From an uncultured Gemmiger sp. (GTDB lineage Bacteria > Bacillota > Clostridia > Oscillospirales > Ruminococcaceae), in assembly GCA_944388135.1 (NCBI GenBank), contig CALXHP010000072.1:1-47099 (forward strand): a stretch of DNA of 47,099 nucleotides. Reading direction: 5' to 3'. The notes under the pieces were generated by a model, which was not told where the DNA came from, made no database searches, and saw only the letters and a list, made by a program, of their open reading frames with translations. Of this stretch, positions 1 to 47,099 are shown piece after piece. Position 1 is the stretch's first letter, and each line of letters opens with the position of its first letter. The translations under genes were made by a program, and so were the position numbers.

Positions 1-10
1 CCTTTAGGGA

Positions 11-75
11 GCGACCACAGGAGATAGGCCCTTATAGGGCCTGTTCAAACCACCCGTTCAACGGGTGGTTTTGAT
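11..75. repeat. Tandem hairpin pair, possible REP-like or IS200/IS605-type end
   Basis: Two perfect inverted repeats lie side by side just past the 3' end of the rep gene. The first has arms AGGCCCT and AGGGCCT (about 27-43) and the second has arms AACCACCCGTT and AACGGGTGGTT (about 48-70), followed by a short T run on the plus strand. Paired subterminal hairpins are typical of REP elements and of IS200/IS605-family ends, and either hairpin could also terminate transcription. No transposase is visible because the window starts here. The mobile-element reading is a guess. Confidence 0.35.
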
Positions 76-151
76 TTCTATGCGGTATTCCTCGGTGAAC
101 CCGCCGACATTCTTTACAAGGATGTCCCTTCTCTTTTCCGGGAATGCTTTG

Positions 152-2041
152 TCATGCTTCTTCCTCAAAAGCAGACATCCAGTTGGTCTGAAAGCCGCCC
201 CCGGCCAACACAGTCCTTTTGGCTTTCTGGTTTTCAATCACGCCAAAGGGCATCAACAAAGAATTTTCGATCTCCGACTGGAACAAAAGCTTGGGATTTC
301 GCACCTTCTCGTCCCGGTTCACCTTTTTCCAGTAGGTATCATAGTCATAGGCGGTGGCCAATGCCTCAAAAAGCGGCGTCAGGGAACCGTATTTCAGGAT
401 GCATTTGTTCAGACTGTTTAAAAACTGCATGTTGGCTTTGCCATCCATCATGCCTTCGTCTTTGCTCTTGACATTGCGGCGGCAGAAGTATACCGCCAAC
501 TGCAGAATTTCGTCGTAGGCTTCCTTTTGTCCGGAGGTCAGCTGTTCTGCCAGCTCTTCCTCGTCGATAAAACGCCGCAACGCCTGAAGCATGCTTTTTT
601 TGGTCCCGGCATCCTGGGGAATCAGGACACTGCCGGCCTCTTCCTCGTGCTCTGCTTCCACACAATCGGCTTCATATACGGGGTCCTCCTCCGGTAGGGA
701 AGAAGCCCCGGCCATGCCGGTGCCTGCCGTATACAAACGATAGTTGTCCATATCTTCCAGAATGGATTTCCACAGATAGGGAACCGGAGATGCTTTGGTT
801 TTGGCAATGGGAATGACTTTGCGGGCATACCGTCCGGCAATGCCCAGAAACCATTTATGCAAGCTCTTGCACTCATAGATGATTTCATTCATAGCTTCAA
901 AGAACTGCTGATTTCCGCCATCGATGAGCGGGGCTTTTCCGGTATTTTTCCCTGCCATATTGGCCATGGTGTTGATCAGGATGTGTACCGCTTCCAATTC
1001 GGCATCGGCCAGTTCCCGGGTCAGTTTTTCCATTTCGGCCCGCACTTCGATCTCTTTTTTCAGCTCTGCCGGTTTTTTGCCGAAGGAGTAGGGAATGGTT
1101 GTCTCGGGGGAAGAAACATACCCCAAAGACATAACACTGGGGTCCTGATCGAACCGCTCGGTCTCTTCCAGGGCAGCAGTGGTGCGGCGCTTCTTGCGTT
1201 TGGAAATGGCAGAAGAAATGTCGGTGAGATTGCGGCTGGCTTCGCTTTGAGCCACGGGCTCGATCTTTACCGAGATGGCCACCACCTTGGACTTGGCCTT
1301 TTTGTACACTTCATAGTCGAATACGATATCCGTATGGCCGTTGATCTCACTTTTTGCTTTATCCAGCACGATGCGCCGGATATGAGCCCAGTTGGTAGCG
1401 CTGCAATCTACCTGTTTGCGCAGTTGGTCGATATCCCAGATCAGCGGCTTACCCTTGGCCTTGTTCTGAAGATACAGACTCTGGTAACTTTTGCACAGCT
1501 CATAAATGCGGATGCTGTACTGGCTTTTCATGAGCATGATGTAGGTCACGTCCATGGTGGTATATAACTCTTTGAGCTGAATCAGGTGCGGTTTGAGCAA
1601 CGGACTCAGGGTCAGCACGATCTTGCCGGTACGCTGATCGATCGTAGCAGACTCCAACCAACGCAGGATCGTGTATTTTTGGGTTCCTTCGATACGAATC
1701 CACTGGACTTTGGCATTGGCGATATCTTCGATGTTTTTTTTTACCTGATTGTACATGGACCCGTTATGGGGGTCCACACCGCAAAGTTTCAAAAACTCGT
1801 AGATGGACATCTCATACCGGGGCAGTTCCGTATCAGAAGGCTTGATCATTGCAAAGATGTGCAGCATCAGCTTTTGCTGGCTCAGCGTCAGGCTGTACAT
1901 CGCGTTCTGGATCAGCTCATTGGATTTTCGAACAACAGTTTGGTTGCCACGCTCCCCAAATGTAGCAACGGTCTGTTCTTTTTCTTCATAGTCTTCTGCA
2001 ACCAGGGAGGTGAACTCTGTTGCAGTTTTCCGGTTTGCCAC
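152..2041 (-). CDS. Rep_3-family replication initiator protein with long C-terminal extension
   Basis: Replication initiator of the Rep_3 family (RepE/Pi/RepA of iteron plasmids), expected to bind the iterons upstream and open the origin. The 629-residue protein has two winged-helix regions in about residues 30-265. The family signature lies around residues 150-190 (a serine-proline strand, then the helix with SQYSIRIYELCKSY). Plasmid members usually have 230-400 residues; here residues 270-629 form an extra acidic, helix-rich domain I do not recognise. The start is GTG at 2041, chosen because AGGAG lies 8 nt upstream; the nearby ATG is out of frame. A consensus-like promoter lies at 2081-2109. 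It sits alone, with no parA/parB beside it. The family call is firm; whether it drives chromosome or relic-plasmid replication is unknown. Confidence 0.9.
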   Translation of the reverse strand: MANRKTATEFTSLVAEDYEEKEQTVATFGERGNQTVVRKSNELIQNAMYSLTLSQQKLMLHIFAMIKPSDTELPRYEMSIYEFLKLCGVDPHNGSMYNQVKKNIEDIANAKVQWIRIEGTQKYTILRWLESATIDQRTGKIVLTLSPLLKPHLIQLKELYTTMDVTYIMLMKSQYSIRIYELCKSYQSLYLQNKAKGKPLIWDIDQLRKQVDCSATNWAHIRRIVLDKAKSEINGHTDIVFDYEVYKKAKSKVVAISVKIEPVAQSEASRNLTDISSAISKRKKRRTTAALEETERFDQDPSVMSLGYVSSPETTIPYSFGKKPAELKKEIEVRAEMEKLTRELADAELEAVHILINTMANMAGKNTGKAPLIDGGNQQFFEAMNEIIYECKSLHKWFLGIAGRYARKVIPIAKTKASPVPYLWKSILEDMDNYRLYTAGTGMAGASSLPEEDPVYEADCVEAEHEEEAGSVLIPQDAGTKKSMLQALRRFIDEEELAEQLTSGQKEAYDEILQLAVYFCRRNVKSKDEGMMDGKANMQFLNSLNKCILKYGSLTPLFEALATAYDYDTYWKKVNRDEKVRNPKLLFQSEIENSLLMPFGVIENQKAKRTVLAGGGFQTNWMSAFEEEA

Positions 2042-2080
2042 GAACCATGCTCCTCACACTATGTAATTTTGACCCGCAAG

Positions 2081-2109
2081 ATAATACCACATTGTGCTGC
2101 CTTCGTCAA
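2081..2109 (-). promoter_or_regulatory. Promoter of the rep gene
   Basis: On the minus strand, TTGACG (2109-2104) and TATTAT (2086-2081) are separated by exactly 17 bp. The start of transcription would lie about 33 nt before the GTG codon. The nearest iteron begins about 100 bp further upstream, so iteron-bound Rep could influence this promoter, but no iteron overlaps it. Confidence 0.7.
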
Positions 2110-2154
2110 TTATTGTAATTCTCAACACATTTTGAACTTTTTAACGCTGTTCCG

Positions 2155-2212
2155 ACATTGGTGACTTTTTATGTCCTTTATATTCTTTATATTTTAGATA
2201 AATAATGTTACC
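2155..2212. other. AT-rich segment, candidate DNA-unwinding element
   Basis: A stretch of almost only A and T, with a few G/C bases, lies between the rep promoter and the first iteron. AT-rich DNA next to an iteron block is where the duplex opens in iteron origins (established for plasmids such as R6K, F and P1). Its position fits; melting itself is inferred. Confidence 0.4.
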
Positions 2213-3017
2213 TGTGCCATAAATAACAACCCAGCTAGGTGCACTATTACAACTGCACTGTGCTTTTTATAACAATAAAACTGGGATGGCTTTTCCAATG
2301 TGTGCAGAATAACAACCATCCCTATTGTGCTCTGTATAACAACGGTTGCAGGCAGGTCAAGAAAAAGAAACTATGCTCAAAATAACAACAGAGAAAACCG
2401 ATCGATAGAACGATTTTTTGTACAGGCTCAGGCGGAAAAGTTGTGCTGTGAATAACAACAGAGACCTGCGTCAAAGAAATGTGCTCCGGATTACAACCAC
2501 AAACCAGGGAAATGTGTCCTGTTTAACAACACCCGGATGTTCGGCAATTGTGTTCTGAATTACAACAGGAAAACGAACAGCTGTGCTGAGAATAACAATA
2601 CTTCAAAAAAAGCAATTCCAAAAATTATGCGTATCTTCGTCAAGGAGCAGGAAATGTGCTCTGAATTACAACAATAACTGTGCTGAAAATAACAACCCAA
2701 CGCAAGGCAAAAGAAAAACGCCATGCATTCCGAGCGAAAAGCAAGTGTGCTTTGAATAACAATAGGGGATTTTTAGGAAATGTGCTGTAATTTACAACAG
2801 GAAAAGGGAAGCAAAAGAAGAAAAAATCAGGAAAATGTGTTGTCTATAACAACACTTTGGGAAGAAAAAGAGGAGAAGAGGAAGAAAAAAGAAAGTTTTT
2901 TTTCAAGACAAATGTGTTGTGAATAACAACAAAAAGGGAGAACTGTGTTCTGAATTACAATAGCCAGCAGGTGAAAAAAGGGCCTTTTCCAGGCAGAGCT
3001 GTGTTGTAAATAACAAC
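2213..3017 (+). repeat. Iteron array: about 19 same-orientation 18-bp repeats
   Basis: Consensus TGTGCTSTGAATAACAAC (Y at position 5, S or T at position 7, A or T in the ATWAC core). Copies begin at 2213, 2236 (degenerate), 2259, 2299, 2326, 2372, 2442, 2480, 2513, 2549, 2582, 2655, 2679, 2746, 2781, 2836, 2913, 2944 and 3000. All point the same way. The right half (AAYTAACAAC-like) is best kept. Start-to-start distances run from 23 to 77 bp rather than a fixed 20-22 bp, and the spacers are unrelated to each other, so this is not a tandem satellite and not CRISPR. Together with the adjacent Rep_3 gene this is an iteron-type replication origin, probably also controlling copy number. No protein-coding gene is supported from 2042 to 3250. 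Confidence 0.85.
2859..2895 (+). other. 37-nt uninterrupted polypurine tract inside the iteron array
   Basis: All bases from 2859 to 2895 are G or A, in a GAA/GAG/GGA-rich run between the iterons at 2836 and 2913. The flanking spacers from 2799 are also purine-rich. It could bend DNA, form a triplex, or simply be a spacer. No function is claimed. Confidence 0.5.
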
Positions 3018-3242
3018 ATCGAAGACAGATAAAACTCTTGTTTTTAACTGAAAAGGTGTGGATCGGCTTTTCCAGGCAGCAAGGAAGGCTTACAAGGTGT
3101 TTCCGGACTCGTTGTGTTTTCTTTGGCATAGTGTATTAAAAAATCCGGTTTCCGGTCTCCTTTGCCTCGGCTGAAAGGGGATACCTGTTGCGTTTTTGAT
3201 CGTGTAAAGGGAAAAAATAAGAATGACGACAGAAAAATTACA

Positions 3243-3256
3243 ATTTGTTAACAAAT
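3243..3256. promoter_or_regulatory. Perfect 14-bp palindrome upstream of the sRNA promoter, candidate operator
   Basis: ATTTGTTAACAAAT reads the same on both strands and ends 5 bp before the -35 box at 3262. This is a plausible site for a dimeric regulator controlling the small RNA. The binding protein is unknown. Confidence 0.45.
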
Positions 3257-3261
3257 CGCTA

Positions 3262-3290
3262 TTGACTTATGGTGACAAAACGGTTACAAT
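3262..3290 (+). promoter_or_regulatory. Strong sigma-A promoter for a candidate small RNA
   Basis: TTGACT (3262-3267), a 17-bp spacer and TACAAT (3285-3290). No open reading frame with a ribosome binding site follows on this strand before the terminator at 3384-3419, which suggests a short non-coding transcript. Confidence 0.65.
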
Positions 3291-3296
3291 TTAGTT

Positions 3297-3420
3297 GCAA
3301 GCTAAGCAACACCCCAAGGTTGCGAAGCCCCAAAAAAGATATTCTCAAATTTTTCATGTGTTCTTCTCCTCCTTTCTTTGGAACCCCCGCCCATCCCTCA
3401 GGGCGGGGGCTTCTTTTTTG
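3297..3420 (+). ncRNA. Candidate ~120-nt small RNA with an anti-Shine-Dalgarno-like loop
   Basis: The segment runs from a near-consensus promoter to an intrinsic terminator. Near its 5' end GCAAC and GTTGC can pair. The middle is A/U-rich. Before the terminator lies a C/U-rich unstructured stretch containing CCTCCTTTCT (3368-3377), which is identical to the 3' tail of bacterial 16S rRNA. Bacterial regulatory RNAs often use such C/U-rich loops to block ribosome binding sites (established, for example for Staphylococcus RNAs with UCCC loops). An alternative reading is that the opposite strand, with a strong AAAGGAGG and a 32-codon frame at 3357-3259, encodes a peptide. The RNA reading is preferred because promoter and terminator both fit the plus strand. 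Confidence 0.5.
3384..3419 (+). terminator. Intrinsic terminator of the candidate sRNA
   Basis: Stem CCCCCGCCC (3384-3392) pairs with GGGCGGGGG (3401-3409) around an 8-nt loop. A T run follows at 3413-3419. The opposite strand has no T run, so it acts on plus-strand transcripts. Confidence 0.8.
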
Positions 3421-3449
3421 TATTTTTTTATAAATCTCGTCGGAATCCA

Positions 3450-3480
3450 TTGAAAAATATAATATTATATGATATATAAT
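3450..3480 (+). promoter_or_regulatory. Promoter with AT palindrome upstream of the HAAS-PadR operon
   Basis: TTGAAA (3450-3455) is followed by overlapping -10 candidates TATATA (17-bp spacer) and TATAAT (19-bp spacer). The perfect palindrome ATATAATATTATAT (3457-3470) fills the spacer. PadR proteins bind AT-rich inverted repeats, and the operon encodes one, so autoregulation here is a reasonable inference. Confidence 0.45.
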
Positions 3481-3512
3481 ATATAAAGATAGAAAACCAG
3501 GGAGAGATCTTT

Positions 3513-3881
3513 ATGGCAGGGTATGCGTATTTGGAACGGCTGGAAGAATTGCTGGCGGAGTTGCCACCGGATGACCGTAGAAAGGTGCTGCAGTACTACG
3601 AGAAATATTTTGAAACTATAGGACCTGAAGCGGAAGAACATGCTGCGGAAGCGTTGGGGTCTCCAGAAGAAGTTGCGGCAAAAATTCTCTGGAAAAGGGA
3701 AGAACCGGAAGTAGCATTCGGCTCACTGAAACGCAATTTTCTTCTGGGGCTGGTGGCGCTGCTCCTGTTGTTTGCCATGGCAGTAAGCGTGACTGTCTTG
3801 GCGGAAAGAAAATACCGGGCGTCCACAGCGCCTACGGCAACAGAGGAAGTGCAACCCACCTACGCCCCGGAAGAAGAGTAA
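3513..3881 (+). CDS. HAAS (DUF1700-like) domain membrane protein
   Basis: A 122-residue protein. Residues 4-60 form the helical HAAS/DUF1700 domain (YLERLEELLAELPPDDRRKVLQYYEKYF, then a PEEVA stretch), the same module that starts the larger protein at 4241. One membrane helix follows at about residues 74-95, then a short Pro/Thr/Glu-rich tail. HAAS domains commonly accompany PadR-type regulators and envelope proteins in Firmicutes. This copy has no sensor domain and may be a partner or decoy of the larger one. It starts at ATG 3513 after GGGAGAGA and is first of three genes on the same strand. The molecular role is not known. Confidence 0.75.
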   Translation: MAGYAYLERLEELLAELPPDDRRKVLQYYEKYFETIGPEAEEHAAEALGSPEEVAAKILWKREEPEVAFGSLKRNFLLGLVALLLLFAMAVSVTVLAERKYRASTAPTATEEVQPTYAPEEE

Positions 3882-3923
3882 AAAAGTCCCTTATAAAAAG
3901 TTAAAGAGAAAGGAGGAAAGCAG

Positions 3924-4241
3924 ATGGTCATCAATACCAGTGCCGCACTGTTGGATGCCATTGTGCTGGCGGTGGTTGCACGGGAGGAACGGGGAACCTA
4001 TGGATATAAAATTACCCAGGATGTCCGGCAGGTACTGGAGCTGTCGGAGTCTACCCTGTATCCAGTGCTGCGCCGCCTGCAGAAGGATGGCTGCCTGACG
4101 GTGCGGGATGAAGCCTGTAACGGGCGAAACCGCCGTTATTATGAAGTGACCACTGCCGGACGGGAACGGCTGGAGAAGTTCCGTGGGGAGTGGGATGCCT
4201 ACACGAGCCAGATCAATAAATTGTTTAGGGGGGAACTGTGA
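3924..4241 (+). CDS. PadR-family transcriptional regulator
   Basis: A 105-residue winged-helix repressor. The PadR signature is clear: LLDAIVLAVV, then GTYGYKITQDV, the recognition segment SESTLYPVLRRLQKDG, and the wing RRYYEVTTAGRERL. It lies between two HAAS-domain genes, preceded by AAAGGAGG. Its TGA overlaps the next ATG by one base (TGATG), so the two are translated in concert. PadR proteins of this short type usually repress their own operon and respond to envelope stress or small ligands. The ligand cannot be read from the sequence. Confidence 0.9.
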   Translation: MVINTSAALLDAIVLAVVAREERGTYGYKITQDVRQVLELSESTLYPVLRRLQKDGCLTVRDEACNGRNRRYYEVTTAGRERLEKFRGEWDAYTSQINKLFRGEL

Positions 4242-5419
4242 TGAGGAAGTACGCCTATCTGGCAAAACTGGAAGAACTGCTGGCCGCTTTGCCGGCGCAG
4301 GAACGGCAGGATGCGCTGAATTTTTACGAAGAATATTTTGACGCGGCAGGCAGCGAGAACGAAGAAAAAACGGCAGAAGAACTGGGGGATCCGGCGGAAG
4401 TGGCCCGTAAAGTGCTGGAAGGGGAAGGCATTGCTGCGCCGGAAGAGGATTCAACCCAACCGGACCGGAATATCGACCCGCCGCCCGCACCAACAATCGA
4501 TGCAGCGGCGGAACAACCTTTGCCCGAGGACCTCCCCTTCGCTGTATCTCAAAATCCGGTACCGGAAACGCCGGTTTCCCCGGTCCAGACGCCGGTCAGG
4601 CGCTCGTTTTCGCAAGTTTGGCTGGTGGTCGGGGTGCTGATAGCGTTGGCGCTGGTAATCCAGCTGGCGGTACTGGCATCAACCCTCGGCGGTAGCGACG
4701 GGGAAAAGACGGCCGCTTCGATGATAGACTCTATCGAAAGTGAATCCACGGAAGCGGAGACACTTTCTCCGGCGCCTGTGGACCACGGATTCTCCGGCTC
4801 CGGTTTGGTTACATACACAGCTGATATACGCACCAACGGCCGGGGCACGCTGAACATTGTGATCAACAGCGGCAATGTGGCCTTCCAGACCGGAAAGGCC
4901 GGCAAGATCGAAGTGAGCAATGTGGATGTTTCACAGGCGGTCACTCTTTCGAAAACAGACGGAGAAGATTCCTTCACTTGTGAAAGCAATGACCCGGCCA
5001 CTCATGTGACCGTTACACTTCCGGCGGATGCTTACCAGGCTGTCAATGTTATGATTTTAAACAGTGGGGCCATTGAGCTGGGCAATTTACAGGCGGAAGA
5101 GATCACAGCCATTACGGCGGAGGGGCTTATTCAGTCGGAGCAAGTGTGCGCAGGTTCACTGGCCCTTCAGACCAATAAAGGCAGCATCTGGCTGGAAAAG
5201 GCCGCAAACGGTACCAAGTACCAGTTGGAAAGGGTAACCCTGTCGGCCCCCCAGGGGTATGTTTCGGCCAGGCTGGATGCGCCGGAATCCAGCTGGGAAA
5301 CCAAGATTACCAACGGAGAAGGGTACAGCAGAACAACAATGGCGGATGAAAATACAGAGACGGTCCGCTATCTGGATGTGCAGGCAGGCGGCAAGATCGA
5401 TCTCCAATATACGAAATGA
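4241..5419 (+). CDS. HAAS/DUF1700 membrane protein with DUF4097-like extracellular domain
   Basis: About 392 residues. An N-terminal HAAS domain (about 3-60: YLAKLEELLAALPAQERQDA) is followed by a Pro-rich linker and one membrane helix (about 124-147, VWLVVGVLIALALVIQLAVL). The last 200 residues are Gly/Asn/Thr-rich beta-strand repeats of DUF4097 type (from about GRGTLNIVINSGNVAF), predicted outside the cell. DUF4097 beta-helical domains occur in envelope stress proteins such as LiaX (family knowledge). ATG 4241 is used; GTG at 4238 is an equally close alternative. It overlaps padR by one base. It probably couples an envelope signal to the PadR repressor; this is inferred from the arrangement. 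Confidence 0.75.
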   Translation: MRKYAYLAKLEELLAALPAQERQDALNFYEEYFDAAGSENEEKTAEELGDPAEVARKVLEGEGIAAPEEDSTQPDRNIDPPPAPTIDAAAEQPLPEDLPFAVSQNPVPETPVSPVQTPVRRSFSQVWLVVGVLIALALVIQLAVLASTLGGSDGEKTAASMIDSIESESTEAETLSPAPVDHGFSGSGLVTYTADIRTNGRGTLNIVINSGNVAFQTGKAGKIEVSNVDVSQAVTLSKTDGEDSFTCESNDPATHVTVTLPADAYQAVNVMILNSGAIELGNLQAEEITAITAEGLIQSEQVCAGSLALQTNKGSIWLEKAANGTKYQLERVTLSAPQGYVSARLDAPESSWETKITNGEGYSRTTMADENTETVRYLDVQAGGKIDLQYTK

Positions 5420-5501
5420 CTCTCCATGAGAAAAAGAAAATTTACCGGGAAAGAGCACAACTTTAACAAAAACAAATAGATCAAATTGTGCAAAACGATG
5501 G

Positions 5502-5530
5502 TTGACAACACTGCTTTAATCTGGTAAAGT
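5502..5530 (+). promoter_or_regulatory. Promoter of the leu operon leader
   Basis: TTGACA (5502-5507), a 17-bp spacer and TAAAGT (5525-5530). Transcription would start about 5537, giving a leader of about 350 nt before leuA. Confidence 0.7.
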
Positions 5531-5544
5531 AATCGTATTGAAAA

Positions 5545-5846
5545 AATGCAGTGATGGGGAGAAAGCAATTCCCAGTCCGCTTCAGAGAGCCGCCGGTTGG
5601 TGCAAGGCGGTGCGGCAGGTCTTGCGTCACTGGCCCCGGAGCAGCCGCGTTGATGGCCTGTTGGCTGTAGGTGCGGACGGAACCTGACCGTTATCATGCA
5701 GGCGCGATTCGCCCCATAAGGCTGATCGTACAGAGCGGCCGTCCGGATGGATTGTGACGGCAATGAGAGTGGTACCGCGGGTACAGCAATTTGCATTTGC
5801 TCCCGTCTCTCAAAGGCAAAACGCCTTTGAGGGACGGTTTTTTTAT
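5545..5846 (+). promoter_or_regulatory. T-box leader (leucine-type) of the leu operon
   Basis: A tRNA-sensing T-box riboswitch. Stem I elements are visible (GAGAGCCGCCGGTTGGTG near 5585), and the hallmark T-box AGAGTGGTACCGCGG lies at 5766-5780. A terminator follows. The expected specifier position carries CTG (5630-5632), a leucine codon, which matches the downstream leuACDB genes; the specifier assignment was made by eye. Uncharged tRNA-Leu should pair with the specifier and T-box bulge and favour the antiterminator, switching the operon on when leucine is short. Confidence 0.9.
5803..5844 (+). terminator. T-box regulated terminator
   Basis: CCGTCTCTCAAAGGC (5803-5817) pairs with GCCTTTGAGGGACGG (5823-5837), with a single T-G pair, and is followed by seven T. 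Its 5' arm overlaps the strand needed for the T-box antiterminator, as expected. Confidence 0.85.
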
Positions 5847-5889
5847 GCCTCCTTCAAGGGCACACGAAACCTTGAAGGAGGCATTTTTT
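5847..5889 (+). promoter_or_regulatory. Second terminator-like hairpin that sequesters the leuA ribosome binding site
   Basis: GCCTCCTTCAAGG (5847-5859) and CCTTGAAGGAGGC (5870-5882) form a perfect 13-bp stem with a 10-nt loop, followed by A and six T directly before ATG 5890. The 3' arm contains the AAGGAGG Shine-Dalgarno of leuA. The hairpin could therefore terminate transcription or hide the ribosome site. Its presence just after the T-box terminator is unusual. Confidence 0.7.
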
Positions 5890-7557
5890 ATGATGGACGC
5901 AACCAAGTATGCAGTAGGGTATTATCCGCCGCCGGTAGAACCCGGCCACGTGTTTGAGTGGACCAAGAAAGACCACATCGAGAAAGCACCCGCCTGGTGC
6001 AGTGTGGACCTGCGGGACGGCAACCAGAGCCTGATCGTGCCCATGAGCCTGGAGGAAAAACTGGAATTCTACGATATGCTGGTGAAAATCGGCTTCAAAG
6101 AGATCGAAGTGGGCTTCCCCGCGGCCAGCGAGACCGAGTATGAATTCCTGCGCAAATTGATTGAGGAAAACCGGGTTCCCTCCGACGTGACGCTGCAGGT
6201 GCTGACCCAGTGCCGTGACCACATCATCCGCAAGACCTTCGAGGCCGTCAAGGGAGCGCCCCGGGCCATCATCCACTTCTATAATTCCACCAGTGTGGCC
6301 CAGCGGGAGCAGGTATTCAAAAAGTCCAAGGAAGAGATCAAACAGATCGCTGTGGACGGTGCCAAGCTGGTCAAGCAGCTCAGCGAGGAATACGAAGGCA
6401 ACTTCCTGTTTGAGTACAGCCCCGAGAGCTTTACCGGCACCGAACCGGAGTACGCAGTGGAAGTCTGCAACGCCGTGCTGGATGTCATGCAGCCCACACC
6501 GGACCGTCCCATGATCATCAATCTGCCGGTTACGGTGGAAATGAGCATGCCCCATATCTACGCCAACCAGATCGAATGGTGCTCCAACCATCTGAAATAC
6601 CGGGACAGCGTCATCCTCTCCACCCATCCCCACAATGACCGGGGCTGCGGTGTAGCAGACGCCGAACTGGCTGTCCTGGCGGGCGCCCAGCGCGTGGAGT
6701 GCTGCCTCTTCGGCAACGGCGAACGCACCGGCAACGTGGATGCCATCACCCTGGCCATGAACATGTACAGCCACGGTGTGGACCCCCATCTGGATTTCAG
6801 CGACATGCCTGCCATCTGCGAAGTATACGAGCGTGTCACCCGGATGCATGTCTATGAGCGTTCTCCCTATGCAGGCAGCCTGGTCTTTGCGGCCTTCAGC
6901 GGCAGCCATCAGGACGCGATTGCCAAGGGCATGACCTGGCGCAAGGAAAAGGGCGAGCACCGCTGGACCTGCCCTTATATTCCGGTGGACCCCCACGATA
7001 TCGGCCGTACCTACGACGCCGATGTTATCCGCATCAATTCCCAGAGCGGAAAGGGCGGCATCGGCTTCCTGCTCCAGCAGAACTACGGCTACAATCCGCC
7101 GCCCAAAATGCGGGAGGATCTGGGCTACCGTGTCAAGGAAGTCAGCGATCACGAACATCGCGAGCTGGGCGTCAAGGAAGTGTTGTATGTCTTTGAAAGG
7201 ACCTACCTCAACCATACCAATCCATTCAATGTGACCGAAGCCCATTTTGTGCAGAATCCCGATCACACCATCACCGCCAACATCACGATTTCGGTCAACG
7301 GCCAGACCACGAACTGCACCGCTACCGGCAATGGCCGTCTGGACGCGGTGGCGACGGCCATCGAGCAGCAGACCGGTATGCATTTCACACTGGTTCATTA
7401 CAGCGAACATGCCTTGGATTCCGACACCGACTCCCGTGCCTGCTCCTACGTGGGCCTGAAGTGGGCTTCCGGTGAGGAGACCTGGGGCTGCGGCACCCAT
7501 ACCGATATCATCGTGGCCGGTATCCGGGCCCTTGTCAGCGCCATCAACAATAAATAA
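5890..7557 (+). CDS. leuA: 2-isopropylmalate synthase
   Basis: First committed step of leucine synthesis: acetyl-CoA plus 2-oxoisovalerate to 2-isopropylmalate, cytosolic. At 555 residues it is the long (LeuA type 2) form. The TIM-barrel motif SVDLRDGNQSL is near residue 38, the metal-binding HPHNDRGCG near 240, and GNGERTGNVD near 270. The C-terminal LeuA dimer domain (about 430-555) should bind leucine for feedback inhibition. Start ATG 5890 has AAGGAGG 7 nt upstream; the frame stays open to 5791 but that part is T-box leader. A second ATG follows at once. First gene of leuACDB, controlled by the T-box. Confidence 0.97.
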   Translation: MMDATKYAVGYYPPPVEPGHVFEWTKKDHIEKAPAWCSVDLRDGNQSLIVPMSLEEKLEFYDMLVKIGFKEIEVGFPAASETEYEFLRKLIEENRVPSDVTLQVLTQCRDHIIRKTFEAVKGAPRAIIHFYNSTSVAQREQVFKKSKEEIKQIAVDGAKLVKQLSEEYEGNFLFEYSPESFTGTEPEYAVEVCNAVLDVMQPTPDRPMIINLPVTVEMSMPHIYANQIEWCSNHLKYRDSVILSTHPHNDRGCGVADAELAVLAGAQRVECCLFGNGERTGNVDAITLAMNMYSHGVDPHLDFSDMPAICEVYERVTRMHVYERSPYAGSLVFAAFSGSHQDAIAKGMTWRKEKGEHRWTCPYIPVDPHDIGRTYDADVIRINSQSGKGGIGFLLQQNYGYNPPPKMREDLGYRVKEVSDHEHRELGVKEVLYVFERTYLNHTNPFNVTEAHFVQNPDHTITANITISVNGQTTNCTATGNGRLDAVATAIEQQTGMHFTLVHYSEHALDSDTDSRACSYVGLKWASGEETWGCGTHTDIIVAGIRALVSAINNK

Positions 7558-7587
7558 GGCACCTGATCACGAAAGGAGCAGACCATC

Positions 7588-8847
7588 ATGGGAATGACCA
7601 TGACGCAAAAAATCCTGGCCGCTCACTGCGGTGAGAGCACCGTCAAAGCGGGCCAGCTCATCAACGCCAAGCTGGACATTGTGCTGGGCAATGATATCAC
7701 CACCCCGGTGGCCATCAATGAGTTCGAAAAAGCCGGCTTTGATTCGGTTTTTGATAAAACCCGCGTGAATATTGTGCTGGACCATTTTGTCCCCAACAAG
7801 GACATCAAGAGCGCCACCCAGTCCAAGCAGTGCCGGGAGTTTGCCAACAAATACGACATCCTCAACTTCTATGACGTGGGGCAGATGGGCATTGAACACG
7901 CCCTCCTGCCGGAAAAGGGCATCGTAACGGCTGGTGACTGCATCATCGGTGCAGACAGCCACACCTGTACCTACGGTGCAGTGGGGGCTTTCTCCACCGG
8001 TGTGGGTTCCACCGATATGGCCGCCGGTATGGCCAAAGGCGTGGCCTGGTTCAAGGTGCCTGCCGCCATCAGGGTGGTGCTGACCGGCAGTCTCCACCGT
8101 CCGGTTACCGGTAAGGATGTGATCCTCCACCTGATCGGGGAGAACGGCGTTTCCGGTGCCCTTTACAAGAGCCTGGAATTTACCGGCGAGGGTGTCAAGA
8201 GCCTCACCATGGAGGATCGCCTCTGCATCTGCAACATGGCCATCGAGGCCGGTGCTAAAAACGGGATCTTCCCGGTGGACGAGATCTGCGAAGCATACCT
8301 CAAGGGCCGCAGCCAGCGCCCCTGGGTGAAATATGAGGCAGACCCGGATGCGGAATACGAGCGTACCGTCACCATCGACCTGGACGCCCTGGAACCCACG
8401 GTCAGCTACCCCCATCTGCCGGAAAACACCCACCTGGCCAAGGAGGGCAAGGACATCAAGATCGACCAGATTGTCATCGGCTCCTGCACCAACGGCCGGA
8501 TTGAAGATATGCAGGCTGCCTATGAGATCCTCAAAGGCAAACATATTGCCAAGGGAGTGCGGGGCATCATTATCCCTGCTACCATGGCTGTCTACAAGGA
8601 ATGTATTCTCCGCGGTTATACCGAAGCTTTCATTGATGCCGGATGTATCGTTTCCACGCCCACCTGCGGCCCCTGCCTGGGCGGTTATATGGGCATTCTG
8701 GCAGCGGGAGAGCGCTGTGTCTCCACCACCAACCGCAACTTTGTAGGCCGTATGGGCCATGTGGACTCGGAGGTCTACCTGGCCAGCCCGGCCACTGCGG
8801 CGGCCAGTGCACTGACCGGCTACATCACCGATCCCAGGGAGGTTTGA
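7588..8847 (+). CDS. leuC: 3-isopropylmalate dehydratase large subunit
   Basis: Catalytic large subunit of isopropylmalate isomerase, working with LeuD to convert 2- to 3-isopropylmalate. It belongs to the aconitase superfamily. The 4Fe-4S cluster cysteines are visible in GSCTNGR (about residue 300) and in TCGPCLGG (about 360). [12 protein letters not shown] and [13 protein letters not shown] are typical substrate-pocket motifs. Its 419 residues match the short HacA/LeuC2 class. Start ATG 7588 follows GAAAGGAG; two further ATGs lie a few codons on. It sits 30 bp after leuA and 2 bp before leuD. Confidence 0.96.
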
Positions 8848-8849
8848 AT

Positions 8850-9329
8850 ATGAACGCCAAAGGACCTGTTTTCAAGTACGGCAATAACATTGATACCGAT
8901 GTGATCATTCCGGCGCGCTATCTGAATACCCAGAGCGCGGCGGAACTGGCCAGCCATTGTATGGAAGATATCGACAAAACTTTTGTTACCCGCGTCAAGG
9001 CGGGGGACATCATGGTGGGCGGCGAGAACTTCGGCTGCGGTTCTTCCCGGGAGCATGCGCCCCTGGCCATCAAGGCGGCAGGCATCAGCTGCGTCATCGC
9101 CAAGAGCTTTGCCCGCATCTTCTACCGCAATTCCATCAATATCGGCCTGCCCATTCTGGAGTGCCCCGCCGCCAGTGAGGCTATCTCGGAGGGCGATGTG
9201 GTCAGCATCGACTTTGATACCGGCGTCATCACCGATGAAACCACCGGGCAGACCTTCCAGGCCGCGCCGTTCCCGCCCTTCATCCAGAACATCATCGCCA
9301 AGGGCGGCCTGATGAACAGCCTGAAATAA
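8850..9329 (+). CDS. leuD: 3-isopropylmalate dehydratase small subunit
   Basis: Swivel-domain partner of LeuC; together they form the isomerase. The 159 residues are typical for LeuD of the archaeal/clostridial class. Motifs: [13 protein letters not shown] near the N terminus, the phosphate/substrate loop [14 protein letters not shown] at about residue 56, and [18 protein letters not shown]. The start is ATG 8850, 2 bp past the leuC stop, with GGGAGG overlapping the end of leuC, so translation is coupled. Confidence 0.95.
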
Positions 9330-9350
9330 GCATCGGAGGAGGGAACACCC

Positions 9351-10421
9351 ATGAACAAGAATATTGCCCTGATTTACGGGGACTGTTCCAGCCCCGAGAT
9401 CGTGACCCAGGCGGTGCGGGTACTGGACAAAATCGCCGCCAAACACGGCCATATTTTTACCTACACCCGGGCCTATATGGGCGGCGAGGCCATCGATAAA
9501 TTCGGTGATCCGCTGCCGGCATCAGAGTTAGAGAAGTGCAAGGCCTCTGACAGCGTCCTGCTGGGGGCCATCGGCGGTCCCAAGTGGGAAGGTATGCCCG
9601 GGGACAAACGCCCCGAAAAGGGGCTTCTGCGGCTGCGTGCGGGCATGGGATTGTATGCCAACAATCGCCCGGCCAAGATCTGGCCCCAGCTGGCGGCTGC
9701 CAGTCCGCTGAAAGCGGAGATCGTGGCCAAGGGCATCGACTTTATCGTGGTGCGGGAGCTCATTGGCGGCGTCTATTTCGGCGAGCATAAGACCTACGAG
9801 GAAAACGGCGAGAAGATCGCCGTGGATACCATGCCTTATTCCGAGCATGAGATCGAGCGCATCGGCCGCATCGGTTTTGAAACCGCCATGAAGCGCCGCA
9901 AAAAGCTCACCTGTGTGGACAAGGCCAATGTGCTGGATACCAGCCGCCTGTGGCGGGCTGTCATGCATCGTCTGGCAGCTGAATACCCGGAAGTGGAGTA
10001 CAGCGAGATGTTTGTGGATAACTGCGCCATGCAGATCTGCAAAAATCCGGCCCAGTTCGACGTGATTGTCACCGAGAATATGTTTGGCGACATCCTCTCC
10101 GATGAAGCCAGCGAGATCACCGGCAGCATCGGCATGGTACCGTCCTCCTCGCTGGGGGAAGGCAGCTGCGGTCTGTATGAACCCATCCATGGTTCGGCGC
10201 CGGATATCGCCGGGCAGGATGTGGTGAACCCCATTGCCTGCATCCTGTCCGCGGCCATGATGCTGCGGTACAGTTTCGATATGCCTGCTGAGGCCGATGA
10301 AATCGAGTCGGCCGTCAATGCCGTGCTGGATAAAGGATTGCGTACCGCCGATATGATGGCGGAAGGCTGTACCCGGGTGGGCTGTACCGCCATGGGCGAT
10401 GCCATTCTGGCAGAACTGTAA
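9351..10421 (+). CDS. leuB: 3-isopropylmalate dehydrogenase
   Basis: Oxidative decarboxylation of 3-isopropylmalate to 2-oxoisocaproate with NAD+. 356 residues, normal length. Catalytic and binding motifs: LGAIGGPKW, LRLRAGMGLYANNRPAK, the Tyr region ELIGGVYFGEH, the Lys in DKANVLDTSRLWR, the metal ligands in DNCAMQ and ENMFGDILSDEAS, and EPIHGSAPDIAGQ. Odd point: the normally conserved N-terminal loop GDGIGPEI reads GDCSSPEIV. The rest of the active site is intact, so the enzyme is probably active. Last gene of leuACDB. Confidence 0.95.
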   Translation: MNKNIALIYGDCSSPEIVTQAVRVLDKIAAKHGHIFTYTRAYMGGEAIDKFGDPLPASELEKCKASDSVLLGAIGGPKWEGMPGDKRPEKGLLRLRAGMGLYANNRPAKIWPQLAAASPLKAEIVAKGIDFIVVRELIGGVYFGEHKTYEENGEKIAVDTMPYSEHEIERIGRIGFETAMKRRKKLTCVDKANVLDTSRLWRAVMHRLAAEYPEVEYSEMFVDNCAMQICKNPAQFDVIVTENMFGDILSDEASEITGSIGMVPSSSLGEGSCGLYEPIHGSAPDIAGQDVVNPIACILSAAMMLRYSFDMPAEADEIESAVNAVLDKGLRTADMMAEGCTRVGCTAMGDAILAEL

Positions 10422-10595
10422 AGCCATTTTCCTGCTGCTCCGCAAGGGGCGGCGATTCCGATACGACCGGTTGAATATCTGCCGGCCAGAAGGTAGTGGA
10501 GGAGAGAAGGGAGCGCAGCATCCCGGCGGGAAAAGTCCGCAAAATGCTGTTGCGGCGATGTACCGTATGTGCGTGCGGTACATCCAAAACAAAGA

Positions 10596-10642
10596 AACAC
10601 CCCCGGAAGCGGGCCATGTGCGGGCCTGTTTCCGGGGGTGTT
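10596..10642 (-). terminator. Terminator between leuB and the convergent PadR operon
   Basis: A 13-bp perfect stem (AACACCCCCGGAA with TTCCGGGGGTGTT) and GC-rich inner pairs. On the minus strand it is followed by CTTTGTTTT, fitting termination of the gene ending at 10653; on the plus strand the T run is weak. A second hairpin, GATGTACCG/CGGTACATC (10557-10584), lies on the leuB side. Confidence 0.6.
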
Positions 10643-10652
10643 CTGTTGAGGA

Positions 10653-11333
10653 CTATCGGGCTTCCTGCCAGGGATGGAGGGCGGCCCAGTGGTTGTAGTG
10701 CACAGCCTGCCAGATCTGGCAGAGGATGGCCCAGAGCAGTTCATAGGCAATGGCGGCCCAGTAGCTCATGGTGACAGGGTAGGCAGGCGAAAGCGCGTTG
10801 GGCAGAAGAATGGCAGCCACAAAGGTTACCAGCATCAGGATATACCACAGGACCTGGGGAAGGCTGCCGTAACGGACTTTTATTTTCAGTGCCATGCGCC
10901 GGAACCAGGCCCAGACACACAGCCAGAGCAGCCACCGGAAGGGAGAGGAAACGATCCGGACGACTTCGGGCTCCCTGGCGCCGGGCATCAGAAGCACAAG
11001 CAGATTGAACAGCACCATGATCAGCATCAACCGCGGATACCATGTGCATACATAATCCAGCGGCGTGCCGCGGGGCAGATCGGGCGCCAGTTCCAGCAGA
11101 AAACGGTCGGTATCGCCGCCCACTTCTTCTTGCAGGGTGCGGCCTTCCAGTTCGCAGCGGGCTGCCATGGCAATCAGATCTTTGCGTATGCGTTCGATTT
11201 CGTACTGGTTCCAGGTGATCGCCTGTAAATGGCTGGAAATATCCTTCAGCACCTCACGATTCTTCCCATTCAGGGTTTCGACACTCATATCGTTGGCCTT
11301 TTTCAGAAGTGTGTACTGATTTTGCAGCAGCAT
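10653..11333 (-). CDS. PadR-associated multi-pass membrane protein of unknown function
   Basis: 226 residues. The first ~95 form an amphipathic, charged helical region (SSHLQAITWNQYEIERIRKDLIAMAARCE), reminiscent in layout of HAAS domains but not clearly one. About four membrane helices follow (roughly 100-120, 130-148, 160-180, 190-210), with a Trp-rich C terminus. It lies just downstream of a PadR repressor and ends at the shared terminator. Regulator-plus-membrane-protein pairs of this kind are common in Firmicutes, often near antimicrobial or envelope stress functions. No family is claimed. Confidence 0.65.
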   Translation of the reverse strand: MLLQNQYTLLKKANDMSVETLNGKNREVLKDISSHLQAITWNQYEIERIRKDLIAMAARCELEGRTLQEEVGGDTDRFLLELAPDLPRGTPLDYVCTWYPRLMLIMVLFNLLVLLMPGAREPEVVRIVSSPFRWLLWLCVWAWFRRMALKIKVRYGSLPQVLWYILMLVTFVAAILLPNALSPAYPVTMSYWAAIAYELLWAILCQIWQAVHYNHWAALHPWQEAR

Positions 11334-11384
11334 AACGGGTCACATCCTTTCCGTGATTTCACAGGAAAACGGGAAACAAAAACC

Positions 11385-11705
11385 TCAGTCTTGCAAAATG
11401 GCGTCGATGCTGGCGGCAGTTGTACGCCACGCTGCCATAAATTCCAGCAGGTATTGCTGTCCATCCTCTGTAAGGGTGTAATATTTCCGGCTGGGACCTC
11501 CGTGGCCTGCACGATATTCAGCGTAAATCAGACCTTTTCGTTCCAGCCGTAGCAGCAGGGGGTAGAGGGTACCTTCCGTCAGGTCGGTAAAGCCGCTGTC
11601 CCGCAGGGTTGTGGCGATGGCATACCCATAGGTGGCTTCCCGAGAAATGATCTTCAGGATGCAGCCTTCCAGGGTGCCTTTCCGCAGCTGTGCCTGATCG
11701 AACAT
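11385..11705 (-). CDS. PadR-family transcriptional regulator
   Basis: A 106-residue repressor. Motifs: LRKGTLEGCILKII, EATYGYAIATTLRD, the recognition helix EGTLYPLLLRLERKGLI and the wing GPSRKYYTLTEDGQQYL. The start at 11705 is chosen for GGAGGTG placed 5 nt before ATG; the frame is open to 11735 but without a ribosome site. It is the first gene of a two-gene operon with the membrane protein at 10653. The promoter lies inside an inverted repeat CTACCTTG...CAAGGTAG, a likely autoregulatory operator. The inducer is unknown. Confidence 0.9.
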   Translation of the reverse strand: MFDQAQLRKGTLEGCILKIISREATYGYAIATTLRDSGFTDLTEGTLYPLLLRLERKGLIYAEYRAGHGGPSRKYYTLTEDGQQYLLEFMAAWRTTAASIDAILQD

Positions 11706-11718
11706 CCGCCCACCTCCA

Positions 11719-11777
11719 CTACCTTGTATTACCATGTTCTTTGACTATATTGTATCGCAAGGTAGATGCGCTGTCAA
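11719..11777 (-). promoter_or_regulatory. padR promoter with flanking inverted repeat operator
   Basis: On the minus strand, TTGACA (11777-11772), a 17-bp spacer and TACAAT (11754-11749). The 8-bp repeats CTACCTTG (11765-11758) in the spacer and CAAGGTAG (11726-11719) after the start site face each other, and the half-site centres are about 39 bp apart. This fits a PadR dimer bound across the promoter and early transcript. Confidence 0.7.
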
Positions 11778-11791
11778 GAGGGGACACATAA

Positions 11792-11823
11792 AAAATGCGG
11801 CGGCCATTTGGCCGCCGCATTTT
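11792..11823. terminator. Bidirectional terminator at the end of the polysaccharide operon
   Basis: A perfect 14-bp inverted repeat (AAAATGCGGCGGCC / GGCCGCCGCATTTT) with a 4-nt loop. On the minus strand the hairpin ends in TTTT, closing the operon whose last gene ends at 11827. Confidence 0.85.
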
Positions 11824-11826
11824 GCG

Positions 11827-12870
11827 TCAGAAAAGTTTTTTTAAAGGGGCATACCAGACATTGGCCAACCAGTTGAATACACGGTTTACCGGGCCGCTGC
11901 ACAGCATACACAGGCAGCCGGTAGCCTCCAGCACGACCCAGGCAACGATGACCGGTACAGGATGTTCCCGGGCAGGTTCATAGAAGCCAAGCTCAATGAG
12001 GAAGGTCAGGATCGGGAAGTGCAGCAGATAGATGGGCAGTGTACGTTTGCCAAGGCTGGCAAATACCCGGAAGCCGCCCAGTGCGGCCACCAGCCCCACG
12101 CTTGTCACAATGCCCACCAGCAAAAATAGGGCACGGTCAGACATGGCATAGCCTTCCCCATAGGGTACATCATTAAAAATTTTGGCACTCTCCCCAAGGC
12201 GGCCTTCCATCTGCATCATCTGCCGGAATCGTATTCCGTAACCAAGCAGCAGCAGGAGGCCGGGAACCACCCGGACAACCCAGAACCGGCGGGCCAAGCG
12301 GTCCAAGGCATCAATCTGCGGGCGGAACAGCACACCGAATGCATAGAAGGGGTAAAACGCAAAGACGCGGACCAAGGTAAACGGCCAGTCGATGGTCCCT
12401 GCCCACAGACTGATGAAAACCGCAACAGCCAATCCCAGGATAGAACCGGGCAGCCGCAGGACGTCCCGTAACAGAGAGAGCAGGGGAAGGGTCAGATGCC
12501 AGAAAAGTAAGGCATATAAGTACCACATATGCCGCCAGGGCAGCAGAAAGGCCATAAGAAGCCCCCCGGAAGCAGCAAAGTCTTCCCGCAGGATAACAGC
12601 ACGGAAAGCCAGCATAATGCCCTGGCCCAGCAAATAGAGCCAAAGCTGCTGGGCAATGAGTTTGCGCAGGCTGAAATGTGCAACCAGACCGCTGCACATG
12701 CAAAACAATGCCATGTGGAACCAATAGATCGAAATAAAGGTAGCGCCGATCAGATGGGAGCCCAGGCGGTACTGCTCCATAAAATGGCCGAAAACGACCA
12801 GCAAAATGCCAAGGCCTTTCAGTATGTCGATATAGTCTCGCCGTACAGGTGTGCTTTGTCGTTTCGCCAT
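11827..12870 (-). CDS. Membrane acyltransferase, Acyl_transf_3 family
   Basis: An integral membrane O-acyltransferase (OafA/WecH type) of 347 residues with about ten predicted membrane helices. The N-terminal signature RRDYIDILKGLGILLVVFGH contains the conserved Arg/Asp and His of the family. Such enzymes acetylate or succinylate sugars of surface polysaccharides. The start is ATG 12870, with AAGGGGG upstream; the frame extends to 12927 without support. It is the last gene of the minus-strand polysaccharide operon, so it probably modifies the glycan built by the upstream genes. The donor and target sugar are not readable. Confidence 0.85.
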   Translation of the reverse strand: MAKRQSTPVRRDYIDILKGLGILLVVFGHFMEQYRLGSHLIGATFISIYWFHMALFCMCSGLVAHFSLRKLIAQQLWLYLLGQGIMLAFRAVILREDFAASGGLLMAFLLPWRHMWYLYALLFWHLTLPLLSLLRDVLRLPGSILGLAVAVFISLWAGTIDWPFTLVRVFAFYPFYAFGVLFRPQIDALDRLARRFWVVRVVPGLLLLLGYGIRFRQMMQMEGRLGESAKIFNDVPYGEGYAMSDRALFLLVGIVTSVGLVAALGGFRVFASLGKRTLPIYLLHFPILTFLIELGFYEPAREHPVPVIVAWVVLEATGCLCMLCSGPVNRVFNWLANVWYAPLKKLF

Positions 12871-12927
12871 AAAAACCCCCTTAGAAAAAATGCGGGCTGG
12901 TATCAGCCCGCGCAGCGGTATGTACAA

Positions 12928-13467
12928 TCAGACGTTTTCCCACGGGGAGCGAATGATCTCCCCGGAATCCACCTTGGTGAAAGGAGCAACCTCGGCTCCC
13001 GCCTTGACGATGCCACCGGGGGCTATATGTACACCACGGCCCAGCACGGCATCGTGGTCTACGATGGCCCCGGCATTCACAATGCAGCCGGTCCCCAGGT
13101 GAACCCCGGCCCCCACATAGGCCTGGGGCAGGATGACGCAGCCGGGTTCCAGTACGGCGCTGGGGCTGACCGAAGCGGCAGCGCTGATATAGACGGGCGT
13201 TTCATACCCGGCGGCGGATATTTTTTGAAGGAGTTTTACCCGGAGCTCATTGTTGCCAAGGGCCACAAAGGCAGGGCGCCCGGGCTTTAACAGAGCGGGA
13301 TCTGCGTAATCCCGCAAGGTACCCGCACAGCCGGGGGCGTTGTCATCCAAGAATTCTGCAACACCCCAACCGTCTTCTGCCAGCCAATCGGCCAGCTGAC
13401 GGCCAAAGCCGCCTTTGCCCAGAATCAGGGGGCGGCGATGAAAGCGGTTCCTAGAAAGAAGTGACAT
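12928..13467 (-). CDS. NeuD/PglD-family sugar O- or N-acetyltransferase
   Basis: 179 residues. A PglD-type N-terminal Rossmann-like domain (LILGKGGFGRQLADWL, then LDDNA) binds the nucleotide sugar. A left-handed beta-helix of hexapeptide repeats (about 95-175) binds acetyl-CoA; the catalytic His is probably in AGAIVDHDAVLGRGVHIAPG. Members acetylate sialic acid or amino sugars. ATG 13467 is preferred because AGGAGG lies 7 nt before it; ATG 13473, which overlaps the upstream TGA, is the alternative. It is part of the acyl-modification block 11827-16402. Confidence 0.88.
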   Translation of the reverse strand: MSLLSRNRFHRRPLILGKGGFGRQLADWLAEDGWGVAEFLDDNAPGCAGTLRDYADPALLKPGRPAFVALGNNELRVKLLQKISAAGYETPVYISAAASVSPSAVLEPGCVILPQAYVGAGVHLGTGCIVNAGAIVDHDAVLGRGVHIAPGGIVKAGAEVAPFTKVDSGEIIRSPWENV

Positions 13468-13469
13468 CC

Positions 13470-14882
13470 TCATTCCTCCTGTGTAGAATCGGCAGAGCTT
13501 TCGGCAGCGGGCTCACCGTCGCCGGTCTCAGCGGTTTCTTCATCGGTGGTTCCCGTATCCAGACTGGTGCGGGGATGAACGGCAAGGGGGTCCGGCAAGG
13601 TGTTGTTTTGCAGATCCTGCAACACCTGGGGAACACCGGGGAAGAACCGCTCAATGCCGGTGCCGGAGCAATGCAGGCCATCGAAGAAGTCGGTTTCCTG
13701 CAGGCCCTCAATGCACTCGGGGTCATAACTGCCGTAGAGGGGAATGTTGTGGTCGGCGGCATACTGCCGGACCCAGTTTTCCACCTGGAAGAATCCCTTG
13801 TGATTGTCCGGTTCGGTGAGCAGATATCCATACAGATAGGGATGCCAGGGAGACAAAACCAGAATCACGGTGGTTCCCTGGGACTGCGCGTATTGAATAA
13901 AGGAATCAAAGGCCTGCATCTGCGTTTCGCTCATGGCGTCGAAGCCTTCCATATGTACGCTGTTAAAACTCATACAGGCTTCGGCGGCCAAGGTGCGGAT
14001 CTGGTCGGCCGTTTGGGTCCGGAATGCTACATCGTACAAAACGCTGCCGTCTGAACGTTTGATGGTGGTGGTCTGCTCGTAAGGGTCCCCTTGCACCGGG
14101 TTGAACTCAATGGTATTGCCCTCGTCATCGGTAACGGTGGCCTGCCCATGATTCTTCACGTAGTAGTCCACGTTGCCCTGGAAATAGGCGGGGTCCGCCA
14201 AAGCGCGCCACAGTTCCACCTTGTCCGGTTCTTCGTAATCGGTGGGAACATTCAGAACTTTGGTGAGAAATTCGTTGTAGAGGTCTGCGTCCGCACGGGA
14301 ATCAAAGGCAGCCTCGCTGCCGTAGAACACCCACGGGTCCAGGCTCCAGATCAACACCTGGGGCGTTTTGCCATAGCTGACCATCTTGTAGTAGCTGGTC
14401 ATGTTGTCACGGACATCGGCACCGGTGACGCCCATGTTGAAGAAACTCTCCACGCCGGTGTTTTCGCGATTGAACTGCAATACGCGGCTGGAACCGATGC
14501 CGATGGCCTCCGGGGCCTCCGGAACGTCCTGCGCATACAATTGTACAACCTGACGTTCGTCCATCTGCTCGAAGTTGGTCACATCGTAACCTTCCAGCAT
14601 CAGGTCCACAATGCGGCGGGGCGCCAGCGCACCCTGAAACAGGCCGCTGCGGTCCACGTTGTAGCTGAAAGCAACCATGAACACCAAAATCGGTACCAGC
14701 AGCAGGCATTTGAATGCTGTTTTGGTGCCGAAAAAGAGACGGCGGACCAATCCTTGCAGAAACCAAAGGATGGGATTGCGTCGCTTTTGCTTACGGCGAT
14801 GACGGGCAGGCTGGGTTTTTGCTGCGCCGCGTCGGATCTTGACAGGCGGCGTGGGGATAGGGGCAGGGGTATTTGCAGGCAT
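13470..14882 (-). CDS. SGNH/DltD-AlgX-like acyl-transfer partner of the MBOAT protein
   Basis: 470 residues. A basic N terminus and one membrane anchor (about 48-68, KCLLLVPILVFMVAFSYN) precede a large extracytoplasmic domain. GIGSSRV holds the presumed nucleophilic Ser, and DGLHCSG near residue 400 holds the Asp/His of an SGNH hydrolase triad. The C-terminal ~40 residues are Thr/Glu/Ser-rich. It follows the MBOAT gene by 17 bp. MBOAT plus SGNH pairs (DltB/DltD, AlgI/AlgX, PatA/PatB) move acyl groups across the membrane to surface polymers. ATG 14882 follows AAAGGCGG; the longer open frame upstream lies inside the MBOAT gene. Confidence 0.82.
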   Translation of the reverse strand: MPANTPAPIPTPPVKIRRGAAKTQPARHRRKQKRRNPILWFLQGLVRRLFFGTKTAFKCLLLVPILVFMVAFSYNVDRSGLFQGALAPRRIVDLMLEGYDVTNFEQMDERQVVQLYAQDVPEAPEAIGIGSSRVLQFNRENTGVESFFNMGVTGADVRDNMTSYYKMVSYGKTPQVLIWSLDPWVFYGSEAAFDSRADADLYNEFLTKVLNVPTDYEEPDKVELWRALADPAYFQGNVDYYVKNHGQATVTDDEGNTIEFNPVQGDPYEQTTTIKRSDGSVLYDVAFRTQTADQIRTLAAEACMSFNSVHMEGFDAMSETQMQAFDSFIQYAQSQGTTVILVLSPWHPYLYGYLLTEPDNHKGFFQVENWVRQYAADHNIPLYGSYDPECIEGLQETDFFDGLHCSGTGIERFFPGVPQVLQDLQNNTLPDPLAVHPRTSLDTGTTDEETAETGDGEPAAESSADSTQEE

Positions 14883-14899
14883 AGGTACACCGCCTTTCC

Positions 14900-16402
14900 T
14901 TAATATTGCTGATAGATAAATGCGGATTGACCGAAGGCAGCAAAGAAAAGAATGGCTGCCGCGGCCGTATAGTAGAGGGTCCAGCGCAAAGGCCAGACCT
15001 GTTTGCGGACCCAGGCGGAAACATTCTGCCTGGTATGCTCCACGGCAAAGACAACGAAGCAGCCAAACCACAGGACCACCGGCAGACGGCCGTCGATGCC
15101 GCTGTCATAGATCAGTGCGGTGATCTGATGCCAACTGCCGGCCAGGCCCTGCCACCCCTGCAGCATGGAGGCGTAGATGGCAAAGGGATCGGCATTGTAC
15201 AAAGCGCTGGCGAAAAACACCAGGGTGAAGCAAAACAGAATATTGGTACAGAAAATCTGCCACAGAGATTTGAACCAGGACGCCCGATAGAGCAGATTGT
15301 AACGGTCCAGACGACGGCGGGACTTGGCCGTCAGGGCGCCAATGGCGGAAATCAGGCCGCAGGCAAGACCCCAGACCAGATACCGCCAGTCGGCGCCGTG
15401 CCACAAACCGGAACAGAGAAAGACGATCACAATGTTGAGATAGTGACGCCAGGGTGCGCAGCGGCTGCCGCCAAGGGAAAAGTAGACATAATCCCGGAAC
15501 CAGCCGGTCATGGAAATATGCCAGCGGCGCCAGAAATCACTGAAACTGCGGGATTCAAAGGGTGCCTGGAAATTCTCAATCAGGTCATAGCCCAGAATAC
15601 GCGCAGCACCCAGGGCAATGTCACAACAGCCGGAAAAATCCATGTACAACTGCACGGCAAAAAGAACGGTGGCCGCTACCAGGTTGGGACCGCTCATGCC
15701 GGCGGGGTCGCCGTATACCACCGAGACATAGTGACTCAGGTTATCGGCGATTACCATCTTTTTGGTATAGCCCCATAACATCCGGAAAGCACCGCCCGCA
15801 CAGCGATTATAGCTGAACCGCCGGCTTTTCTGGATCTGAGGCCGCAATTGGGGGTAACGTTCGATAGGACCGTTGATGAGGGTGGGGAAAAAGCTTACAA
15901 ACAGCGCATAATGGAAGGGATTGGTCTCTACCCGGCAGCGATGTTTGTACACATCGACGGTGTAGCTCAGGGCCGCAAAGGTGAAGTAGCTCAATCCCAG
16001 CGGCGCCAGCAGGTTGTCACGATGGCTCAGCAAACTGCCGCCCAGACTGTCAGCCAGAAGATTCCAGTACTTATAATAGATCAGGACTCCCACGCCGCCC
16101 AGAATTGCCGCCAGCAGGGCGATGATCCGCACGGCTTTGATCCTGACCCGGCCAATGACCAGACCGCACAGCCAGGTGACTACGGTAGCGCCCAGCAAAA
16201 CCCAAACCAGCGGGCGATTGGCAGGGTCATAGCAGAAAAACGCATAGCTGACCGCCAGCAAAAAATACGGGCGCGCTATGCGCGGCAACGCGTAGTGGAC
16301 CAGCGCTGTTGCCGCAAAAAAGACAATAAACAACAGCGAGGTGATGGCCATTGTCTGGTCACCGCTCAAAAAGGCAAGGATCTGTTCCCAGGTGATTGTC
16401 AT
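14900..16402 (-). CDS. MBOAT-family membrane O-acyltransferase
   Basis: A polytopic membrane O-acyltransferase of 500 residues, AlgI/DltB type, with roughly eleven membrane helices. The family hallmarks are PLGLSYFTFAALSYTVDVYK, NGPIERYPQL, SRSFSDFWRRWHISMTGWFRDYVYFSLGG and the catalytic His in CSGLWHGADWRYLVWG. It should accept an acyl group from a cytosolic donor and pass it across the membrane to the SGNH protein encoded next. ATG 16402 has GGAGAG about 9 nt upstream. An internal Met at about 16351 starts the first helix but lacks a ribosome site. Confidence 0.92.
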   Translation of the reverse strand: MTITWEQILAFLSGDQTMAITSLLFIVFFAATALVHYALPRIARPYFLLAVSYAFFCYDPANRPLVWVLLGATVVTWLCGLVIGRVRIKAVRIIALLAAILGGVGVLIYYKYWNLLADSLGGSLLSHRDNLLAPLGLSYFTFAALSYTVDVYKHRCRVETNPFHYALFVSFFPTLINGPIERYPQLRPQIQKSRRFSYNRCAGGAFRMLWGYTKKMVIADNLSHYVSVVYGDPAGMSGPNLVAATVLFAVQLYMDFSGCCDIALGAARILGYDLIENFQAPFESRSFSDFWRRWHISMTGWFRDYVYFSLGGSRCAPWRHYLNIVIVFLCSGLWHGADWRYLVWGLACGLISAIGALTAKSRRRLDRYNLLYRASWFKSLWQIFCTNILFCFTLVFFASALYNADPFAIYASMLQGWQGLAGSWHQITALIYDSGIDGRLPVVLWFGCFVVFAVEHTRQNVSAWVRKQVWPLRWTLYYTAAAAILFFAAFGQSAFIYQQY

Positions 16403-16447
16403 ACTTTCTCTCTCCGTTTACTCAACCGATGGACCCCACCCCAGGGG

Positions 16448-16801
16448 TTATTGCTTTTCTTCCAGATCACGCAGCCGCTTTTCCAGAATGGCATTGGCCT
16501 GGGTGAGCCGCTTGCATTTGTCGGCCAGTTGACTGATGGCAATGCTCAGGGACAGCAGAACGATCAGTACAAAGCAGAACATCAGCAGAAATACCAGATT
16601 GACAGGCATTTCCATGTCCAGCAGATCACGGAGAACATAAACCACATAGGGGAACATGGCAAAAATCACAAGGCCGACGGCCAGTCCCAGCCATAGCAGA
16701 CTGTATTTGACGCTCATCAATCCCCGTTTCAGAAAGATAAAGATGATGAGCAGCAATGCCACTGCGCCCAGAATCATAAAAAATTGCAGTTGAGGGGTCA
16801 T
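16448..16801 (-). CDS. DUF2304 membrane protein, partner of the adjacent glycosyltransferase
   Basis: 117 residues with three membrane helices (about 5-24, 33-55, 66-90), then a short coiled coil (KCKRLTQANAILEKRLRDLEE). The family DUF2304 is found almost always next to a dolichyl/polyprenyl-phosphate mannosyltransferase-like GT2, as here, and probably helps present or flip the lipid-linked sugar (inference from association). Its ATG overlaps the GT2 stop by 4 bp (ATGA). Confidence 0.85.
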   Translation of the reverse strand: MTPQLQFFMILGAVALLLIIFIFLKRGLMSVKYSLLWLGLAVGLVIFAMFPYVVYVLRDLLDMEMPVNLVFLLMFCFVLIVLLSLSIAISQLADKCKRLTQANAILEKRLRDLEEKQ

Positions 16802-17517
16802 GCCTTGCCTCCCCGTGTTTTATGGATGGAAAAACGATCGATGATCAGCGCCAGGGACACTTTGACCATGTAATAGACGCTTTTGAAACTGGAAATACTG
16901 GAAACACCGCCCTGGCGTTCCTGCATAATGACGGGGGCCTCCCCGACGGTATAACCGGCCAGACAGGCAGCCAGGATGGCTTCCGGTTCCGGGTAGTCGG
17001 TAGCGTAATGTTTTGCAAAGTAAGCAGTCATCCGGGCGTTGGTGGCGCGAAAGCCGCTGGTCACATCCAACACACGTTTTCCGCACAGCAGATGAATCAG
17101 ACCGCTGAGGAAGCGGATGCCGACCCGGCGCATAAAGCTGGTTTGGAAACCTTCCTTTTTGATAAAACGGCTGCCGATGCACATATCGCATTCCCCGTTC
17201 AGGACCGGCTGTACGACCTCGCGCAGATAAGCCGGGTCGTGCTGACCGTCGCCATCCATCTGGACAGTGACATCATAGCCATAGCGGGTGGCATACAGGT
17301 AGCCGCACTGCACACCGCCGCCGATTCCCAGATTGACCGGCAGGTCCAGAAAAGGATAGCCGCGGCTCTGCAGAAGGGCAGCGCTGCCGTCGGTGGAGCA
17401 GTCGTTGATCACCAAAAAATCCACTTCGGGGCAGGTGGATCGCAGGCGTTCCACCGTATTGACGATGTTCTCTTCCTCATTGTAACAGGGGATCAGAACC
17501 AAAATTTTTTCGTCCAA
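16798..17517 (-). CDS. GT2-family polyprenyl-phosphate glycosyltransferase
   Basis: 239 residues, GT-A fold of DPM1 type. The N terminus ILVLIPCYNEEENI, the DxD-like VINDCSTDGS and the second acidic motif VQMDGDGQHDP are all present, as is IGSRFIKKEGF. The C-terminal amphipathic segment could sit on the membrane. Such enzymes move a sugar from a nucleotide donor to undecaprenyl phosphate for use outside the cell. It overlaps DUF2304 by 4 bp. The sugar cannot be deduced. Confidence 0.9.
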   Translation of the reverse strand: MDEKILVLIPCYNEEENIVNTVERLRSTCPEVDFLVINDCSTDGSAALLQSRGYPFLDLPVNLGIGGGVQCGYLYATRYGYDVTVQMDGDGQHDPAYLREVVQPVLNGECDMCIGSRFIKKEGFQTSFMRRVGIRFLSGLIHLLCGKRVLDVTSGFRATNARMTAYFAKHYATDYPEPEAILAACLAGYTVGEAPVIMQERQGGVSSISSFKSVYYMVKVSLALIIDRFSIHKTRGGKA

Positions 17518-17540
17518 AAGGGTACCTCACATCCGGGCGG

Positions 17541-18764
17541 TCATTCGCCCTGCAAAATAAAAGTCTCCAGCCGGCGCAGCAGTTCGGCGCGGCGGTAATG
17601 GGCCAGATAGTAGGCTTTGGCTTTGGCGCCCAAAGCGGCACGTTGGTCTGCTGTCATGGTCACAAGTTGCACCATATTCTCTGCCAGAGCCTGCTGATCA
17701 CAGGCCGGGCTTACCAGACCGCCGCCGCTTTGCTGCACTTCCTGGGCCCCGGCACCGTTCATGCTGGCCAGTACCGGTTTGCCGGCGGCCATATAACTGG
17801 CCAGCTTGCCGGGAACCGTAAGCCCCAGGTCGGGGGAATCCGACAGGGAAATAAGCAGCGCGTCGGCCAGGGCAGTAAATTTGGGGATCTCCCTGGCGGG
17901 TACACTGCCGTAAAAAGTTACCGCATCCCCGGCGTTCAGTTCATGGGCAAGAGCCTGTAAACTTTCCCGGCTCATGCCGTCGCCCACCAGCAGTAGATGC
18001 AGATTTTCAGCCCCGGAAGCCCGGGCATCCAGCACCGCCCGGATCACCATATCCAGGCTTTGGGCGGGTGTAAATGTGCCGGTAAAAACCAGATTGAAAC
18101 GTCCGGCAAAACGTTTTTCAAGTGCCGGGTCATGCTGGGGCACCGCGTAAAAATCCTCACAATACTGGGGGATGGCAGCCACAGCGGAAACCGGTTTCCC
18201 GGTGCGTTGGCACAACCGCTGCTGCAGCGGCTCGCTCATGGCGATCAGGCGGTCCGCCTTCTTGTACAGATGATCGCTGACCCCCTGGGCGATGCGGCGC
18301 AGTAAGCCGTTTTTTACCGGAAGAACACTGTAGAGATTCTCCGGCCAGAGGTCCAGTACATAGTTGGTAAAGGGAATGTGATGTTTTTTTGCGTAGCGGA
18401 TAGCAGGCCAGCACATCAATACCGGGCTGGTATTGAAACAGAAAACCGCATCATAGCCGCCCGGCAGGCGATGCAAGGCGGCCGCCGCATACAGGGGCCA
18501 ACTGACATAATTCAGAAAGATATTGACGCTGGTGTTGCCTTTGCGCGGCCACTCTTTGGCGCGAAAGACCTGTGCGGTTCTATAATGCTCCTCCCAGGGG
18601 CCATGGGGACCGTAGCCATCGAACCATTCTCCTTTGGGATAGTTGGGCAAACCGCACAGAACGTCAACTTCCAACCCGTCCTGCAGGAAGCCTTCCACAA
18701 TGTCATTGATGCGGAAGTTTTCCGGCCAGAAATGCTGGGTTACCACAAGGATGCGTTTGCCCAT
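17541..18764 (-). CDS. wbuB: GT4-family glycosyltransferase, WbuB-like (probable L-FucNAc transferase)
   Basis: 407 residues, GT-B fold. The N-terminal start ILVVTQHFWPENFRINDIVEGF with GLPNYPKGEWFDGYG is characteristic of WbuB-type transferases. The C-terminal donor domain has FTGTFTPAQSLDMVIRA, the EX7E-like region and GAQEVQQSGGGLVS. In E. coli O26, wbuB follows fnlA-fnlB-fnlC and is the presumed FucNAc transferase; the same order holds here. The ATG lies one base after the epimerase stop. Substrate specificity is inferred from context. Confidence 0.8.
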   Translation of the reverse strand: MGKRILVVTQHFWPENFRINDIVEGFLQDGLEVDVLCGLPNYPKGEWFDGYGPHGPWEEHYRTAQVFRAKEWPRKGNTSVNIFLNYVSWPLYAAAALHRLPGGYDAVFCFNTSPVLMCWPAIRYAKKHHIPFTNYVLDLWPENLYSVLPVKNGLLRRIAQGVSDHLYKKADRLIAMSEPLQQRLCQRTGKPVSAVAAIPQYCEDFYAVPQHDPALEKRFAGRFNLVFTGTFTPAQSLDMVIRAVLDARASGAENLHLLLVGDGMSRESLQALAHELNAGDAVTFYGSVPAREIPKFTALADALLISLSDSPDLGLTVPGKLASYMAAGKPVLASMNGAGAQEVQQSGGGLVSPACDQQALAENMVQLVTMTADQRAALGAKAKAYYLAHYRRAELLRRLETFILQGE

Positions 18765-18765
18765 C

Positions 18766-19905
18766 TCAGTATTTTCTCCACACCATCTTGTTCACAACAC
18801 CGGTGTAACTTTGAATGATTTTGACCACTTTGACAGAGACATCTTCGGTGTAGTAGGGAACAGGAATACCGTCGTCACCGTTCTCGTTCATGGCCACAGC
18901 GGTTTGTACGGCCTGCTCCACACCTCCGGCCCGGATGCCCGCCAGTACAAAGCAGCCTTTGTCCAGCGCTTCGGGACGCTCGGTGGAGGTACGGATGCAG
19001 ACGGCAGGGAAGGAATGCCCCACACTGGTGAAGAAGCTGGATTCCTCAGGCAGGGTGCCGGAATCCGAGATGACGGCAAAAGCGTTCATCTGCAGATGGT
19101 TGTAGTCGTGGAAGCCCAGGGGCTCATGGAGTCTGACCCGTTTGTCCAGCTGAAATCCCATGGCATCCAGACGCTTTTTGCTGCGGGGATGGCAGGAGTA
19201 GAGGATCGGCATATCGTAGGTCTCGGCCAGATGGTTGATGGAGGTAAACAGATCGATGAAATTCTGTTCGGTATCGATGTTTTCCTCCCGATGGGCGGAC
19301 AGCAGCATGTACTTGCGGGGTTCCAGGCCCAGGCGTTCCAATACGTCGGAAGCTTCGATCTTTTCCAGATTGGCGTGAAGCACTTCCGCCATAGGGCTGC
19401 CGGTGACAAAAGTCCGCTCTTTGGCAGTGCCTTCCGCATTGAGATAGCGGCGGGCATGCTCGGAGTAGCACATGTTCACATCGGCGATATGGTCCACAAT
19501 ACGGCGGTTGGTCTCTTCGGGCAGACACTCATCGAAGCAGCGGTTGCCGGCTTCCATGTGGAAGATGGGAATATGAAGCCGCTTGGCGGAAATAGCGGAC
19601 AGGCAGGAGTTTGTGTCACCCAGGATCAGCAGGGCATCCGGCTTCTGTTCCACCATCAGGGCGTAGCTCTTGGCAATGATGTTGCCGATGGTCTCGCCCA
19701 GGTCTTTGCCCACGGCATCCAGATAGAAGTTGGGCGCACGCAGGCCCAGATCTTCAAAGAACACCTGGTTGAGATTGTAGTCATAATTCTGCCCGGTGTG
19801 TACCAGGATTTGGTCAAAATATTGATCGCATTTCTTGATGACGGCACTCAGGCGGATGATCTCCGGCCGGGTGCCGATGATTGTCATCAGTTTCAGCTTG
19901 TTCAT
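18766..19905 (-). CDS. fnlC: UDP-N-acetylglucosamine 2-epimerase family, FnlC/CapG-like
   Basis: 379 residues, non-hydrolysing WecB fold. Motifs: TIIGTRPEIIRLSAVIKK at the N terminus, HTGQNYDYN, GDTNSCLSA, HMEAGNRCFDE, and SDSGTLPEESSFF in place of the WecB-type SDSGGxQEE, as in CapG/FnlC. In Staphylococcus type 5 capsule and E. coli O26 this enzyme makes the last C2 epimerisation to UDP-N-acetyl-L-fucosamine. It is placed between fnlB and wbuB, as in those clusters. The preceding spacer of 51 bp is the largest gap in this part of the operon. Confidence 0.87.
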   Translation of the reverse strand: MNKLKLMTIIGTRPEIIRLSAVIKKCDQYFDQILVHTGQNYDYNLNQVFFEDLGLRAPNFYLDAVGKDLGETIGNIIAKSYALMVEQKPDALLILGDTNSCLSAISAKRLHIPIFHMEAGNRCFDECLPEETNRRIVDHIADVNMCYSEHARRYLNAEGTAKERTFVTGSPMAEVLHANLEKIEASDVLERLGLEPRKYMLLSAHREENIDTEQNFIDLFTSINHLAETYDMPILYSCHPRSKKRLDAMGFQLDKRVRLHEPLGFHDYNHLQMNAFAVISDSGTLPEESSFFTSVGHSFPAVCIRTSTERPEALDKGCFVLAGIRAGGVEQAVQTAVAMNENGDDGIPVPYYTEDVSVKVVKIIQSYTGVVNKMVWRKY

Positions 19906-19956
19906 GACAAACCATCCTTTTCAGAAAATTGGACAGGGGAAATTTTGGCCGGCCCG

Positions 19957-21105
19957 TTATACCGGCAGATAGAAGGTGTCCGGATGATCCGGGTCAAAAC
20001 ACTCGTTGGCCCACATGACGGTGACCATATCCTCGTGGCCTACATTTTCGATATTATGGGTGTAGCCGCAGGGGATGTCCACGACCTGCAGTTTTTCACC
20101 GCTGACGCGGTATTCGATGATCTCATCGCAGTCGATGCGGCGGAAACGGATCACGCCCTCCCCGCGGACCACCAGAAACTTTTCATTTTTGGTGTGGTGC
20201 CAGTGGTTGCCCTTGACAATGCCGGGCCTGGAGATATTCACACTGACCTGCCCGCGCTCGGGGGTACGAAGAAACTCGGTAAAACTGCCGCGGTCGTCAC
20301 AGTGCATGTTCAGATCGTACGCAAACTGGTCGGTGGGCAGATAGCTCAGATAGGTGGAATACAGTTTCTTTTCAAAACTTCCCTCGGCCAGGCAGGGGAC
20401 GGCCAGACTGCCCTTGCGGGCGTCAGCAAACCCATTGATGAGCGCCGCCAGATGTCCCAATGCGACCCGGTGCACCGGGTGGATACGGCAGTACCCCTCC
20501 GGGTCCTGTTCGGCCTTGCCTTTCAGCAAAACGTCCAGAATACATGCGATCACGTCATCGATGTAGACCAGGGGCAGCTCATAAGCGGGGTCACGTACCT
20601 GGATGGGCAGCCCTCTGGCAATGTTATGGCAGAAGGTGGCCACAACGCTGTTGTAGTTGGGGCGGCACCATTTCCCGAAAACGCCCTCCATCCGGAAAAC
20701 ATACACCGGGGCGCCGGTGGCTTTGCCGTGGGCGAAGATGGCGTCCTCGGCCTGCTTTTTACTTTTGCCGTAGTCGTTGTCCAGGGCAGCCTGAATGCTG
20801 CTGGTCACCAGCACGGGCGCCTTGCTGCCGCATGCTGCCAGCAGATGGAGCATGGTGTCGGTAAGCCCTGCATTTCCGCTGTAAAATTCGCTGGGATCTT
20901 TGGGACGGTTGATGCCGGCAAGGTGGACCACAAAGGCCGCCCGGCGGCAATAATCGGCCAAAGTTTCGGCGGTATCCTCTTTCTCGAACAGAAGCAGATC
21001 CCTGCAGCCCATGGCATGCAGGGTGGCCACCAGGTTGCGGCCTACAAAACCGCCGGCGCCGGTAATCAGGATGGGCGTAGGCAGGGCAGGGGTCTCATTG
21101 GGCAT
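19957..21105 (-). CDS. fnlB: Bifunctional epimerase/reductase with cupin domain, FnlB/CapF-like
   Basis: 382 residues. The N-terminal SDR domain (about 10-250) has ITGAGGFVGRNL for NADPH and the Tyr/Lys pair in NDYGKSKKQAE. The C-terminal cupin (about 265-380) has metal ligands in KGNHWHHTKNEKFLVVRGEG. CapF epimerises and then reduces the 4-keto sugar made by CapE, giving UDP-6-deoxy-L-talose-NAc. The two-domain layout is specific to CapF/FnlB. It overlaps the upstream gene by 11 bp. Confidence 0.92.
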   Translation of the reverse strand: MPNETPALPTPILITGAGGFVGRNLVATLHAMGCRDLLLFEKEDTAETLADYCRRAAFVVHLAGINRPKDPSEFYSGNAGLTDTMLHLLAACGSKAPVLVTSSIQAALDNDYGKSKKQAEDAIFAHGKATGAPVYVFRMEGVFGKWCRPNYNSVVATFCHNIARGLPIQVRDPAYELPLVYIDDVIACILDVLLKGKAEQDPEGYCRIHPVHRVALGHLAALINGFADARKGSLAVPCLAEGSFEKKLYSTYLSYLPTDQFAYDLNMHCDDRGSFTEFLRTPERGQVSVNISRPGIVKGNHWHHTKNEKFLVVRGEGVIRFRRIDCDEIIEYRVSGEKLQVVDIPCGYTHNIENVGHEDMVTVMWANECFDPDHPDTFYLPV

Positions 21106-22144
21106 TTTTCGCCAGCTCCTCTTTGATATAGTCGGTGGTCATGATCTTTTCGATGGTCTGCTCCACATTCAGGCGGCGGGTGTTGTGGCTGGTGTAATCC
21201 TCATCTGCCTGGGTGTGTACCTGCCCCTTGACAAAGAACTTGTCGTAGTTCAGGTCGCGGGTATCGGCGGCCACACGGAAGTATCCGCCCATATCTTCGG
21301 ACCGGGTACGCTCTTCCTTGGTCATCAGGGTTTCGTACAGCTTCTCGCCATGGCGGGTGCCGATGATCCGGGTGCCGGTATCCCCAAACAAGGTCTGGAC
21401 CGCCTTGGCCAGATCCCCGATGGTGGAAGCATCGGACTTCTGGATGAACAGGTCACCGGGATTGGCGTGCTCGAACGCGAACATGACCAAATCCACCGCC
21501 TCATCCAGGTTCATCAGGAAGCGGGTCATGTTGGGGTCGGTGATGGTGATGGGATTGCCGGAACGGATCTGTTCCACAAAGAGGGGAATAACGCTGCCGC
21601 GGCTGCACATGACATTCCCGTACCGGGTGCAGCAGATGACCGGGCCGCCGCGTTGGGCAGATACCCGGGCGTTGGCGGTGATGACATGTTCCATCATGGC
21701 CTTGGAGATGCCCATGGCGTTGATGGGGTAGGCGGCCTTGTCGGTAGAAAGGCAGACGACCCGCTCTACGTTGGCCTCAATGGCGGCATGCAGCATATTG
21801 TCGGTGCCTTCGATGTTGGTGCGCACTGCCTCCATGGGGAAGAACTCACAGGAGGGAACCTGTTTCAGTGCAGCGGCATGGAAGATAAAATTGACGCCGG
21901 GCATCACATCCCGCAGACTCTGGATGTTGCGCACATCGCCAATGTAAAATTTGACCTTCTCGTAGTGTTCAGGGTAGTGCGCCTGCAGTTCGTGGCGCAT
22001 ATCGTCCTGCTTTTTCTCGTCCCGGGAAAAAATGCGGATCTCGCCGATATCGGTGGTCAAAAAGTGCTTCAGCACGGTGTGGCCGAAGCTGCCGGTGCCG
22101 CCGGTGATCAACAGGGTCTTGTCCTTGAAAATGGTATCTGCCAT
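21095..22144 (-). CDS. fnlA: UDP-GlcNAc 4,6-dehydratase/5-epimerase, FnlA/CapE-like
   Basis: 349 residues, extended SDR. LLITGGTGSFGHTVL binds NAD. AAALKQVPSCEFFPMEA and STDKAAYPINAMGISKAMME, which replaces the usual YxxxK, are CapE/PglF-type active-site motifs. It starts UDP-L-FucNAc synthesis from UDP-GlcNAc. ATG 22144 has AAGGAGG about 6 nt upstream. The same frame remains open far past the start, antisense through pepT, but this has no coding support. First gene of the polysaccharide operon. Confidence 0.93.
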   Translation of the reverse strand: MADTIFKDKTLLITGGTGSFGHTVLKHFLTTDIGEIRIFSRDEKKQDDMRHELQAHYPEHYEKVKFYIGDVRNIQSLRDVMPGVNFIFHAAALKQVPSCEFFPMEAVRTNIEGTDNMLHAAIEANVERVVCLSTDKAAYPINAMGISKAMMEHVITANARVSAQRGGPVICCTRYGNVMCSRGSVIPLFVEQIRSGNPITITDPNMTRFLMNLDEAVDLVMFAFEHANPGDLFIQKSDASTIGDLAKAVQTLFGDTGTRIIGTRHGEKLYETLMTKEERTRSEDMGGYFRVAADTRDLNYDKFFVKGQVHTQADEDYTSHNTRRLNVEQTIEKIMTTDYIKEELAKNAQ

Positions 22145-22199
22145 GATGGCCTCCTTATTTTGATGCGTCAGGACGCAAATCTCCTTTATAATCTTCCCT

Positions 22200-22228
22200 A
22201 TTTTAACACATAAACCGACGTTTGAAAA
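22200..22228 (-). promoter_or_regulatory. Promoter of the FucNAc polysaccharide operon
   Basis: On the minus strand TTTTCA (22228-22223), a 17-bp spacer and TAAAAT (22205-22200). A small hairpin TGCGTC/GACGCA lies in the leader before the fnlA ribosome site. This divergent region is shared with pepT. Confidence 0.5.
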
Positions 22229-22238
22229 GTGTACCGCC

Positions 22239-22267
22239 TTGGAAAATGATGCTTTTTGTGGTATACT
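22239..22267 (+). promoter_or_regulatory. Promoter of pepT
   Basis: TTGGAA (22239-22244), a 17-bp spacer and TATACT (22262-22267), about 60 bp before the ATG at 22328. It is divergent from the fnlA promoter, with the two -35 boxes only about 10 bp apart. Confidence 0.6.
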
Positions 22268-22327
22268 ACCGTAAAACAGCAAAACGGGCAGGGGACTGCC
22301 TGTCAACCAAGGGAGGATATAATACCT

Positions 22328-23542
22328 ATGCGCGCTTATGAACGGCTGCTGAACTATGTAAAGGTCTATACGACCTCTGACCCCAATTCCGGCACACATC
22401 CCAGCACAGCCCGCCAGTTTGACCTGGCCCGGCAGCTGGTGGAAGAGCTCCAGGCTCTCGGCCTGCAGGACGCCCACGTGGATGAACACTGTTATGTGTA
22501 TGCCACCCTTCCGGCTACTCCGGGACAGGAGGGAGCCAAACCGCTGGGCTTCATTGCCCATATGGATACCGCCGATGATGCCAGCGGCGAAAACGTGAAC
22601 CCCCAGATTCACCCCGACTATGACGGCGGTCCCGTCACACTGCCGGCTACCGGTGCGGTACTGGACCCCGAAGTATTTCCTTTCCTGAAGGAAATGAAAG
22701 GACAGACCCTCATTACGGCGGATGGTTCCACGCTGCTGGGAGCCGATGACAAGGCCGGTGTGGCGGAAATCATGACCATGCTGGAGCGCGTTCAGGCAGA
22801 GAACCGTCCCCATGGAAAGCTCTGCATCGGCTTCACCCCCGACGAAGAGATCGGCGAAGGCGCCAGCCTGTTTGACGTGGAGCACTTCGGTGCGGCCTAT
22901 GCCTATACCGTGGACGGCGACGATGTGGGCGAGATCAGTTATGAAAACTTCAACGCCGCAGCAGCGGTCGTGACGGTACACGGTTTCAGCGTGCATCCCG
23001 GCAGTGCCAAGAACGCCATGCGCAACGCCCAGAATATTGCCATTGAGTTCCATCAGGCACTGCCTGTATTCTCCCGCCCGGAACATACCCAAGGGCGGGA
23101 AGGCTTCTTCCATCTGACCAGCATGCAGGGGGATGTGACTCTGGCACACCTGGGATATATTGTGCGTGACCATGATGCCGTCAAATTCGCGGCCCGCAAG
23201 GCGCAGCTGCAGCATATTGCCGACTGCCTGAATGAAAAATACGGTGCGGGTACGGTGGAACTGGACGTCAAGGACAGCTACTACAATATGCTGGAAAAGA
23301 TTCAGCCGCACTTCCATCTGGTGGAGAATGCCCGCAAAGCCATCGAAGCCGCGGGCCTGAAGCCCATTGAGGCGCCGGTGCGCGGCGGCACGGACGGTGC
23401 CACGCTGAGCTATATGGGCCTGCCGTGCCCCAATCTGGGAACCGGCGGATTCAACTTCCATGGTCCTTGTGAATGCATCACCGCAGAAAAGATGGACCAG
23501 AGTGTGGAGATCCTTTTGAACCTGGTGGATCTGTACAAATAA
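22328..23542 (+). CDS. pepT: Peptidase T (tripeptide aminopeptidase)
   Basis: A cytosolic M20B zinc metallopeptidase that removes the N-terminal residue of tripeptides. 404 residues, the usual length. Di-zinc motifs: GFIAHMDTADDASG, LLGADDKAGVAE, the general-base Glu in FTPDEEIGEGA, and RGGTDGATLSYMGLPCPNLGTGGFNFHG at the C terminus. The dimerisation (lid) domain spans about 205-320. ATG 22328 with GGGAGG upstream is preferred over the open frame before it. It stands alone, with its own promoter and terminator. Confidence 0.95.
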   Translation: MRAYERLLNYVKVYTTSDPNSGTHPSTARQFDLARQLVEELQALGLQDAHVDEHCYVYATLPATPGQEGAKPLGFIAHMDTADDASGENVNPQIHPDYDGGPVTLPATGAVLDPEVFPFLKEMKGQTLITADGSTLLGADDKAGVAEIMTMLERVQAENRPHGKLCIGFTPDEEIGEGASLFDVEHFGAAYAYTVDGDDVGEISYENFNAAAAVVTVHGFSVHPGSAKNAMRNAQNIAIEFHQALPVFSRPEHTQGREGFFHLTSMQGDVTLAHLGYIVRDHDAVKFAARKAQLQHIADCLNEKYGAGTVELDVKDSYYNMLEKIQPHFHLVENARKAIEAAGLKPIEAPVRGGTDGATLSYMGLPCPNLGTGGFNFHGPCECITAEKMDQSVEILLNLVDLYK

Positions 23543-23550
23543 AATACAAG

Positions 23551-23592
23551 GGGAAAGCCGGTCAGGAAACTGCCGGCTTTTTCTTTTTTTCT
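23551..23592 (+). terminator. Terminator of pepT
   Basis: AAAGCCGG (23554-23561) pairs with CCGGCTTT (23573-23580), followed by T-rich sequence. It begins a few bases after the pepT stop. Confidence 0.75.
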
Positions 23593-23677
23593 ACTTTTTT
23601 TCTACTTTATTATAAAAGGAGAAGCCGGCGCGAACAAACAGAAAAATCATTTTACAAAAAGGTCTGTGGATTTCCTC

Positions 23678-23707
23678 TTGACAAAACGGCCCCTGTATAG
23701 GTATAAT
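23678..23707 (+). promoter_or_regulatory. Promoter of tRNA-Gly
   Basis: TTGACA (23678-23683), an 18-bp spacer and TATAAT (23702-23707), 12 bp before the mature tRNA. Both boxes match consensus perfectly. Confidence 0.8.
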
Positions 23708-23719
23708 ATCTAATACCGT

Positions 23720-23794
23720 GCAGGTGTCGTACAACGGCTAGTACATCAGCCTTCCAAGCTGAGGACGAGGGTTCGACTCCCTTCACCTGCTCCA
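23720..23794 (+). tRNA. tRNA-Gly(UCC)
   Basis: A 75-nt cloverleaf: acceptor GCAGGTG with CACCTGC, discriminator T, and encoded CCA at 23792-23794. The anticodon loop CTTCCAA has anticodon TCC (23753-23755), read as glycine. The T-arm GAGGGTTCGACTCCC is standard. It has its own promoter and terminator. Nothing next to it looks like an integrase or attachment-site duplication. Confidence 0.95.
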
Positions 23795-23834
23795 AAAAAG
23801 AGCGCTGTACCCTGAGGTGCAGCGCTCTTTTTTT
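23795..23834 (+). terminator. Terminator of tRNA-Gly
   Basis: GAGCGCTG and CAGCGCTC form the stem, flanked by runs of A and T, so it could work in both directions. It starts right after the CCA end. Confidence 0.85.
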
Positions 23835-23947
23835 GTACGTCGCGCAGCGGTATGTGAAACGGCAGCGTGCCGCACCTTTACAAATGGTTCGCCGCTGGGT
23901 ATGATTAGGGTAACAGCCCGTTCAAAAGGCGGAAAGGGGGAGGCTTC

Positions 23948-24667
23948 ATGATTCGGATCTTGATCGTGGATGATGATCCGGCTTTTGGCAACATGCTGGC
24001 GGAAAAGCTGCACGGGCTGCCGTTGTATCATTCCAAGGCAATGATGACCCAATGCCTGAATGAGCCGGCACAGATCGAAGAAATGGCCCGCTACACGGAC
24101 TGCGATATCCTCTTTCTGGATATTGAATTGGGGAATGAAAACGGGATGGCGCTGGCCCGGCGGTTGCGGCTGGCGGGGATGGACGGCGTTTTGATTTTTG
24201 TGACCCGGTTCAAGGAATATGCGCCGGAAGGGTATGAAGTGGGAGCGTTCCGCTATTTGGCCAAAAATGAAGTGGACGCAAAATTGCCCGGTTATTTTGC
24301 AGCGGCCTTGGAGGCGTGCAGGCAGCGACGCCGAAAAGTGGATATCCTTTGCGAAGGAGAGACTGTTCCCGTTCCGGTGGGGGCGTTGACATACATTGAA
24401 AGCAATGGCCATATCCAGACACTGCACCTGGAAGGAACCGGCAGAAATACGCTGCAAACCCGGGTGACCTTGGGCAAATTGGAAGAACTGCTGCAGCCCT
24501 TTGGCTTTTTGCGCATCCACAAAGGGTATCTGGTAAATATGGCCCATCTGCATAGTCTGAAAAGCACCGGTGCCCAGCTTTGCAGTGGGCTGGTTCTGCC
24601 GGTGGGCAGCAGCAACTACCGGCGCAATAAGGAGAGGTATCTGTTATGGCGGGCGCAGCAGGCATGA
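23948..24667 (+). CDS. LytTR-family response regulator
   Basis: 239 residues. The N-terminal receiver domain (about 1-120) has acidic DDD near residue 8 and the phospho-acceptor Asp in CDILFLDIELGNENGM, with a switch Thr in FVTRFKEYAPEG. A C-terminal LytTR DNA-binding domain (about 135-235) shows LTYIESNGHIQTLHL, FLRIHKGYLVNM and NYRRNKERY. This is the AgrA/LytR/VirR architecture. ATG 23948 follows GGGGGAGG. It overlaps the kinase gene, so the two form one unit. No agrB or agrD is beside it, so the signal is unknown. Confidence 0.92.
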   Translation: MIRILIVDDDPAFGNMLAEKLHGLPLYHSKAMMTQCLNEPAQIEEMARYTDCDILFLDIELGNENGMALARRLRLAGMDGVLIFVTRFKEYAPEGYEVGAFRYLAKNEVDAKLPGYFAAALEACRQRRRKVDILCEGETVPVPVGALTYIESNGHIQTLHLEGTGRNTLQTRVTLGKLEELLQPFGFLRIHKGYLVNMAHLHSLKSTGAQLCSGLVLPVGSSNYRRNKERYLLWRAQQA

Positions 24668-25947
24668 CGATTACACCATGGATGGTGTTGGGCGTTCTGT
24701 GTGCGGCGGAAGCGGAACGCCTCCTCTGTGAAGCGTTTTTCCCCCGTCGGATGACGGGCTCCCGCTATCTGGCGCTACGGTTATGCTGGTATGCTTTTGC
24801 GCTGCTGGGGTTGATTCTGTCGAGAAAGTATATGCTGCAGGCCCTTTGGGAAATGGCGGGACTGTATCTTTTTTGTGGCATAGCCTGTCAGAGCCGGCGG
24901 AGCCGACGCTTTTTTGTGGTGGTTACACTTTGCAGCCTGCGGCAGGTCTTGGGGTGGTGCACGCAGTTTTTTGCATTGTCTGCCAGTTTTGCCTACGAAA
25001 GGGACTGGCTTTATGAAGGGTTTCTCTGCGGCTTTTATGGGGCCAGTGTGGTCTGCGCCTGGATGGTCCGGCGCTGTCATCCGCCGATGCCGGTGTCGGA
25101 CACCCGGGTCTGGCTTCCGGTCACCGCATTTTTTCCTTTGCTTACCCTGATGGTATTGGGAGCGGTTGCGTCCGGTGATGAGGCCATGCCGCTATGGATG
25201 TTTTCTTTGCTCCTTCTGGTGATTATTGATGTGGCCGATCTTTTGCTGCTGGACCATCTGGAAATGGGCGCCAGAGAACACGAACAACTGCTTGTCACCG
25301 GGGAACGGGTGCGTATACAGGAGGAAAATCTGCAGGCGCTCAGCCAGGCGTATACGGCCCAGCGAAAGATGACTCATGATTTCCGTGCCCACCTGGACAT
25401 GCTGGAAGGACTGGCGGAGCAAGAAAACCTGGGGGCTCTGCGGCAATACCTGAATGAGCTGCGTCAGCAGCAGACAGAACGGATCTTACTGGTGAACAGT
25501 CACCACGCAGCGGTGGATGCCATTCTGAATCAGAAGGGCTATGCCGGGCAACGGCAGGGAATTGATATGCGGTTTCAGGTCAACGATCTGTCGGCCTTGC
25601 AGCTGCCGGGTGTGGATTTGGCGGTGGTGCTGGGCAATCTTCTGGACAATGCCATGGAGGCCTGCGCAGCGTTCCCACAGGAACAGCGCTGGGTGGAATG
25701 CAAGCTGCTTTATGAGAATACATCCCAACCACCCAGCCTGTATCTGTCGGTTATCAATCCCAGCCTGCCGGTGGAAGGTCCGGAAGAGGATAGTGCTGCC
25801 CAAAGGGCGGAGCCATCCCTTCACGGGTTTGGTTTGCAGAATGTGGCGGATGTTCTGGACCGGTACAGTGCAGAATACGTCTGCCGTTATGCGGAAGGGT
25901 ACTTTACCTACAGTGCCGATTGGCCGGATTGTCCCAAGCAAATATGA
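24646..25947 (+). CDS. AgrC-like sensor histidine kinase (GHKL ATPase)
   Basis: 433 residues. About six membrane helices make up residues 1-205, then a coiled linker (HLEMGAREHEQLLVTGERVRIQEENLQ). The phospho-acceptor His is in KMTHDFRAHLDMLEGL. The GHKL ATPase has the N box LLDNAMEACA and the G box GFGLQNVADVL, as in AgrC/ComD kinases. It pairs with the LytTR regulator just upstream, overlapping by 22 bp. ATG 24646 has a GGAG-type site upstream; ATG 24664, overlapping the regulator stop, is the alternative. The ligand is unknown. Confidence 0.88.
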   Translation: MAGAAGMTITPWMVLGVLCAAEAERLLCEAFFPRRMTGSRYLALRLCWYAFALLGLILSRKYMLQALWEMAGLYLFCGIACQSRRSRRFFVVVTLCSLRQVLGWCTQFFALSASFAYERDWLYEGFLCGFYGASVVCAWMVRRCHPPMPVSDTRVWLPVTAFFPLLTLMVLGAVASGDEAMPLWMFSLLLLVIIDVADLLLLDHLEMGAREHEQLLVTGERVRIQEENLQALSQAYTAQRKMTHDFRAHLDMLEGLAEQENLGALRQYLNELRQQQTERILLVNSHHAAVDAILNQKGYAGQRQGIDMRFQVNDLSALQLPGVDLAVVLGNLLDNAMEACAAFPQEQRWVECKLLYENTSQPPSLYLSVINPSLPVEGPEEDSAAQRAEPSLHGFGLQNVADVLDRYSAEYVCRYAEGYFTYSADWPDCPKQI

Positions 25948-25961
25948 AAAAGCAAAATAAA

Positions 25962-25992
25962 CAAAGCCGTCCCGGATGGGGCGGCTTTTTTG
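25962..25992 (+). terminator. Terminator of the LytTR two-component pair
   Basis: AAAGCCGTCCC and GGGGCGGCTTT pair around GGAT (one G-T pair) with a run of T after. It lies 15 bp past the kinase stop. Confidence 0.8.
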
Positions 25993-26004
25993 TGTGACGG
26001 CGAA

Positions 26005-26148
26005 TCAGTATGCGTAATAGAAAAAGCCGTCGCTGTAGGAAAGGGTGCCGGTCCAGAACATCCAAGCGACCCGCGCCGCGGTAAACAGCAGGGCGGCCAG
26101 TACAATCAGTCCCAGAACGAAGAGAAGAACTTTGAGCCAACGGGGCAT
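26005..26148 (-). CDS. Small single-pass membrane protein
   Basis: 47 residues: MPRWLKVLLFVLGLIVLAALL begins it, giving one membrane helix at about 4-27. A short tail is rich in Tyr, Phe and Trp (WTGTLSYSDGFFYYAY). AAAGGAGGA lies 7 nt before ATG 26148, a strong ribosome site and the main reason to accept it. It is convergent with the kinase gene. Function is unknown; the position next to a two-component system may be meaningful or chance. Confidence 0.55.
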   Translation of the reverse strand: MPRWLKVLLFVLGLIVLAALLFTAARVAWMFWTGTLSYSDGFFYYAY

Positions 26149-26369
26149 GCCGATTCCTCCTTTTATAAGATGATAAGAGCATTGAACCATAACGGACGGA
26201 AAAAATCCAGCAATCCGGCATGAACGCCCCAAAATCGTCCTGAACGGGAAACAGACAGAGAATGCTCGCAAGGACCATCCAAGAGAAAGGCCATTGAACA
26301 AACCCAAAAAATATGCTCAAAAGAGAAACTCTTTTGTACATTTGAGAGAAAAGCGAAAACTCAAGAAAA
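26149..26369. other. Gene-poor spacer upstream of the fab operon
   Basis: No gene is supported here apart from the leader of the small protein at 26005-26148. The right part becomes strongly A-rich toward the fab promoter. No repeat or hairpin with a clear role was found. Confidence 0.4.
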
Positions 26370-26391
26370 ATACCTAAAAAAATTAAGGTAA
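26370..26391. promoter_or_regulatory. Operator copy 1 of the fab promoter (9-4-9 palindrome)
   Basis: ATACCTAAA, four A, TTAAGGTAA: a 9-4-9 inverted repeat with two mismatches, ending 5 bp before the -35 box. It matches the second copy at 26437-26458. It is a likely site for the MarR-family regulator encoded at the end of the cluster. Confidence 0.55.
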
Positions 26392-26396
26392 AAATA

Positions 26397-26424
26397 TTGA
26401 CAAACGAAAAAAAGGGAATATAAT
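26397..26424 (+). promoter_or_regulatory. Promoter of the fatty-acid synthesis operon
   Basis: TTGACA (26397-26402), a 16-bp spacer and TATAAT (26419-26424). Both boxes are perfect consensus. Palindromes flank it on both sides. The leader before acpP is about 70 nt. Confidence 0.85.
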
Positions 26425-26436
26425 GGTATCGTTCTT

Positions 26437-26458
26437 TTAGCTAAAGAAATTTAGGTAA
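26437..26458. promoter_or_regulatory. Operator copy 2 of the fab promoter
   Basis: TTAGCTAAA, GAAA, TTTAGGTAA: a 9-4-9 inverted repeat with one mismatch, just after the expected transcription start. A repressor here would block elongation or open-complex formation. Confidence 0.6.
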
Positions 26459-26502
26459 AAAACAAGAAAACATTTTACAGATAAACAAAGGAGCGTATTC
26501 CC

Positions 26503-26730
26503 ATGACTTTCGAAGAACTGAAGAACGTGATCGTTGAGACCCTGAACGCCGACGCCGATGCTGTTACCATGGAAGCCAGCCTGGCCGATGACCTGAACGC
26601 CGACAGCCTGGATGCCGTGGAACTGAACATGGCTCTGGAGGAGAAGTTTGGCTCTGCCATTCCGGATGAAGAGCTGGGCAATATGAAGACTGTGGGCGAT
26701 ATCTTCAACTATCTGACCAAGAACGCCTGA
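26503..26730 (+). CDS. acpP: Acyl carrier protein
   Basis: 75 residues, strongly acidic, the carrier of growing acyl chains. The phosphopantetheine Ser is in DDLNADSLDAVELNMALEEKFG (about residue 36). First gene of the fab operon, with AAAGGAG before ATG 26503. It is well separated from the promoter by the operator, so it is under direct control of the fab regulator. Confidence 0.97.
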   Translation: MTFEELKNVIVETLNADADAVTMEASLADDLNADSLDAVELNMALEEKFGSAIPDEELGNMKTVGDIFNYLTKNA

Positions 26731-26772
26731 TCACTCCAAGATTCCATTTCATAACAGAGGAGGACTCCACGC

Positions 26773-27657
26773 ATGAATGTCGGCAAGATCTTTGCCCTCG
26801 GCACCCGGGAACGGACATTCCAGCTCAAAGCCCGGCGGGATGCCGGTACCGATAATCCGCGCTGGCGCGCACCGGACTTCTTTACCTGCAAAAAGTGCGA
26901 GCGCCGCGCTACCCGTCAGGTTTGGGCCAGCACCCTGTATGTCTGCCCCAACTGCGGGTACCATCACCCGGTAGGCGGGTATTATCGTTTGAGTATGGTG
27001 CTGGACCACGGCACCTTCCATGAACTGGACGGTGAGTTGGAAGGCAAAAATGTGCTGGAGTTCCCCGGATATGACGAGAAACTGGAAAAGCAGCGCGCCA
27101 AGACCGGCCTGAATGATGCAGTCGTGACGGCTTATGGCAAGGTCGGCGGCGTTCCTGCGGTGGTGGCGGTGCTGGACAGCCGCTTCTTCATGGGCAGTAT
27201 GGGCACGGCCGTGGGGGAAAAAGTCACCCGTGCGGTGGAATATGCCACCAACAAGCATCTGCCGCTGATCATCTTTTCCGCCAGCGGCGGCGCCCGGATG
27301 CAGGAAGGAATCTTCAGCCTGATGCAGATGGCCAAGACCAGCGCCGCCATCCAGCGCTTCCAGGCCAAGGGCGGACTGTACATCAGCTATCTGACCCATC
27401 CCACCACCGGCGGCGTAACGGCCAGTTTCGCCAGCCTGGGGGATATCACCCTGGCAGAGCCCGATGCGCTGATCGGTTTTGCGGGCCCCCGTGTCATCGA
27501 GCAGACCATCGGCGAAAAGCTGCCCAAGGGGTTCCAGCGGGCCGAGTATCTGCTGGACCACGGCTTTGTGGATAAAGTCGTGCCCCGCGGAGAGATGAAA
27601 CAAACCCTCACCCAGCTGTTGAAACTGCACACACAAGGAAGGAAGCGCGGCGCATGA
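26773..27657 (+). CDS. accD: Acetyl-CoA carboxylase carboxyltransferase, beta subunit
   Basis: 294 residues. An N-terminal zinc ribbon (CKKC ... CPNC, about residues 37-60) precedes the crotonase-fold carboxyltransferase domain. Motifs include FMGSMGTAVGEKVTRA and SASGGARMQEG, and GGVTASFASLGD binds CoA/biotin. It transfers CO2 from biotin to acetyl-CoA, giving malonyl-CoA. It forms an A2B2 complex with AccA, encoded next and overlapping by 4 bp. Confidence 0.95.
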   Translation: MNVGKIFALGTRERTFQLKARRDAGTDNPRWRAPDFFTCKKCERRATRQVWASTLYVCPNCGYHHPVGGYYRLSMVLDHGTFHELDGELEGKNVLEFPGYDEKLEKQRAKTGLNDAVVTAYGKVGGVPAVVAVLDSRFFMGSMGTAVGEKVTRAVEYATNKHLPLIIFSASGGARMQEGIFSLMQMAKTSAAIQRFQAKGGLYISYLTHPTTGGVTASFASLGDITLAEPDALIGFAGPRVIEQTIGEKLPKGFQRAEYLLDHGFVDKVVPRGEMKQTLTQLLKLHTQGRKRGA

Positions 27658-28625
27658 TCAAAGACATTCTCAAGGAGGTCGAATCTCTCGACCATCGCAT
27701 CGATGCCCTGCAGAATCCGACGCCGGAAGACGACGCCGAAAAGCAGCTGCTGGGGGAAGAAACGGCTGCGCCTGCCGATGCCGAAACGGTGGAGACCCTG
27801 GTGGCCCGCCGCGACGAGCTGCTGGAGCAATGCCGGAATCTGACGCCGGCTGACCGGGTTTTTCTGGCCCGCCACCAGGGCCGTCCCCGGGTGGATGAGT
27901 ACATCCATGAACTGTTCACCGATTTCTTTGAACAGCGGGGCGACCGCCAGTGCAGTGACGACCAGAGCATTCTGGGGGGCATTGCCCGGTACAAAGGCAT
28001 TCCCGTCACGGTGCTGGGACATCGCAAAGGTTCCACGCTGGAAGAAAACATGCGTTTTCGTTTCGGCATGCCGGAGCCGGAGGGATACCGCAAGGCTCTT
28101 CGCCTGATGGAGCAGGCGGAAAAGTTCGGCCGGCCCATCATTACTTTTATTGACACCCCGGGTGCCTATCCAGGCAAGGAAGCCGAGGAACGGGGACAGG
28201 GCGAAGCCATTGCCCGCAATCTGGCGGAGATGAGCGGCCTGACGGTGCCTATTATTTCTGTGGTCACCGGCGAAGGCAGCAGCGGCGGTGCCCTGGGCAT
28301 CGGTGTGGCCAACCGTATTCTGATGCTGGAAAATGCCGTGTATTCGGTCCTCAGCCCGGAAGGGTTTGCCAGCATTCTGTGGAAGGATTCCACCCGCAGT
28401 GGGGAAGCCTGCGAGATCATGAAACTGACCGCCCAGGACCTGCTGGCCGACGGCGTTGTGGAGGAAGTGATTCCCGAGCCGCTGGGCGGTGCTCAGCGGG
28501 ACCACAAGGCGCTGTTTGAGGCACTGGACGCAGCGCTGGAACGGCATCTGACCCAGTTGTGCAAGATGAACGGCAAGGCACTGGCCGAGCAGCGGTACAA
28601 AAAGTATCGCCAGATCGGCCTGTGA
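27654..28625 (+). CDS. accA: Acetyl-CoA carboxylase carboxyltransferase, alpha subunit
   Basis: 323 residues, normal length. After a helical N terminus come ARHQGRPRVDEYI, the CoA-binding ITFIDTPGAYPGKEAEERGQGEAIARNL, and the oxyanion region VTGEGSSGGALGIGVAN. It is the partner of AccD. The ATGA overlap with accD supports one-to-one production. The biotin-carrying AccB and biotin carboxylase AccC are not in this cluster. Confidence 0.95.
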   Translation: MIKDILKEVESLDHRIDALQNPTPEDDAEKQLLGEETAAPADAETVETLVARRDELLEQCRNLTPADRVFLARHQGRPRVDEYIHELFTDFFEQRGDRQCSDDQSILGGIARYKGIPVTVLGHRKGSTLEENMRFRFGMPEPEGYRKALRLMEQAEKFGRPIITFIDTPGAYPGKEAEERGQGEAIARNLAEMSGLTVPIISVVTGEGSSGGALGIGVANRILMLENAVYSVLSPEGFASILWKDSTRSGEACEIMKLTAQDLLADGVVEEVIPEPLGGAQRDHKALFEALDAALERHLTQLCKMNGKALAEQRYKKYRQIGL

Positions 28626-28648
28626 TACAGAACAGATCGAGGGAACTT

Positions 28649-29599
28649 ATGGAAGGTTTGCAGCTGATTGCCACCGGCGGGGCGCTGCCCGGCCGTGTGG
28701 TAACCAACGAGGATTTGAGCAAGCTGGTGGATACCAGCGATGAATGGATCACCACACGCACCGGCATCCGGCAGCGGCATTTCTGCTCGGAAGGGGAAAG
28801 CGCCGCCACTCTGGCTATTGGGGCTGCCCGGCAGGCACTGGAACGCAGCGGCTTGCAGCCGGAACAGATCGGCTGCTGCGTCTGCGCTACCCTTTCGGGG
28901 GCTTACGCTACCCCCAGCACGGCTTGCCTGGTACAGCATGAACTGGGCCTGGCCCAGGATATCCCGGTGCTGGATGTGAACGCGGCCTGTTCCGGCTTTA
29001 TTTACGGGGCGGCTGTGGCCCGCGGTCTGCTGGCCACCCGGCCGGGAGATGCCCGCCGGTACGCGCTGGTGATCGGATGCGAACAGCTTTCCCGCCTGAT
29101 GGACATGACCGACCGCAACACCTGTGTGTTGTTTGGTGATGGTGCGGGCGCGGCTGTTTTTGAGCTGGCCGACGGGGTGGATTTCGCTGTGGATCTGGGC
29201 GCCCGGGGAGATATGGCCATTGAGACGCCTCCCTGCGGTCCCATTCATATGGATGGCCGTGCGGTGTTCCGTTTTGCGGTGGATGCGCTGCCGCGAACCC
29301 TGCATGCGGTGCTGGAGGCGACCCACCACACTTTGGACGAGGTGGACTGGGTGGTCTGCCACCAGGCCAACAGCCGGATCATTGACCACTGCGTCAAAAA
29401 GCTGGAAGCTGACCCCGCCAAATTCTACAAAAATATGGACCGCCATGGCAATACCAGCGCCGCCAGCATTCCGGTGGCACTGAATGAACTGGCCGAGAGC
29501 GGCCGCCTGCAGCCGGGTATGCGCCTTGCATGCATCGGCTTCGGCGGCGGTCTCACCTGGGGCGGTATGTTGCTCACTGTGAAAGGAAGCGTCGTATGA
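28649..29599 (+). CDS. fabH: 3-oxoacyl-ACP synthase III
   Basis: Starts fatty acid chains by condensing an acyl-CoA with malonyl-ACP. 316 residues. The catalytic triad is visible: Cys in DVNAACSGFIYG (about 112), His in VCHQANSRIIDH (about 246) and Asn in DRHGNTSAAS (about 276). ATG 28649 has GAGGGA upstream. The stop overlaps the fabK start (ATGA). Confidence 0.95.
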   Translation: MEGLQLIATGGALPGRVVTNEDLSKLVDTSDEWITTRTGIRQRHFCSEGESAATLAIGAARQALERSGLQPEQIGCCVCATLSGAYATPSTACLVQHELGLAQDIPVLDVNAACSGFIYGAAVARGLLATRPGDARRYALVIGCEQLSRLMDMTDRNTCVLFGDGAGAAVFELADGVDFAVDLGARGDMAIETPPCGPIHMDGRAVFRFAVDALPRTLHAVLEATHHTLDEVDWVVCHQANSRIIDHCVKKLEADPAKFYKNMDRHGNTSAASIPVALNELAESGRLQPGMRLACIGFGGGLTWGGMLLTVKGSVV

Positions 29600-30534
29600 A
29601 ACTGCTGAACGAGATTCTCGGGACCCGGTATCCCATCATTCAGGGCGGTATGGCCAACATTGCCACCGGCGAATTTGCCGCCGCCTGCTCCAACGCCGGA
29701 GCTTTGGGCCTGATCGGGTCCGGCGGCATGAACGCAGATTCTCTGCGGGACAATATCCGCCGCGCCAAGCAGCTCACCGATAAGCCCTTCGGTGTCAACA
29801 TCATGCTGATGCACCCCCAGGCAGATGAGTTTGCCAAGATCGTGGTGGAGGAAGGCGTCCGCTTTGTCACCACCGGTGCAGGCAACCCCGGCAAGTACAT
29901 GGAAAGCTGGAAAAAGGCCGGTATCACGGTCATACCCGTTGTGGCGGCTTCCGTGCTGGCCAAGCATCTGGTCAAGTGCGGCGCTGACGCGCTGATCGCC
30001 GAAGGCACCGAGAGCGGCGGCCATGTGGGCGAAATGGCCACCATGGCCCTGGTGCCTCAGGTGGTGGACGCGGTGGATGTGCCGGTGATCGCGGCAGGCG
30101 GCATCGCCGACGGCCGTCAGTTGGCGGCTGCCTTTGCCCTGGGTGCCTGCGGTGCCCAGATCGGCACCTGCCTGCTGGTTTCCGAAGAGTGTCCCATCCA
30201 TCCCAATTATAAAGCGGCCCTGCTCAAAGCCAAGGACAGCGATACCATTGTTACCGGCCGTATCGGCGGTACCCCGGTCCGGGTTCTGAAAAACCGCATG
30301 AGCCGGGAGTATGTCCGCCAGGAGAAAGCCGGTGCCGACAAGATGGAACTGGAAAAGTATACTCTGGGCAGCCTGCGCCGGGCCGTCTTTGACGGCGATA
30401 CCGAGACCGGCAGCCTGATGGCCGGCCAGGTGGCCGGTATGCTGAAGGGGGTACGTCCGGTGGCCGAGATCCTGGACGAACTGATGGACGGCTGCCGTAC
30501 CCGCCTGCAAGAGATGGGCCAGATGAAGGTATAA
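29596..30534 (+). CDS. fabK: Enoyl-ACP reductase II (FMN-dependent)
   Basis: 312 residues, nitronate monooxygenase-like TIM barrel that reduces enoyl-ACP with NAD(P)H through FMN. Motifs: YPIIQGGMANIAT at the N terminus, GLIGSGGMNADSLRDNI, the FMN phosphate loop IAEGTESGGHVGEM and VIAAGGIADGRQLAAAFALGACGAQIGT. FabK is the triclosan-resistant alternative to FabI (family knowledge). ATG 29596 overlaps the fabH stop. Confidence 0.95.
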   Translation: MKLLNEILGTRYPIIQGGMANIATGEFAAACSNAGALGLIGSGGMNADSLRDNIRRAKQLTDKPFGVNIMLMHPQADEFAKIVVEEGVRFVTTGAGNPGKYMESWKKAGITVIPVVAASVLAKHLVKCGADALIAEGTESGGHVGEMATMALVPQVVDAVDVPVIAAGGIADGRQLAAAFALGACGAQIGTCLLVSEECPIHPNYKAALLKAKDSDTIVTGRIGGTPVRVLKNRMSREYVRQEKAGADKMELEKYTLGSLRRAVFDGDTETGSLMAGQVAGMLKGVRPVAEILDELMDGCRTRLQEMGQMKV

Positions 30535-30548
30535 AAAGGAGTACAGCC

Positions 30549-31493
30549 ATGAAACTCGCGTTTTTGTATGCCGGGCAGGGCAGCCAGCATGCCGGGATGG
30601 GCGCCGACCTCTACGAAGCGTCGCCGGTTTTCCGCAAGGTGTTCGATGAGGTTGCCACAGTCCTGGATTTTGATCTGAAAACCACCTGCTTTGAGGACCC
30701 GGAAGGGGTCATCAACCTGACCCGTTACACTCAACCCTGCATGGTGGCTTTTGCCGCCGGTGTCACCGCCATGCTGGCCGATGCGGGCATCCGCCCCGAA
30801 TATGCGGCGGGCCTGTCCCTGGGCGAGTACTCGGCGCTGGAATGTGCCGACGTGCTGGATGCCAAGTCTGCTGTGGAGCTGGTGGCTTTCCGCGGCCAGG
30901 CTATGGCCAAAGCTTCCGAAGGACTGGATTGCGGGATGACCGCTGTGCTCATGCTGGACCGTGACAAGCTGCAGGAATGCTGCAACCGGGCTTCCTCTCT
31001 GGGTGTGGTGCAGATCTGCAATTACAACTGCCCCGGCCAGCTGGTCATCGGCGGCGAAAAGGCCGCTGTGGACCGTGCCGCCGAACTGGCCAAGGAGGCC
31101 GGTGCCAAGCGCTGCCTGCCCCTGAAGGTCAGCGGCCCCTTCCACACCATCCTCATGCATCCGGCGGGTGTGGCACTGGCCGAGCGCTTCCAGAATGTGA
31201 AGTTTGCGACCATGCGGATGCCGGTGCTCTTCAACTGCCTGGGACATGAGAAGGCTCCTTCGGATTCCATCGCGGACCTGTTGGTGCGTCAGGTGCAGAG
31301 CAGCGTCTATCTGGAAGATACCATCCGCCGTCTGGCAGAGCTGGGTGTGGATACCGTGGTGGAGATCGGCCCGGGGCATACCATCAGTGGCTTTGTTAAA
31401 AAGACGGTGGGCAGTGCCATTACCTGCCTGAACATCGAGACGGCTGCCGACTTTGAAAAGGCCGTTGCAGCCCTGAAGGAGGCCCAGGCATGA
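30549..31493 (+). CDS. fabD: Malonyl-CoA:ACP transacylase
   Basis: 314 residues. It loads malonate onto ACP. The acyl-enzyme Ser is in AGLSLGEYSALECA (about 93), with the Arg about 25 residues later (VAFRGQAM), and the catalytic His is in SGPFHTILM (about 200). The first motif FLYAGQGSQHAGMGADLY is classic. The spacer to fabK is 14 bp with AAAGGAG. Its stop overlaps the fabG start (ATGA). Confidence 0.95.
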   Translation: MKLAFLYAGQGSQHAGMGADLYEASPVFRKVFDEVATVLDFDLKTTCFEDPEGVINLTRYTQPCMVAFAAGVTAMLADAGIRPEYAAGLSLGEYSALECADVLDAKSAVELVAFRGQAMAKASEGLDCGMTAVLMLDRDKLQECCNRASSLGVVQICNYNCPGQLVIGGEKAAVDRAAELAKEAGAKRCLPLKVSGPFHTILMHPAGVALAERFQNVKFATMRMPVLFNCLGHEKAPSDSIADLLVRQVQSSVYLEDTIRRLAELGVDTVVEIGPGHTISGFVKKTVGSAITCLNIETAADFEKAVAALKEAQA

Positions 31494-32242
31494 GCGAACA
31501 GCAGAATACCCGTCCCGCTGCCCTGGTGACCGGCGGGGGCCGCGGCATCGGCCGTGCCATCTGCCTGGCGTTGGCCAAGGCAGGGTTTGATGTCTGCATC
31601 AATTATGCGTCCAGTGCCGCAGCGGCGGAGCAGACTGCCGAAGACTGCAAAGCCCTGGGCGTGCAGGCAATGACCCTGCAGGCGGATGTCGCCGACTCGG
31701 CCCAGTGCCAGAATCTGGTGGAAACGGCTGCCAAGACCTTTGGCCGTCTGGACGTGCTGGTCAACAACGCCGGCGTCACCGCCGACAAGCTGATCCTGCG
31801 GATGCAGGAGGCGGACTTTGACAAGGTCATCAACGCTAACCTCAAGGGCGCTTTCTTCTGCAGCAAGACTGCCTGCAAACTGATGATGCGCCAGCGGTAT
31901 GGCCGGATCATCAACATCAGCAGTGTGGTGGGCCTGCACGGCAATGCCGGGCAGAGCAACTACGCCGCCAGCAAGGCGGGCCTCATCGGTCTGACCAAGA
32001 GCCTGGCCAAGGAGTTTGCCGCCCGTGGGGTGACCGTCAACGCGGTGGCACCCGGCTTTATTGAGACGGATATGACCGCCGCCATGACCGATGCCGCAAA
32101 AGAAGCGGCTCTGACGGCTGTCCCGGCGGGGCGTATCGGCCACGCAGAGGAGGTGGCCAATGCAGTGGCCTTCCTGGCCAGTGCCGAAGCCTCCTATATC
32201 ACCGGTCAGGTGCTGTGCGTGGACGGCGGTATGGGGATGTAA
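31490..32242 (+). CDS. fabG: 3-oxoacyl-ACP reductase
   Basis: 250 residues, classical SDR that uses NADPH to reduce 3-ketoacyl-ACP. TGGGRGIGRAICLAL binds the cofactor, NNAG is in LVNNAGVTADKLI, and the catalytic Ser and Tyr/Lys are in NISSVVGLHGNAG and SNYAASKAGLIG. The C terminus GQVLCVDGGMGM is standard. Overlaps fabD by 4 bp. Confidence 0.95.
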   Translation: MSEQQNTRPAALVTGGGRGIGRAICLALAKAGFDVCINYASSAAAAEQTAEDCKALGVQAMTLQADVADSAQCQNLVETAAKTFGRLDVLVNNAGVTADKLILRMQEADFDKVINANLKGAFFCSKTACKLMMRQRYGRIINISSVVGLHGNAGQSNYAASKAGLIGLTKSLAKEFAARGVTVNAVAPGFIETDMTAAMTDAAKEAALTAVPAGRIGHAEEVANAVAFLASAEASYITGQVLCVDGGMGM

Positions 32243-32353
32243 CAACAGCGGGGCACTCTTTGCCGTTTGCGGCTCCGTACAGGGTGTTCGGCAGAGAAAT
32301 CCCGGTTTGGCTTGAACTACAACGATAGATAAGGATAGATAGCGAGGTTTCCT

Positions 32354-33595
32354 ATGGAAAAACGCAGAGTCGTTATTACCGGCCTTGGCACGGTAAATCC
32401 CACCGGCAACACGGTGGCGGAAAGCTGGGCCGCTGTGTGCCGCGGGGAATGCGGCATTGGGCCCATTACCCATTACGATACCACCAACAGCAAGGTGAAG
32501 CTGGCGGCAGAGGTCAAGAACTTTGACCCCACCGTCCGTGTGGACAAACGGGAGGCTCGTAAGATGGCCCGTTTCACCCAGTTTGCCGTAGCGGCTGCCA
32601 GCGAAGCCATGAAAGATTCCGGCCTGGACCTGGAAAAGACCGATACCAGCCGGTTTGCCACCATTATCTCCAGCGGTATCGGCGGTCTGCCCACCATCGA
32701 GGAGGAACATGCCAAAGGCGAAGCCAAGGGCTTTGATCGGGTCAGCCCCTTCTTTGTGCCCATGTCCATTGCCAATATGGCAGCCGGTCAGGTAGCGATC
32801 CGCTTTGGCCTGAAAGGTATGTGCACCAGCCCGGTCACAGCTTGCGCCGGCGGCACCAACGCCATCGGCGACGCATTCCACCGCATCCGTGACGGCTACG
32901 AAGATCTGGCCATCTGCGGCGGTGCCGAAAGCTGCATCAGCCCCCTGGGTGTTGGCGGTTTCACCAGCATGAAGGCCCTCAACACCACCGAGGACCCGTC
33001 CCGCGCTTCCATTCCTTTTGACGCGGAGCGTGGCGGTTTCGTCATCGGCGAGGGTGCCGGTATGCTGGTGCTGGAGGAGCTGGGCCACGCCCAGGCCCGC
33101 GGCGCCAAGATCTACGCCGAGGTCGTGGGGTATGGTGCCAACTGTGATGCCTACCACTTTACCGCTCCCGCGCCGGGCGGCACCGGCGGTGCCGAGTGCA
33201 TGCGGCTGGCCCTGCGGGACGCAGAACTGGCTCCCGAACAGATTGGCTATATCAATGCCCATGGCACCAGCACCCATCTGAATGATTCCTGCGAGACCAC
33301 GGCCATCAAGTCCGTGTTTGGAGAATATGCGTACCAGCTGCGCATTTCCAGCACCAAGTCCATGACCGGCCACCTGCTGGGCGCTGCCGGCGGCGTGGAG
33401 GGCGTCTTTACGGCCCTGGCCCTGCGGGACGGATATCTGCCCGCTACCATTGGTCTGAAAGTGCCGGACCCGGAGTGTGATCTGAACTATCTGCCCAATG
33501 AGGGCGTGGAAGAACAGGTGGAGTATGCGCTGAGCGACAGCCTGGGCTTTGGCGGCCACAATGCCTGTGTCATCTTCAAACGTTGGGAGGGCTAA
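32354..33595 (+). CDS. fabF: 3-oxoacyl-ACP synthase II
   Basis: 413 residues, the elongation condensing enzyme. The Cys-His-His triad is in VTACAGGTNAIGDAF (about 163), NAHGTSTHLNDSCET (about 304) and KSMTGHLLGAAGGVEG (about 341). ATG 32354 follows GCGAGG. The 111-bp gap after fabG is the largest in the operon and holds no clear promoter or terminator. Confidence 0.96.
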   Translation: MEKRRVVITGLGTVNPTGNTVAESWAAVCRGECGIGPITHYDTTNSKVKLAAEVKNFDPTVRVDKREARKMARFTQFAVAAASEAMKDSGLDLEKTDTSRFATIISSGIGGLPTIEEEHAKGEAKGFDRVSPFFVPMSIANMAAGQVAIRFGLKGMCTSPVTACAGGTNAIGDAFHRIRDGYEDLAICGGAESCISPLGVGGFTSMKALNTTEDPSRASIPFDAERGGFVIGEGAGMLVLEELGHAQARGAKIYAEVVGYGANCDAYHFTAPAPGGTGGAECMRLALRDAELAPEQIGYINAHGTSTHLNDSCETTAIKSVFGEYAYQLRISSTKSMTGHLLGAAGGVEGVFTALALRDGYLPATIGLKVPDPECDLNYLPNEGVEEQVEYALSDSLGFGGHNACVIFKRWEG

Positions 33596-33598
33596 TGT

Positions 33599-34069
33599 AT
33601 GGCGATCGTTGCCAATGATCCGCCGCGTGCGCTGAATGCCATGCAGATTGCGGAAATTTTGCCCCATCGGTATCCCTTTGCGCTGGTGGACAAAATTACC
33701 GATTACACGCCCGGCCAGTGGGCCCGGGGCATCAAATGCGTTACCATGAACGAGCCGTTCTTTCAGGGGCATTTTCCCGGCCAGCCGGTCATGCCCGGTG
33801 TCCTGATCCTGGAAGCCTTGGCCCAGTGCGGTGCGGTGGCGGCTCTCAGCGAAGAGAACGCCAAGGGGAAACTGGCTCTGTTTGGAGGGGTAAAGAACGC
33901 CCGGTTCCGTCGCCAGGTGGTTCCCGGGGATGTGCTCACGCTGGAGTGCGAACTGGTCGAACGGCACGGTCCTGTGGGCGTCGGAAAAGCCACCGCCTGG
34001 GTGGACGGTGTGCGTGCGGTCAACGCAGAGTTGACCTTCGCGATTGTAGAGCGGGAGTCCGAACAGTGA
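33599..34069 (+). CDS. fabZ: 3-hydroxyacyl-ACP dehydratase
   Basis: 156 residues, hot-dog fold. The active-site His is in NEPFFQGHFPGQPVMPGV (about 61) and the catalytic Glu in LILEALAQCGAVA. The N terminus IAEILPHRYPFALVDKI is typical. ATG 33599 follows GGGAGG within the end of fabF; another ATG at 33595 is out of frame. Last enzyme gene of the operon. Confidence 0.95.
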   Translation: MAIVANDPPRALNAMQIAEILPHRYPFALVDKITDYTPGQWARGIKCVTMNEPFFQGHFPGQPVMPGVLILEALAQCGAVAALSEENAKGKLALFGGVKNARFRRQVVPGDVLTLECELVERHGPVGVGKATAWVDGVRAVNAELTFAIVERESEQ

Positions 34070-34089
34070 CGTCCGGCAATAAACAGGGC

Positions 34090-34118
34090 TGGTCAAATTC
34101 CCAAAAATATGGTATACT
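34090..34118 (+). promoter_or_regulatory. Possible internal promoter before the MarR regulator
   Basis: TGGTCA, a 17-bp spacer and TATACT (34113-34118). The -35 box is weak. No copy of the fab 9-4-9 palindrome is present here, so the regulator may be made at a basal level independent of fab control. Confidence 0.4.
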
Positions 34119-34215
34119 GATTCATAACAATGCAAAAGGTCTGCGGGTGCGTCTGCGCCGTCCGGCCGTGCCGTATACGGAGCGTCGTAAGAAGGACCTT
34201 CAGGAGGTTTTTGCC

Positions 34216-34689
34216 ATGTTGGATCAGGCATTCAGTCAGGTGTACACCAAGTTTAAGCTGCATTTTTATCAACAGATTTTCAGCAAGTTTGAAAATCGGG
34301 AAGCTACGCTGACCACGGTGGAATCCTTCTGCATGGAGGTCATCATGGCATTGGGCCATCCCACCATTGCAGAGTTTTCCAACATGATGCATCTGTCCAC
34401 GCCCAATGCGGCCTACAAGATCAACAATCTGGTCAAAAAAGGCTATGTGGAAAAAGTCCAGTCCACCACCGACAAGCGCGAGTACCACCTTTATCCCACC
34501 CGTAAATATGTGGATTACTATAGCATCAGCTACGCTTATCTGCAGAAGGTCGTTGACCGTGCCAAGCAGCGTTTTGCGCCGGAAGAACTGCAGAAGCTGG
34601 AAGAAATGCTGCGGATTGTTTCCGACGAACTGATGCCGGAGATCAAACTTCCTTCGTCGGGTTCTGCGGTGGCCGAGCCGACACCCTGA
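34216..34689 (+). CDS. MarR-family transcriptional regulator, FabT-like
   Basis: 157 residues. The winged helix lies in about 40-105: PTIAEFSNMMHLSTPNAAYKINNLVKKGYVEKVQSTTDKREYHLYPT, with long dimerisation helices on both sides. It sits at the end of the fatty-acid cluster, where FabT, the acyl-ACP-dependent repressor of Gram-positive fab genes, is found near one end of the operon. This makes it the best candidate for binding the paired palindromes around the fab promoter. The start is fixed by AGGAGG 9 nt before ATG 34216. FabT identity is inferred from context and fold. Confidence 0.82.
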   Translation: MLDQAFSQVYTKFKLHFYQQIFSKFENREATLTTVESFCMEVIMALGHPTIAEFSNMMHLSTPNAAYKINNLVKKGYVEKVQSTTDKREYHLYPTRKYVDYYSISYAYLQKVVDRAKQRFAPEELQKLEEMLRIVSDELMPEIKLPSSGSAVAEPTP

Positions 34690-34729
34690 TGATGGAAAAC
34701 GCTGCACTTTTCCCCCAATGAACAACAGA

Positions 34730-34765
34730 CAGCCGGGCGGCATCAAGCGCCCGGCTGCTTTTTTG
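34730..34765 (+). terminator. Terminator of the fab operon
   Basis: AGCCGGGCG and CGCCCGGCT pair around an 8-nt loop, then a run of T. It ends the transcript after the MarR gene. Confidence 0.85.
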
Positions 34766-34802
34766 TACGGGTTTGCCATAGATTTTTTACAGATTGCCCC
34801 TC

Positions 34803-34831
34803 TTGACAACGGGCCGGGCAGGCCCCATAAT
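34803..34831 (+). promoter_or_regulatory. Promoter of rsmD
   Basis: TTGACA (34803-34808), a 17-bp spacer and CATAAT (34826-34831), with rsmD starting at 34866. Confidence 0.6.
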
Positions 34832-34865
34832 AAAAATGATACGATAAAGAAGCGAGGTATAAAGG

Positions 34866-35414
34866 ATGCGCGTCATTGCCGGAACCGCACGCGGTAAAAA
34901 TTTGCAGGCTCTTCCGGGGGAGGACGTCACCCGCCCCACCATCAACCGGGTCAAGGAAGCTATGTTCTCCAGCGTACAGTTTTTGGTGCCGGGGGCACGC
35001 GTGCTGGACCTTTTTGCGGGCAGCGGCCAGCTGGGCATCGAAGCATTGTCCCGGGGGGCCAGGAGCTGTATATTCTTGGATCGCTCCCCCCAAGCGCTGG
35101 CTATCGTTACGGCCAACTGTAAGACAGCCGGTGTGGATCGCCAGAGCGATATCCGCCATGGGGAAGCAATGGCTTTTCTGGCTAATATCCGGGGCCCCTT
35201 CGATTTGGTCCTGCTGGACCCGCCCTTTCACCAGGACCTGATCCAACAGGTGCTGCCTGCTTTGCAGGACAAGCTGGCGCCCGGTGGGGTGATCCTGGCG
35301 GAAACCGAGCGTGAAGCTGTACTGCCGGAACGGGTGGGCAGCTTGGTACGTACCAAACAATATTATTACGGCAAGATCATGGTCAGCCGGTACGAGAGAG
35401 AGGAACAGGCATGA
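34866..35414 (+). CDS. rsmD: 16S rRNA (guanine966-N2)-methyltransferase
   Basis: 182 residues, class I SAM methyltransferase acting on the 30S subunit. The N terminus MRVIAGTARGKNLQ and RPTINRVKEAMFSS are typical RsmD motifs. SAM binding is at VLDLFAGSGQLGIEALSRGA, and the catalytic motif is LLDPPFHQD. In many Firmicutes coaD follows directly; here a coiled-coil gene takes that place, overlapping by 4 bp. Confidence 0.93.
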   Translation: MRVIAGTARGKNLQALPGEDVTRPTINRVKEAMFSSVQFLVPGARVLDLFAGSGQLGIEALSRGARSCIFLDRSPQALAIVTANCKTAGVDRQSDIRHGEAMAFLANIRGPFDLVLLDPPFHQDLIQQVLPALQDKLAPGGVILAETEREAVLPERVGSLVRTKQYYYGKIMVSRYEREEQA

Positions 35415-35887
35415 ACGTAGAGGAATTGCTGGATTTGATGGAAGAAACGCTGGAAGCAGGCACCGCGGTTCCCTTTGCGGCAGCCAAACGCGTGGTGGAT
35501 GTTGACCGGATGCGGGATATCATTGACGAAGTGCGCAACAATCTGCCGGATGAAGTGCGGGAAAGCAAGAAAATCGTCAATGACCGGGAACAGATCCTCA
35601 AGAATGCCCGGGTGGAGTCGGAAAATATTATCCAGCAGGCGGAGGAACGCGCCCGTGCGCTGGTCAGTGAGCAGGAGATTGTCAAGCGCAGTCAGCAGCG
35701 GGCGGTGGAGATCCTGACAGCGGCCCAGACACAGGCAAAGGAGCTCAGCCGCAATGCGACCGTATACTGCGAAAGCATCCTGAAAAATTCCGAGGAAACA
35801 CTGGCGCGCAGTGTGTCCGAGATCAAGAATACCCGCATGAATTTGCGCAGCGCGGCCTCCCGCTCCATGCGTGGCCAGAAAAAGTGA
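35411..35887 (+). CDS. Coiled-coil protein of unknown function, ATP synthase subunit B/H-like
   Basis: 158 residues, highly charged and almost entirely helical. A long coiled coil runs from about residue 45 to 140 (ESKKIVNDREQILKNARVESENIIQQAEERARALVSEQE). There is no membrane helix or signal. Similar proteins are often annotated as V-type ATPase subunit H-like or DivIVA-like in clostridia, but neither function is shown here. Its ATGA overlap with rsmD and its terminator define a two-gene operon. A structural or cell-division role is possible given the dcw cluster just downstream. Confidence 0.7.
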   Translation: MNVEELLDLMEETLEAGTAVPFAAAKRVVDVDRMRDIIDEVRNNLPDEVRESKKIVNDREQILKNARVESENIIQQAEERARALVSEQEIVKRSQQRAVEILTAAQTQAKELSRNATVYCESILKNSEETLARSVSEIKNTRMNLRSAASRSMRGQKK

Positions 35888-35922
35888 ACATATCCGTTTT
35901 CACCTTGGAACGGAAGTTGTGT

Positions 35923-35956
35923 ACCCGGACTCTTGGAGAAGAGTCCGGGTATTTTT
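35923..35956 (+). terminator. Terminator of the rsmD operon
   Basis: ACCCGGACTCTT and AAGAGTCCGGGT form a perfect 12-bp stem around GGAG, followed by ATTTTT. Confidence 0.85.
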
Positions 35957-36057
35957 ATGAGGAAACAGAGAAGACAAAACAGTTTCTGGCAGGATTTCCC
36001 ACTTTCTGCACAACTGTGAAAATTACGCTCGCAGCGAACTTTTTTGGCGCTGCGGGC

Positions 36058-36086
36058 TTGCTTTTTGTACCCCGAGATGGTAGACT
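36058..36086 (+). promoter_or_regulatory. Promoter of the dcw cluster
   Basis: TTGCTT (36058-36063), a 17-bp spacer and TAGACT (36081-36086). MraZ-type repeats begin 13 bp further on, as expected for autorepression. Confidence 0.55.
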
Positions 36087-36098
36087 TAATGTACCGTA

Positions 36099-36149
36099 GT
36101 GGGGAAAAGTGGTTAAAATATCCCTGAGAGTGGTTAAAAGTGGGTAGTT
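36099..36149 (+). promoter_or_regulatory. MraZ operator: two pairs of GTGG direct repeats
   Basis: GTGG repeats start at 36099, 36109, 36130 and 36140, two 10-bp tandem pairs whose starts are 31 bp apart. MraZ binds tandem TGGG-type repeats of about this period before mraZ (established in E. coli and others). The doubling into two pairs on the same helix face is unusual. Immediately after come three TTCCAC motifs (36151-36178), two of which extend to TTTCCACA and TTTTCCACA, one base from a DnaA box. Confidence 0.65.
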
Positions 36150-36254
36150 TTCCACTCTTTCCACAGAGTTTTCCACAGACCCGGCGCGGCAACGTAAAAA
36201 AATCTGAGGAAAGTTTGTGTAAAACGTCGAGAGACCAGAGGGGAGGGAAACAGC

Positions 36255-36671
36255 ATGCTCGTTGGACAGTACGACTACGCCATCGATGCCAAAGGGCGGC
36301 TGAATTTCCCGGCCCGCTTCCGGGATGCCATGGGGGAAACCTTCATCGTGACCCGCTGGCTGGACCATTGCCTGGCAGCTTTCCCCACCGAAGAATTTGA
36401 AAAGGTCGCCGCCAAAATCGAGGAGAAAGGCCTGGTCAAGGGGCGCAAAGTCAGCCGGATGCTTTATGCGTCGGCGGTGGAAGTGACACCGGACAAGCAG
36501 GGACGTATTCAGCTGCCCGCCAAACTTCGGGAATATGCCGGGCTGGACCACGATGTGACCATCATTGGCAACCGCAGTTTTGCAGAGATCTGGAACACTG
36601 CCGCCTGGAATGGTGATCAGGCCACCAGCGATGAGGACTTCACCGCTGCGATGGAGGAACTGGACTTTTAA
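36255..36671 (+). CDS. mraZ: Transcriptional regulator MraZ
   Basis: 138 residues; two SpoVT-AbrB-like half-domains. The first has YDYAIDAKGRLNFPARFRDAM and the second VEVTPDKQGRIQLPAKLREYAGL, with the conserved DxKGR / DxQGR DNA-binding turns. MraZ forms a ring that represses the dcw operon from upstream repeats, which are seen here. ATG 36255 follows GGGGAGGG. First gene of the dcw cluster. Confidence 0.96.
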   Translation: MLVGQYDYAIDAKGRLNFPARFRDAMGETFIVTRWLDHCLAAFPTEEFEKVAAKIEEKGLVKGRKVSRMLYASAVEVTPDKQGRIQLPAKLREYAGLDHDVTIIGNRSFAEIWNTAAWNGDQATSDEDFTAAMEELDF

Positions 36672-36691
36672 CTGGATAGGTAATTGAAACT

Positions 36692-37615
36692 ATGGAATTC
36701 TCTCACATACCCGTGCTGCTGCAGCCCTGTCTGGATGGGCTGGCCATCGATCCAAGCGGTATTTATCTGGATGGAACCGCCGGCGGGGCAGGGCACAGTA
36801 TGCAGATTGCAAAACGTCTGACCACCGGGCGTCTCATTGCGCTCGACCAGGACCCGGATGCGGTGGCAGTCGCTACCGAAAGGCTCAAGGGCCTGCCCGC
36901 CCAGGTGGTACAGGCAAATTTCCGCGATGCGGCGCGTGTGCTCGCGGACCTTTCCATCCCGGCGGTCAACGGGGCCTTGTTGGATCTGGGCGTTTCCAGC
37001 CATCAGCTGGACGATGCGGCGCGCGGTTTTTCCTACCACGCCGATGCGCCGCTGGATATGCGTATGAGTCAGCAGGGCCCCACCGCTGCGGACCTGGTCA
37101 ACACCCTGGACCGTGAAGAACTGACCCGTATTCTGCGGGATTACGGTGAAGAACCCTATGCCTGGCAAATCGCGGGCAAAATCGTCGCCGTACGTGCGGA
37201 CCATCCCATCACCACCACCATGCAGCTGGCGGATCTGGTGGCTTCGGCTGTGCCGCCTGCGGAACGCCGGAAGGCAAAAAATCCCGCCCGGCGCACATTC
37301 CAGGCCATCCGTATTGCCGTCAATTCGGAACTGGACGTCCTCAATGAGGGGCTGGACGCTATTTTCAACTGTCTGGCTCCCGAGGGGCGGTTGTGTGTGA
37401 TCACCTTCCACAGCCTGGAGGACCGCCTGGTCAAGAACAAATTCCGCCGTTGGGCCCAGCGGTGCACCTGCCCGCCGGAACAGCCTGTATGTACCTGCGG
37501 CGGTGTACCGAAAGCAAAACTGATTACCCGCAAACCCATTGAAGCCGATGCCGAGGAACTGGAACAGAACCGCAGAGCCCGTTCGGCAAAACTGAGGGTG
37601 TTGGAGAAAGTATAA
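36692..37615 (+). CDS. rsmH: 16S rRNA (cytosine1402-N4)-methyltransferase
   Basis: 307 residues, MraW. SAM binding: YLDGTAGGAGHSMQIA and LIALDQDPDAV. The family motif LLDLGVSSHQLDDAARGFSYHADAPLDMRM and the C-terminal FHSLEDRLVKNKFRRWA are all present. A Cys-rich loop (CTCPPEQPVCTCG) near residue 255 is common in Firmicutes. Second gene of dcw. Confidence 0.96.
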   Translation: MEFSHIPVLLQPCLDGLAIDPSGIYLDGTAGGAGHSMQIAKRLTTGRLIALDQDPDAVAVATERLKGLPAQVVQANFRDAARVLADLSIPAVNGALLDLGVSSHQLDDAARGFSYHADAPLDMRMSQQGPTAADLVNTLDREELTRILRDYGEEPYAWQIAGKIVAVRADHPITTTMQLADLVASAVPPAERRKAKNPARRTFQAIRIAVNSELDVLNEGLDAIFNCLAPEGRLCVITFHSLEDRLVKNKFRRWAQRCTCPPEQPVCTCGGVPKAKLITRKPIEADAEELEQNRRARSAKLRVLEKV

Positions 37616-37627
37616 CGAGGCAAATTC

Positions 37628-38104
37628 ATGACAACTGTTTTATTGCATGCCGGACAGACCGCGCCCCGGATGGAGCGCCCGCAACCCAAAGTAGAGGTGG
37701 TGCGCGGAGGCCGCCACGGTCTGAACCGGGCGCGTCATCTGGCGGCCTCCATGGTGAATGTTTTGGCTGTGGCCCTGCTGCTGGGGCTGGTCGTGAGCGT
37801 TGTATACAGCCAGGCCAAAATCACTGAACTGAACGGCGAGATCAACGATGCCAAAACCCAGCTGACAGCAGCTCAGAGTGAGTATGACTATCTGGCGACC
37901 CAGATGAGCAATATTACAAGCCGCACCAGTCTCCAGCAGGTGGCTGAGGGCCAGTTGGGGCTGGTTCAGGTGGACCCCAGCCAGATCACCTACGTCCAGC
38001 TGGAGGATGAGAGCGTCATCGCAAAGACCACCAGCAGTGCCGAACTGCTTCTCTCCGATGTTCGCACAGCTGCGCTGGACCTGCTGGGCAGCCTGAATCC
38101 GTAA
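37628..38104 (+). CDS. ftsL: Cell division protein FtsL
   Basis: 158 residues. A basic cytoplasmic tail, one membrane helix (about 41-60, MVNVLAVALLLGLVVSVVYS) and an extracellular leucine-zipper-like coiled coil (about 62-100) match FtsL. Its sequence is poorly conserved in general, so position between rsmH and the penicillin-binding protein carries most weight. It should form a trimer with DivIB/FtsQ and DivIC at the septum. The tail beyond the coil is longer than in B. subtilis. Confidence 0.85.
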   Translation: MTTVLLHAGQTAPRMERPQPKVEVVRGGRHGLNRARHLAASMVNVLAVALLLGLVVSVVYSQAKITELNGEINDAKTQLTAAQSEYDYLATQMSNITSRTSLQQVAEGQLGLVQVDPSQITYVQLEDESVIAKTTSSAELLLSDVRTAALDLLGSLNP

Positions 38105-38124
38105 CAAAAGAATCGATGTGGCAA

Positions 38125-38197
38125 CGAGCCTTTTTACCAGCGGCAGGGATGCCGCCCGTAAAAAGGCTCGCCGCCGCAATCGGGGAAAACTTTCCCC
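38125..38197 (+). promoter_or_regulatory. Compound hairpin between ftsL and the penicillin-binding protein gene
   Basis: CGAGCCTTTTTAC (38125-38137) pairs with GTAAAAAGGCTCG (38158-38170). Inside it GCGGCA and TGCCGC pair around GGGA, so the whole 46-nt segment folds into one long hairpin. A second hairpin, GGGGAAA/TTTCCCC (38182-38197), lies just before the AAGGGAG ribosome site (38201-38207). There is no T run, so a terminator is unlikely. An RNA processing or translational control element is possible. Confidence 0.55.
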
Positions 38198-38212
38198 TGC
38201 AAGGGAGCCGCC

Positions 38213-40756
38213 ATGTCCAATCCAGTCAACAATCCTAACCCCCATTTCCGGGCACAGGTGCTGCGCCGCACCCTGATTTGTATTGCCATCTTTTTGATTT
38301 TCTTTTTCGGCATTCTGATTTATCAGCTGTATGCCTTGCAGCTTCGTGATGCGGAACTGTACCGCACAGAAGCTGTGACCCAGCAGATGCAGGATACCGA
38401 GTTGCCTGCCACCCGGGGTTCCATCTACAGCGCCAACGGGAAATTGCTGGCCAAGAGCAATACGGTGTGGAACATCATCGCCAACCCGCTGCAATCCCAG
38501 AAAAACGGTGCCACTACCGCCCAGCTGCAGACGGCAGCCGAAGAAATTGCTGCGCTGCTCAATGATGGGACCACGGCAGAAAGCGTCTTCAATATCCTGA
38601 CGGCGACCAATGCCAACGGCGAATTGTATGAGTACCGTGTGGTGGCCAAAGGCGTGGAAAAGCCGGTGGCGGATGCCATTATGGAATATTCCCAGAACTA
38701 CCGCACCGAACCGGCAGAAGGGGAGGAACAGGGCTACCGCATCGTGGTGCTTTCCACCGAACAGGCCTCCACCCGCAGCTATCCCTACGGAGCGTTTCTG
38801 TCATCGGTGCTGGGCTTCTGCAATGGCGACGGTTCCGGTGCCTACGGCCTGGAAAAATCTTACGATGAAGTGCTTTCCGGTACGCCGGGCCGCAGCATTG
38901 CGGAAACCAACGTCAACGGGGAGGTGCTGGCCAACGCCGAAGCGGATGTATATCCGGCCATTGACGGAAACAACCTGAATCTGACCATTGACGAGAACGT
39001 TCAGGCCATTGTGGAAGAATATCTGACCGAAGCCATGGACACCTTCAGCGTTCATGGCCGGGGCAGTGCCATTGTTATGAATGTAAAGACGGGAGCCATC
39101 CTGGCCATGGCTTCCATAGAGCAGTTTGACCCCAACGATCCATATACGATCTATGACGAAAAAATGCAGGCCATCCTGGACAAAGAGGAGCTGGGTGAGG
39201 AAGACATCGACTGGTTGAAGAGCCGTCTGGGCGAGGATGAAGTGGCTGATATCATCGCAGACGGAAAGGTCAGCCGGGAAACCACCGTGGACGAAGATGG
39301 CAACCCGGTCAGCAGCGAATATACCCAACTGCAGGGTATGATGCGGGAGGCCCAGTGGAAGAATAAGAACATTACCGAATTGTATATGCCCGGTTCGGTG
39401 TTCAAGCTCATTACAGCGTCGGCCGGTCTGGATTCCGGCATCATGACGGCAAGCCAGAACTTCTATTGCAGCGGTGAACTTACGGTAGATGCCGGTACCG
39501 TGTGGGAGCACACCTATCACTGCGCAGAGGATAAGGCACATGGTCAGCTGGACATGGCAGGTGCCCTGAACCACAGCTGTAACCTCTGGTTCATCCAGGC
39601 TGCCGAAACTTTGCAGCCCACTGTCTTTTATGACTATATCCAGGCTTTTGGCTTTACCCAGACCACCGGCATCGACCTGCCCAACGAAACCCGCTGGACC
39701 AGCGTTTACAACGCTGAACAGATGGCACAGGTGGATACCAACCTGTTCACGGCGGCTTTTGGCCAGAATCAGGCTATTACCCCCATGCAGATGGCTACCG
39801 CCGTGGCGGCTGTGGCCAACGGCGGCTATCTGGTCACCCCCTATGTGGTGGATTCCATTACCGATAATGACGGTAATGTAGTGGAAAAAACTGAAACCAC
39901 CATCCGCCGCCAGGTGATTTCCGAGGAAGTCAGCCAGCAGATCCTGGCCATGATGGAAAGCAGCGTGGATCCCAACAGTCAGACTTCCGACGGATACCAT
40001 TCCAACAAGAATGCCTATGTAGCCGGTTATCGTATCGGCGGCAAATCCGGTACGGCGGAACGGACGGACCGCGAACTGCGGTACGATGGTGACTATTACA
40101 AGACCATGAGTTTTGCCGCCGTGCTGCCGATCGATGATCCGGAGATCGAGGTATTCGTAGTGCTGGATGACCCGCGCTGGACTCGTGACTACGCCAGTCA
40201 GGTGGTGGCCCCGGTGGTGGGTAACATCATCAGCGAAGTGGCCCCCTACCTGGGCATCGAGCAGGACCCCAACTACAATCCCAGCGGTACCGTCACGGTG
40301 CAGACCTGCCTGAACTATTCCTGGACTGATGCCCAGGTCACACTGAACCAGCTGGGCCTGAAGCACAAACTGATCGGGGAAAGCGGTACCATCGTCTACC
40401 AGTATCCCTACGGCGGCAGCAAGGTCCCGGCGGGCTCCACCGTCTATCTTTACACCCAGAGCGATCAGGATGCCATGACCACCGTGCCCGATGTGACCGG
40501 CAAGAGCGGCAGCTTTGCCGAGCAGATGCTCCGTGCAGCCAACCTGAATGTACAGTTTGAAGGGGACAGCGGCGGCAAAGTGGTGTCCCAGAGTGTGCAG
40601 GCCAATGCCAGCACCGCCTATGGCACCATCGTGACCCTTACGATGGATTCTTCCGGCACCACTGAATCCACCGACACCACGTCGGAGGAACCGACCTCTC
40701 AGGCAGAATCCCAATTGGAGGATACGCCCCAGAGTGACAGCCAGGCGGAGGAGTAA
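38213..40756 (+). CDS. Class B penicillin-binding protein with PASTA domains (FtsI/SpoVD-like)
   Basis: A septal peptidoglycan transpeptidase of 847 residues. One membrane anchor (about 22-42), the dimerisation domain (TRGSIYSANGKLLA), then the transpeptidase: SVFK (SxxK) near residue 396, SCN near 452 and KSGT near 612. Two C-terminal PASTA domains (about 697-750 and 757-810) could bind peptidoglycan. An acidic segment of roughly 60 residues lies between the dimerisation strands and SxxK (about 315-375, DKEELGEEDIDWLK). PASTA domains and genomic position suggest SpoVD/Pbp2b type. ATG 38213 follows AAGGGAG. No sporulation genes are nearby. Confidence 0.93.
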   Translation: MSNPVNNPNPHFRAQVLRRTLICIAIFLIFFFGILIYQLYALQLRDAELYRTEAVTQQMQDTELPATRGSIYSANGKLLAKSNTVWNIIANPLQSQKNGATTAQLQTAAEEIAALLNDGTTAESVFNILTATNANGELYEYRVVAKGVEKPVADAIMEYSQNYRTEPAEGEEQGYRIVVLSTEQASTRSYPYGAFLSSVLGFCNGDGSGAYGLEKSYDEVLSGTPGRSIAETNVNGEVLANAEADVYPAIDGNNLNLTIDENVQAIVEEYLTEAMDTFSVHGRGSAIVMNVKTGAILAMASIEQFDPNDPYTIYDEKMQAILDKEELGEEDIDWLKSRLGEDEVADIIADGKVSRETTVDEDGNPVSSEYTQLQGMMREAQWKNKNITELYMPGSVFKLITASAGLDSGIMTASQNFYCSGELTVDAGTVWEHTYHCAEDKAHGQLDMAGALNHSCNLWFIQAAETLQPTVFYDYIQAFGFTQTTGIDLPNETRWTSVYNAEQMAQVDTNLFTAAFGQNQAITPMQMATAVAAVANGGYLVTPYVVDSITDNDGNVVEKTETTIRRQVISEEVSQQILAMMESSVDPNSQTSDGYHSNKNAYVAGYRIGGKSGTAERTDRELRYDGDYYKTMSFAAVLPIDDPEIEVFVVLDDPRWTRDYASQVVAPVVGNIISEVAPYLGIEQDPNYNPSGTVTVQTCLNYSWTDAQVTLNQLGLKHKLIGESGTIVYQYPYGGSKVPAGSTVYLYTQSDQDAMTTVPDVTGKSGSFAEQMLRAANLNVQFEGDSGGKVVSQSVQANASTAYGTIVTLTMDSSGTTESTDTTSEEPTSQAESQLEDTPQSDSQAEE

Positions 40757-40796
40757 CGCCATTCCTGATTTTCACAATCCAAAAGGAGGCATCTTT

Positions 40797-42158
40797 ATGC
40801 AACCCATTCCTGCCAATGAACTGCTAGCCGGTCTGACACTGGCGGAGCCCATCCCCATCCATGCGGTGGTCACCGACAGCCGTAAGGTGGAGCCCGGCTG
40901 CGTGTTTGTCTGCTTCCCCGGCGAACGGGTGGATGGACACAACTTTGCAGCCGGTGCCTATCAGAACGGTGCGGCCTATATCATTGCCAATCACCCGGTG
41001 GAAGGCGTCCCGGCGGACAGAACCGTAGTGGTACCGGACAGTGCCCTGGCCATGGTCCGTATGGCATCCAACTACCGGATGCTGTTCAGCCCCCGGGTCA
41101 TCGGCGTTACGGGAAGCGTGGGAAAAACCACCACCAAAGAGTTCTGCTACGCGGTTTTGTCCGCTTTCGGCAATACTTTAAAGACCGAGGGCAACCAGAA
41201 CAATGACATCGGCGTACCCAATACGCTGTTCCGCTTGGAAAGCGCCACCGAATATGCCGTGGTGGAGATGGGGATGGACCATGCCGGGGAGATCGAGCGG
41301 CTGACCCGCTGTGTGCGGCCATCGGCGGGGATCATCACGATGATCGGCGTTTCTCATCTGGAAAATCTCGGCACCCGGGAGAATATACTGAAAGCGAAGA
41401 TGGAAATCTGCGCGGGCCTGCCGGACGGTGCCCCCCTGGTGCTCAATGCCGACAACGATCTGTTGCCTACGGCGCAGGTGCCTGCCCGTCTGCACGCCGT
41501 CTGGTTCGGCATCGAGAAAGACGCCGACGTCCGGGCGGAAAACATTCAAACCGGAGCTGAGGGAACCACCTTTACCCTGGTGGATCGTGCGTACGGCAGT
41601 TTTGCCGTTTCCATCCCCACAGCGGGACTGCACACCGTTTACGATGCGCTGTCGGCCTATGCGGCAGCCACCCGGCTGGGACTGGACCCGGCAGCCTGCG
41701 CCGGGGCACTGTCCCGGTATCAGACAACCGGCATGCGCCAGCATATTGTGGAAAAGGGAGGCATCACGGTCATTGAGGACTGCTACAATGCCAGCCCCGA
41801 CAGTATGAAAGCGGCCATCTCGGTGCTGAAAGCGCTGCCCAATGCCCGCAAGGTAGCGTTGCTGGGGGATATGCTGGAACTGGGAGATGCCAGCGAAGAG
41901 GGACATCGTCACACCGGTGAGTGGGTGGCCGAGGCAGGTATTGATGTACTGATCGCCTATGGCCCCAGAAGCGCTGCCATGGCAGAGGCTGCCAGGGCCC
42001 GGGGCGTAACAACTGTGCATTGCCAAAACGCCCCGGAGGTGCTACAATGTTTACGGCAATTTGTGCAGCCCGGTGACGCGTTGCTGGCCAAAGCCAGCCA
42101 CGCCATGAAACTGGAAGAACTGTTACAGGAATACTACGCAGGATTGCCCCAGGCGTGA
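40797..42158 (+). CDS. murF: UDP-N-acetylmuramoyl-tripeptide--D-alanyl-D-alanine ligase
   Basis: 453 residues. It adds D-Ala-D-Ala to the UDP-MurNAc tripeptide with ATP. The N-terminal substrate domain has VTDSRKVEPGCVFVC, the P loop is GVTGSVGKTTTKEF (about 105), NQNNDIGVPNTL is the family loop, and the C-terminal domain has IEDCYNASPDSMKAAI. ATG 40797 with AAAGGAGG is preferred over the longer frame. It follows the penicillin-binding protein directly, where murE would be expected first. Confidence 0.95.
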   Translation: MQPIPANELLAGLTLAEPIPIHAVVTDSRKVEPGCVFVCFPGERVDGHNFAAGAYQNGAAYIIANHPVEGVPADRTVVVPDSALAMVRMASNYRMLFSPRVIGVTGSVGKTTTKEFCYAVLSAFGNTLKTEGNQNNDIGVPNTLFRLESATEYAVVEMGMDHAGEIERLTRCVRPSAGIITMIGVSHLENLGTRENILKAKMEICAGLPDGAPLVLNADNDLLPTAQVPARLHAVWFGIEKDADVRAENIQTGAEGTTFTLVDRAYGSFAVSIPTAGLHTVYDALSAYAAATRLGLDPAACAGALSRYQTTGMRQHIVEKGGITVIEDCYNASPDSMKAAISVLKALPNARKVALLGDMLELGDASEEGHRHTGEWVAEAGIDVLIAYGPRSAAMAEAARARGVTTVHCQNAPEVLQCLRQFVQPGDALLAKASHAMKLEELLQEYYAGLPQA

Positions 42159-42213
42159 CGGCTCTTTACGCAGTCACACCTACACAAGATAAGTTTTTTG
42201 GAGGAATGACTGC

Positions 42214-43227
42214 ATGGAGCAAACTGTCTCCTATATGCTGGCTGCTGCGGCAGTGGGCGGTTTCGTCGTCACGGCTGTAACCTGCTGGCTGTTGATCCCG
42301 GCACTGCACCGGTTGCATTTCGGGCAGACCATCCGGGAGGAAGGCCCTACCTGGCACAACAAGAAAAACGGTACCCCCACCATGGGTGGACTGGGCTTTA
42401 TCTTTGGAATTCTGCTCACCCTTGGCCTTGTTTGGTTCATGTTCCAGGGCAAGGCACCGGAGGTCCTGGGCCCTCAGCAGCTGGCGGCCGGGATGCTGGT
42501 GCTGTTCCTGGCCTTTGGGTCCGGGCTGATAGGCTTTCTGGATGATTTTATCAAGGTCATCAAACACCGCAATCTGGGGCTTACCGCCTGGCAAAAAATT
42601 GTTTTGCAGGTAGCGGTAACGGTTGGCTTCATGATCGGACTCCATGCGCTGGGGCTGCTTTCCACGCAGGTGATGCTGCCTGTGGCCGGTGCGGTGGATT
42701 TCGGTATCCTGTTTTACCCCATTGCATTCTTCGGGATCATCTTTCTGGTGAATGCGGTCAATCTTACCGATGGTCTGGATGGTCTGTGCACCGGGGTGAC
42801 CTTTGTTTCCATGCTGGGATATTTGCTGGCCGGCAGCCTGCTGGGCTTTGTGCATGTCTCCCTGATCGCGTCGGCTACTGCGGGTGCCTGTGCCGGTTTC
42901 CTGATCTGGAACTTCTATCCGGCCAAGGTGTTCATGGGGGACACCGGCAGCATGTTCTTTGGAGGACTGGTCACCGCCCTGGCTTTTATCATGGACCGGC
43001 CGGAACTGGTGTTTTTCTTTGGCCTCGTGTATATCTGGGATGCCATAACGGTGGTCATCCAGCGTGTATACTTTAAATTGACGCACGGCAAGCGCATCTT
43101 CAAAATGACGCCCATCCACCATGCTTTTGAAATGCGCGGCTGGCGGGAAGTCAAGATCGATGGATTCTTTGCGCTCATCGCAGCGGTAGGTGTAGCACTG
43201 GGAATTTTGTATATCTGCCTCGTGTGA
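42214..43227 (+). CDS. mraY: Phospho-N-acetylmuramoyl-pentapeptide transferase
   Basis: 337 residues, about ten membrane helices. It makes lipid I by transferring phospho-MurNAc-pentapeptide to undecaprenyl phosphate. Motifs: GPTWHNKKNGTPTMGG, the catalytic DDFIKV, NAVNLTDGLDGL, and MGDTGSMFFGG. The C-terminal TPIHHAFEMRGW is present. The gene follows murF by 55 bp with GGAGG. Confidence 0.97.
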   Translation: MEQTVSYMLAAAAVGGFVVTAVTCWLLIPALHRLHFGQTIREEGPTWHNKKNGTPTMGGLGFIFGILLTLGLVWFMFQGKAPEVLGPQQLAAGMLVLFLAFGSGLIGFLDDFIKVIKHRNLGLTAWQKIVLQVAVTVGFMIGLHALGLLSTQVMLPVAGAVDFGILFYPIAFFGIIFLVNAVNLTDGLDGLCTGVTFVSMLGYLLAGSLLGFVHVSLIASATAGACAGFLIWNFYPAKVFMGDTGSMFFGGLVTALAFIMDRPELVFFFGLVYIWDAITVVIQRVYFKLTHGKRIFKMTPIHHAFEMRGWREVKIDGFFALIAAVGVALGILYICLV

Positions 43228-43281
43228 TCCGTGCCCTGCGGTGCGGCGCACCTGCCACGCCCCGAAAGGAGGGCCGCTTTT

Positions 43282-44574
43282 TTGCAAAACATATCTCTCA
43301 GTCTTTTGGCCCTGATTCTTGACCGCTCGGTGGGCAATATCATCCGTATGCTGCGGGTGATCCGTCTGCCAAAGTCGGAGCGCGGTCCGGTTTCTTGGGG
43401 CTTTGTGGGCACCCTGGCTGTTACATTGGCCTATGGGCTGATCATGCTTTTTTCTGCCAGCTATTCTAGCGGGTACACCAAGTATGGCGATATTTATCAC
43501 TTTATCAAGCCCCAGGCCATCGTCGCGGTGGTAGGGTTTGCCGTCATGCTGTTTATGTCACGTATAAACTACCGCGCCCTGCGCTATCTCAACGAAACTT
43601 TTTATTGCGTGACCCTTGTGCTGCTGGTGGTGGCTTTGTTCATGCCCAGTGACAGCAACGGCTGTTACCGCTGGGTATATTTCCCGGGAGGATTGTCGCT
43701 GCAGCCTTCGGAAATGGCAAAATTTGCCATTATTCTGGGGACCGCAGATGCTCTGGACAAGCGGAAAAATCAAATCAAGAATCCATTGTACGGCATCATT
43801 CTGCCGGCACTGCCGTTGGTTCCGGTATTGATTCTGCTGCGCCTGGAACCGCACAACTCGGCCATGCTGCTGATGTGTGCGATTTTTGCTACCATGCTGC
43901 TCTGTGCCGGTGGCGGGGGAATGTGGCTGTTTGTGGCCGGCGGTGTGGCCGGTGTGGGTGGTCTTGCATTCTATCGATATTTGTCCTCCAGCGGCGGTTA
44001 TGCCGCGGAACGTCTGGGCGGTGTGTGGGGCCTTACTCCTACGGATACCGCCAACATGCTGTGGCAGACACGGCAAAGCGTGTATGCCATCTGCACTGGT
44101 GGCCTGTTTGGCGTGGGAATCGGCAACAGCGTGCAGAAACACCAGTGGCTGCCCTATGCGGAGAATGACTTTATCTTTTCCGTTGTTTGCGAGGAACTGG
44201 GCTTTGTAGGGGCCTTGGCCTTGATTCTGCTGTTTGCCGCCATCATTGTACAGGGCATCCTGATCGCTCTGAATGCACCGGATTTCTTTGGTACATTGTT
44301 GGGCATCGGCATTACCGCCCAGGTGGCCTGGCAGGTATTTTGCCACATTGGTGTGGCTACAGCACTGTTGCCCAATACCGGCATCAGCTTGCCGTTCTTC
44401 TCTTCAGGTGGTACCAGCCTGCTGCTGCTTTTGGGAGAAATGGGTGTCATGCTCAGTATCTCCCGGGCCGGCAATGCCCGGATGGAAGCGCGGCAAAAGC
44501 AGCACCAGGCTGAGATCGATCGCAAACTGGGGCGCCTGCCCCGCCGACCGGTCTATCGCCGGCAGGGCACCTGA
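43282..44574 (+). CDS. ftsW: SEDS-family peptidoglycan glycosyltransferase FtsW
   Basis: About 430 residues and roughly ten membrane helices. It polymerises lipid II at the septum with the class B penicillin-binding protein. Motifs: LIMLFSASYSSGYTKYGD, RWVYFPGGLSLQPSEMAKFA, the region GIGNSVQKHQWLPYAENDFIFSVVCEELGF with its catalytic-site acidic residue, and ISLPFFSSGGTSLLLLLGEMG. TTG at 43282 is chosen as start since AAAGGAGG precedes it; ATG 43348 or an unsupported GTG 43231 are alternatives. murD is missing between it and mraY. Confidence 0.92.
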   Translation: MQNISLSLLALILDRSVGNIIRMLRVIRLPKSERGPVSWGFVGTLAVTLAYGLIMLFSASYSSGYTKYGDIYHFIKPQAIVAVVGFAVMLFMSRINYRALRYLNETFYCVTLVLLVVALFMPSDSNGCYRWVYFPGGLSLQPSEMAKFAIILGTADALDKRKNQIKNPLYGIILPALPLVPVLILLRLEPHNSAMLLMCAIFATMLLCAGGGGMWLFVAGGVAGVGGLAFYRYLSSSGGYAAERLGGVWGLTPTDTANMLWQTRQSVYAICTGGLFGVGIGNSVQKHQWLPYAENDFIFSVVCEELGFVGALALILLFAAIIVQGILIALNAPDFFGTLLGIGITAQVAWQVFCHIGVATALLPNTGISLPFFSSGGTSLLLLLGEMGVMLSISRAGNARMEARQKQHQAEIDRKLGRLPRRPVYRRQGT

Positions 44575-44611
44575 GAAGCTTACATAACAGCCAAAGAAAA
44601 GGGGAGTATGT

Positions 44612-45727
44612 ATGCGTGTTTTGATTGCAGCCGGTGGGACGGCTGGCCACATCAATCCGGCGCTTGCCATTGCCGGAGCTCTGAAAGCGGCAGACCCTGA
44701 GGCAGAAATCCATTTTGCGGGTCGACAGGAAGGGATGGAATACGGCCTTGTCACAAAGGCCGGGTATCCTTTTCACCATATTGAGATCAATGGTTTCCAA
44801 CGGCATCTTAACGCAGAAAATATTGTGCGCAATGTGGTAGCGGTGTGGCATCTGGCCCTTTCCGGACCGCGCACCAAAAAAATTCTGGAAGAAGTAAAAC
44901 CGGATCTGGTCATCGGCTGCGGTGGTTACGTCAGCGGGCCCATTGTGCGGGCGGCTGCCAAACGGGGCATCAAAACGGCCATTCACGAACAGAACGCCTT
45001 CCCGGGTGTGACCAACAAACTGCTGGCCAAAGATGTGGACCTGGTGTTGGCAGCCAGCGCGGATGCCGTGGAAAAATTGGGAGCACCGGAGAAAACTTTT
45101 GTGGTGGGCAATCCGGTCCGGCCGGAAGTGCTGACAGCCGATCGGGTAGCGGCCCGGGAAAAGCTGAAGGCCGGGGATCGCACGGTGATTCTCAGCTTTG
45201 GCGGCAGCCTGGGCGCCGACCGCATCAACGAAGTGGTGGCGGATCTTTGCGCCTGGGAAAAGCAGCAGGGGGCCAATGTATTGCATCTGCACGCTACCGG
45301 CAAGCGCGGCGTCATTCTGTTCAACCGTTTGGAGCGGGAAAAGGGATTTGCACCCGGACCCAATCTGGTGGTCACCCCTTATATCAACAATATGCCCCAA
45401 CTGCTGGCTGCGGCCGATCTGGTGATAGCCCGTTCCGGTGCGCTGACGCTGGCGGAACTGGAGGCGGTGGGACGTGCTTCTGTGCTGATCCCGAGCCCCA
45501 ATGTGGCGGAAAACCATCAGTACTACAATGCCCTGGAATTGCAAAAAGCCGGAGCGGCCGTAGTCATTGAGGAGAAGAATCTTACCGGCGATAAATTGAT
45601 CCAGACCGTACAGAAATTGCTGGGTACACCGGGAAAACTGACGGAGATGGGGCAAAACGCCAAAAAACTGGGGAATCCCCATAGCCTGGAGCTGATTACG
45701 GAAAAACTGCTGAACCTTGTAAAGTGA
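44612..45727 (+). CDS. murG: UDP-GlcNAc:lipid I N-acetylglucosaminyltransferase
   Basis: 371 residues, GT-B fold (GT28). It converts lipid I to lipid II on the inner membrane face. The first G loop reads AAGGTAGHINPALA, with Ala where most members have Gly. HEQNAFPGVTNKLL, LSFGGSLGADRIN and IARSGALTLAELEAVGRASVLIPSPNVAENHQ are the other family motifs. ATG 44612 follows GGGGAG. Confidence 0.96.
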   Translation: MRVLIAAGGTAGHINPALAIAGALKAADPEAEIHFAGRQEGMEYGLVTKAGYPFHHIEINGFQRHLNAENIVRNVVAVWHLALSGPRTKKILEEVKPDLVIGCGGYVSGPIVRAAAKRGIKTAIHEQNAFPGVTNKLLAKDVDLVLAASADAVEKLGAPEKTFVVGNPVRPEVLTADRVAAREKLKAGDRTVILSFGGSLGADRINEVVADLCAWEKQQGANVLHLHATGKRGVILFNRLEREKGFAPGPNLVVTPYINNMPQLLAAADLVIARSGALTLAELEAVGRASVLIPSPNVAENHQYYNALELQKAGAAVVIEEKNLTGDKLIQTVQKLLGTPGKLTEMGQNAKKLGNPHSLELITEKLLNLVK

Positions 45728-45767
45728 AAATACTTTACGCTTAGAATGTCAAGAAAGGAGTCACTCT

Positions 45768-47003
45768 ATGGACCGCGACCTGCGCAGCCGTCAGCAAAAG
45801 TCCAGAGGCGGCTCCTTTTCACGTCCGGCGCAAAAACGCACCCTGGGCGACCGGATGGGACTGGAAAAAAAGCAGCCCCAGCGGTCACGGGGAAAAAGCG
45901 GGCAGCATGCCGGAACACCCGGTCCGCAACCGCAGCAGCGGCGGGCAAAGCAGCAAAGAACCCCTCGTACGCGACCGCAGCTGAATCCGCAGAAAGAGGG
46001 ATACACACCGGGGGCACCGCGGCGTCAGCGCCGTGTCACCCAGGCGGAACTGCTCCGCCAGCGGAACCGGCGAAGGGCGCTGGGGGTGTTGGGTGTTCTG
46101 GCCGTGCTGGCTTTGGGAGCGATTGTATCCGTTAACCTTCTGTTTAAGGTGACGGCTTTCCGTGTGGAAACCTTTGATCGGACAACGCCGGCAGACACCG
46201 GAATTTATACCGAGGACGAAATTGTTGCGGCGCTGGGCATTGAACAGGGGAGCAGCCTCTTCGGTTTTTCCACCACAGACAAAACGATACAGCTGCAGGC
46301 AAAGTTCCCTTATCTGGATAATGTTCAGGTAGATATACAATTGCCCGGTACCGTGGTGATCAAGGTACGTCCCGCAACCGAGCGGTTTGCCTGTATGTAT
46401 TCCGGGGGATGGGTCGTTTTGAGCGACTCTCTCAAAATTCTTCGCAGTGATGTTTCCCAGCCGGAAGGGCTGACAGTACTTTCCTGCTCGCTGTCCTCTG
46501 ATTTCACCCCTACGCCGGGGAATTTTGTGGTGCCGGTCACCTACAATTCTCTCCTGGCAGGGGACACTGCCACAGCAGAAACTGCGCAGGTTACCACGGC
46601 GCTGGATGTTTTGACACAGATGATGGATGAGATGGATGCCGAAGGACTGACCGACGGTGTTACCGCCATCGACATTACTGACCTGAGTAATCTTTCTTTC
46701 CGGTACCAGGATCGGATCCAGGTGCTGCTGGGCAACAACAATCGGCTGGATTATAAGATCCGACTGGCATCGGTAGCCATTCTGGACCCGGACAAGGGCC
46801 TGTCGGCCAGCGATAAGGGAACACTGGACGTCAGTTATCAGCAGACGGACGGAGAAATCAAGGGTTATTTTGCCCCGGATGAGCCGGAGCCTACGCCGAC
46901 ACCTACCCCGGAACCGGAAGAAGATGCAGAAGATGGAGACGCCGCTTCCGGCTCTTCTTCCGGCGATTCGGCTGCCGCATCCCAAGATACAGACAGTGAA
47001 TAA
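45768..47003 (+). CDS. ftsQ: Cell division protein FtsQ/DivIB
   Basis: 411 residues. A very basic, Gln/Arg-rich cytoplasmic tail of about 100 residues precedes one membrane helix (about 103-126). The POTRA domain (about 127-195, FRVETFDRTTPADTGIYTED ... LPGTVVIKVRPATE) and the FtsQ beta domain follow. The last 45 residues are an acidic Pro/Thr/Glu/Ser tail. It is a septal scaffold with FtsL and DivIC. ATG 45768 follows AAAGGAG. murC is missing before it, and a mobile element follows 22 bp after the stop. Confidence 0.9.
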   Translation: MDRDLRSRQQKSRGGSFSRPAQKRTLGDRMGLEKKQPQRSRGKSGQHAGTPGPQPQQRRAKQQRTPRTRPQLNPQKEGYTPGAPRRQRRVTQAELLRQRNRRRALGVLGVLAVLALGAIVSVNLLFKVTAFRVETFDRTTPADTGIYTEDEIVAALGIEQGSSLFGFSTTDKTIQLQAKFPYLDNVQVDIQLPGTVVIKVRPATERFACMYSGGWVVLSDSLKILRSDVSQPEGLTVLSCSLSSDFTPTPGNFVVPVTYNSLLAGDTATAETAQVTTALDVLTQMMDEMDAEGLTDGVTAIDITDLSNLSFRYQDRIQVLLGNNNRLDYKIRLASVAILDPDKGLSASDKGTLDVSYQQTDGEIKGYFAPDEPEPTPTPTPEPEEDAEDGDAASGSSSGDSAAASQDTDSE

Positions 47004-47025
47004 AAAGAACCCGCGGAACGGCATT

Positions 47026-47099
47026 TGAACTGCACCCCATTTGTTAGACAGTATGGTATACTGAATAACAAGTGGGGTGTTTTGCTATGCCAAAAGGAA
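47026..47099 (+). mobile_element. Left end of a probable IS3-family insertion sequence (cut by window edge)
   Basis: The sequence from 47026 begins TGAACTGCACCCC and continues to GACA at 47050, resembling left inverted repeats of IS3/IS150-group elements (recognised from memory, not searched). An ATG at 47087 (MPKG...) after the repeat would be the start of orfA. Between them lies an unusually long hairpin (47033-47079). The right end, transposase and target duplication are outside the window, so the call is tentative. Confidence 0.55.
47033..47079 (+). repeat. Near-perfect 47-nt hairpin at the IS left end
   Basis: CACCCCATTTGTTA pairs with TAACAAGTGGGGTG (13 of 14) and inside it CAGTAT pairs with ATACTG around GGT. 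TTTTG follows the stem, so it may terminate ftsQ transcription or stop read-through from entering the element. Confidence 0.7.

What the first reader, a model, noticed from the sequence alone, without database searches (positions are those of the whole stretch)
152..3017. Iteron-plasmid style origin embedded beside core chromosomal genes
A Rep_3 initiator with its own promoter, an AT-rich stretch and about 19 same-direction 18-bp iterons form a complete iteron origin. Yet the same contig carries leu, fab and dcw genes, so it is not a simple plasmid. Iteron origins usually hold 3-12 tandem copies at a fixed 20-22 bp pitch; here copies are more numerous and spaced 23-77 bp. The core genes fab and dcw, and also leu, run away from it on the plus strand, as they would if a fork left here to the right. 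It may be an integrated replicon, a chromid-type second origin (compare RctB of Vibrio chromosome 2), or a chromosomal origin not relying on DnaA alone.
Basis: partly seen in the sequence, partly recalled or inferred. Interest (0 to 1): 0.88.

Follow-up and report, generated by a model that had tools for sequence, protein, structure and literature searches.

The report
Plasmid-type replication origin inside chromosome
A complete plasmid-style DNA replication start site, with its own starter protein and 18 binding sites, is built into the chromosome of one group of gut bacteria that also keep a normal start site; it seems to be kept by selection, and in one subgroup the DNA around it carries a trace that could mean copying starts there.

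Summary
In detail: a Rep_3 initiator (152-2041, minus strand), a promoter with an operator iteron, an AT-rich element and 18 direct 18-bp iterons (2213-3017). The window is a whole 47-kb contig of a Gemmiger draft genome. Rep orthologues occur in 7 of 35 Gemmiger genomes and in 0 of 65 other relatives. They keep the same origin layout and, in clade B, a rep under purifying selection (omega 0.07-0.14). In the single-contig relative G004 the locus lies inside the 3.24-Mb chromosome, far from dnaA, with no skew switch. A normal-looking dnaA origin persists in carriers and non-carriers alike. So it is neither the main origin (G004) nor a chromid, but a plasmid-type origin resident in the chromosome, a 3-4 kb module where measurable, in three different sites, with no mobility gene found beside it. 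In clade B (G006, G017, G027) two things hint at use: in G027 an origin-type skew switch falls at the iterons (G017 agrees in part, G006 does not), and an iteron sits between the -10 and ribosome site of a flavodiiron-type gene in all three. Firing as a second origin is possible but unproven; rearrangement is a live rival. Novelty: new variant of a known kind.

The parts
152..2041 (-). rep: 629-aa Rep_3-family initiator; WH1 and WH2 in the first ~260 residues; the last 330 residues, tested alone, have no significant family match
   Evidence: a C-terminal profile was found in 1 of 197 sampled genomes of the family, the window's own (the other six carriers gave no match and so were evidently not in that sample)
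2081..2109 (-). rep promoter, TTGACG-17 bp-TATTAT, extended -10
   Evidence: TTGACx and TATxAT at the same place upstream of rep in the other loci read
2112..2129 (-). operator iteron, opposite in direction to the array, abutting the -35
   Evidence: scored in 6 of 7 loci, in G027 below the scan threshold
2166..2206 (.). AT-rich element, probable unwinding element, between the array and the operator iteron
   Evidence: same place in 7 of 7 upstream regions examined, with last array iteron to operator 97-103 bp in 6 of 7
2213..3017 (+). array of 18 direct 18-bp iterons, start-to-start 24-77 bp
1..77 (.). dispersed repeat with hairpin; 5 further copies, each at or within a few bases of a contig end of the same assembly; probable reason for the contig break
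3233..3233 (.). point from which the sequence becomes alignable to G004 beside the insertion; the array side of the inserted module ends between 3018 and 3233
3513..5419 (+). flanking HAAS, PadR and HAAS/DUF4097 genes; partly shared with Rep-free relatives (context)
5791..7557 (+). leuA, the chromosomal anchor used for synteny (context)

Best explanation
This is a plasmid-type iteron replication origin resident in the chromosome of one group of Gemmiger, beside (not instead of) the ordinary dnaA origin. Shown: an intact Rep_3 initiator, an operator iteron at its promoter, an AT-rich element and an iteron array, in the same order and nearly the same spacing in divergent species; purifying selection on rep in clade B; chromosomal flanks; unfilled sites in relatives. 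Inferred mechanism (from established knowledge of RepE and pi-type initiators): Rep monomers bind the iterons through WH1/WH2 and melt the AT-rich element; Rep at the operator iteron represses rep; excess Rep pairs iteron arrays and limits firing. In the window's clade (A) it leaves no skew trace where tested (G004), so it is silent, conditional or rarely fired. In clade B it may fire as a second origin, and Rep probably also represses a neighbouring flavodiiron-type gene through a borrowed iteron. The module presumably entered the group as a small replicon and has changed site within it.
For: Rep domains and profile matches to RepE and pi structures. Iterons far beyond chance; clusters of more than two pattern hits only beside rep. 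Conserved layout: last array iteron to operator 97-103 bp in 6 of 7 loci, AT-rich block between, despite 58-60% protein identity between clades. Carriers: 7 of 100 genomes searched, all among the 35 Gemmiger genomes. All 7 fall in one rpoB group of 8 among 28 genomes, support only 0.62. In clade B rep dS is 0.67-0.81 beside 0.44-0.93 for three neighbouring genes, omega 0.07-0.14, same chromosomal place (G006 represented by MT839673.1 for rep). G004: rep at 0.30 Mb of one 3.24-Mb contig. Unfilled leu site in G026, G034, G001 and G020. In G001 a ~3.6-kb insert starts right at the 3' end of a tRNA-Trp gene; the site is unfilled in G026 and G004. dnaA at full length in 7 of 7 carriers and DnaA-trio-like repeats in 7 of 7 aligned regions, 5 carriers and 2 not. 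Clade B: G027 switch at the iterons; G017 asymmetry index -0.044 (-0.102 to +0.014) left and +0.136 (+0.033 to +0.243) right; iteron at the flavodiiron promoter in 3 of 3, absent from G004 and G026.
Against: No direct evidence of Rep binding or of firing. G004 has no switch at rep. In G006 the first 60 kb right of rep have a negative index (-0.137, 12 genes) and no changepoint is significant. The gene-controlled changepoint of G017 lies about 30 kb left of rep, with a permutation p as small as G027's, so such a p does not single out rep; the permutations also ignore correlation between neighbouring genes. In the paired-orthologue test, left-hand genes of G027 and G017 are also shifted relative to G004, so the step at rep is not clean there. 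Clade B is rearranged around rep relative to G004. In clade A rep is AT-rich for its host (GC3 0.48-0.63 beside 0.71-0.75 for leuA) and its synonymous sites are saturated (G000-G004: pS 0.79, against leuA 0.44, leuC 0.45 and one other gene 0.63), which fits repeated acquisition as well as vertical descent. Three different sites. No DnaA box common to the loci.
Confidence: 0.62

Rival explanations
1. Repeatedly acquired small integrated plasmid: the locus is a mobile replicon that enters, sits a while in chromosomes and is lost; conservation reflects selection on its free life, not on a chromosomal role.
For: Three integration sites, one exactly at a tRNA 3' end; AT-rich rep and saturated synonymous sites in clade A; absent from G026 and G034, of which G026 lies inside the carrier group.
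Against: Clade B: one site in three species, rep dS like the neighbours, rep GC3 like the host. No free relative found: of 985 plasmid records with a match, 0 cover 80% of Rep; no relative in viral contigs for two Rep queries, and 0 contigs with the paired-iteron pattern. The only phage record covering 80% or more of Rep, of 8 with a match, is MT839673.1, a Gemmiger chromosome piece.
Confidence: 0.22
2. Decaying relic of an integrated plasmid with no present function.
For: No skew trace in G004 or in the 20 kb read around rep in G001; no partition or mobility gene among 30 flanking ORFs scanned, 16 of which had no match at all.
Against: Intact ORFs of 624-664 aa in the six genomes where the gene is complete, omega 0.07-0.14 in clade B, full iteron arrays and promoters.
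Confidence: 0.08
3. Rep has become mainly a transcription factor: iterons serve as operators for rep and nearby genes (flavodiiron-type gene in clade B), with the array as a titration reservoir rather than an origin.
For: Iteron between the -10 and ribosome site of the ODP/flavodoxin gene in 3 of 3 clade B genomes, absent in G004 and G026. Dispersed iteron-pattern hits away from the locus: 18 in 7 carriers, 5 in 8 non-carriers, binomial p 0.003, chosen after the fact, genome sizes rounded, contexts unread.
Against: The AT-rich element and its spacing to the array are conserved, which a pure regulator would not need. One dispersed site shared by clade B lies in a nearly identical stretch and looks like shared recent DNA. 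No such promoter site was seen in clade A.
Confidence: 0.15
4. The skew switch at rep in clade B is a rearrangement breakpoint, not origin firing; rep merely lies near a recombination hot spot. (A rival to origin firing, compatible with the rest of the best explanation.)
For: Left flank of rep maps to G004 332-343 kb, right flank to 446-451 kb and then, inverted, to 2.56-2.39 Mb. G006 and G017 fit less well.
Against: Relative to G004, orthologues right of rep have reversed strand asymmetry on both gene strands in G027, which asks for long replication in the other direction rather than a recent inversion.
Confidence: 0.55

Closest known systems
Rep_3 / RepE-pi iteron plasmid origins (F, R6K, P1 type)
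   Same: WH1-WH2 initiator, direct iterons beside rep, AT-rich element, iteron at the rep promoter
   Different: Chromosomal; 18 iterons at irregular 24-77 bp spacing, while a passage of the review PMC4980987 lists two to seven (passages); a long C-terminal part without significant match in the libraries searched; no DnaA box common to the loci
Single-chromosome Vibrio cholerae NSCV1/NSCV2, ori1 plus plasmid-type ori2 on one chromosome (PMC6284228; abstract and one results section read)
   Same: A DnaA origin and an iteron origin on the same chromosome; there ori2 is active in one strain and silent in the other
   Different: Vibrio: fusion of a whole second chromosome in single strains. Here: a 3-4 kb module in a group of species, with no sign of a fused replicon; Rep_3, not RctB
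Synechococcus elongatus dnaA deletion with integrated plasmid (reported second-hand in PMC7198777; passages read)
   Same: Origin of an integrated plasmid can replicate a chromosome
   Different: Laboratory suppressor after loss of dnaA; Gemmiger carriers keep dnaA
Salmonella genomic island SGI1, an integrated element with its own replication (PMC7433901, PMC7826253; search listing only)
   Same: Integrated element with replication functions
   Different: SGI1 is a mobilised resistance island (recalled and from abstract starts); here no mobility genes were found beside rep

Membership tests
Rep_3 initiator family | WH1 and WH2 domains | tested here: met
   PF01051 and PF21205 above cut-off; RepE/pi profile matches
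Rep_3 initiator family | binds its iterons | not testable with these tools
   needs protein-DNA assay
Iteron plasmid origin | direct repeats beside rep plus AT-rich element | tested here: met
   in G001 and G004 the two copies farthest from rep are reversed
   24-77 bp
Iteron plasmid origin | DnaA boxes in the origin | tested here: not met
   no box common to the 7 upstream regions; G004 and G019 have none, and those in G000 are TTATTCACA matches that read as the complement of iteron letters
Iteron plasmid origin | autonomous extrachromosomal replicon | tested here: not met
   chromosomal in G004 and flanked by chromosomal genes in G001, G017 and G027; ability to replicate freely untested
Chromid / secondary chromosome | separate replicon carrying core genes | tested here: not met
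   G004 is one 3.24-Mb contig holding both dnaA and rep
Primary chromosomal origin | origin-type skew switch at the locus | tested here: not met
   G004: negative on both sides, gene-controlled cumulative minimum at 2.02-2.06 Mb
Secondary chromosomal origin in clade B | origin-type skew switch at the locus | tested here: inconclusive
   G027 yes; G017 by raw cumulative skew and by left/right index but not by gene-controlled changepoint; G006 no significant changepoint
Secondary chromosomal origin in clade B | copy-number peak in growing cells | not testable with these tools
   no reads available
ICE / IME / prophage | integrase, relaxase or phage genes next to the locus | tested here: inconclusive
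   none among 30 mechanically picked flanking ORFs scanned with Pfam, but 16 of the 30 had no match; left side of the window unreadable

The most novel reading that the evidence does not exclude
In clade B the plasmid-derived iteron locus works as a second, DnaA-independent origin of a single bacterial chromosome. It has fired long enough to reverse strand asymmetry over 200 kb or more to its right, while the old DnaA origin is kept, and its initiator has at the same time been recruited as repressor of an oxygen-handling (flavodiiron-type) gene. Clade A then holds the silent or conditional form, giving a natural series from integrated plasmid to chromosomal origin.
Probability: 0.27. Interest if true: 0.9.

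Novelty: new variant of a known kind. Interest (0 to 1): 0.62.

Why it matters
Bacterial chromosomes are thought to fire from one DnaA origin; plasmid-type origins working on chromosomes are known to me mainly from laboratory suppressors and fused Vibrio strains. A group of gut Firmicutes that has kept an intact plasmid-type origin in the chromosome, in silent-looking and possibly active forms, would let one test how a chromosome tolerates, silences or adopts a second origin, and why selection keeps the initiator.

Tried and rejected
Main origin at rep: rejected for G004 by skew, gene orientation and the Rep-free control G026. A first gene-orientation profile from longest ORFs gave the opposite picture because antisense ORFs were picked; it was replaced by coding-potential calls. 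A first rpoB comparison picked antisense ORFs (omega above 1) and was discarded, then redone.

rpoB tree: 28 of 35 genomes; 7 dropped, none of them carriers (G005, G018, G023, G034 without match; G003, G009, G020 with short fragments only). The branch that groups the 8 genomes has support 0.62, and several inner branches are lower.

Free phage or plasmid form: MT839673.1, deposited as Bacteriophage sp., turned out to be 97% identical to the G006 chromosome over the shared part. Searches of plasmids, phages and viral contigs gave no other relative covering most of Rep. Remote iterons as a crtS-like control site: the number of stray hits for the first pattern is about what chance gives by my own estimate, and one shared site lies in a nearly identical block; the second pattern shows an excess in carriers that I could not follow up. 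dif: one weak 9-mismatch hit only, in the sampled part of G004. C-terminal part: no significant family. Fold of Rep: the job had not finished at the last poll, so no structural claim is made.

Literature: the rows listed by eight searches held no paper on an iteron origin in a Gemmiger chromosome; only titles and abstract starts were seen apart from the five papers opened in part.

Changes made when the report was checked against the calls: G019 is no longer given as an unfilled tRNA-Trp site (another sequence abuts there); the DnaA-trio-like repeat differs in G017; the ICE/prophage test is now 'inconclusive'; against-evidence from G006 and on the permutation test was added.
Full report
WHAT IS THERE. 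The window is a whole contig, G000:C72, of a 2.23-Mb, 82-contig draft genome. The ORF at 152-2041 (minus) is a Rep_3 initiator, with profile matches to RepE and pi. Upstream come the promoter TTGACG-17-TATTAT, a reversed iteron abutting its -35 (2112-2129), an 87.5% A+T 40-mer at 2166 and 18 direct 18-bp iterons from 2213 to 3017 at 24-77 bp steps. Chance is excluded: 18 matches against a mean of 0.07 and a maximum of 2 in 100 shuffles. The left end of the window is a 77-bp dispersed repeat with five further copies, each at or within a few bases of a contig end, so the contig break is probably a repeat artefact.

DISTRIBUTION. Of 100 genomes searched with Rep, 7 match, all among the 35 of the genus (G000, G001, G004, G006, G017, G019, G027); 0 of 65 others do. 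The last 330 residues have no Pfam match and only insignificant PHROG and NCBIfam matches; their profile was found in 1 of 197 sampled family genomes, the window's own (the other carriers were evidently not sampled). On an rpoB tree of 28 genomes the 7 carriers and G026 form one group (support 0.62). Rep splits into clade A (G000, G001, G004, G019; 76-84% identity) and clade B (G017, G027 and MT839673.1 standing for G006; 86-91%), with 58-60% between them.

CONSERVED ORIGIN LAYOUT. In 7 of 7 upstream regions examined (G000, G001, G004, G017, G027, MT839673.1, and G019 as far as its contig allows) the order is array, AT-rich block, operator iteron, promoter, rep. The last array iteron lies 97-103 bp from the operator in 6 of 7; in G027 an extra iteron lies in the leader and the operator falls below the scan threshold. 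At score 11 or more, complete regions hold 15 (G004) to 22 (G017) sites, counting operators; in G001 and G004 the two farthest copies are reversed. Positions and spacers change between species while the motif is kept, as expected if Rep and iterons are kept together. In clade B rep has omega 0.07-0.14 and a dS (0.67-0.81) like three flanking genes (0.44-0.93), at one place in three species. That argues for residence and selection in the chromosome. In clade A the picture is less clear: synonymous sites are saturated and rep is AT-rich for its host, so exchange or repeated entry is possible.

WHERE IT SITS. In G004, one contig of 3,244,954 bp, rep is at 300.7-302.5 kb and dnaA at 1.481 Mb. The leu site is shared by G000, G004 and G019 (in G019 split over two contig ends) and unfilled in G026, G034, G001 and G020. 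In G001 a roughly 3.6-kb insert carrying iterons and rep starts right at the 3' end of a tRNA-Trp gene; G026 and G004 run through there without it, and in G019 a different sequence abuts the last bases of that tRNA. In clade B the locus sits between sequence matching G004 332-343 kb and 446-451 kb. Among 30 flanking ORFs scanned none is an integrase, relaxase or phage gene, but 16 of the 30 had no match.

NOT THE MAIN ORIGIN IN G004. About 37% of G004, later about 41%, was sampled. Skew is mostly negative from about 3.15 Mb through 0 to about 1.1 Mb and mostly positive from about 2.2 to 3.14 Mb; gene orientation turns at about 1.1-1.3 Mb. The gene-controlled cumulative minimum is at 2.02-2.06 Mb, not at rep and also 0.55 Mb from dnaA. 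Around rep the asymmetry index is -0.035 (-0.119 to +0.037) on the left and -0.063 (-0.104 to -0.014) on the right. Rep-free G026 is likewise negative in the bins on both sides of the unfilled site. The region after dnaA (next gene recognised as dnaN by eye) carries CTACTACTACTAC in six of seven aligned genomes and CTACTACTGCTACTAC in G017, after DnaA-box-like sequence (5 carriers, 2 not), as in the DnaA-trio architecture of PMC8287927 (passages). G000 has no strict box there, its only strict box within 3 kb lying inside dnaA, but has the repeats.

CLADE B IS DIFFERENT. In G027 contig C43 all six bins up to 110 kb have negative skew (-0.012 to -0.044; the sixth, 90-110 kb, includes rep) and all ten from 106 kb on have positive skew (+0.001 to +0.035). 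Four-fold-site asymmetry averaged over both gene strands is -0.073 (-0.110 to -0.032) left and +0.071 (+0.039 to +0.102) right. The best changepoint falls between the gene centred at 102.6 kb and rep itself, that is, at the iterons (103.8-104.9 kb); none of 2000 permutations reached it. G017: index -0.044 (-0.102 to +0.014) left, +0.136 (+0.033 to +0.243) right; raw cumulative minimum at 66 kb (rep 62.7-64.5 kb), but the gene-controlled changepoint is at 32-33 kb with an equally small p. G006: eight of eight sampled bins from 60 to 360 kb are positive (+0.003 to +0.040), but the first 60 kb have a negative index (12 genes), a 10-40 kb stretch is strongly negative, and no changepoint is significant. 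Paired orthologues right of rep in G027 are shifted on both gene strands (+0.091, n = 21; -0.169, n = 15, coding strand) as if replication ran the other way than in G004; but left-hand pairs (n = 11) are shifted too. The Rep-free control G026 shows no shift on either side. The region is rearranged relative to G004. I therefore hold origin firing in clade B as possible, not shown.

A BORROWED OPERATOR. In G006, G017 and G027 a strong iteron (scores 24.0-29.8) lies between TGCTATACT (-10) and the ribosome site of an ODP/flavodoxin gene (flavodiiron-type by domains) 3-7 kb from rep; G004 and G026 lack it. In G017 the gene is turned round and the iteron went with it. Repression by Rep is the natural reading, an inference. 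Carriers have more dispersed iteron-pattern hits than non-carriers (18 in 7 against 5 in 8), but this test was chosen after seeing the data and the contexts could not be read.

VERDICT. An iteron origin by anatomy and a chromosomal resident by position, in part vertically inherited and under selection; not a chromid and, in G004, not the main origin. It works like a RepE/pi iteron origin as far as anatomy can say. As a member: Rep_3 family yes; iteron plasmid no (not shown to be autonomous, irregular pitch, no common DnaA box). Closest precedent: NSCV Vibrio strains, where the plasmid-type origin is active in one strain and silent in the other (PMC6284228; abstract and one section).

Noticed in passing
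L112 (MT839673.1, 1-4112): A GenBank record named Bacteriophage sp. from human faeces is a Gemmiger chromosome fragment (97% to G006). PMC12946183 (passages) reports GTA-like packaging of Gemmiger chromosomal DNA in gut particles, which could explain it.
   Followed up: partly
L093:6226-7434, L095:6608-7804, L096:2968-4167: Iteron placed as an operator of an ODP/flavodoxin gene in clade B.
   Followed up: partly
L170 (G019:C67:56000-75999), tRNA-Trp 3' end: In G019 a sequence other than the Rep module abuts the last ~13 bases of the tRNA-Trp gene where G001 carries the Rep insert, so this tRNA end may be an integration hot spot.
   Followed up: no
G004:C1 and G026:C1: rpoB lies about 0.46 (G004) and 0.42 (G026) of the genome away from dnaA; in G004 that is near the skew terminus, unusual for a highly expressed gene.
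   Followed up: no
G004:C1:2020661-2056128: Gene-controlled skew minimum lies 0.55 Mb from dnaA; skew near dnaA is weak and shows no sustained switch in the 20-kb stretches of five genomes looked at.
   Followed up: partly
G002:C33:51457-52728 and 94011-95324: Two full-length DnaA-family matches on one contig, one in an 875-aa open frame.
   Followed up: no
L009-L013 (G006 C43, C75; G027 C39, C22): Distant Rep_3 paralogues (27-33% identity) on other contigs, perhaps mobile elements.
   Followed up: no
G006:C68:10001-40000: Very strong negative skew (-0.13 to -0.29) over the stretches read right of rep.
   Followed up: no
window 10653-23461: Minus-strand run of genes, several with MBOAT, glycosyltransferase, UDP-GlcNAc epimerase and polysaccharide-synthesis domains.
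   Followed up: no
window 5520-5850: Leader before leuA that looks like a T-box; read by eye only.
   Followed up: no
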